Origin: a virus | Virus record (IMG/VR): IMGVR_UViG_3300047353_000607 | Coordinates: 1-37,132 of that record | Reading direction: 5' to 3' (one strand) | DNA length: 37,132 bases | Shown: in pieces, positions 1 through 37,132 of the stretch | Layout: each line of letters opens with the position of its first letter | How positions within the stretch are numbered: the first letter of the stretch is position 1 | Program-made: the position numbers and the translations under genes | The notes under the pieces: model-generated | Told to the model about the DNA's origin: nothing | Seen by the model: only the letters and a program-made list of their open reading frames with translations | The model's database searches: none

Positions 1-679
1 TAGTACCGCCATCTTGGAAAATTTTTACCTCAGTGCCATTTGTGTTCAAATCATACATACCTGTGTTGGTAATTGTACCTTGGTTACCGCCACCGTCTGC
101 ATATGCACTTGTATAGTTTATACTTACATTTTTAGCATCGTTTACTAGGCTTTTCCAATCTAGTGTTTTAGCTTCAGAACCAGTATAAGATAAAGACGAA
201 TTAATACTAACCACTCCGCCGGCATTCCAAAATGCTTTGAATGCGTTTGCACTTCCCCAGGTTAACTGTACATCATGTATTTGTGTACCATTCCATCCAC
301 CTGATTTATTTTTTGTTCTTGCTGTACTAAGTGTACTTTGTGCCGTTGCCATTGTAAATCTATTTGATGTTACTGTAGATAATGCCGTTTCAAATTCGTT
401 ATGTATTGCTGCTGTAATGCCTGTGTCTGTATCAACTGTTGTTAGTGCTACGGCACTATTAGTTTGGTGTGCGCTTGCTTTGCGAATATCACCTCTTAAA
501 TTGTTCCATTGTGATGCTGTAATTGTTGAACCTACAGATACCGACGGTGCTGAAATACCAACATTATATCCCGATGAACCGTTACCGCTTCCTGTTGGGG
601 TTCCCATTACTGTGTTTATACCGCTTCTTAGTGTGGTATAATGTGTTTCATTAATACTTGAGCCTACTGATACAGCCAT
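1..679 (-). CDS. Virion structural protein, partial (C-terminus beyond the left edge)
   Basis: An open frame runs from an ATG at 679 leftward to the window edge with no stop, giving 226 codons of an incomplete protein. It starts MAVSVGSSINETHYTTLRSG and is rich in Ser, Thr, Gly and Asn, as phage tail or fibre proteins usually are. Residues about 145-226 include an FWNAGGVVSI segment and a stretch of Gly and Asn residues ending in KIFQDGG, a style I associate with structural proteins of marine T4-like phages. An AAGGAT ribosome-binding sequence lies just upstream, and a perfect TATAAATA late promoter lies 28 nt before the start. It is the last gene of the leftward late block, after three fibre genes. 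Its specific role (fibre, appendage or baseplate decoration) cannot be set from sequence. Confidence 0.8.
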   Translation of the reverse strand, partial: MAVSVGSSINETHYTTLRSGINTVMGTPTGSGNGSSGYNVGISAPSVSVGSTITASQWNNLRGDIRKASAHQTNSAVALTTVDTDTGITAAIHNEFETALSTVTSNRFTMATAQSTLSTARTKNKSGGWNGTQIHDVQLTWGSANAFKAFWNAGGVVSINSSLSYTGSEAKTLDWKSLVNDAKNVSINYTSAYADGGGNQGTITNTGMYDLNTNGTEVKIFQDGGT

Positions 680-706
680 TCTTCATCCTTTTTTAAACTA
701 CGTACT

Positions 707-714
707 TATTTATA
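707..714 (-). promoter_or_regulatory. T4-type late promoter (TATAAATA)
   Basis: The minus strand reads TATAAATA, exactly the T4 late -10 consensus. Its last base lies 28 nt before the ATG at 679. It overlaps the final Val codon and stop codon of the upstream fibre gene. In T4 such elements are recognised by gp55-loaded RNA polymerase, and a gp55 homologue is encoded in this window. Confidence 0.85.
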
Positions 715-2218
715 CTTTTAAGACACACTCGATTAATTTTTCTGACTCGTCCTGGCTTGATTCTAGAGCAATTCCTACTAATGCTGTTGATGCTATAGTA
801 GTACAAACACCATCTTCCCATGCATAAACAGGCTGTCCTTTTGTTACAGTTCCTTTTACTCTTACTGGAACACGCCCTTTAAGACCAATTGCTTGACCGT
901 CACAATCGCTATTCATTAAATATGCAGGCTCTGCAGATATAACTCCAATTGCCATGCAACTTGCTTTACATGCTGTAGCTTCTGCTTCGCCGCCGACACA
1001 CATTGCTGTTCCTGTTGGATAATCTTGATCAGTTACATAAACTTCTGCTAAGTCAGCATATCTTGCACTTGTTGCTGTGCCTTGAAATAATACTGCATTT
1101 AAGTTTCCTGATCCGTCTCTTACAGCTATAGTATTGCCGGTGCCTGTTCCGCTTGAGTCTACTGATCCTACTCTAGTATTTCCACCTACAATAAGAGCAC
1201 TTGCTTTTTCTGAAATTCCATAATAATTTCCGGCATATACATCATCAAATGGTGCTGCTGTAGAACCTATGTCTATACTTCTATAAACAGTTGGACCTGT
1301 ACTTTGTATACCAGGTAAAATATTTCCTGGACGGATATCTACAACATTTACGGTTGCTCCGCCGGATTCTTTTACTCTAAATTTAATTTCGTCACCTTGT
1401 GAATTTTGTATAACACCTTCGTTATCATTCTCAATGAAAAGTTTTAAATCTAAACCTGCACCAATAGCTATACCTGCATCTGTTTGGAAGTTTGTAATTT
1501 CTGTGAATACAGTAGGCGCACCTGGGTTAGCTGTAACATAATTACTTGCATCAACTCCGTTAAGTTTTAATGCGTTAGATGCTGTACCGTGGAATTGATG
1601 ATCTGTGCTTGTTACTCCAGCTGTTGCACTTTGCGTATTTTTAAGTGTAACACCCTGGCGTACTATATCAAATCCTGAAATTGCGTTTTGTGCATCAGTT
1701 GAGTCGATAGTAAATTCTACTGGGCTTATTAAGAATTGTACATCGTCGTTTACTGTTGCAGCAATTACACTTCTACTAATTGATCCAGTATCAAGTACTG
1801 TTTTACTTTGCATTTGTGTAATGCCTGTACCTGCATCTTGTGGACCTACGAGTACAAAATCTGTGCCGTTGTATGCATATAACTGTTGGTTAGTTGTATC
1901 CCACCAAAAATCACCAGTTGATAAACCTGCTGGTGCTGTAGCACTAATTTCTGCGCCGCCTGTTGTGCGCCATTTGCCACCGTCATAAAATTTTAATTTG
2001 CTATTTGCTGTATCAAACCATATTTGGCCTTGTATAGCCCTTGGTGGTTGATTTGCTCCTGCAAAGTTTTCTAAAAGAAATACAAAGTTTTCGTTTTGTA
2101 TCTCACCGTACCCTGCATAATTCTTACCAACTAACTTAATGTCAGTTGTTTGATCAATAGTACCGTCTTGTACTATTGTAAGCTGGGTAGTATCATATTT
2201 GTTTATTGTGTACGCCAT
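710..2218 (-). CDS. Tail-fibre-like virion protein with Cys-rich C-terminal domain
   Basis: 502 residues, complete. Residues 1 to about 125 form a module shared with the next two genes: a DGTID motif, an LVGKNYAGYGE segment, NENF...LLENFA, then GQIWFD...KLKFYDG and a second DFWWDTTNQQLYAYNG repeat. The middle is beta-rich and low in charge, as in fibre shafts. The C-terminal 115 residues begin ATSARYADLAEVY and include AIGVISAEPAYLMN. I recognise this type as a fibre-tip or baseplate-appendage domain of T4-like marine phages, distantly like G2-type autoproteolytic or chaperone tips; no cleavage is shown here. The last ~95 residues hold six Cys, while the rest of the protein has essentially none. 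A GATAAATA late promoter lies 22 nt upstream and an AAGGAA ribosome site precedes the ATG. A role in host binding is inferred. Confidence 0.85.
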   Translation of the reverse strand: MAYTINKYDTTQLTIVQDGTIDQTTDIKLVGKNYAGYGEIQNENFVFLLENFAGANQPPRAIQGQIWFDTANSKLKFYDGGKWRTTGGAEISATAPAGLSTGDFWWDTTNQQLYAYNGTDFVLVGPQDAGTGITQMQSKTVLDTGSISRSVIAATVNDDVQFLISPVEFTIDSTDAQNAISGFDIVRQGVTLKNTQSATAGVTSTDHQFHGTASNALKLNGVDASNYVTANPGAPTVFTEITNFQTDAGIAIGAGLDLKLFIENDNEGVIQNSQGDEIKFRVKESGGATVNVVDIRPGNILPGIQSTGPTVYRSIDIGSTAAPFDDVYAGNYYGISEKASALIVGGNTRVGSVDSSGTGTGNTIAVRDGSGNLNAVLFQGTATSARYADLAEVYVTDQDYPTGTAMCVGGEAEATACKASCMAIGVISAEPAYLMNSDCDGQAIGLKGRVPVRVKGTVTKGQPVYAWEDGVCTTIASTALVGIALESSQDESEKLIECVLKV

Positions 2219-2239
2219 GTTTCAGTTCCTTGTTACAAG

Positions 2240-2247
2240 TATTTATC
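2240..2247 (-). promoter_or_regulatory. T4-type late promoter (GATAAATA)
   Basis: The minus strand reads GATAAATA in the 35-nt gap between two fibre genes, ending 22 nt before the ATG at 2218. It is one mismatch from the T4 late consensus. The same octamer occurs at 6911-6918 and 25618-25625 at nearly the same distance from a start codon. Confidence 0.8.
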
Positions 2248-2253
2248 AGATCC

Positions 2254-4176
2254 TTACGGATATGCTATTGTGGAATTCCAAGTCCACACTCCTGCTGTTA
2301 TTGTGAATGTCATTGTAAATCTCGATGGATCTAGTGCCACCGTACCTGTAGCTGGATTAATGAATGCTATATCTTGTATAACTGATTCATTTTGTGTTCC
2401 TGCTGAATCAACTGAAATAGTTGATTTTTGTAAAACCCCAGTAGCATTTGGCGAAGTAGATACAGTAATTTGAATTCCTGAAATTGTACTGGCCGCATAT
2501 GATGTACAATGTATTTTAGCAACTTTTCCATTTGCTGCTGCTGAAGCAGGATATACTGATTCTATAACAGCTTTTACATCGTTTATTGGTCCGTCACCTA
2601 CGCCGGGTACATTTGGTGATACAAATCCTGTAATATCTAATGCTAAAGACATTGGTTCAAATGCAATTTGTGTATCTACATAACCTTTATTTGCTACGTC
2701 AGTTGTACCCGTTGGTGCAGCCACTCCAGTAATCTTTTGTGTGTTTACTGTTATATCGCCTGTAGAGCTAATATTTAATGCTCCTGGCGAACTAATACTT
2801 CCAACTGCTGCATTACCACTTACAGTTACAGATGTTAGTGTACCAACATTTTGTAAAGAAGAATTTACAACTCCGCTACCTAATGTTGTCGCTGTAAGTA
2901 CATTTGCATTTGAAATTCTAAAAGACTTTCCTAATTCTAAGTCTATATTTTGATTGGATGTAAAGTTGCCTGTTGAGTTTTTCCAGATAAAGTCTTTACT
3001 ACCATTTAAGCTGTTAATAACAAATCCGCCGCCGTCGATTCCTGCATCGTCTAATTCTGTTGAATCATCAGTAATTCCTAATTGTATTTGCGGATCTTGT
3101 ACTCTTAACTCTGCTGAATCAATAATTGTGCTTGCGCCGCCGATTGCAATGTTTCCTTCAATCGTTAAGTCGCCTGTAACTCTTGCATCTCCAGTTACAT
3201 CTAATGCAACTGTTGGTGTGTCTTGAAAAATACCAAAACGTCCATTTAGTGTATCAAATGTTAACCCATCAATTTGATTCGAACCAACTTTTCTTCTGAT
3301 TGCAAATGGTTGATTTTGATTTAAAATATCAATAACTGTTTTTGTATCTGTTTCTGTAGTTTTAAATTGTCCGTATGCTGTATCACCGTATCCAACTTTT
3401 ACTCCAGATTCTCCTTTAACAAATAATCCACCGTCCATTGTTTGATCAACAATAACATTACTACTATCTCTTTCGTTATTTCTAACAAAGTCAGTACTAG
3501 CAACTGATACACCTTGAGCATCTACTAAGTTTTCTGCTGTTGATGCAATTCCATTCCAACGGAAAGCAATGTTATCTCCATTATCTGCTGTATAAAGTGG
3601 ATTAAACCCTACCTTGATTACTCTTCCTGCTGCATATGGTAATAGTACATCTTCAGTTCTCGGTGTAAATTCTTTTGCACTATGTATACCAATTAAGTTT
3701 CCTTGTATATATTGTGCTAGGACTGCTCTAGTTTGTCCTGATGTGTCAATCATTGTCACAGCTTCTAACAAAGTTTTTCCTTGTGTAGCTGTGTAATTAG
3801 GTCCTACAGCAACAACATCGGTTCCATCATAAAAATATAATTTATTTTGTTCATTATCAATCCATAAATCACCTGCAACCATGTTAGGTTGTGAAGAACT
3901 TATAATTGGGCCGCCTGCAATTCTAAATGTTGTTCCGTTGTAAATTTTTAAACGCTGATCGGAAGTATCGTACCAAAGTTGTCCTGGTATTGCATTTGAA
4001 GGAGCACTAGTACTTGCAAAACTTTCTGTTAATTTAATAAAGTTTTCATTAATATATTCACCAAAGCCTTTATAATTTCTTCCTACAAGGGTTAGATCTG
4101 AAGAGGTAGTATCAATTACTCCATCTTGTAATTCTACTAGGAGTGAGCCGTCTGTTTTGTTTAGTTTATAACTCAT
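2254..4176 (-). CDS. Tail-fibre-like virion protein
   Basis: 640 residues. The first ~130 residues repeat the module of the neighbouring fibre genes: DGVIDTTSSDLTLVGRNYKG, NENFIKLTESFA, GQLWYDTSDQRLKIYNG, then GDLWIDNEQNKLYFYDG. Residues about 300-420 have short beta repeats of the LDVTGDARVTGDLTIEGN type, typical of trimeric fibre shafts. The segment ITGVAAPTGTTDVANKGYVD (about residues 480-500) is a common phage-fibre signature. The last ~135 residues are a beta-rich domain that differs from the tips of both neighbours. The ATG overlaps the stop of the upstream gene by 4 nt (ATGA), and an AGGAG ribosome site precedes it, so translation is probably coupled to the 698-residue fibre gene. Receptor binding is inferred. 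Confidence 0.87.
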   Translation of the reverse strand: MSYKLNKTDGSLLVELQDGVIDTTSSDLTLVGRNYKGFGEYINENFIKLTESFASTSAPSNAIPGQLWYDTSDQRLKIYNGTTFRIAGGPIISSSQPNMVAGDLWIDNEQNKLYFYDGTDVVAVGPNYTATQGKTLLEAVTMIDTSGQTRAVLAQYIQGNLIGIHSAKEFTPRTEDVLLPYAAGRVIKVGFNPLYTADNGDNIAFRWNGIASTAENLVDAQGVSVASTDFVRNNERDSSNVIVDQTMDGGLFVKGESGVKVGYGDTAYGQFKTTETDTKTVIDILNQNQPFAIRRKVGSNQIDGLTFDTLNGRFGIFQDTPTVALDVTGDARVTGDLTIEGNIAIGGASTIIDSAELRVQDPQIQLGITDDSTELDDAGIDGGGFVINSLNGSKDFIWKNSTGNFTSNQNIDLELGKSFRISNANVLTATTLGSGVVNSSLQNVGTLTSVTVSGNAAVGSISSPGALNISSTGDITVNTQKITGVAAPTGTTDVANKGYVDTQIAFEPMSLALDITGFVSPNVPGVGDGPINDVKAVIESVYPASAAANGKVAKIHCTSYAASTISGIQITVSTSPNATGVLQKSTISVDSAGTQNESVIQDIAFINPATGTVALDPSRFTMTFTITAGVWTWNSTIAYP

Positions 4177-6269
4177 GATGTTACTCCTGTGTATATAATA
4201 TAATTAACTGTTTGATATGGGTTCATTATATTTAAATCATCACCTACTGTCGGTGATAATATTCCACCACTTTTATCAATTGTTTGGGATAATTGATCAG
4301 CACCAGTTTGTATTGTACTTAATGATGCATCATCTGGTTTATCTCCGCCTCTACCGTCAACAGCTCTAATAGCTGTAAATTGAACACCGTTATCAGCTCT
4401 TAAATCATGCTCGTGTTCTGGTAAATTATTAACATCTATTGTAACATCGTCTGTTCCATCAACAGCACCTAATACACTTGAGTTAGAGTCTCTTGATCTA
4501 GTATCTGGAACTTCAACTGCCGGATTTGTGCCGCCCATAGTTAATGATCCTAGTGGGAACCTTCCTCTTAGATCAGGTAGAGCAAAATTTCCTGCTGTTA
4601 CTAATCCTTGTGCTTTATAAGTAAATCCAATTAGTTGATATAAAGTATTGTATACACCTTGGCTTAGTTCTTGTCCATTACAAAAGAACCAACCTGTAGC
4701 TGTAGGTTCAATATTTCCTGCAAATGGCATAATACTTCCAATAGGTGTAAGACCTGCAATATTCTGAAATAATGTTCCTCTTGATATACGTCTTAGACCC
4801 GTACTAGATCCGCTAATTCTATCAATAATAAATTCATCGTTTGATAAACTATCAGTTACTTGTGGTTTTCCTGAAATGATTGTATTTTTAATTGATATAT
4901 TAAAATCTTTTACAGCTCCACCTGTTTGTCCGTCAAATACGTTTTCAACAGTTTCAACATCGCCTGTTAATCTAAATGTTGTAGAACTTGTAAGTTTATC
5001 AGCACTTCCTGATTTACCACTTACACTACCACTAACTGAACCTTCTAAAGATCCAATAAATGTAGTTGCATACATTTTACGCCATTTATTTGTAGGACTA
5101 CCAATATTACGAGTGTTATTTAAATCTGGCATAATAAGTTCTGATTCAGTTGTATCAACTGTAAGATCATTATTACCTAAAGTAATACCTTTTTGTACAA
5201 CAAGATTTTCGCCAATGTTTAAAGATTTAGCAACGCCAATGCCGCCTTTTACAATTAATGCTCCATTGCTTATAGTTGTACTTTCGGTTACATCATTAGT
5301 TCTAATTATTCCACTTGTTAATAAATTCCCTGTAACATCTAATGCTTCGTCAGGTGCTTCGTTATTAATACCAACTCTTAAACTACTATCAACTCGAAGA
5401 ACTGTTTTACTTGCGCCTGCATTACGCACACGCATATCAATATTTGATCCTTCAATATTATGTTGTATTATACCAGCACTTCCTTCAATGCCAATACCCA
5501 TTTCTCCGTTAATGCCGTATGCAATACCAGTGTTGTTCTGAATGTTTAACGGATTAGTAGATGTTGATTCAACATCTCCTCTTAAAAAGTTTGCACTTGG
5601 AACAGCAAGATCATTTACAATTAAATTTTCTGCTTGTTCTGCAACTCCATAGAATTTTACATTGTTTACTCCGTCAGCATCAGTATCTCTGTTTGCTAAG
5701 TTAATGCCTGGCTTAATTGCTGTAAAGCCTTGCACTGTTGCTTTTGGAACAAAGTCGTCAAAAGCAACAATAGCAACAATATTTGCACTAACTTGAATTT
5801 CAATTACTGTGTATTCAACATTATCTTGTCCAACAATACTACTAGGTTTTGCACCTGTTGTTAATCCTTGACTAAATTCTGGACCTACTAATACCCAAGT
5901 AGAACCTGAAAACAAATATAATTGCTGTGATGCAGTGTCAACCCATAGATCACCGTCTGTTGCATCTGTCGGATCAGGTTGAGATGTACTCTTAGCTAAG
6001 CCGCCACTTGGTATCCAAGTAGTGCCATCGTAAACTAATAATTGTCCTGAAATACTATTATACCAAAGCTGACCTTGTATAGAATTACTAGGTTCAGTTG
6101 GACTTGCAAAATTTTCTAATAAGCGTAATAAGTCTTCAGCAATAACAGCGCCATAGCCAGTTGAATTTCTTCCTGGAAAACTTAGGCTTGTTGTGTTATT
6201 AATTGTACCATCTTCAATAACAATAGGATCTTTTTCAGCACTATTTGTAAAATTAATCGTATATGCCAT
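4173..6269 (-). CDS. Tail-fibre protein with phage tail-collar domain
   Basis: 698 residues. Residues 1 to ~135 are the shared fibre module (DGTINNTTSLSFPGRNSTG, LLRLLENFA, GQLWYNSISGQLLVYDG, GDLWVDTASQQLYLFSG). The shaft contains DVTGNLLTSG and GALIVKGGIGVAKSL beta repeats around residues 310-350. Near residues 505-590 is a clear tail-collar domain: a PIGSIMPFAG start, the GWFFCNGQELS motif, YNTLYQLIG, and LPDLRGRFPLG. The end, NLPEHEHD followed by MNPYQTVNYIIY, is typical of collar-domain fibres and short-tail-fibre-like proteins (T4 gp12 relatives). An AAGGAT ribosome site lies about 10 nt before the ATG. The gene follows the 204-aa gene with a 4-nt gap and is probably on the same late transcript. 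Confidence 0.92.
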   Translation of the reverse strand: MAYTINFTNSAEKDPIVIEDGTINNTTSLSFPGRNSTGYGAVIAEDLLRLLENFASPTEPSNSIQGQLWYNSISGQLLVYDGTTWIPSGGLAKSTSQPDPTDATDGDLWVDTASQQLYLFSGSTWVLVGPEFSQGLTTGAKPSSIVGQDNVEYTVIEIQVSANIVAIVAFDDFVPKATVQGFTAIKPGINLANRDTDADGVNNVKFYGVAEQAENLIVNDLAVPSANFLRGDVESTSTNPLNIQNNTGIAYGINGEMGIGIEGSAGIIQHNIEGSNIDMRVRNAGASKTVLRVDSSLRVGINNEAPDEALDVTGNLLTSGIIRTNDVTESTTISNGALIVKGGIGVAKSLNIGENLVVQKGITLGNNDLTVDTTESELIMPDLNNTRNIGSPTNKWRKMYATTFIGSLEGSVSGSVSGKSGSADKLTSSTTFRLTGDVETVENVFDGQTGGAVKDFNISIKNTIISGKPQVTDSLSNDEFIIDRISGSSTGLRRISRGTLFQNIAGLTPIGSIMPFAGNIEPTATGWFFCNGQELSQGVYNTLYQLIGFTYKAQGLVTAGNFALPDLRGRFPLGSLTMGGTNPAVEVPDTRSRDSNSSVLGAVDGTDDVTIDVNNLPEHEHDLRADNGVQFTAIRAVDGRGGDKPDDASLSTIQTGADQLSQTIDKSGGILSPTVGDDLNIMNPYQTVNYIIYTGVTS

Positions 6270-6273
6270 CTAA

Positions 6274-6888
6274 TTATCCTTCGTTAAAACCAGTTAAACT
6301 TTGTACTCTAACTGTATAATCTATTTGTATAAGCCTATTAAGTGACTTTTGTACAGGATGGAAAATAACATGTGTTAGTAATCTGCCAGTTCCTGATGCA
6401 CTGTATGCTCTTAATCCTAATTCATCAAATACATATAAACTATTTTGATCTGCTGCTGTATCAAAAGCATCTTGTCCTGTAGGTTCACCATAATCTAATA
6501 AACATGTTACTAAGATATCAGTATAGTTTGTGCCGCTTACATGACGTGTTTCAATTTTATTTCTAGCAGGATCTAAATTGTTAACACTTCTATCATCTAC
6601 AATCTTTGTAAATGTTTCGTTGTACAAACTTGCATTAGTACCAGTTGAATTTGGTGTTAGATATGTAATAATACCTGTAGGATCAACGCTAGTTCCGCCA
6701 TTTCCAAACCCCATTTCATATATCCAACCTGTGCCAGCATTGCCTAAACTTTCAGCTAAACTAATACTCATATTTTCATAATGAATAGCGTTACGCTTGT
6801 CTATAATAACTTCGCCAGTTTCTGGATTATGTATTTTGATGTGACCTTGTAGTAGCACACCGCTTTGTTCGTTTAATTTATCTGTCAT
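6274..6888 (-). CDS. Virion structural protein, function unknown
   Basis: 204 residues, complete. I do not recognise a named domain with certainty. The N-terminus (LQGHIKIHNPETGEVIIDKR) looks like a beta-hairpin followed by a segment rich in Asn and Ser. GWIYEMGFGNGGTSVDPTG and DELGLRAYSASGTGRLLTHV suggest a compact beta-fold, and the C-terminus IDYTVRVQSLTG ends in a strand. The arrangement resembles small structural proteins that follow the large baseplate gene in marine T4-like phages. It has its own GATAAATA late promoter 23 nt upstream, overlapping the end of the giant gene. Its place between the giant baseplate-region protein and the fibres suggests a wedge-to-fibre connector, by position only. 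Confidence 0.75.
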   Translation of the reverse strand: MTDKLNEQSGVLLQGHIKIHNPETGEVIIDKRNAIHYENMSISLAESLGNAGTGWIYEMGFGNGGTSVDPTGIITYLTPNSTGTNASLYNETFTKIVDDRSVNNLDPARNKIETRHVSGTNYTDILVTCLLDYGEPTGQDAFDTAADQNSLYVFDELGLRAYSASGTGRLLTHVIFHPVQKSLNRLIQIDYTVRVQSLTGFNEG

Positions 6889-6910
6889 AGTTTATACCAT
6901 CCTGCTGTTG

Positions 6911-6918
6911 TATTTATC
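6911..6918 (-). promoter_or_regulatory. T4-type late promoter (GATAAATA)
   Basis: The minus strand reads GATAAATA, ending 23 nt before the ATG at 6888. It overlaps the TAA stop of the giant gene. This would allow the 204-aa protein and the fibre genes to be made without transcribing the whole 15-kb gene upstream. Confidence 0.8.
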
Positions 6919-9900
6919 GCGGCAAGTCAACTCTTGCTGCACGTAAGAATCTACTTATGTTAGAATCGCTATCTGCAAGTGCAGTACCTGGTTCTGTCCA
7001 CTGTTGTCCTTGTTTTCTTACAACAATCACTTTTGTATTCTGTGTTGGAGTGGTTGTAAGTACTAGCTGATTACCGTTTACAGTAAATTCAGCTGATATT
7101 GTTTCGTCACCTTCAGGACTATCCTGAGAAACTGGTCCTGTTATTTCGTTAAAAATGTAATTGTTTATTGAATTTTTACGTAAACGCTTACCTGCAACAA
7201 AAACTTCAAATTCGTTTATATTACTAGCTGTAAAATCAAGTTCATATGTCGACGATGTACCGTCTGCTGTAAATATTGTTGTTAATGTTTCATCTTTGTA
7301 CGGCATAGAGTTTTTGCCTGAAATATTTAATACTACTGTATCAGCTGGATACATGTTTTTAACACCTGTTCCTAAAGTACCTCTTCTAAATTGACTTATT
7401 ACATTTCCGTTACGTACAAAGTATTCAATTCTTTCCCCGCCAATCATAATTATTGCTGGTTTTAGTGATCCTGCAACTGGTGACGGTAATGCTTCTCCAT
7501 TAATTACCGTAATACTTTGATCGTATTGATACAAATCTTTTGCTAGTGTAACTTCTTCTTCATTGTTTATCCTAATGTAGTGTGTTCGGTTCAACATATC
7601 TTTAAACTGTGACCATCCAAATTTATTTTGTGTTTTACTAGCTGCAAAATGTACTACTTGGACTACATCATTTTCAGATATAGTTGATTCAATTTTAACA
7701 TACTGTTTATTATCTGTTACAAAATAATCTACACTCGGAGTTAGTAATTGTCCATTAATTGATACCCATAAATATTGTGCATCAATAGCTTCTTGATTTA
7801 ATTTTATAAGTCCATTATGTAGATGTATATATTTTTGGTATTCATCAGTGCCTGGAACTAAATTAATTCTGTCAATTACATCATAATTTATTGTTTGTAT
7901 ATCTTGATAATCATGATTATTAAATGTAAATATTTCAATTTCTGTGCCTTCAGCAATAGCTGTATCAAAATGTATTTGATTAGGAGTTTTTACAAATAGC
8001 CTTGACGCAGAATCTACATATCCAAATCTATACTCACCGTCGGTCATTACAAACACATCTAGTATGTCACCATCTTGCTGTTGCACTTCGCCTTTTAATC
8101 TAATAACAGTACTTGCTCCTACTATTAAGTTCCATTTTACAGTATCAAGTATAACACCGTTTAAGTAAACTTCTACATATCTGCTATCAAGTGAGCCAGG
8201 AGGGAATTGCCATTCCTCAATTTTATATTCTAATGTAGTTGCCTTAGTAATATATCTTTGATTATATCCTGCGTTAAATATTTTATTTCCAGCTTTTACT
8301 AATGTTTTAAAATGCAATGGTTGCTGTACACTTGGAGTGGTTGTAATGTCATATGCTAAACTACTTCCATCAGCTGTAATAGTTTCAACATTTACTTCAC
8401 TATAGTTTTTAACTAATAAATCGTCTTCAAAGAACACATATTTAATTTCAGAACCTGCTGTTGGAGGTATAGCAAACTTGATTAATGCATTGCCAGCAAT
8501 GCCATCTGCTTTTTTACTTTTATTTACAACGTTTTCTATTGGAAGGCCGTTCATTGTAATAATATTTTGTAAGTTAGCTTTGTATCTTACATTTGTTATA
8601 AATGAAGTTGTACTTCCGTCAGCTACTATTGTATCAATATCAATAATTTTTGTTCCGCTTACGCCTAATGTTATAATATTTACTTTAGAATTTATAGCCG
8701 GTGCGCTTGCTAGTGTTATAGTGTTATTATTAAAATCAATAGTATAGTCATTGTCTTCGCCAAGTGTTTGTATATTTCCTGCTACTTTAACAAATACTGA
8801 TTGTGTAGTTAAAGGCTTTGCTCCTATATCAAATGTAACTTTACTACCATTACCATTATAATTTGTAGAAGCTACTTGGCTTCCTCCACCTTTAGGTCTT
8901 TCAAACACTTTAATATCAACAGTATCTAATATCTGTCCAGGAACTTGTTCTTCAGGGCCTGCACTTGTAGTAGGTGTAACAAATCCATCACCGTCAATTG
9001 TAATGTCTGCACTTTCTAATCCTGTTGCTGTAGAATAATTTAAACTACCGCCTTGTATAATACTGTCGTATGTTTGCTCATTTGGTAGGAAAGTGCCATC
9101 GCTAGTTGATTTTCTAAATATTACAACATCTGTATTTCCAAATGGAACAGCTTCTTCGTTAAATGCAACATAGTTTGTTACATCATAATCATCATCTGTT
9201 CGAGACCATGCTGTTTGCCCTGCACCTGTAATACTTTGCACTAGTGCATTTGGATTTGTCTGCTGTGCTGTTCCAAAATTAGGATCATCAATTCTAACAT
9301 TGTTTCTATAAACATGATATTCTACACCTGTTTCTAATGGCTTGCTAAAATTAAATAGTGTTGTACTATCACCTAATTCAAAAATTTCATCATTATAAGT
9401 ATTATCATAACTATCCCAAGTTGATCCAAACCATGCATCTGAATCCCATCCTTGACCCTGCGACATTCCAAAGCTCTTAACTTCTACGCCGCCGTAATCA
9501 ATGCCTGTCATTAACTGGCTTAATTCTTTGCCTAATTGCCCTTCTTGTGGATTATATAAATTACTAATTCGATCTGCTGCTTGATATAGATCTGGAGAAA
9601 GTTTGTAATTAATAACAATTATATCGTTAGCATCTGGTTTATTTGTAAAAGATACTTGTCCATAATATCTTTCATAGCTTGCTGTAGCATCTAAGATATT
9701 AGTATAGGTATATTCGTTACTTAATTGTTCAATATTATTTCTAAATACACTTATATCAGTAATCTTTAAATCAATGGGCCAATTTAAATTAAATTCAAAC
9801 TGAGATCCTGATGCTGTAAATGTTTGTGTTTGATCAATTTGCGTATATACATATGTTCCTGTAGTTCTATCAAAATTAACTGTAGTAGTAATTCCTCTTA

Positions 9901-12900
9901 CTGGATTATTACCTAGTTCTACACTGAAAGTTGCATCTCTGCCGCCATCTATAAGATTGCCGTTAACTGAGATTACAGGTGTGCTGTAATATCCGCTACC
10001 AGAAACAACTACATCAACCTTTGTTACATCTCCCTTTGTTCCTAAATATGTTTTTAGAACAGTGCCTGATCCACCGCCGCCGGTTAATGTTAACTCTGGA
10101 GGTGATGTATAACCTTGACCACCATCAACTGGAGTTACGCTGACAATGCTATAGCTACTATTATCTAACCAATTTTTATTTGGATAAGTTTCTAGATCAG
10201 GAGTTGTTCCTACTAGTACATCATCAATAACTTTAATATTCTTTGGTAATATTTTACCTTCTATAGCATTATAAGATGCTGGTAAGTCAAAATCAGTTGT
10301 TACTGTTTTTGTAGGGTCTAAACCCTCATACGCACTTAGGTATTCTCTAATTTTTGTTGCAAACGGTTTAACTTCTTTAACATATGCTTCGTAACTTGGA
10401 AGGTTATCATTGTTAAATGTAATATCTTCACGTAACGAACCAACGTTATGTTTAGCTTTTATAAAACTAGTTTTAAACGCCCAATCTACGTATGTTTGTT
10501 CTGAAAATACATAACGCAAACTTGCAAAAAATAACTTATTAAATTCAACTAATAGTTCATCAATTAAAATATCATCTTTTATTGTGTTTAAAATAATTCT
10601 AAGTTCTTTAATTGGTTCACTGTCAAACACTTTAGTATCAAAACTAATTGTATCAAACCCAGTAAATGCTGCTTCTGAATCATATAACGTTTCGTTAAAT
10701 TTAATTGTACCGTTTTGTCTACCAATAGTTTTATAATTTTGTGTATAATCTTCGCTATCGCTGGCTGATATTTTTTCAATTAACAGCCATCCGCCTGTAC
10801 CAATATTTGATATTTTTACAACACTTCCAACAGGATTATCTAAACTTGTTAATTCATAACTATTGTCAATAAGGTAATCAATGTCAGTTGCTTCATTATA
10901 TCCTGTAGCATACCAATCAATATATTTCCAAAATAAAGATACATTATAAGATTGACTTTTTATTCTATTCCAGGCTCTATTTTCTCTTTGATAAAGAGCC
11001 CATTTACCTAGCAAAGTTTCATCAGCTTTAACTAATACAGAAAAATTTCGTACAGTTAAAATAGTACTTGAATCGTAATATGTTCCTTCTTGCAATACTG
11101 TTACAGATATTATTTTACCTGCTCCGTCGATTACTGGCAATAATTCTGCATCTGTACCTTTGCCTGCTATTGATATAGTAGGAGGATATCTGTATCCTTT
11201 ACCAGGATTAATAATAGTTACATCTGTAATTTTTCCGTCTTTGATCACAGGAGATAGTACTGCTCTTTCAATTTTGTCTGTTCCAACTGTTGCAAGATCT
11301 GCTACTGTTTCTACTTCAACATCATATAAATTACTAGCTGTAGTTAATATCGGATCGTTTAACGATAATTTGCTTATATCTTTATCGTCAATAATTAAAT
11401 TCTTTGTAAGAACAAGGTTTACACGCTCAATCACTTGTTTTAGTGCTTCGTTTTTGTTTTTAAACCAAGACTGTCGAGGTCTATTAAGTGACCCGTATTT
11501 TTCTCTGTCACTAAGTGTTGGATCTGGTACTATTCTCGATTGTGCATCATATCCGATTAAACTATCAAACCATTTTATAACAACATCTGGATTTGGTTGG
11601 CTAGTTTCAAGGCCTTCGCTAACAATTTGATATTGGTTATGAATATTTTGGTTTTGATTTTTAATTGTCCAAAATTGTATATTAATGGCAACATCTGTAC
11701 CTTTTATCAAAGGTTCGCAGTTATATAGTACAAATTTTTCTGGTGAAATAAGTGCAACAAATCTATGTCCTTTTGCTGCAGGATCAGTAATATATTGTGC
11801 AATTTCTCTAGTATCAATTTTTCTAAATTCAACATTAGGAACAATAGTTTTATCTGTTACCCAGAAATAATACATTGTTTTGAAAGTTTTTAAAATTTCA
11901 TTGTATACTCGTCTTGTTGAATACGATGAATCTCCGTATAAACTTTTACCACTATATCCTTTAGAAAACCCAGTTTCAGTATCAGACTCTGCGTCCCAAG
12001 CACTTGGAAGTACATCTGATTCTACCCATTCGTAAACATTAATTGAATTTCCTTGAAATACTTTGTTCCAAGATTGTGTTGCATATTGAATACTACCTTG
12101 ATAAGGATTAGTAAACTTGGCTGTTGTTAAGTTCCACCAAACTTCGCCGACTTGTTTTGGTCCCCAAGCAGATGTTTGATCTTGTATTGCACTAATACTA
12201 CTAGAAGTAGTATAAACTGCAGGATCAAAATATGTTTTATATGTAAGTTCTTGCTCCGCAGGTCCTGCTACTTTGCCTTGTATTGGATCTATGTAATCAA
12301 GATATGTAAGTAATTCGTTTTCTTTAATGTTATATAAAAATATTTTTTTAATTTTTTCTACATCAACTGTTTTGTTTGAAGACCTATATGTTTCCCACAT
12401 CTTAACATCTTGATCTATTCTAAAATCAACTACTTGGCCTTGAGAATTTTCATCAACTTTAGTTTCTAATCCTGTATAAAAATGATTAAGTTTTGCTAGT
12501 ATGTTTCTGCCAAACGTATTAACATCCGAATCTGGAATTTGAATAGTTTGTGCAAACAACATACCTGTTGGAGTTTTTTCGTATACAAATACTACGCCAA
12601 CATCTTTTCTTTCTTCAACTATTTCTGTAAAAGAATTATCAAATCTAGTGGTATTAGAATCAAATGTAGTTGTTTCAGTTGAATCAGCATTTCTCGAAGT
12701 TACAAATAACTTATTTCCGTCATATTGCAACTCCCAACCAAATCTTTCAGCACGTTCATTGTTAGGACTTTGTAAATCTTGTAAGAATGTAAACACACCA
12801 TTAACTTGATGATAAATCGAAACTTTACCTTGATCGGCATTGTAATCATCATTAAATGGTTCTGAAATTGCTATATACATACCATCATCTGATATTGCTA

Positions 12901-15900
12901 TTGCCTTTCCAAAGCCGCTAGTTTTATCTGGTGCTTGTATTTCTTGGCCTCTTTCCCAAAAGCCATTATTTTGCCGATATACAACAACTTGATTAGTTTT
13001 ATCATTATCGTATAATGCATTAGCAATTAGTACATCACCGTTTTTATTAATATCAAATTCACTTCCGAAGGTCGAAAGTAACCCTTGATCAAGAACTGTG
13101 CTTCCGTCAGTACTGTCGTTAATAACACTAGTGCCTGAAGAGTTTGGTATAAATCCAACATAGTCAATTAAATCATCTGTACTTGTCCAGTCAGTTGTAT
13201 TAAATGTGCCTGGTGCTAAATTAGTTTTTGCTACATATAATACTCCTGTTCCGCTCACCGCAGGATTTTCTCTGTAAACAATATCGTTAGTAAAATAACT
13301 TATACTTTCGTTAAAGACACCTTTGTACTTTTTGTTTTTCGCATATTCCCATGTATATGTAATACCATTTTCAATGCCAGTCTTAATAAAATAGATTCTA
13401 CCTGGTGAAGATTGTGTCTGTGTGCCTTCGGCATGCACCATTGTTCTATACAAGCCGTTACTAGTTTTTGCAATTTTAATATTGCTACCAAGTTTAAAGT
13501 TCGACTGTTGTTCAGGAACAGTATATGTACCAATTTCATCATATCTGCCCGGAGCAGATCTACTGTATACTGTGTATAGTCCTTGGTTAGTAAATCCACT
13601 TGGTGTTCCTGTTGATTCTGCCGGAATTCTATAAACTTGTTCCCAATCGTTGTTTATACTACTTGGTGGATTTGGTAATCTAGGAATACCTAAAACATTT
13701 CCTTCAGTATACATCCAATATTCAACTTCATTAATATTATCTTCTGCACTTAATGTAATAGGATTTCCGCTATCAAACACTAGCATTTTACCTATTCCAG
13801 AAGGTGTATACCCTAATGATGTAAATTGTATTTCGCCCATTACACGATCGGTTTGATAATTTACATCAGGATCACCTGGTGTAGCCAAGTATTCTATTTC
13901 TGCATTTTGTCCATAGTCGTCGCCAACACTAAATGTACCTACTAAATTTTTTACAAATATAGTGGCATTTAAACTGTTTCTTTGATAAAATGTTACTTCA
14001 GCTGTTGCTCCAGTTGTTAAATCACGAACTGTATCACCTACTCTTGGCTCAAAAGGATTATCTGATGCATCTGTTTTAGTAAAGTCTAAATTAATGTATC
14101 CGTCCCATACGTCATAAACGTTTCTTGTTGTGTTTGTAACTGTAGAACTTAATCCTATTGTAGTTAGATCTTTGAAGTCACCGGTTGTGTATTGCGGTAA
14201 TTGGTTAACATAAACACTAACTGGATCACCTGGAGATATAGTATCACTGAGTGCTTTAGGAGCTCGCATTACATATAAGTTACTTGAGAAAGTAGAATTA
14301 CTTCCACCTGCTCCAGGTAGCCCTCTATATGTTAACGTTCTTATATAACCAGTAAAAGTATTTTGACTACTAATATCAGTTGTTAAATAATCCAAACTCG
14401 AATAATAGTATCTACCAGTTGGAGTACTATCTGATATTAGATCCCAGTAAACTAATCCGGCGCCCTTGTCAATATTTGTTGTAGACGAAGTTGGTGTATA
14501 CACAGGTGTGTCAATCCACCAATATCCACCCCAAACTGTTGAAGTGTTGACAGGGTCTACTGGTCCTTGTTTAACATATTCGCCGATAAAGTCGCCATCG
14601 TCTCTAAATAAACTATCGCTAGTATTAAATGAACCGTTTACATCTCTTAGATATATTAGTATTTCAGCGCCTACTAATTTAGTATATTCAACTGTACCAG
14701 TAGCAACCGGTGTTTGTAAAACATCTCCTATATCAACAGCGGTTGTACTACTATTAACATATAAAACTTCGTCAATTTTCTTTTGTATTGTATGTTCTTG
14801 ACTTAAAAATGTATCTGTGATTACTGCATGACTTCCGTTAAAAGGTGCCCTCGATGCTAAAGCTGATAAGTCTTGGTTTCCGTATGTTACTGAATTCCAT
14901 TGCAATCTTACCTGATCGTTTATTCCACTACCTTCATACAACGAAAACGGTGCTCGAACAAGTATATGGCTTGTTGGTAAACCATTAAATGCAAGTAAGT
15001 TATTATTAGGATCAATTGCATAATCCCCAACAAGCAATGTTGGAATAAAATCTGTGCTATTATTTTGCAAACCTGCAGCTTCAATATTTTCAACAACCGA
15101 ACTAAAACTATTGAATACAATATTATCTTCTTCGCCTTCAATATCAATTTTGGCACGCCATAACCCTTGATCTTTTCCAACTATACTATTTTTAGGATAA
15201 TCAACAGCTGATTGAAATGCTCCTGAATATTTTGTTTTTACATTTGAAGCATTAGGCGAACCGACTACAACATATTCACCGTCTGGACTTATTGCTAGGC
15301 CTGCTCCAAAACGCTGTCTATCGTTACCAAACTTAAAAGGTTCAATAGTTTGTGTTAATATATATGTCAATGCATTAGTTGGTCTATTATATACATAAAC
15401 CTTTCCGTCAGCGTCATCTGGTGTACTTACTAATAATGTAGTATTTCTATCGTCAACAGCTATTGATGTTCCAAAATTTGATCCATTGTTTATCCACTTA
15501 CCAGTACGGAAAGTATGTGCTGTAAAACTAGACGAGTTTGTTGGTATAGTTAAGTCAGGATCATCATATAACTGGAATGATGATGATGTAATAGTTCCGC
15601 CAACATATTTTGAAGTACTATTAAGTTCTACAGTACCTTGTATATCACTAAACGTTATTCTATCATATTTTGATAATTTATGAAATCCTTGATTAAAAAT
15701 AGTAGTACTAGCAACATCTAAAGTAATAGATTCGATATTTCCAGATGCATTAGATACTGGATTATTAATACGCTGATGATCAATAAATGAATTAGTATTC
15801 TTATATACTGCCCATTCATTATCGTCAGTTATTGAATCAATCCATAGTAAATCTTCACCGTGTAGATTTTTTTGTACAATTTTGTTTGCTTCAACAACAT

Positions 15901-18900
15901 TTGTTGCTCTAACTTTTAAAAATACCGTTATATTGCCAACTAGGTCACTATCTTCAGTAGTTTTTGGAGAGTTAGTTTCTACAGTTATAACATTGTTGTT
16001 TATACTATCAATTTTATAAAATCCGTCAAGGTTAAGACTTGTACTATCATTATGTATAGCATTAATACCGATGATATCACCTTTTACAAAATCTTTAACA
16101 TTTATGTCTACTGTAATGTCAAATGTTGCTTCACCCTTTCCAATTTGGTTTATTACATAAGGAGTGTCAATATGTTTATATACTGTCCAGTCTTTATCTT
16201 GATTTCCAACCCAAATATATGCATTTTTTGCAATATCAGCAAAATTAAAGTCAAGTATGTTTTCGTAGTTAGTTACTATTCCTCTAACATCTTGTTGATT
16301 TACATATCCTGCATTTTTTGTGTAACTGTCAAAAACATATTTTGCAGGCAATGGTTTATGATTGTAATTTTTAGATTTTTGGTAAACTTCATATGGTTTA
16401 ATTCTATAAATTAAATCGGTTTCTCTACCTGTAGTTGAATTTACTAGTTCTATAGGCTGCGGCACTAGTCTAAACTTTCCTTCGTCTAGTCTAAAAATAA
16501 CATCGTCAAAGCCTTCGCTGGCTCCGTATTGGCCATCTTTAATAGCCCATTCTTCGTAAAACTCTAAACTATCCTTGTCGTCACTTGCAAGTGCATCAAA
16601 CAATTTAGTAAGAGCATTCTTAGAACCTTTGTCTTGAATAAATCCTTGATAGAATTTGTATTGACTTACATCATCGTTTACAATGTTTTGTAAATATTGG
16701 CGTTTTTGATAACCAATTAAATGCTGTGCCATTTTTTGCTGTTCAACATCAAAGTTGTCTGAATCTAAATCATAAAAATCAGCAAATTGATTTGTTTTAT
16801 ATTCAAAGTTTGCATAAAGGCCGCCTTCTGGTTTTTCAGAAAGTACATTCCAATTCGTTGCATCAAAGGTTTGAGATCCGGGTACTTTCTTAGGAGCACT
16901 ATAATAAAATTCTTTATTTTTAACAACAGCACCAATATTATAATCTTGCCATTGCTCCCATTCTACAATATTAGGTTCGTCAAATATAAAACCAGGAATA
17001 TTTAAACTTCCGTCCCAGTCTGTTGTTCTATAACCTAGTATTTTAATTCTTTCTTGTCTATATCCAGGTTGCTGATCAAATATTACATCGCCAAAAACTG
17101 TTGCGTTATCAATAATAACTACATGTTCTTTTTGTACTAAGGGCAACGATATAAAATAAATTCCATCTGCTGTATTTTTTGGACCTATGCTAAATTCATT
17201 AGGCGATCTTCCAAGATTTGCAAAATCTTCTACAAGTTTTTGTCCATCTGCTTTTAATAATCCATAGCCGTAAAATCCGTCAAATATATTATCAACCATT
17301 GAATAATTAGTGTTTATTTTAATTTGTTCGGCTCCAGGACTAAGTGTAATAACACTGCCAGCAGCCCAATTTTGTGTAGTCCAGAATAAAAATTCGTTTA
17401 CACAATGCCTCCAGTCAAGAACCACTTTGCTATCTCCTTGGAAATAATCAAAAACAAATCCTTCACTTTTTAAATATTCTCCGTATCCTAATAAAAAGTC
17501 TACAACATCCTGTATTCCAGTTAGTAACGTACCATAAGGCATTTCATTAATTATATTATTTGTAAATTGTTTTCTAATAAAAGCTTCTCTTCCGCCTTTT
17601 AATGGCAAAGCAGCTAATTTAGCAAACTGTGTTTCATCAAATAGTTGTGTGCTTTGGTGTTGTGTTTTTGTTCTATAGTAAGAACCTTGGTATTCAACAT
17701 TTTGACCTGCAACATATGTTTTATTACTATCCCATTCAACATAGTCTTCACTTATTCCGCCAATATTAATACTTGGATCGTTTTGTTTAGATACTGCACT
17801 AAAATATTTAAATATGGTATTATTAGGACTATACCCTTTAATTACATATCCGTCTGTTCTGCGTTCAATAATTACACCACTATATTCTACAGTTTTTACA
17901 GGTGAGCTTGTATTTAAAAATATTTGATAATTTTCATCTGGTACAAATACATTACCTTCATTGGTTGGAGTTCTACTATCAAGTATTAATTTAAACTTTT
18001 CTATGTCAGTAAATCCCGCTAATTTAAAACCAATTTGATTGTCTATACTAGTAATATTTTCTTTATACTTTGCATAATTCTTTAAGACATCTCCGGCCAT
18101 ATAAGAAGCTATGTAATTTATTAGCCCGCTTGTAAAAGTTTGAGTAGCATCTGATGCTACACTTGGAAATACTAAGTCTTTTAAAGTGATTCTTTTATTA
18201 GTAGGTTTATATACAATAGCGCCTGCACTATTACGTATTTGATTAAATCTATCAAATCCTGTAGAAAATATTAAACTAGGCTTATTAATTATAAATGCCT
18301 TGATTAAACTAAATGCATAATCAGAACTGTTTCTCCACGCAGACTCTACCGGTGCGCCGTCTCCAAATACAAAACTATTAGATATTGAGTCAGGTTGGTA
18401 ATTACTAATCCATCCAATACTTAAAGGAGGTAAAAGGTTTCCGTTTGCATCTGATGGTATATTTGCTAACAAATTTGGTCTTACGTATTTGTTTAAAATT
18501 TTATATTTTACACCCGGCTGCCTTAGAATACCATCTTGTAAGTCAGTCCACATTAATAAGTTATCTTTAGTATATGGTGCTGGACCATATTGTGTGTCCC
18601 ACCAACTAGGCTTTATTGTAAGTCCTAGCATTTCCCAAGGATGAGTATGCGGACGGTCTGTATCAAATGCTCTTTTATAAATTTGTCTCCAAAATCCTGG
18701 TAAAGTACTTCCGCTTGGTGAATTAGATTTACTATAATTAAATGTAAATGTATTTGTTCTTTCAAAAAAGTTATGTAAAGTATAATCTGTATCTATAAAC
18801 TTACTCCAAGACAAGAAGTTACTTAACATTGACTTATTAATTTCACTAAACGACATTCCGGTTTGTCTATATTCACCTGGAACTAAATCATTTATATCTA

Positions 18901-21900
18901 AAAGTGTTGGGTCATATTTTATTTTAATATTATTAAAAATTCGTTTTTCTAATTCTAATAATAAATCATCTCTATAATCATTAAAAGCAACAAACCTACT
19001 ACCATCATGTCCTTGAATAAATGATGTTGTTGTTAGGTATGTATCATCACTATATAACATTGGTTCGTACGCAGGATACAGTCCTAATTTAGTAGGTGTT
19101 GGTGGCACATAACTTCCGTTAGTAGTTTCGTATTCAAAAATGTCTATTACATCATCTTGTGCCTTTGTTGCTGTTACAACAGCAAATCCATCACTGTTAA
19201 ATGTATAATCTTTGTTATATACTAATTGAATGTTATTTTTGTAAACACTAACGGCTTTTTTCGATAATGTATTATTATCAAACACTTCACTTAAAGCAAA
19301 AAATGTCTCGTCAGCATCTAATATAGTATATGATAGTTTTTTGACAGCGCCAGTTGGTACCATATCACTAAAATAAAACGGCATTTCTTTACTTTTTACA
19401 CTATTGATAGTTTGTAATATACTATCTACATGATCTTTAGTTGAGCCTTGAAACTCAGAATTTAATGCAACTTGTAAAAATTCTCTTTTAAATCTGTTAT
19501 ATTCAGTTCTTGCATAATCTAACGATTTTATAATATTACTATCTTTATCAGTTATATGATAAAGAGATAAATTCATAGGAGCACTGTGCTGTAAAAATCT
19601 TCTTCCTAGATCTGATAAGTTACTAAGATCTCTTAGATTACCTGTTCCAGGAAACACACCAGCAAAATTATCTAAATTTTCAACAATAGTACTAACATGA
19701 TCATTAACTTCTCCTAGTGTAAATTCTTTAAGATTTTCATTCTTAGGATTTCTTTCTAATGATGTTGGTATTTCATAAAATCCATTATCATTTTTTAAAG
19801 TTTTAGATTTAGTTTTAATAACTATGTCATCATTAAGTACAAGTGTGTTATTAAAATTTATTTGTGCATTGTTTTGATTATTAGTTGTAATAGTATAATC
19901 AACATTTTCAAATTGTAATTTATTATTAAGATATACTCTCACCCATAAATCGTTTAAGAATCCGCTGTTGTTATATACGTCAATTTCAAATCCAGTTGTT
20001 GTGTTATCAAAAACATACTGTCTAATAACAGGTTGCTCAGTTAGTGTTGTAACTTTTTTCCAACCAGTTACTGTTTCAAATACATTTAGATCACTATACT
20101 TTCTTAAAAATCCAACGTCTGTATTAACTTTAAAAATATTATTTTCGTTAGTATACGTCATAGTATCTTGAAGAATATCGTAATTAAACACAATATCTCC
20201 TACATTAGAAATACTACGATAACTTAAAGGAAATCCTAATTCAGTATCTGATGGTCCTGTTCCTTGTTTATAACTAAACAATTTATTACCGCTAAATGTT
20301 GATGCTTCGTATGTACTAGTATCTGAATAACTTTTTCCGTTACTGTCAAAAATATCAAATAATGGCGGTTGATTAGTATTTGTCTTTTGCTGTGTTTCTT
20401 GCCACGTTCCGTTTTGGAAATACAGCATTTTACCTTTAAATGTATTACCATTTAGTGCAAGTACTGTTTCGTTTTCTTGAGGAATACTATCTGATACTTC
20501 TTTAAGTGTAATTTGATTATTTGTTGACTCTCCGCCAGCAAACTTAATAATGTCAACTTCGAATATTCTACCTTTTACAAGTATATCTGTATCTGCTGTA
20601 AAAAGAATACGCATACCTTTAACAATATCAATTCCGTCAATGTTGTATCCTATTCCGCCTTCAATAGTACTAAAAACATCTGTGGTAAAATTATCAATTA
20701 GGTCAACATCTTTTTTAATTTTTGTACCAAAATTATGTAATTTAATATCTGCTTCAAATTCAATAATTGGTCTTTTTGCACGTTGTAGTTGATCTAAATC
20801 AGAAGGTTGATTGTTTTGTGCTGCACTAGTTTCAATTACACTTTTATGAAACCATCTATTATATCTTGCCCAAAGATTTCCGTCTTTTGCTGAACGGTTA
20901 ATAACCAAATAATCTTTCTTAGTTGGAAAACCAATTGCTTTACCAAACGGCAATCTGTCAAATCCGTTAGCATCAAATGCTATTTCAACATCGTCTGTAA
21001 AATCTGTTGGAACATTAAGATTAGTTTCGGATACAAGTTTAATTTTATCGCCAACACCCTCTACATAAAATGCACCTTCTGCATAAGAAGCTGGTTCAAC
21101 TTCGCCGGTAAAAAATATTTTCATTCCGTTTGATAACACAGCACCATTACTTGCTTTATAAGTTTTCTTTCCAAGTATTTCTTTTTCAACATCAATAAAT
21201 GTTGCTTCACTAATGTCTTTAACAACAATAGTTCCGCTTGCTTGTAAATCGTTAGATGCCATATAATAAAGTATATCTGGTGTGTCTGTTCCAAGTTGTA
21301 GTGTGCTTACGCCTTTTTCTAATCCTTGAACACTTACACCTTCTAAAACAATTATACTTGAACTATCTAAATCATACCCTTCGTCAAGAGTCTTTTTAGT
21401 TTTAATTGTAAACGGTAAATTTGGTGTATCTATATCAAACTTATAAGTAATTCCTCTATATAATGTAATAGTAGGATTATTAGTTAATCCATCAGGACTA
21501 AAAACATATGTATTGTTATCTACATTATCACCTATACGTACAGTGTATGTACTTTCTACATCTATAGTGTTTCCTGGTACTCCAAAACTTTGAGGACCAT
21601 TTGGCAACCAATAGTATTCTCTAAAATTAGTAAGTTTGTCCCAATCTACATGAGGATCCCATGCATAATATTCTTGTTGGTTTAGGATACTATGATCGTT
21701 AGTACCTTTGTTAAAACTATCAAGCTGATTAACATAATCATTATAATCTTTATAAAATGTTACATTGCCTAAATTGTCTTTTACAATACTAGCTGGTTCT
21801 AATTGGTAATTTTCTCTGTCAGCACTTACATCAGATACATAATTATCAGTAGAAGAAAAAGCCTTTGCTGTTTTACGTCCAACATATCCATTTAACTTTT

Positions 21901-22060
21901 CAACTACACCAGGCTGTATAAGCTGGTCCATTGTGCTTGCTAAAAACTTTTTATTAGCAGGGGTTCGATAATATCTTGGTAAATGGCTTGCACTTTGTCT
22001 TTTACGATTTTCATTACCTCCTGGCAACGGTTGGTCTGATTGATCGTTGTTATATGCCAT
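6914..22060 (-). CDS. Giant virion structural protein, 5048 residues (baseplate region)
   Basis: One uninterrupted frame of 15,147 nt. The N-terminal ~170 residues (PRYYRTPANKKFLASTMDQL, then YYAWDPHVDWDKL, NFREYYWLP) resemble very large structural proteins next to gp6 in marine T4-like phages. FG-GAP-like blades occur near residues 2197, 2252, 2999, 3051, 3108 and 3184; one carries a DINKNGD loop like the Ca-binding loop of integrin-type propellers. Repeats of the GKGYRYPP/GQGYTSPP type lie near residues 3620, 3980 and 4020. Beta-domains opening with ADGS- or ASGS-like motifs recur near 684, 4080, 4395, 4475, 4560 and 4928. The end is SDSNISRFLRAARVDLPR. It starts on a TAATG overlap with gp6 and has a strong GGAGGAGG ribosome site. 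It occupies the place of T4 genes 7-10; that it replaces them is inferred. No enzyme motif was seen. Confidence 0.9.
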   Translation of the reverse strand: MAYNNDQSDQPLPGGNENRKRQSASHLPRYYRTPANKKFLASTMDQLIQPGVVEKLNGYVGRKTAKAFSSTDNYVSDVSADRENYQLEPASIVKDNLGNVTFYKDYNDYVNQLDSFNKGTNDHSILNQQEYYAWDPHVDWDKLTNFREYYWLPNGPQSFGVPGNTIDVESTYTVRIGDNVDNNTYVFSPDGLTNNPTITLYRGITYKFDIDTPNLPFTIKTKKTLDEGYDLDSSSIIVLEGVSVQGLEKGVSTLQLGTDTPDILYYMASNDLQASGTIVVKDISEATFIDVEKEILGKKTYKASNGAVLSNGMKIFFTGEVEPASYAEGAFYVEGVGDKIKLVSETNLNVPTDFTDDVEIAFDANGFDRLPFGKAIGFPTKKDYLVINRSAKDGNLWARYNRWFHKSVIETSAAQNNQPSDLDQLQRAKRPIIEFEADIKLHNFGTKIKKDVDLIDNFTTDVFSTIEGGIGYNIDGIDIVKGMRILFTADTDILVKGRIFEVDIIKFAGGESTNNQITLKEVSDSIPQENETVLALNGNTFKGKMLYFQNGTWQETQQKTNTNQPPLFDIFDSNGKSYSDTSTYEASTFSGNKLFSYKQGTGPSDTELGFPLSYRSISNVGDIVFNYDILQDTMTYTNENNIFKVNTDVGFLRKYSDLNVFETVTGWKKVTTLTEQPVIRQYVFDNTTTGFEIDVYNNSGFLNDLWVRVYLNNKLQFENVDYTITTNNQNNAQINFNNTLVLNDDIVIKTKSKTLKNDNGFYEIPTSLERNPKNENLKEFTLGEVNDHVSTIVENLDNFAGVFPGTGNLRDLSNLSDLGRRFLQHSAPMNLSLYHITDKDSNIIKSLDYARTEYNRFKREFLQVALNSEFQGSTKDHVDSILQTINSVKSKEMPFYFSDMVPTGAVKKLSYTILDADETFFALSEVFDNNTLSKKAVSVYKNNIQLVYNKDYTFNSDGFAVVTATKAQDDVIDIFEYETTNGSYVPPTPTKLGLYPAYEPMLYSDDTYLTTTSFIQGHDGSRFVAFNDYRDDLLLELEKRIFNNIKIKYDPTLLDINDLVPGEYRQTGMSFSEINKSMLSNFLSWSKFIDTDYTLHNFFERTNTFTFNYSKSNSPSGSTLPGFWRQIYKRAFDTDRPHTHPWEMLGLTIKPSWWDTQYGPAPYTKDNLLMWTDLQDGILRQPGVKYKILNKYVRPNLLANIPSDANGNLLPPLSIGWISNYQPDSISNSFVFGDGAPVESAWRNSSDYAFSLIKAFIINKPSLIFSTGFDRFNQIRNSAGAIVYKPTNKRITLKDLVFPSVASDATQTFTSGLINYIASYMAGDVLKNYAKYKENITSIDNQIGFKLAGFTDIEKFKLILDSRTPTNEGNVFVPDENYQIFLNTSSPVKTVEYSGVIIERRTDGYVIKGYSPNNTIFKYFSAVSKQNDPSINIGGISEDYVEWDSNKTYVAGQNVEYQGSYYRTKTQHQSTQLFDETQFAKLAALPLKGGREAFIRKQFTNNIINEMPYGTLLTGIQDVVDFLLGYGEYLKSEGFVFDYFQGDSKVVLDWRHCVNEFLFWTTQNWAAGSVITLSPGAEQIKINTNYSMVDNIFDGFYGYGLLKADGQKLVEDFANLGRSPNEFSIGPKNTADGIYFISLPLVQKEHVVIIDNATVFGDVIFDQQPGYRQERIKILGYRTTDWDGSLNIPGFIFDEPNIVEWEQWQDYNIGAVVKNKEFYYSAPKKVPGSQTFDATNWNVLSEKPEGGLYANFEYKTNQFADFYDLDSDNFDVEQQKMAQHLIGYQKRQYLQNIVNDDVSQYKFYQGFIQDKGSKNALTKLFDALASDDKDSLEFYEEWAIKDGQYGASEGFDDVIFRLDEGKFRLVPQPIELVNSTTGRETDLIYRIKPYEVYQKSKNYNHKPLPAKYVFDSYTKNAGYVNQQDVRGIVTNYENILDFNFADIAKNAYIWVGNQDKDWTVYKHIDTPYVINQIGKGEATFDITVDINVKDFVKGDIIGINAIHNDSTSLNLDGFYKIDSINNNVITVETNSPKTTEDSDLVGNITVFLKVRATNVVEANKIVQKNLHGEDLLWIDSITDDNEWAVYKNTNSFIDHQRINNPVSNASGNIESITLDVASTTIFNQGFHKLSKYDRITFSDIQGTVELNSTSKYVGGTITSSSFQLYDDPDLTIPTNSSSFTAHTFRTGKWINNGSNFGTSIAVDDRNTTLLVSTPDDADGKVYVYNRPTNALTYILTQTIEPFKFGNDRQRFGAGLAISPDGEYVVVGSPNASNVKTKYSGAFQSAVDYPKNSIVGKDQGLWRAKIDIEGEEDNIVFNSFSSVVENIEAAGLQNNSTDFIPTLLVGDYAIDPNNNLLAFNGLPTSHILVRAPFSLYEGSGINDQVRLQWNSVTYGNQDLSALASRAPFNGSHAVITDTFLSQEHTIQKKIDEVLYVNSSTTAVDIGDVLQTPVATGTVEYTKLVGAEILIYLRDVNGSFNTSDSLFRDDGDFIGEYVKQGPVDPVNTSTVWGGYWWIDTPVYTPTSSTTNIDKGAGLVYWDLISDSTPTGRYYYSSLDYLTTDISSQNTFTGYIRTLTYRGLPGAGGSNSTFSSNLYVMRAPKALSDTISPGDPVSVYVNQLPQYTTGDFKDLTTIGLSSTVTNTTRNVYDVWDGYINLDFTKTDASDNPFEPRVGDTVRDLTTGATAEVTFYQRNSLNATIFVKNLVGTFSVGDDYGQNAEIEYLATPGDPDVNYQTDRVMGEIQFTSLGYTPSGIGKMLVFDSGNPITLSAEDNINEVEYWMYTEGNVLGIPRLPNPPSSINNDWEQVYRIPAESTGTPSGFTNQGLYTVYSRSAPGRYDEIGTYTVPEQQSNFKLGSNIKIAKTSNGLYRTMVHAEGTQTQSSPGRIYFIKTGIENGITYTWEYAKNKKYKGVFNESISYFTNDIVYRENPAVSGTGVLYVAKTNLAPGTFNTTDWTSTDDLIDYVGFIPNSSGTSVINDSTDGSTVLDQGLLSTFGSEFDINKNGDVLIANALYDNDKTNQVVVYRQNNGFWERGQEIQAPDKTSGFGKAIAISDDGMYIAISEPFNDDYNADQGKVSIYHQVNGVFTFLQDLQSPNNERAERFGWELQYDGNKLFVTSRNADSTETTTFDSNTTRFDNSFTEIVEERKDVGVVFVYEKTPTGMLFAQTIQIPDSDVNTFGRNILAKLNHFYTGLETKVDENSQGQVVDFRIDQDVKMWETYRSSNKTVDVEKIKKIFLYNIKENELLTYLDYIDPIQGKVAGPAEQELTYKTYFDPAVYTTSSSISAIQDQTSAWGPKQVGEVWWNLTTAKFTNPYQGSIQYATQSWNKVFQGNSINVYEWVESDVLPSAWDAESDTETGFSKGYSGKSLYGDSSYSTRRVYNEILKTFKTMYYFWVTDKTIVPNVEFRKIDTREIAQYITDPAAKGHRFVALISPEKFVLYNCEPLIKGTDVAINIQFWTIKNQNQNIHNQYQIVSEGLETSQPNPDVVIKWFDSLIGYDAQSRIVPDPTLSDREKYGSLNRPRQSWFKNKNEALKQVIERVNLVLTKNLIIDDKDISKLSLNDPILTTASNLYDVEVETVADLATVGTDKIERAVLSPVIKDGKITDVTIINPGKGYRYPPTISIAGKGTDAELLPVIDGAGKIISVTVLQEGTYYDSSTILTVRNFSVLVKADETLLGKWALYQRENRAWNRIKSQSYNVSLFWKYIDWYATGYNEATDIDYLIDNSYELTSLDNPVGSVVKISNIGTGGWLLIEKISASDSEDYTQNYKTIGRQNGTIKFNETLYDSEAAFTGFDTISFDTKVFDSEPIKELRIILNTIKDDILIDELLVEFNKLFFASLRYVFSEQTYVDWAFKTSFIKAKHNVGSLREDITFNNDNLPSYEAYVKEVKPFATKIREYLSAYEGLDPTKTVTTDFDLPASYNAIEGKILPKNIKVIDDVLVGTTPDLETYPNKNWLDNSSYSIVSVTPVDGGQGYTSPPELTLTGGGGSGTVLKTYLGTKGDVTKVDVVVSGSGYYSTPVISVNGNLIDGGRDATFSVELGNNPVRGITTTVNFDRTTGTYVYTQIDQTQTFTASGSQFEFNLNWPIDLKITDISVFRNNIEQLSNEYTYTNILDATASYERYYGQVSFTNKPDANDIIVINYKLSPDLYQAADRISNLYNPQEGQLGKELSQLMTGIDYGGVEVKSFGMSQGQGWDSDAWFGSTWDSYDNTYNDEIFELGDSTTLFNFSKPLETGVEYHVYRNNVRIDDPNFGTAQQTNPNALVQSITGAGQTAWSRTDDDYDVTNYVAFNEEAVPFGNTDVVIFRKSTSDGTFLPNEQTYDSIIQGGSLNYSTATGLESADITIDGDGFVTPTTSAGPEEQVPGQILDTVDIKVFERPKGGGSQVASTNYNGNGSKVTFDIGAKPLTTQSVFVKVAGNIQTLGEDNDYTIDFNNNTITLASAPAINSKVNIITLGVSGTKIIDIDTIVADGSTTSFITNVRYKANLQNIITMNGLPIENVVNKSKKADGIAGNALIKFAIPPTAGSEIKYVFFEDDLLVKNYSEVNVETITADGSSLAYDITTTPSVQQPLHFKTLVKAGNKIFNAGYNQRYITKATTLEYKIEEWQFPPGSLDSRYVEVYLNGVILDTVKWNLIVGASTVIRLKGEVQQQDGDILDVFVMTDGEYRFGYVDSASRLFVKTPNQIHFDTAIAEGTEIEIFTFNNHDYQDIQTINYDVIDRINLVPGTDEYQKYIHLHNGLIKLNQEAIDAQYLWVSINGQLLTPSVDYFVTDNKQYVKIESTISENDVVQVVHFAASKTQNKFGWSQFKDMLNRTHYIRINNEEEVTLAKDLYQYDQSITVINGEALPSPVAGSLKPAIIMIGGERIEYFVRNGNVISQFRRGTLGTGVKNMYPADTVVLNISGKNSMPYKDETLTTIFTADGTSSTYELDFTASNINEFEVFVAGKRLRKNSINNYIFNEITGPVSQDSPEGDETISAEFTVNGNQLVLTTTPTQNTKVIVVRKQGQQWTEPGTALADSDSNISRFLRAARVDLPR

Positions 22061-25000
22061 TAGTAGCCTCCTCCGCCACTGCCTGAGCTGCCTGAGCCGC
22101 TTGAACTGCTAGATCCACTTGAACTGCTAGATCCACTTGAACTACTAGTACCTGTGTTTAAATTAGTACTTGTTATTCCAATATTACCTGTAGTAGTTGC
22201 TGTTGTAGTAATTGCGCCTTCTGCTTTAAGGCGTGTAGCTGTAACATTATCGATTATTGCCACATCAGTTACTGTTGCTCCACTAATGAATATTTCATCC
22301 GATTCTGATTTTATTTCAAAAAGACTTCCAAAAGTTTGATCTATTTGTTTTGGTACAATTACAAAAGTAACAATATTCGGTGCAAGTTGTTGCATTACAT
22401 ATGCTGTTAGTTCTGTAAAATAAAAAGTTTCGCCAAAGTCCCAGTTGTCTAAAGCAAAAAATTCATTTATTGCACTTATTACTCTTGATTTTATTTCGTT
22501 GTCGTTTATAACAATATCAGGATTTTTTACAATTTTAAAATCTGCTTGGAATTCAGCATCAGCCTTTGTTCCAAATAAAATTTTATACTTTACTGGATGA
22601 TATATAATTTCATCACTTAACGATTTAATGTTATTTAAGTTTGCGCCATAATTTAAAAATAAACTGTCACTACTAGGTGCTAACGGTTTAGTATTTGTAA
22701 TACCATCTAAATATTGTCTAAAACTATTATCATATGATCTTGTTAGTAAATAAGAATCGATAATATTACTCACACTAGGATCTATACGTGTGCTTTCGTC
22801 AGCAGCATGCACATAATGAAATTTTATATTATCTCGACCAATTTGTGCTCTATATTTTTGTGAAATATTTAAGTTACTTGTAGTCTTATCAAGTATTTCA
22901 AAAATATTTTCATCTACATAATAAAATATTTGGTTATCTGCGTATAATGTAGTAGATCCTAAACTTGCTTTATTTTGAAGAACAACAACATTTAATACAC
23001 TGTTTGGTTTATAGAACCATTCTTCAACGCCATCAATGCTTGTAACTTTTTCAGAAAATATATACTTTTCTAAAGGATTATTTGTCTCATTAACAATAAC
23101 ATCAAATAAATCTGGATCATCAACAACTCCGTCATCGTCAGCATCAAAGAAACTAACTTGGACTTTTTTACTGTTTACATAACCTTCTGTATCTCTATAA
23201 TCTTCTACAATTTCCCAATCATAGTCAACTGTGTAAGGCACTGGATTTGATGTTGGATCTTTTTGGTTAATACTTAGCATACTAATTTTATCTTTGATAA
23301 TTTTACCAGTTCTATTATTATAAACTTTATCACTATTATCAAAATAGAATCTAACTTCTTCATCGCTTTCAAACAAGTATCTAGAACCTCTGTATGTAAC
23401 AGTATACGTTTCACCGTTAGTTTCAAACAATAATAACCAACTTGCATCTAATTGCTGATTAGTGTTATCTCCTGCTTTACCAATACTAAATGCACTTGCA
23501 CTATCTAAATTAGTAGAAGATACTAATCTCCATTCTCCTAAATTTATATCAAATCTTAAACCAAAAGTTCTATAAGCAAAAATTTGATCAACAAGTTGTG
23601 TTTGAACTGATGCTTGTATATCATTAGCAATTCTAGGAATAATTTGAGTAAGTTTTGCGCCTTGTGGAATTATGTCATTTATTAAAACTGGTCCTGTACC
23701 ATCATCTGCAACTACTGTTCCGTTACCTTCAGTGCTTACAATCTTTGCCCATAGGTAATCAACTGATCCTGGATGGTCGGCTGCGCCTTCCATTATTTTA
23801 TTATTATCAGTCTTCATAAAATGCTTGCCTGTCGGAGCAATAAATTTAAGTAGTGTTCCTGCTCGCATTAATTTTAATGTACTAGCTGTAAAAGTACCTA
23901 ATTGCTGTCTAGTACCTGCAGCATTTGTAAAATAACCAGTATTTTGATTTGAGTCAACTGTGCTACTATTCCATACTAAGCCCAAATCACCTACTAATAT
24001 TTTTGGAAAATTAGTAAGGTAATAATTTTTAATTTTTCTGTTTTCTAAAACTGGTTGTATAACATTTGCTATTGCACCTTCGATATCTGTTTTAGTAACA
24101 AAATCAAATCCAACTTTTGTATCAATAAGTTCTCTTGTTAAAATTCCGTCTACAGCAAATAAATTTGTTTTACTATATCTACCCGTTGCGTCTACAAGAT
24201 CTAGATATCTGCTTATTCCGCTTGATGTCCTATTAACACTTTTTACTTTAATAATTTCTTGGCTTGAAGTAAGAGGAGCAATCTGGTAATCTTCTGCTGT
24301 TACCATTCTGTTTTGTGTGTAGTAACTAGATGGAGCATTACGCTTAATACTTGCATTTGTTTCACTAATACTCGCATTGTCTACTGTATACTTTAATTGG
24401 AATACTAATGAAAGACTTTCGCTTTTTCCTGATTTGCTTACATATGGAATTTGTATACTAATACCACGCATGTCTTTTGGATCAATTACTAATCTTTGAT
24501 TTTTACCAGTTCGATAATATACTTTAAAATTTCCCTGCGGTAAATTGCCGAAAGTTCCATCCGAAAATATTAAACTAATTCTATCATTCGCTCTTGTTAA
24601 CACACTGAAAATATTTCTGATACTTTTACTTAGACTATTATAAACTACATTGTTGCCTTCAACTGCTTGAACTTTTGTCCATAGTTCTTGTTCTAGTCCA
24701 AAATCATCTACTGAATATAACCAAACATCTGAATTGTTAACATTAGTTGCATCAATTGAAACAACCTGATTAGAACTTGGTGCATCAACAATGAAGGATC
24801 CACTATCTAATGCACCTTGTCTGAAATGACAAAAATATCCGCTATTGGTGCTACTAGGACCTTTGCCATCATTGCGATATAAAAATGCAAAGTTATTTCC
24901 TGGATACGGAGCTTCTTCTTCAATTGCTCCATTGTTTACATCAGTACTTACAATTTCAAATCTACTAGTACTTCCGCTTATACTTTTATTAAATCCAAAA

Positions 25001-25593
25001 ACCGGTACTCCTGTATTAGTACTACTAAATCTGTATTGCTCTGTTGGGATATTATTTACTGTATCTTTTTTAACTGGTCTACCAATAGGGTTATTAACCG
25101 GTAATGATGCATTTAAAATTTTTGTGAATTGTTCTTGCCAATTTGCATTACTAGGATCATTCCATATTATTGTTTGGTTTTCTAGATTAATTCCATTACT
25201 ATCTCTAACAGTTTCAGTTGTACTAACACTTTCAATTTTAAGTAATCCGTTAGCTGACTGATTACGCTTTGGATTGTAAGATAGTGTACGTGCAAGACGG
25301 AGAACACTTTCTCTACGTTCTGCAAGTTCTAGAAAGTTTTCACGTGCATTTAAATCTGTACGGAAAGCAATGTTTTGACCAAGGAAAGCAATCATGTCAA
25401 TCAAAGCAAGGTATTCCGAACTTTCAATATAATCGTTAAAATCTTCTGGGTAATTTTGACGTAGATAATTTATCATTGTTCTACGCAAGTTATCAAAGTC
25501 ATAAGATTTGAAATCAGCGTTTCTATAACTTTGGTAGATACGCTTCCAATCTTCTGCTACTAGTAATCTATTTTGTCTATCAGTCGAGGACAT
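22060..25593 (-). CDS. gp6: Baseplate wedge subunit gp6
   Basis: 1177 residues, against about 660 in T4. The N-terminal ~110 residues (WKRIYQSYRNADFKSYDFD, LRQNYPEDFNDYIESSEYLA, GQNIAFRTDLNARENFLE, SVLRLARTLSYNP) are strongly gp6-like. The middle has baseplate-J-type features, including QNRMVTAEDYQ near residue 430. In T4, gp6 forms the iris-like ring that joins the wedges and rearranges on contraction. The last ~30 residues are Ser/Gly low complexity ending SGGGGY and encoded by short tandem DNA repeats; T4 gp6 has no such tail to my knowledge. The final codons also carry the ribosome site of the next gene. A GATAAATA late promoter lies 25 nt upstream of the ATG. Confidence 0.93.
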   Translation of the reverse strand: MSSTDRQNRLLVAEDWKRIYQSYRNADFKSYDFDNLRRTMINYLRQNYPEDFNDYIESSEYLALIDMIAFLGQNIAFRTDLNARENFLELAERRESVLRLARTLSYNPKRNQSANGLLKIESVSTTETVRDSNGINLENQTIIWNDPSNANWQEQFTKILNASLPVNNPIGRPVKKDTVNNIPTEQYRFSSTNTGVPVFGFNKSISGSTSRFEIVSTDVNNGAIEEEAPYPGNNFAFLYRNDGKGPSSTNSGYFCHFRQGALDSGSFIVDAPSSNQVVSIDATNVNNSDVWLYSVDDFGLEQELWTKVQAVEGNNVVYNSLSKSIRNIFSVLTRANDRISLIFSDGTFGNLPQGNFKVYYRTGKNQRLVIDPKDMRGISIQIPYVSKSGKSESLSLVFQLKYTVDNASISETNASIKRNAPSSYYTQNRMVTAEDYQIAPLTSSQEIIKVKSVNRTSSGISRYLDLVDATGRYSKTNLFAVDGILTRELIDTKVGFDFVTKTDIEGAIANVIQPVLENRKIKNYYLTNFPKILVGDLGLVWNSSTVDSNQNTGYFTNAAGTRQQLGTFTASTLKLMRAGTLLKFIAPTGKHFMKTDNNKIMEGAADHPGSVDYLWAKIVSTEGNGTVVADDGTGPVLINDIIPQGAKLTQIIPRIANDIQASVQTQLVDQIFAYRTFGLRFDINLGEWRLVSSTNLDSASAFSIGKAGDNTNQQLDASWLLLFETNGETYTVTYRGSRYLFESDEEVRFYFDNSDKVYNNRTGKIIKDKISMLSINQKDPTSNPVPYTVDYDWEIVEDYRDTEGYVNSKKVQVSFFDADDDGVVDDPDLFDVIVNETNNPLEKYIFSEKVTSIDGVEEWFYKPNSVLNVVVLQNKASLGSTTLYADNQIFYYVDENIFEILDKTTSNLNISQKYRAQIGRDNIKFHYVHAADESTRIDPSVSNIIDSYLLTRSYDNSFRQYLDGITNTKPLAPSSDSLFLNYGANLNNIKSLSDEIIYHPVKYKILFGTKADAEFQADFKIVKNPDIVINDNEIKSRVISAINEFFALDNWDFGETFYFTELTAYVMQQLAPNIVTFVIVPKQIDQTFGSLFEIKSESDEIFISGATVTDVAIIDNVTATRLKAEGAITTTATTTGNIGITSTNLNTGTSSSSGSSSSSGSSSSSGSGSSGSGGGGY
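22067..22074 (-). promoter_or_regulatory. Ribosome-binding site of the giant gene, inside the gp6 Gly codons
   Basis: The minus strand reads GGAGGAGG, 6 nt before the ATG at 22060. It is among the strongest Shine-Dalgarno sequences in the window. The same bases encode Gly residues at the end of gp6, so the poly-Gly tail and the initiation signal of the giant gene share sequence. Confidence 0.8.
22100..22148 (+). repeat. 18-bp tandem repeat encoding the Ser/Gly tail of gp6
   Basis: Two perfect copies of an 18-bp unit (cttgaactgctagatcca) at 22100-22117 and 22118-22135 are followed by a partial third copy with one mismatch through 22148. The copies encode repeated SSSSSG units of the gp6 C-terminus. 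Such a tract could expand or contract by replication slippage in whole codons without breaking the frame. Confidence 0.85.
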
Positions 25594-25617
25594 ATTTGGC
25601 TTTCCTTTATTATACAG

Positions 25618-25625
25618 TATTTATC
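25618..25625 (-). promoter_or_regulatory. T4-type late promoter (GATAAATA) upstream of gp6
   Basis: The minus strand reads GATAAATA in the 56-nt gap between gp25 and gp6, ending 25 nt before the gp6 ATG. It would start the transcript carrying gp6 and the giant gene. Confidence 0.82.
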
Positions 25626-25649
25626 AGTATTGATTAACTACGTATATTA

Positions 25650-26099
25650 TTAGGTATTTAAAAATCCGTTATTTTGATCAAAAGTTAAACGCATATTTTC
25701 AACAATATTATAAGTTAAAAATAGTATTTCTGCTTCAATCTGTAGTCCACTTTCGTACTCGTCTACAGTAACTGAATTTACATTTATTCTTGGATCGTAA
25801 TTAATGATTTCTGTTACATTATCAATAATAATTTGCTTTAACTGTTCAGTCATTGGTTCGTGTAAAACGTCCCAAATAATTGTTCCAAAGGTCGGGTTAG
25901 ATAATAATTCACCTTGTCTTATATGAAAATGATTGATAATATCTTGTTTAATAAGACTAAAGTCATATAAATTAAATCCGTTTTGATCAGGATCGGTTGT
26001 ACTAAATCCTTTATAAGTCTTTGATCCTATACCATAATCAGGTTTTTTATTAGATTTGATATTAATATCTTGATATAATCTTTTTTCTTGTGTGCTCAT
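25650..26099 (-). CDS. gp25: Baseplate wedge subunit gp25
   Basis: 149 residues, close to T4 gp25 (132). The core from about residue 45 (LYDFSLIKQDIINHFHIRQG, then LLSNPTFGTIIWDVLHEP) is the GPW/gp25 family signature: a helix, a Gly-Glu turn, an NPxFG segment and the loop holding the conserved acidic-Pro motif. VDEYESGLQIEAEILFL is the usual C-terminal strand pair. gp25 nucleates sheath assembly on the baseplate and contacts gp6 and gp53 in T4. The gene lies between gp5 and gp6, as in related phages, with an 11-nt gap after gp5. An AGGA sequence lies about 9 nt upstream of the ATG. The N-terminal ~40 residues are polar and probably flexible. Confidence 0.95.
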   Translation of the reverse strand: MSTQEKRLYQDINIKSNKKPDYGIGSKTYKGFSTTDPDQNGFNLYDFSLIKQDIINHFHIRQGELLSNPTFGTIIWDVLHEPMTEQLKQIIIDNVTEIINYDPRINVNSVTVDEYESGLQIEAEILFLTYNIVENMRLTFDQNNGFLNT

Positions 26100-26110
26100 A
26101 TCTTATTTTC

Positions 26111-28048
26111 CTAGGTTTGTGTGCCACGCCTGGCATCATACTCTGCCTCAAATGCGGCTGTTTCTGCATCTATCTGGGCTTGTTGATCTGCAGTTATGGG
26201 TACAGGTGTTGTGTTAATTCTATCAGGTTTATATTCTGGTCCGCCTTTTATAACATCTTTACCAGTTACTGGATCTACAGCAATACGCTTCTTTTCAGTA
26301 TAACTAAAACCGTCAGCATCTACACCCGTTACTTCTTCAAATCTAGCTGTTACTTTTCCTTCGGCATCCTTTGCATATCCTGTAATTTTAGGTGCAGACG
26401 CTTCAGGAATTACATTTCCATCATTACCTACTAATACAGCTTTACCGCCAGAAGTAATTGTTTCGGTTGTAGTTGTTGATGTTGTAGATGTTTTAGTACC
26501 GTCGTCTGATACTGTAGTTGTTGTTTCAGTTTGTGGTTGGCCATTTTGGTTTACTAATGTAGCATCTTTGTTTTCAGCGGCGGCTTCTTCATTTGCCCTA
26601 TCTTCGTTTGGATTGCCGCTTGCAGCTGGAACTTGGCATTGCTTGAATGTATCTTCAGGATTTTTCTCTTTATTTTTATCATCACTAGTAGCGTTTGCTT
26701 TACCTTCTTCTATCTTTTTAGGATCGTTATCTGTTTTTTCAGGAGTGTGTTCTTCGGGATTCTTATTTTCTTGTCCTGTCCAAGATCCTCGCTTAGGTAC
26801 TCTATTTGGAATCGGTGCAGCACCTGCTTCTGCCGCAGCAGGACCATTCATATCAATTCTACCAGCTGTTTCTTTATGTGCTGCAGATTTGATATTACTT
26901 GAACCAGCACATGTAAGCATGCCGTCTGCTCCTACTTTTACTGTCCAATTAGCTGATGTTTCCATTGCCATTTGATTGCCCGCTTTTATATTAATATTTT
27001 GTCCTGCTTCTAAATTAATATTTCTATCTGCTTTAAAATTAAAGTCATTTTCAGTATGAATACTAATACTATCTTTTGAATAAATGTCAATTTTTCCGTT
27101 AGCTGTCATTTCAATCCAGCTATCACCACTACCGTGTGCAATGTATACTAAGTCTTCTGAATTATGTAATAATATTTGATGTCCAGTTCTAGTACGAATT
27201 CTAAATAATTCGTTAAACGGTTTTGTAGGATCACCACCGTCTGGTATACTAGCATATTCGCTAGGTGAAGTTTTAGCAGATCCTTTTCTAAAAAGCGTAG
27301 GATCACCGTCATCCATAACTAACGTTGTTCCTGTTAGCCTACTTGCTTTTATATCTATGCCGTCAATTTTGCCTCCAGACTTTACTATAGGTTTTCCATC
27401 ACGTCTATCTACTGGTCCAGGACTACTCCAACCAAATACCATACTAGGCAAATCTCGTCTAGCACTAGAAGTTGTTGTTCCTCGAACAGGATCGTCTGCT
27501 AATCCGTTGTTATCTAAAACAGCACACGCATCAGCGTTACACGGCTTTAAATATTGTGTTGCGTTTGATCCGTTAGCTTCTTCAGTTTTTTTATTATACT
27601 CGCCGACTGGTCTTGCTTTTGTAGGATCCTCTTTGTTAAACTTAGTACTTGCATTTCCAGGAACCATAAAGTTCATATTTTGATCTTGTATACAGCCTAT
27701 CCAATATCCTTTACCTCTGTTTCCTTCAGCAAATATAACTAGTACCTTAGTGCCAATATCAGGTGGTACAGCCCAAAAGCCATAACTTTTTTGTGTATAA
27801 TCAAATCCATCATTTTCGCTTACACCTGAAAACGGCGTAACTCCGTAGAACGGACTAAGATAACTTACCGGAACATATTCGCCGGAAGATTCTGAGTTAC
27901 CTTCGCTACTGGTTTTTAAAAGTTCTACCTTTACTGATCCCATGTAATCTACATCAAGATGTTCTCTAACAATAGCCACATACGGACCCGGACCTTCTAA
28001 TTGTTTTGCCTGTTGTTTGACGTGGGGTGAACGTGTTTCTTTAGCCAT
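26111..28048 (-). CDS. gp5: Baseplate hub/spike protein gp5, without visible lysozyme domain
   Basis: 645 residues. Residues ~22-127 form the gp5-type OB fold (YVAIVREHLDVDYMGSVKVE, FWAVPPDIGTKVLVIFAEGN, GYWIGCIQD). Residues ~238-375 give VgrG-like strands running into a beta-helix (RIRTRTGHQILLHNSEDLVY, WIEMTANGKIDIYSKDSISI, then repeats of the NINLEAGQ type), the membrane-puncturing spike. T4 gp5 carries a lysozyme between these parts; here the link (128-237) shows no lysozyme signature. Residues ~415-645 are acidic, Thr-rich and probably disordered. They include PEEHTPEKTD, a motif type I have seen after the spike in other marine phages, and a run of TTTVSDD/TSTTSTTTTE. The ATG overlaps the stop of the upstream hub-like gene by 1 nt (TAATG). 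Confidence 0.9.
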   Translation of the reverse strand: MAKETRSPHVKQQAKQLEGPGPYVAIVREHLDVDYMGSVKVELLKTSSEGNSESSGEYVPVSYLSPFYGVTPFSGVSENDGFDYTQKSYGFWAVPPDIGTKVLVIFAEGNRGKGYWIGCIQDQNMNFMVPGNASTKFNKEDPTKARPVGEYNKKTEEANGSNATQYLKPCNADACAVLDNNGLADDPVRGTTTSSARRDLPSMVFGWSSPGPVDRRDGKPIVKSGGKIDGIDIKASRLTGTTLVMDDGDPTLFRKGSAKTSPSEYASIPDGGDPTKPFNELFRIRTRTGHQILLHNSEDLVYIAHGSGDSWIEMTANGKIDIYSKDSISIHTENDFNFKADRNINLEAGQNINIKAGNQMAMETSANWTVKVGADGMLTCAGSSNIKSAAHKETAGRIDMNGPAAAEAGAAPIPNRVPKRGSWTGQENKNPEEHTPEKTDNDPKKIEEGKANATSDDKNKEKNPEDTFKQCQVPAASGNPNEDRANEEAAAENKDATLVNQNGQPQTETTTTVSDDGTKTSTTSTTTTETITSGGKAVLVGNDGNVIPEASAPKITGYAKDAEGKVTARFEEVTGVDADGFSYTEKKRIAVDPVTGKDVIKGGPEYKPDRINTTPVPITADQQAQIDAETAAFEAEYDARRGTQT

Positions 28049-30750
28049 TACTGAGGACCTCTTCGATCAGTGTTATAAACTGGTGGCTTTCCTTTGCCAG
28101 CACTAGAAGCTGTTGTTGTATCAAATTCTCCACCTTGTGCATTTCCAAATCCGTTATTATTTCCGCCAGCATCAGTTGCACTAGTGCTTGATGTTGAACC
28201 TTCAGGATTACCTGTAAGTGCATTAGTTTCAGTTTCAATTAATTGCTTTTTAGGATCATCAGTTGTAACTGCTCCTGTATTATCTTTTGTAGCTACTTGG
28301 TTAGTATCTGATTCTTGCTTTGGCCTACGCATTGTCTGTAATGTTTGTGTAAACTGGCCTCCTGAAAATTTATTAGCTACAAATAATACTTTATATAATC
28401 CACTAAATTTACCTACAGGAGCTGTACCGCCTCCTGGAAATGTCATATAGTTTCCTACATAATCAATAGGTGTCCTAAAATTTAGTTCAATATCTACTTC
28501 GCCGCTTTGATAATCCATTGTACCATCCGAAGTTAAGTTCATTGATGGACCTATACCTGCACTGTAATTGCCCATTCCACTATCAGCAATATAGTAAGGA
28601 TCTCCCCATATTTCTAAATCAACACTAAGTAAGTCTAATGGTGCATTTACCAAAGCTTCGTTAAAGTTTGCAGCAACAACCGACTCTGGATGTATCATAA
28701 CTCCGCCTGTATCTGTTGTATTGCCTTTGTTGACATCAGCTTTTACAGGATCAGCATTTATAGAATTTCCATCAGCATCAGTAGTACCAGTTGCAGCTGG
28801 TTTGTTATCTGCATTTACGCCTCCACTAGCAGATGTTTTTGCGTCAGCTGTTTTTTGACCAAAGTCACCTGCAATACTACTAAAGAAAGCAGTGTTAAAA
28901 TTTATATCAAAATTAATAATATCGTCATTTTGTCCTGTATAGATATAATTGTATTCTTTTGATGCTTGTGTTTGTAAACTTTCTAATCCTTTTGATGCTT
29001 CTGTTGGACTTCTAAAATTACTGTGATGTACTTTATACGGAACAACTCTAAACACAAAAATCTTTGGTGGTTGACCGGTTTTATCTATGTTTTCGAGATC
29101 GGAAACATTGTAAACATTAGTTTCAACTCTATACCAATCAAGCATTCCGTTTTCATCTGGTTTTTGATCAACAACACTTCTTCCAAATTCACTTACTAGT
29201 ATTACATCTTCTATAATTTGTTCTATTTTCTTTCCACTACTAACTGTCATCATTCGTTGATCAGGATTGCATTGTACTTTACAACGATCAATTTTTCCTT
29301 TTTCTTCTTCACTTTCAGCAGCAGCTTGTTTAACCATAGTTTTCTTGCCAACGTCATTTTTTGATTTTACAATCTTTGAACTTCCAATATCGTTTATATT
29401 CTTTGGATCATCTGCATAATCTCTTATTGTTTCGCCGAGATCAGATCTCTTTACACTAATACCTAGTTCTTTATCTAGTGCTGCTTTAAATTTTTCAATG
29501 GGCATGCTTTTTTCTTGTACAGCTATAGCAGACTCGTATAATCTCTGTTGTTGTTCTTCGGTAAGTTCACGCTTTGGTGTTCCAGCGCCGCTATCGTTGC
29601 CTTGTGTTGTTGCTGATCCTTCGTCTTCAGATGAAGCAAATTCTACAGATTCTTCAGCACTAGATTTCTTAGTAGGAAACATAATTATATACTGATTACC
29701 TTTGGACTTATTTTCCTGTTCAACACCTTCAAGTTCTTTTTCGTTCATATTTGTAGTCAGACTATCAAATCCCCACTGTAACATTTCTGCAACTGTTCTA
29801 CCTTCGAATGTTACATCATTTCTTGTAGACTGTGCCTGATCTGTTAATGCTGTTTCGTGATAAGGAATGGCAGTTACATTATATTGGCTTCCGCCTTCTG
29901 TAACGTCAAATTGTATATCAGTAAATTTTAAAGGAAATATGCGCCTTGAATTTGGTATACTAATTGGTCGGTTTCCTGCGTGTCCTTTAAATTCAACACT
30001 TAGACAAAAAGGTGCATCGATATAATTTTTATGACCGGCACTTAATGCTGCAATTTGTAATGCTTGTAAAAATAGTCCCATGCTATATGGTTCTTGTACT
30101 TTAAAACTTAAAGATAGTGCATTTGTAGATCTTGTTGCGGGGTTAGGTGCTATCATAGTTTCTATTTCAACATCGTCTATGAAATATTCTGTTTTTCCGT
30201 TTATTTCGTATATAGTTTTACTTCCAACTAACGGTTTTCCGCCTCCTGATTTAATAATTGTAATCATAGGATCAGCAAATCTGTAAGTTAAGTCTGGAAA
30301 ATTTAATTCAAAGTCTGTCAAACATCCTAGTGTAAAAACATAGTTGTAACTTGAGAACGGGCTGAGAATATTTTTTTGTTTTCCTAGGCCTCCCATTAAT
30401 CCTCCAAAGGCTTGAGCAATTCCTCCAAGCCCTCCGCTGATTAAACTTGCGCCTCCTGCAAAGCTAGGAAGTTTACTATTTAATACTTGGCTTATTCCAC
30501 CTTGTGCAAGATCAAGTGAACCAAGTGCTGGTCCGGTAATTCCGTTTATAGAATTAGGCATGTCGAGTGTTGCACCCCTAATTTCTGATAATGCACCTTC
30601 AACAGCACTTGCAACGCCGCCTACTGTAATTTTTCCTGAAGTCTGAAACTGAGTTGCTACTTGTGAAGCAGCATCAGCACCTGTTTGTGCTAATTCTTTG
30701 CCTTTGGACTTTAATCGTTCTGTTATGTTCTGTATATTAGTAGATGACAT
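28048..30750 (-). CDS. Baseplate hub-like structural protein, 900 residues
   Basis: The first ~125 residues are Gly/Ala-rich with little charge (SGGLGGIAQAFGGLMGGLG near 104-122), a likely inner-tube or assembly segment. From about residue 130 the fold is beta-rich (PFSSYNYVFTLGCLTDFELN, TEYFIDDVEIETMIAPNPA, PFCLSVEFKGHAGNRPISIP, RRIFPLKFTDIQFDV). Charged, Gln- and Glu-rich linkers around 340-470 separate it from a second half (VSSGKKIEQIIEDVILVSEF, FRVVPYKVHHSNFRSP, YIYTGQNDDIINFDINFN). Lying directly upstream of gp5 and downstream of gp53, it is a good positional candidate for the gp27-type hub ring that seats the gp5 spike, but it is more than twice as long as T4 gp27 (391). Direct homology to gp27 cannot be shown by eye. 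It begins immediately after the gp53 stop, with no gap. Confidence 0.8.
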   Translation of the reverse strand: MSSTNIQNITERLKSKGKELAQTGADAASQVATQFQTSGKITVGGVASAVEGALSEIRGATLDMPNSINGITGPALGSLDLAQGGISQVLNSKLPSFAGGASLISGGLGGIAQAFGGLMGGLGKQKNILSPFSSYNYVFTLGCLTDFELNFPDLTYRFADPMITIIKSGGGKPLVGSKTIYEINGKTEYFIDDVEIETMIAPNPATRSTNALSLSFKVQEPYSMGLFLQALQIAALSAGHKNYIDAPFCLSVEFKGHAGNRPISIPNSRRIFPLKFTDIQFDVTEGGSQYNVTAIPYHETALTDQAQSTRNDVTFEGRTVAEMLQWGFDSLTTNMNEKELEGVEQENKSKGNQYIIMFPTKKSSAEESVEFASSEDEGSATTQGNDSGAGTPKRELTEEQQQRLYESAIAVQEKSMPIEKFKAALDKELGISVKRSDLGETIRDYADDPKNINDIGSSKIVKSKNDVGKKTMVKQAAAESEEEKGKIDRCKVQCNPDQRMMTVSSGKKIEQIIEDVILVSEFGRSVVDQKPDENGMLDWYRVETNVYNVSDLENIDKTGQPPKIFVFRVVPYKVHHSNFRSPTEASKGLESLQTQASKEYNYIYTGQNDDIINFDINFNTAFFSSIAGDFGQKTADAKTSASGGVNADNKPAATGTTDADGNSINADPVKADVNKGNTTDTGGVMIHPESVVAANFNEALVNAPLDLLSVDLEIWGDPYYIADSGMGNYSAGIGPSMNLTSDGTMDYQSGEVDIELNFRTPIDYVGNYMTFPGGGTAPVGKFSGLYKVLFVANKFSGGQFTQTLQTMRRPKQESDTNQVATKDNTGAVTTDDPKKQLIETETNALTGNPEGSTSSTSATDAGGNNNGFGNAQGGEFDTTTASSAGKGKPPVYNTDRRGPQ

Positions 30751-31047
30751 CTATAATCCCAACAAGCGTTTAAGTGATGGGCCTTTTGGTACAAATATTT
30801 CTGTTCCTGCTTCAAAGTCAAAAATAGGATCTTTTAAAATTTCAAGATTGCGTTGTGCATAAACCCACCATAGATCTTTGTCACCATACATATCAAATGC
30901 AAGCAAATCAGGTCGATGCGTATATTGCACTTGTATAATATAAAGTACATCGTCAGGTTCAGCTGGTATTGGTCTTATTTTTAATATATCTAAATATTGG
31001 CCAGAAACAAAAGGTGTTTTATAATAAGGACTACTTGGAGAATACAT
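30751..31047 (-). CDS. gp53: Baseplate wedge subunit gp53, minimal form
   Basis: 98 residues. The sequence QVQYTHRPDLLAFDMYGDKD followed by LWWVYAQRNLEILKDPIFDF and GTEIFVP is a clear gp53/LysM-like signature: a RPDLLAxDxYGDxxLWWV core followed by a Pro-rich loop. In T4, gp53 (196 aa) staples neighbouring wedges together in the baseplate. This copy is only the LysM-like half with a short N-terminal arm (SPYYKTPF). Its ATG overlaps the stop of the gp48-like gene by 1 nt (TAATG) and its stop abuts the next start, so it is translationally coupled on both sides. Confidence 0.93.
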   Translation of the reverse strand: MYSPSSPYYKTPFVSGQYLDILKIRPIPAEPDDVLYIIQVQYTHRPDLLAFDMYGDKDLWWVYAQRNLEILKDPIFDFEAGTEIFVPKGPSLKRLLGL

Positions 31048-31946
31048 TAAATAAACCCTCCTTTGCCTTTAGCATATCCGCCTTTGACAAATGTATCTAA
31101 ACTAAATTGATGAATTTCGCTTCTTGAATAAGTAGGTTGTGCAACAACTGTTATAGTACTTCTTGTTGGGGCATAGGTGTTTATCTCAGGACAATATATG
31201 TAGTCAACATCTGTTGGCAAATCAACTGAAAAAGATTGTATTACACATGGAACATTTTTAAAAACATAATCTCCGTATCCGTTTAGTAAAATAATTGGGG
31301 GCGGAGCGCCTTGGTTGCTTGTTGAACCGTATGCCATTTTTGTTACTGAACGCAAATATTGTACAGCAGCCGCCCAATACAATCCTTCAGCTGCACTTTC
31401 TACATAAAATTCACCTGAAATTTGTAATGCATCAGGTTGACTACTTTGGTATATTGGAAAAGGATAATTACTATGTGTAGGTTTCATCATACTATATTGT
31501 GCAGAATGTTGGAATATAATACTAGGAGTATAAGGAAAAATCATACCTTGGGTTTCATTCAATTGAGCTTGGAGTACACCATCTAAAGACATGCCAACTG
31601 GAATACTTAAACGCATACGCCAATCGCCTGTATCATCTCTAGACCAACTAGCGGTACTACCGCCACCAAAGATGCCAGCTAGTCCGTCTACAGGTATACC
31701 AAATCCTCTGATAGCACTCATTATGCCGCCAACGCCACCTGAAGCAATATCTTCTATAGTTTGTTTGACACCATTTTTTAAAATACTAGCACCAACACCG
31801 ATAGTTTCACTTCCTACTGTGTTGGTTAATGTTTTAGAAGGTGCTTTTGAATTTTGATTTTGAGAACCTGCACTTGTATTTTGTTGACTAACAGGAGATG
31901 CAACATTATTTGCTACAGTTCCGGGGCCGTCTTGTCTGCCTGACAT
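31047..31946 (-). CDS. gp48: Baseplate tail-tube cap protein, gp48-like
   Basis: 299 residues. Residues 1-55 are Ser/Gln/Asn-rich and probably disordered. A weakly amphipathic Gly-rich stretch (55-100) follows. Residues ~110-290 form the conserved domain: MIFPYTPSIIFQHSAQYS, THSNYPFPIYQSSQPD, LQISGEFYVESAAEGLYWAA, PPPIILLNGYGDYVFKNVPC, then SFSVDLPTDVDYI and APTRSTITVVAQPTYSR. I recognise this pattern from gp48-type tube-cap proteins of marine T4-like phages; gp54 (tube initiator) shares the fold, so the exact assignment between the two is less sure. It would join the baseplate to the first tail-tube ring. It is the first gene of the leftward late block, with an AGGAG ribosome site and a CTAAATA late-type promoter 32 nt upstream. 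Confidence 0.82.
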   Translation of the reverse strand: MSGRQDGPGTVANNVASPVSQQNTSAGSQNQNSKAPSKTLTNTVGSETIGVGASILKNGVKQTIEDIASGGVGGIMSAIRGFGIPVDGLAGIFGGGSTASWSRDDTGDWRMRLSIPVGMSLDGVLQAQLNETQGMIFPYTPSIIFQHSAQYSMMKPTHSNYPFPIYQSSQPDALQISGEFYVESAAEGLYWAAAVQYLRSVTKMAYGSTSNQGAPPPIILLNGYGDYVFKNVPCVIQSFSVDLPTDVDYIYCPEINTYAPTRSTITVVAQPTYSRSEIHQFSLDTFVKGGYAKGKGGFI

Positions 31947-31977
31947 ATATAAAGTCTCCTAGTATTACTAATACTAT

Positions 31978-31984
31978 TATTTAG
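31978..31984 (-). promoter_or_regulatory. gp48: Late-type promoter (CTAAATA) for the baseplate block
   Basis: The minus strand reads CTAAATA, ending 32 nt before the ATG at 31946. It departs from the T4 late octamer but keeps the TAAATA core. It abuts the -35 hexamer of the plus-strand gp55 promoter, so early and late polymerases would compete for the same DNA. Confidence 0.65.
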
Positions 31985-32013
31985 TTGACTTTATTAACAG
32001 AGTATATTATAAT
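31985..32013 (+). promoter_or_regulatory. gp55: Sigma70-type early promoter upstream of gp55
   Basis: TTGACT at 31985-31990 and TATAAT at 32008-32013 with a 17-nt spacer: a near-perfect host sigma70-type promoter. The predicted start near 32020 leaves a leader of about 15 nt before the gp55 ATG at 32035, which has a GGAGA ribosome site. It needs only host RNA polymerase, so it can make the phage late sigma factor early. Confidence 0.87.
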
Positions 32014-32034
32014 GTAACTACAAATGGAGAAAAT

Positions 32035-32868
32035 ATGAAAAGAGTAAACTATTTAAATAATAAGGATATCTTAAAAGAAATCCACAAGTCAAAGTCTACG
32101 TTTTGTAGCTACGTTGATCCTACGTATGCACAATACGACATAATCTTGCCTAGCATTGATAAGATTAATATAAGGACCGTAGCTGAAGCAAAACGTAATA
32201 AAGCAAAAAGACTACAAGTAACCGCATTTGATGCTGCTAAACTAGCAGGAAAAAAAGTAAAACAAGCAGAATTTGAAGTTGACTATAAAAAGATTACAAA
32301 AGAAGAATTAATTTTTAGAATTATGACGTTTGATCACATACCAGACGAGCCCGGAAGAAAAAAGACCCCCAAAACAGTTGCAGATCACAAAGTAAAACTT
32401 AATTTTCCGCCCTTTCAACATTATAAATTTAATGATGACGGTGAGTTGGTATGTATAGGCAAAAGTCATTGGGAAGGCGGTATGGAAAACGGATGTTTTA
32501 GCAAAGATCACGGCAAAGCAACTAATAAACTTGCTTTAATGTGGATGAAACTGTGTGATCGGTACGCTACACGTGGTAATGTTCGCGGATACACATACAA
32601 TGACGAAATGCGTGGCCAAGCAATACTACAACTAGCACAAATTGGCTTACAATTTGACGAATCTAAGTCTGCTAATCCGTTTGCATACTATACTGCGGCT
32701 GTAACTAACAGTTTTGTACGTGTTATTAACATTGAGAAGCGAAATCAAAACATTAGAGACGATATATTAGAGATGAATGACATGAATCCTAGTTTTACAA
32801 GGCAGAACCAAGGACAATGGGAAGCTGAACAGAAAAGAGAAACTGATAAAATAAATGCTTCTAAATAA
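32035..32868 (+). CDS. gp55: Late-transcription sigma factor gp55, with insertion
   Basis: 277 residues, against 185 in T4 gp55. The start VNYLNNKDILKEI matches the YNYVNNKELL start of T4 gp55 as I remember it. Residues ~176-245 are the sigma region-2-like core (YATRGNVRGYTYNDEM, then LQFDESKSANPFAYYTAAVT and FVRVINIEKRNQNIRDD), again close to T4 (KYKNPHAYITQ...RIKKERK). Between them, residues ~25-155 hold extra sequence absent from T4: IFRIMTFDHIPDEPGRKK, LNFPPFQHYKFNDDGELVC and GKSHWEGGMENGCFSKDHG. The protein should direct host RNA polymerase to the TATAAATA-type promoters of the minus-strand block. In T4 this also needs the sliding clamp and gp33, which are not in this window. The C-terminus is short, charged and Gln-rich. 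Confidence 0.9.
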   Translation: MKRVNYLNNKDILKEIHKSKSTFCSYVDPTYAQYDIILPSIDKINIRTVAEAKRNKAKRLQVTAFDAAKLAGKKVKQAEFEVDYKKITKEELIFRIMTFDHIPDEPGRKKTPKTVADHKVKLNFPPFQHYKFNDDGELVCIGKSHWEGGMENGCFSKDHGKATNKLALMWMKLCDRYATRGNVRGYTYNDEMRGQAILQLAQIGLQFDESKSANPFAYYTAAVTNSFVRVINIEKRNQNIRDDILEMNDMNPSFTRQNQGQWEAEQKRETDKINASK

Positions 32869-32872
32869 GTCG

Positions 32873-32901
32873 TTGACTTTTACATTATTTGAACGTATAA
32901 T
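32873..32901 (+). promoter_or_regulatory. gp47: Sigma70-type early promoter upstream of gp47
   Basis: TTGACT at 32873-32878 and TATAAT at 32896-32901, again with a 17-nt spacer: the same hexamers and spacing as the gp55 promoter. The -35 box starts 4 nt after the gp55 stop. Predicted transcription starts near 32908, about 25 nt before the gp47 TTG, and would carry gp47, gp46, hemC and downstream genes. Confidence 0.85.
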
Positions 32902-32932
32902 GCTAATAGTATGACTATAGAGAGATATAAAA

Positions 32933-33943
32933 TTGTTTAAAAAAGCGGCTGTTTTTACAGATATACACTTTGGCCTTAAGGGCAATAGCAAAGTACACAA
33001 CCAAGATTGTGAAAATTTTGTTGATTGGTACATAGATCAAGCAAAAGCTGCTGGTTGCGAAACCGGTATCTTCTGCGGTGACTGGCATCACAACAGAAAT
33101 TCACTTAACCTAACAACAATGGATGCAACAATACGCTGTATGGAAAAGTTAGGCAAATCTTTTGAGAAGTTTTACTTCTTTGACGGCAATCACGACTTGT
33201 ATTATAAAGACAAACGTGATGTTAATAGTACAGCATTTGCAAAACACATTCCTGGTATTACATTTATTGACGAAGTATACATTGAAGATGATGTTGCTCT
33301 TGTTCCGTGGTTAGTAGGTGATGAATGGCGAACAATTAAAAGTATAAAAAGCAAATACATGTTTGGTCATTTTGAACTTCCTAGTTTTTATATGAACGCA
33401 ATGGTGCAGATGCCCGACCACGGCGAACTGAAAGCTGAACATTTTGAACATCAAGAGTATGTGTTCTCTGGACACTTTCACAAAAGACAAAAACAAGGCA
33501 AAATACACTATATTGGTAACGCATTTCCACACAACTATGCAGATGCATGGGATGACAACCGTGGTATGATGATACTTGACAGAGAAAACAACAAAGAACC
33601 AGAATATATTGATTGGCCAGACTGTCCTAAGTATAGAACAGTTAAACTAAGTCAGCTAATTGACGAACAAGCAACACTAATTAAGCCAAATATGTATTTA
33701 CGGGTAAACTTAGACTTACCTATTAGCTACGAAGAAGCTAGTTTTATTAAAGAAACCTTTATTAATAACTTTGGTTGTAGAGAAATTAGTCTTATACCAC
33801 AAAAACAACTTGAAGAAATATCAACTGAACTAGATATTCAACAATTTGAAAGCGTTGATCAAATTGTTGCAGGCGAAATCAATGCAATTGACTCAGACAA
33901 CTTTAATAAAAAGATGCTAATGGATATTTATAACGAACTATGA
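32933..33943 (+). CDS. gp47: Recombination nuclease subunit gp47 (Mre11-like)
   Basis: 336 residues, close to T4 gp47 (339). All calcineurin-like phosphoesterase motifs are visible: FTDIHFG (D10, H12), CGDWHHN (D50), DGNHD (N86, H87), FGHFE (H146) and SGHFHKRQ (H181, H183). With gp46 it forms the phage Mre11-Rad50 complex that resects DNA ends for recombination-dependent replication. The start is TTG at 32933, because no in-frame ATG precedes the catalytic Asp and the MFKKAAVFTD beginning fits the family. The ribosome site is a weak AGAGAG. A 9-codon out-of-frame ATG ORF (32911-32940) overlaps this start. The last codons overlap the gp46 start (ATGA), coupling the two subunits. Confidence 0.95.
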   Translation: MFKKAAVFTDIHFGLKGNSKVHNQDCENFVDWYIDQAKAAGCETGIFCGDWHHNRNSLNLTTMDATIRCMEKLGKSFEKFYFFDGNHDLYYKDKRDVNSTAFAKHIPGITFIDEVYIEDDVALVPWLVGDEWRTIKSIKSKYMFGHFELPSFYMNAMVQMPDHGELKAEHFEHQEYVFSGHFHKRQKQGKIHYIGNAFPHNYADAWDDNRGMMILDRENNKEPEYIDWPDCPKYRTVKLSQLIDEQATLIKPNMYLRVNLDLPISYEEASFIKETFINNFGCREISLIPQKQLEEISTELDIQQFESVDQIVAGEINAIDSDNFNKKMLMDIYNEL

Positions 33944-35712
33944 TACAAATTAAAGATTTAACCGTCAAAAATTTTATGAGTGTGGGTAATCAAACCCAAG
34001 CTGTTGACTTTAACAGAGAAAACTTAACACTTGTGCTTGGAGAAAACTTAGATCAAGGTGGAGACGACAGCGGATCACGTAATGGTACAGGTAAAACTAC
34101 TATTATTAATGCACTTAGCTATGCATTATACGGAAAAGCACTTACAAATATCAGAGCAAACAATTTAATTAATAAAACTAACAGCAAAGGCATGTTAGTT
34201 ACACTACATTTTGAAAAAAACAATGTAGATTATAGAATCGAACGTGGAAGATCCCCTAATGTACTAAAGTTTTTTGTTAATGACCAAGAACAAGAACTAG
34301 TAGACGAGTCACAAGGCGACAGTCGACAAACACAAAAGGACATTGACGGCTTGCTTGACATGAGTCATGACATGTTCAAGCACATTGTTGCACTAAACAC
34401 TTACACTGAGCCGTTTCTTAGCATGAGACAAAACGATCAACGTGCTATTATCGAACAGTTACTTGGTATTACTATCCTAAGTGAGAAAGCTGATGCACTA
34501 AAAGAGCAAACACGCATCACTAAAGAGTCTATTACTACCGAAACATTAAAAATTGAAGCAATGCAAACTGCAAATAGTAAAATTGAAAGTACTATTAGTA
34601 GTCTACAAGGCACACAACGAGCATGGCTTGCTAAAAAACAACAAGATGTAAACAAATTAGCATCTGCAATCGACGAATTAGAGCATTTAGACATTGATGC
34701 AGAATTAGATTCGCATGATAAGTTATCAAATTGGACTGAACATAACAATGCTATTTTGGCTCTTAAAAAGGAACTTAGTACTTTAGAACCAGCACTACAA
34801 CGTGCAGACAAAAGTGTTGAAAAAGTTAATAAAGACATCGCAGATCTTGAAGATGCTGTGTGTTATACGTGTGGCCAAGAACTACATGTAGAGAAAAAAA
34901 CAGAAATTGCAGACCGTAAAGCTAAAGAACTTGACGATGCATTATCGTATCAAAAAGAAGTAGGCGATAAACTTATTGATGTTACTAAGTCGCTGTCTGA
35001 CATTGGAGACATCAACGGAAAGCCTAGTGTATTTTACGAAACTGCCAAAGAAGCATACGAGCATAGGCAAAACGTTGATAGTTTAAAAACTGCACTTAGC
35101 GCAAAAGAAAACGAAACTGATCCTTACCAAGCACAAATAGATGAATTGAACAACAGTGCAATACAAGAAATTGATTGGACACCAGTCAACGAACTTACAA
35201 CATTTAAAGAACATCAAGACTTTTTATTGAAACTACTAACAAACAAAGATAGTTTTATCCGTAAAAAGATTATTGATCAAAACTTAGCATATCTAAACAA
35301 CAGACTTACATATTACTTAGATAAACTAGGATTACCGCATAGTGTTATATTCCAAAATGATTTAACTGTTGAAATTACACAGCTTGGTCAAGATTTAGAC
35401 TTTGATAATCTATCAAGAGGTGAACGTAACAGACTTATTTTAGGCATGAGTTTTGCGTTCAGAGATGTTTGGGAAAGTTTATATCAAAAAATTAACTTGT
35501 TGTTTATCGACGAGCTTATTGATAGTGGTATGGACACTGCCGGTGTAGAAGGTTCGTTAGCTGTTCTTAAAAAGATGGGCCGAGCTGGTGATAAAAATGT
35601 GTTCCTTATTTCACATAAGGACGAACTAATAGGAAGGGTCAATTATGTGATGAGAGTTGTAAAAGAAAACGGCTTTACATCATACGAAAATGATATTGAC
35701 ATTGTAGAATGA
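33940..35712 (+). CDS. gp46: Recombination nuclease ATPase subunit gp46 (Rad50-like)
   Basis: 590 residues, close to T4 gp46 (560). Walker A is NGTGKTT (K52); a Q-loop-like region follows near 155-163 (YTEPFLSMR). Coiled-coil arms span about 180-300 and 315-400, with a CYTC zinc hook at C308/C311. The ABC signature is LSRGERN (491-497), Walker B is LLFIDELID (D524, E525), and the switch His is in ISHK (H559). All motifs look intact, so an active SMC-like ATPase partner of gp47 is expected. The loop before Walker A is longer and Gly/Asp-rich (GENLDQGGDDSGSRNGTGK). The gene overlaps gp47 by 4 nt upstream and hemC by 4 nt downstream. Confidence 0.96.
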   Translation: MIQIKDLTVKNFMSVGNQTQAVDFNRENLTLVLGENLDQGGDDSGSRNGTGKTTIINALSYALYGKALTNIRANNLINKTNSKGMLVTLHFEKNNVDYRIERGRSPNVLKFFVNDQEQELVDESQGDSRQTQKDIDGLLDMSHDMFKHIVALNTYTEPFLSMRQNDQRAIIEQLLGITILSEKADALKEQTRITKESITTETLKIEAMQTANSKIESTISSLQGTQRAWLAKKQQDVNKLASAIDELEHLDIDAELDSHDKLSNWTEHNNAILALKKELSTLEPALQRADKSVEKVNKDIADLEDAVCYTCGQELHVEKKTEIADRKAKELDDALSYQKEVGDKLIDVTKSLSDIGDINGKPSVFYETAKEAYEHRQNVDSLKTALSAKENETDPYQAQIDELNNSAIQEIDWTPVNELTTFKEHQDFLLKLLTNKDSFIRKKIIDQNLAYLNNRLTYYLDKLGLPHSVIFQNDLTVEITQLGQDLDFDNLSRGERNRLILGMSFAFRDVWESLYQKINLLFIDELIDSGMDTAGVEGSLAVLKKMGRAGDKNVFLISHKDELIGRVNYVMRVVKENGFTSYENDIDIVE

Positions 35713-36452
35713 AACTAAAAATTGGAGTACGAGGAAGTAAACTAGCACTTGCATATGCTGAAAGAGCCTGCAAAGAACTTTCTTGTGATACCGAAATTAT
35801 AACTATTAAAACTGACGGAGATTTAAATCCTGATGTACCAATTTATGAAATTGGTGGCAAGGGTGTTTTTTGTAGCACAATAGAAACAAAACTACTAGAA
35901 GGCGACATTGATGTTGCTGTACACAGTTTGAAAGACATGCCAGGCGAAGAACATCCAGACTTGTCTATTACAGCAATGCTAAAACGCAATAGTCCACATG
36001 ATGTCTTAATTGGAAGTGTAGGATACGGATGTACAATTGGTACTAGTAGTCCAAGGCGTATTGCACAACTAAAAGAGTTGTATAAAAACTTAGATATAAA
36101 AATTAAACCCATACGTGGTAATATTGATACCAGACTTGAAAAACTTGATAACAAAGATTATGATGCAATAATTTTAGCCGAAGCAGGTTTACAAGCATTA
36201 GACATTCGACGTACTTGGTTGCGAGTACCTACTATACCAGCTGTTGGTCAAGGTATTATTGCATTACAAACTAGAAAAGACAATCAAGAAGTTATAGACG
36301 TTGTTAAGAAAGTTAATCATGCAACTACATTTGCACAAGCACAAGTTGAACGTGCATTTTTAAAAGGCATTGGCGGCGACTGTCATACAAAGTTAGCAGC
36401 TCATGCTACTGGTACTAATCCGATTACACTAAAGGCAATGTACTATGATTGA
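35709..36452 (+). CDS. hemC: Hydroxymethylbilane synthase (porphobilinogen deaminase), C-terminally short
   Basis: 247 residues. The enzyme joins four porphobilinogen units into hydroxymethylbilane, the linear tetrapyrrole that precedes heme, siroheme, cobalamin and chlorophyll. The match is unambiguous: KIGVRGSKLAL at the N-terminus (R8), IGGKGVF, VHSLKDMP with catalytic D76 (E. coli D84), GTSSPRR (R116, R117), PIRGNIDTRL (R136, R142), YDAIILAEAGL, IPAVGQG, and GIGGDCHTKLAAHA with C225 aligned to the dipyrromethane-binding C242 of E. coli. Bacterial enzymes are about 310 residues; this one stops 22 residues after that Cys, so about 45-60 residues of domain 3 are missing. The DNA after the stop does not continue the domain in any frame. 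The start overlaps gp46 (ATGA) and the end overlaps the next gene by 8 nt, and the AT-rich base use blends with the neighbours. It is a phage-borne host-type metabolic gene. Confidence 0.95.
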   Translation: MKLKIGVRGSKLALAYAERACKELSCDTEIITIKTDGDLNPDVPIYEIGGKGVFCSTIETKLLEGDIDVAVHSLKDMPGEEHPDLSITAMLKRNSPHDVLIGSVGYGCTIGTSSPRRIAQLKELYKNLDIKIKPIRGNIDTRLEKLDNKDYDAIILAEAGLQALDIRRTWLRVPTIPAVGQGIIALQTRKDNQEVIDVVKKVNHATTFAQAQVERAFLKGIGGDCHTKLAAHATGTNPITLKAMYYD

Positions 36453-36645
36453 TGATGACATACATGATCAATTAGTAAAAGCCTATTTAGAATATTTCAA
36501 AGCAAACGAAAACTTTGAAAAAAGGCTGAGCTTTAGAACACACCGAGCAAGCAGAAAATGGCTCAGAGAAATACGTAGACTAAGCAAAATTAGAGGCGAT
36601 GAGATACACGAGAAGTTCAAAACCAAAACAGAGGCAAAAAAATAA
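36445..36645 (+). CDS. Small basic helical protein, function unknown
   Basis: 66 residues. It appears fully helical: an acidic N-terminus (MIDDDIHDQLVKAYLEYFKA) is followed by a strongly basic stretch (FRTHRASRKWLREIRRLSKI) and a charged tail. Small proteins with this acidic-helix and Arg-rich pattern occur beside replication and recombination genes in T4-like phages, but I cannot name one. The Arg-rich helix could bind nucleic acid; this is inference. The ATG lies inside the last codons of hemC (8-nt overlap), which supports translational coupling and argues that it is a real gene. Confidence 0.75.
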   Translation: MIDDDIHDQLVKAYLEYFKANENFEKRLSFRTHRASRKWLREIRRLSKIRGDEIHEKFKTKTEAKK

Positions 36646-36666
36646 TAGGCACAGGTAAGTAAGTTC

Positions 36667-37116
36667 ATGCAGTGGACTTATGAAGGCAAGACAATTGACG
36701 AAATACCAAATGAGTATGAAGGTTTTGTTTATCTTATTACTAATACCACTACAGGCCAAAAATACATAGGTAAAAAACTAGCAAAATTTAAAACTACCAA
36801 GCCACCACTCAAAGGCAGAAAAAATAAAAGACGAGGTTACAAAGAAAGCGATTGGAGAGATTACTGGGGATCCAGTGACAGACTAAACGCAGATGTAGCC
36901 AAACTAGGCGAAGATAAGTTTACAAGAGAAATACTATACCTATGTAAAGGTAGGGGCGAAATGTCCTACATAGAGGCACGAGAACAATTTGATAGGCGTG
37001 TACTTGAAACAGATGAATACTATAACGGTATCATTAATGTTAGAGTAGGCGGATCAGACAAACTCAAACAGGCATTGCTAGAACAAAATATCAAGGCAAA
37101 ACAATCTAACACATAA
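36667..37116 (+). CDS. GIY-YIG-type endonuclease-like protein
   Basis: 149 residues, complete. The GIY-YIG fold signature is present in variant form: FVYLITNTTTG (Y22) then QKYIGKK (Y33, I34, G35), a basic loop (PPLKGRKNKRRGYK), SDWRDYWGSSDRL, and a helix with a candidate catalytic Glu (E103 in YIEAREQF). The GFVYLITN...YIGKK start and the KRRGYKESDWRDYWGSS middle match a nuclease family common near replication genes in T4-like phages. It could be a free-standing homing nuclease, a repair or resolvase-type nuclease, or a host-DNA-degrading enzyme. It begins 21 nt after the 66-aa gene, with an AGGTAAG ribosome site, and its stop is 16 nt before the window end. Confidence 0.83.
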   Translation: MQWTYEGKTIDEIPNEYEGFVYLITNTTTGQKYIGKKLAKFKTTKPPLKGRKNKRRGYKESDWRDYWGSSDRLNADVAKLGEDKFTREILYLCKGRGEMSYIEAREQFDRRVLETDEYYNGIINVRVGGSDKLKQALLEQNIKAKQSNT

Positions 37117-37132
37117 GGTTGGCGGGCCAGTT

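Follow-up and report, generated by a model that had tools for sequence, protein, structure and literature searches.

Why should a phage carry a gene for a tetrapyrrole enzyme in the midst of its recombination genes? The question is raised by hemC, assigned by an earlier reading (the original prediction) to 35709-36452 of the viral sequence IMGVR_UViG_3300047353_000607 from IMG/VR (positions 1-37,132; "the window" denotes this whole stretch of 37,132 nt). Judged from sequence, it is a shortened but intact-looking heme enzyme gene, placed in the DNA-repair operon of a marine phage among the following features:

32035-32868, plus strand: gp55-like late sigma factor (PHROG 12791, 271.4 bits)
32873-32901, plus strand: sigma-70-like promoter, TTGACT-17-TATAAT, a pattern match upstream of gp47-gp46-hemC, conserved in relatives
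32933-33943, plus strand: gp47-like (SbcD/Mre11-type) subunit, TTG start (PHROG 100, 227.5 bits)
33940-35712, plus strand: gp46-like (SbcC/Rad50-type) recombination nuclease subunit (PHROG 77, 325 bits)
35709-36452, plus strand: hemC, shortened hydroxymethylbilane synthase of 247 aa, ATG start, catalytic D76 and cofactor C225 (profiles, residues, model)
36445-36645, plus strand: small conserved gene, an ORF of 66 aa starting 8 nt inside hemC; in relatives that lack hemC it comes straight after gp46
36667-37116, plus strand: SegE-like GIY-YIG protein, which closes the slot (Pfam PF19835, 122.5 bits)

An open reading frame lies exactly at the predicted position and its product is a HemC, scoring 256.3 bits against TIGR00212, a curated NCBIfam equivalog (cut-off 164), and 211 bits against Pfam PF01379 (cut-off 22.1). 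No PHROGs family matches it at E 0.001; the seven BFVD matches at E ≤0.001 all have TM ≤0.53, and none is named HemC. A megablast of window positions 28000-37132 against phages gives no match, and tblastn of HemC, HemE and HemF against the phage collection returns matches of at most 40% identity.

The retention of catalytic D76, cofactor C225 and the main Arg residues, claimed from the single sequence, is borne out by an alignment of 91 distinct phage HemCs (82 short and nine longer). Fourteen residues are invariant in all 91 (E. coli numbering): R11, S13, K59, F62, S81, K83, D84, T127, S129, R131, R132, R149, R155 and C242, the last being the dipyrromethane cofactor Cys, C225 in the window; D84 is the catalytic Asp of E. 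coli HemC, in which the main Arg and Lys residues bind substrate and cofactor. Other positions vary: K55, R146 and R176 are not kept in phage HemCs and for the most part differ in SAR11 as well (K in place of R146), R206 is changed in 19/82 short and 2/9 longer copies, and S128 is replaced by G in all nine longer ones. Selection for activity had been suggested, and purifying selection is indeed found: dN/dS, taken from the 394 of 941 pairs with dS 0.05-1.2, has a median of 0.118 and a maximum of 0.239, far from the value near 1 expected under relaxed selection, which is rejected. By these measures, hemC is a real gene under selection. The fold agrees: the predicted model (pLDDT 92.1) superimposes on E. 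coli HemC (1pda) with Z 30.3 and rmsd 1.4 Å over 236 residues and on B. megaterium HemC (4mlq) with Z 28.0; the first 22 structure matches of this model are all HemC (Z 30.9-26.2), and the next has Z 10.6. Window HemC thus has the fold, catalytic Asp, cofactor Cys and main Arg set in common with cellular HemC (TIGR00212; 1pda, 4mlq).

The window protein is a HemC, but its domain 3 is short: TIGR00212 is matched above cut-off, and the match to PF03900, the C-terminal domain, covers just positions 3-38 of a 74-position profile, its 23.3 bits falling short of the cut-off of 26. This shortness is a point absent from the original prediction. A complete domain 3, usual in HemC though not taken as defining, is missing here: the model spans E. 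coli residues 4-265 of 313, leaving out about 48 C-terminal residues, and the 247 aa of the protein compare with at least 287 aa in the 109 complete cellular copies extracted. The short form, with the end of domain 3 absent, makes up 99 of the 117 phage hemC loci. Shortness as such was dropped as a phage invention, a short HemC family of 241 profile positions (NF002202/PRK01066) having been curated by NCBI for bacterial and archaeal genomes. The window protein falls outside this family (98.1 bits, cut-off 251); since its residue 204 aligns to profile position 231 of 241, the NF002202 profile seems to stop before the C225 region, and the phage shortening differs in kind. The 66-aa gene was considered as the lost remainder of domain 3 and rejected, because contigs that lack hemC have it behind gp46 as well.

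The missing C-terminal residues and the sub-threshold PF03900 match could mean that short HemC is non-catalytic, with another role (porphobilinogen or porphyrin binding, or a scaffold) or none; one record (L014), in which hemC is broken into pieces of 179 and 62 aa, points the same way. Such a loss of activity is unlikely given the invariant residues and the low dN/dS, and mean pN is lower in the stretch with the cofactor Cys, residues 210-247, than in the protein before it (0.049 vs 0.107), with pS at 0.395 vs 0.509 in the preceding residues.

The arrangement of the operon suggests how the gene may be expressed. Both predicted overlaps are present: gp46 ends at 35712, its stop sharing ATGA with the hemC start, and the 66-aa frame begins at 36445; the gp46-hemC overlap is 4 nt in 47/70 loci and that between hemC and the small gene 8 nt in 60/71. 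The promoter-like site matches the consensus at 11 of 12 positions. A promoter scan as a whole gives no excess (19 sites vs 17.7 in shuffles). Upstream of gp47, a strict pattern, composed after the sequences had been inspected, occurs in 53/57 loci (38/40 distinct segments) vs 232/20,000 random segments, and a lenient one in 57/57 loci vs 356/5,000. Co-direction, coupling and a conserved sigma-70-like site agree with the proposed expression with the Mre11/Rad50-like pair from 32873; that the promoter is an early one is presumed.

The search of viral contigs for gp46-hemC adjacency finds the same junction repeatedly: the order gp46-hemC-small gene-segE recurs in many contigs, and tens of them, drawn from several metagenomes, share the junctions. 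Among 80 contigs chosen as carriers of the closest gp46 relatives, 20 have hemC and in 53 the small gene follows gp46 directly, so hemC is a cassette at a fixed slot and, being present in just 20/80, dispensable. On the gp46 tree its presence requires 14 changes, at least 10 of them forced by starred branches. A metabolic gene of cellular origin (trees), flanked by the phage genes gp46 and segE and under purifying selection, has the marks of an auxiliary metabolic gene.

Which product would the enzyme serve? In some relatives the slot holds hemE or hemE-hemF, in others hemE-hemC or hemE-hemF-hemC, and further phage contigs carry arrays of hemE-hemF-hemC or hemF-hemC-hemE(-hemB). A survey of 42 records with heme genes found AlaS above cut-off in 12, HemB in eight, and HemD and ferrochelatase in none. 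The 15 window-type records among them lack AlaS, HemB, HemD, HemH and heme oxygenase; window HemC would therefore need the host for the remaining steps, although these absences prove little because all 15 are fragments. Phage HemF scores above its equivalog cut-off (PF01218, 287 bits; NCBIfam, 314 bits, cut-off 297); the functions of HemE (PF01208 up to 212 bits; 197-211 bits against an NCBIfam equivalog cut-off of 303) and HemB (171 bits, cut-off 297) are less sure, as both fall below their equivalog cut-offs. HemE and HemF act within the heme branch, past the branch point to siroheme and B12. Of the aims first named (heme, siroheme or cobalamin), heme is therefore kept as the favored one, on the gene content of slot and arrays and the lack of HemD and ferrochelatase in all 42 records. 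A supply of siroheme or cobalamin, for both of which uroporphyrinogen III is likewise the precursor, is improbable with hemE and hemF as the genes that join hemC and HemD in 0/42 records, even though nothing in window-type contigs with hemC alone fixes the branch and B12-dependent enzymes have been discussed in connection with phage AlaS (PMC11480375).

Alternatively, the tetrapyrrole could be made for breakdown, heme being turned into biliverdin and bilins by a phage heme oxygenase. Published hemO-pcyX-alaS cassettes (PMC11480375) set a precedent, PF01126 is found in 8/42 records, and two of the records (G059, G042) combine AlaS, HemC, HemE, HemF and heme oxygenase. This is very unlikely: 34/42 records, fragments that include all 15 of window type, show no heme oxygenase, and where the gene does occur, in eight records, it is never next to the heme array.

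The HemC tree places phage HemCs in one clade, sister to HemC of SAR11 (Pelagibacterales), the closest cellular HemC among those searched (44-50% identity in best matches), and the host is perhaps SAR11 or near kin. SAR11 HemC, at 302-311 aa, has a complete domain 3 (PF03900 positions 2-74 of 74), unlike short phage HemC, and in two single-cell genomes its gene stands in the order tsaD, hemC-hemD instead of behind gp46. A SAR11 origin of HemE is unsupported: one of two SAR11 single-cell genomes gives 29% identity, the other no match, and the best-scoring match in 299 genomes of the phylum 33%. An assembly chimera or host contamination is hardly credible, although INPHARED has bacterial-looking hemC in records labelled phage: the junctions are the same across contigs of different metagenomes, two contigs (L001, L002) encode an identical HemC protein, and phage HemC is a separate clade.

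The original prediction spoke of T4-like phages, and here a correction is due. By gp46, the isolates nearest to the window phage are three jumbo phages, PA5oct (Arenbergviridae), Phosso and Atu_ph07 (44-49% identity), in which nuclease genes precede gp46 in the same direction, as in the window; none of the three has hemC annotated after gp46 or appears among the HemC tblastn matches. Identity to gp46 of HTVC008M is 25%, and the named HTVC008M core genes looked for in G059, G042 and G032, among the records with the longest arrays, were not found.

With a probability of roughly three in four, hemC is an auxiliary metabolic gene of the phage whose product, a hydroxymethylbilane synthase shortened but active, would sustain host heme synthesis in infection. 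It would be transcribed with gp47-gp46 from the host-type promoter and its translation coupled to gp46; the enzyme would carry the dipyrromethane primer on C225 and, using D76 as its catalytic acid/base, couple four porphobilinogens. Hydroxymethylbilane would pass to host HemD and onward to heme through host enzymes or, in relatives, phage HemE and HemF. The likely benefit is that a slow HemC step persists after host expression drops, which may raise flux and maintain respiration and ATP supply through infection.

The original prediction was aware of no established hemC auxiliary gene in T4-like phages. In phages at large hemC is not entirely unreported: porphobilinogen deaminase and coproporphyrinogen oxidase are already named, in one sentence of PMC7029224, in a pelagimyophage group ("deep ecotype"), a different group from the window phage by gp46; that passage does not touch on slot, shortening, selection or ancestry. 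PMC11480375 describes an active phage 5-aminolevulinate synthase (valaS) in aquatic phages with pelagiphage ties, likewise a tetrapyrrole gene; its main text covers alaS, hemO and bilin reductases and leaves out hemC and hemF.

A wider proposal is possible, if doubtful: that marine lineages (jumbo-phage kin and phages with an HTVC008M-like core) have in common a modular Shemin-type pathway, AlaS-HemB-HemC-(host HemD)-HemE-HemF, some with heme oxygenase, which does most heme synthesis in SAR11-like hosts, and that short HemC, keeping the cofactor loop and dropping the end of domain 3, differs from the host enzyme in that release is faster, inhibition is lost or the chain length is changed.

The further heme genes in related phage sequences suggest that these viruses push heme production in infected ocean bacteria. 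If so, heme synthesis would be added to the pathways, such as photosynthesis, nucleotide metabolism and carbon metabolism, that phages of the ocean acquire one gene at a time and, if the hosts are SAR11, one of the sea's commonest bacteria would be concerned. Slots whose heme genes number from zero to three offer a natural comparison for the heme-limiting step in infected cells, and short HemC a test of how large a part of domain 3 is required by the enzyme, a matter also relevant to human porphyria variants.

The hydroxymethylbilane synthase gene of the window is the following feature:

35709-36452, plus strand: hemC, an intact ORF of 247 aa with an ATG start

This ORF scores 256.3 bits on TIGR00212, the curated HemC model (cut-off 164), and 211 bits with the Pfam N-terminal domain of HemC; it matches 36 of the 74 profile positions of the C-terminal domain, at a score below the cut-off. 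The source record is a virus contig of 37,132 bases, in which the plus-strand gene order is gp55-gp47-gp46-hemC-66-aa gene-SegE, and hemC overlaps gp46 through an ATGA and the small gene by 8 nt, as the original prediction held. A strict pattern for the promoter-like site upstream of gp47 is found in 53 of 57 loci (38 of 40 distinct segments) vs 232 of 20,000 random segments. A second such site (31985-32013, TTGACT-17-TATAAT), with the same hexamers and spacing, lies upstream of gp55. At 36667-37116, the best PHROGs match is phrog_447, labelled “NAD synthetase”, and the Pfam match is the SegE GIY-YIG domain; the PHROGs label looks wrong here. Positions 6914-22060 of the minus strand form one ORF of 5,048 aa.

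A scan of IMG/VR with the window HemC protein returned 58 loci, one of which (L058) holds 26 residues only, and a profile scan returned 173 stretches encoding a relative, 80 of which were kept. The neighbours of hemC recur in most loci. Where gp46 and hemC are both present (70 loci, some contigs entering as more than one), the gap between them is -4 nt in 47; the remaining gaps are hemE-sized (12), hemE-hemF-sized (3), the size of a 92-aa ORF (4), or 0 or -11 nt (4). hemC and the small gene overlap by 8 nt at 60 of 71 loci and by 11 nt at 10, and are separated by 196 nt at one. The search of viral contigs for the gp46-hemC adjacency was among the checks originally proposed; as far as sequence can show, an assembly chimera is ruled out by these recurring neighbours and gap sizes and by the identical HemC protein encoded by two loci (L001 and L002).

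The best 80 of at least 594 confirmed relatives of the window gp46 make up a sample chosen by gp46, not hemC. Twenty have hemC, on its own in 16, together with an additional insert in 2, and as hemE-hemC or hemE-hemF-hemC in 1 each; in 53, gp46 is directly followed by the small gene and SegE, in 6 these two genes come with another insert, and 1 ends too early. In slots lacking hem genes (59 measured), the distance from the gp46 stop to the start of the small gene is -4 nt in 28, -7 nt in 10 and -10 nt in 6, and falls between -5 and +390 in the other 15. hemC thus occupies a coupled stop/start, with coupling kept on both sides. After removal of short, identical and unclassifiable rows, a FastTree tree of gp46 has 111 rows, 56 with hem genes, enriched by hemC-based searches, and 55 with none; on it, hem presence requires 14 changes, at least 10 of them forced by starred branches. 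The slot of L028, L029, L031 and L032 holds a 92-aa ORF ahead of hemC, and that of L419, L434, L437 and L438 contains inserts of roughly 400 or 745 nt; the slot looks like a gene hotspot.

Phage HemC is short: at 117 loci, 99 proteins measure 245-253 aa and 16 measure 273 or 281 aa, with one broken (179 aa) and one incomplete; hemC of L014 is split into 179 aa and 62 aa. The 110 cellular HemCs extracted are those that match the phage protein best and no census; all but one are complete, with lengths of 287 aa or more. In the SAR11 order, 106 of 117 genomes have a match, and all listed open frames are at least 298 aa. Since a longer phage form (L144) matches PF03900 at positions 4-71 of 74 (25.6 bits, cut-off 26) and a SAR11 HemC (L159) matches 2-74, loss of the domain 3 end seems restricted to the short phage group. 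NCBIfam curates a short HemC family, NF002202 (241 positions), on which phage HemC scores 98 bits against a cut-off of 251; a short cellular HemC thus exists, and the phage form is not claimed as the shortest. The AlphaFold2 model (33 sequences) has pLDDT 92.1 and pTM 0.88, and Foldseek ranks 32 HemC chains first. VIA-align superposes it on E. coli HemC (1pda) with Z 30.3 and rmsd 1.4 A over 236 residues, the last aligned chain residue being 265, whereas the E. coli protein has 313.

Every one of the 91 distinct phage HemCs (82 short and 9 longer) has the same fourteen residues (E. coli numbering: R11, S13, K59, F62, S81, K83, D84, T127, S129, R131, R132, R149, R155, C242), which upholds the predicted retention of the catalytic Asp (D84) and the cofactor Cys (C242). 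The main Arg residues are likewise retained as predicted: R11, R131, R132, R149 and R155 are invariant. R146 is K in 79/82 short forms, neither K55 nor R176 is preserved in the phage HemCs or in the 31 SAR11 sequences, and R206 persists in 63/82 short and 7/9 longer forms. S128 is G in 9/9 longer forms. Relaxed selection, with dN/dS near 1, is not borne out: the median is 0.118 and the maximum 0.239 (Nei-Gojobori; 394 of 941 pairs, 44 equal-length hemC genes). By the same method, pN averages 0.049 over residues 210-247 vs 0.107 over 1-209, and pS is 0.395 vs 0.509.

Of 251 confirmed relatives from the genome collection, 80 were kept, and phage HemC has its best matches in two single-cell genomes of SAR11 (46 and 44% identity). 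Their HemC, 311 aa long, has a tsaD | hemC-hemD neighbourhood; adjoining tsaD and hemC-hemD operons are reported for alphaproteobacteria in PMC7641849. A tree of 149 rows comprises 41 phage rows, 107 bacterial ones and E. coli, with three long cellular rows excluded; in it, the phage HemCs make up a single clade (SH-aLRT 99) joined to SAR11 rows (95). In a 73-row tree with 29 further Pelagibacterales HemCs, the phage and Pelagibacterales clades (98 and 97) are sisters, and their joint support, 94, is below the star threshold. Both trees, the placement proposed originally, are quick ones without bootstrap, and common AT-richness may pull the phage and SAR11 groups together. HemC ancestry speaks to where the gene came from and is no more than a hint at the host.

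The window gp46 is 49, 48 and 44% identical to those of the jumbo phages PA5oct, Phosso and Atu_ph07, and a virion protein shares 34-37% identity with theirs. PA5oct and Atu_ph07 have the late sigma factor, nuclease subunit and gp46 ordered as in the window, and Phosso has a nuclease upstream of gp46; hemC is absent from the neighbourhood compared in all three. Matches to 151 ORFs of the pelagimyophage HTVC008M number 0.4-0.5 per 10 kb in window-type contigs vs 1.6-2.5 in six other heme-gene records. Identities to HTVC008M are 39% (gp46) and 42% (gp47) for G029, 39, 41 and 50% (gp46, gp47, gp55) for L114, and 62-67% (capsid protein) for L106 and L107, which have hemE only; these identities support placing the four in an HTVC008M-like lineage. 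Selected HTVC008M core genes were not found in records G059, G042 and G032. One HemC clade thus spans at least two phage lineages, since window-type gp46 resembles that of the jumbo phages and other carriers have HTVC008M-like core genes. HTVC008M AGE60402 (L385:6808-7449, minus strand; 213 aa), annotated “putative ferrochelatase”, lies beside 2OG-Fe oxygenase genes and has no Pfam family at E 0.001.

Between gp46 and hemC, hemE is found in L054-L056, L095-L099 and L104, and hemE-hemF in L089, L100, L101, L128 and L129; L105 has hemE without hemC in the slot. Other backbones carry hemE-hemF-hemC, hemF-hemC-hemE or hemF-hemC-hemE-hemB arrays. An earlier set of 29 records has HemE in 4 and HemF in 1. 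Across 42 chosen heme-gene records, HemB occurs in 8, AlaS above cut-off in 12 (plus one weak match) and heme oxygenase in 8; HemD and ferrochelatase occur in none. G059 (107 kb) combines AlaS, HemB, HemC, HemE, HemF and heme oxygenase, and G052 and G055 combine AlaS with HemB. Fifteen of the 42 are window-type records, all fragments, and show no AlaS, HemB, HemD, HemH or heme oxygenase. Phage HemF exceeds its equivalog cut-off (314 vs 297); HemE (197-211 vs 303) and HemB (171 vs 297) fall under theirs, although HemB has lysines at the positions of E. coli K195 and K247. L114, which also has hemF and hemC, encodes a cellular-type HemE (2347-3378; TIGR01464 404.5 bits, cut-off 303), which shares 27% identity with the phage-type HemE from L057. 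A ribose-phosphate diphosphokinase (L144:8982-9941, minus strand; 455 bits) adjoins the hemF-hemC-hemE-hemB array. INPHARED phage-labelled records with hemC (OR844993, CAKLQH020000023, CAKLQF020000026, OR851535, AFYI01000004, AGRM01000003), under whose names hemE or hemF also occur, look like bacterial contigs.

PMC11480375 reports an active phage AlaS, ties hemO-pcyX-alaS cassettes to pelagiphages, cites earlier suggestions of heme and B12 genes in cyanophage, pelagiphage and metagenome sequences, and mentions neither hemC nor hemF in its main text. Porphyrin genes are common among the viral genes of PMC11515562, and coproporphyrinogen III oxidase is among genes assigned to RNA viruses (PMC12806420). 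Phage hemC is not treated in the passages retrieved from PMC9203015, PMC9301287, PMC11515562 and PMC8620254, and PMC13079714 yielded no passage. The original view, that hemC was not known as an established auxiliary metabolic gene of T4-like phages, is narrowed: PMC7029224 names porphobilinogen deaminase and coproporphyrinogen oxidase for one pelagimyophage group. Searches of open-licence literature found no description of the short HemC, of the gp46 slot or of the AlaS-HemB-HemC-HemE-HemF set.

During infection, hemC would be transcribed from a host-type promoter and translated by coupling; C225 of the phage HemC would hold the cofactor, porphobilinogen would be polymerised by the enzyme, and its product would be passed to the host HemD. 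HemC is a slow enzyme, often a bottleneck; hemC alone, the commonest hem state seen in the slot, would fit such a role. HemE and HemF act en route to heme.
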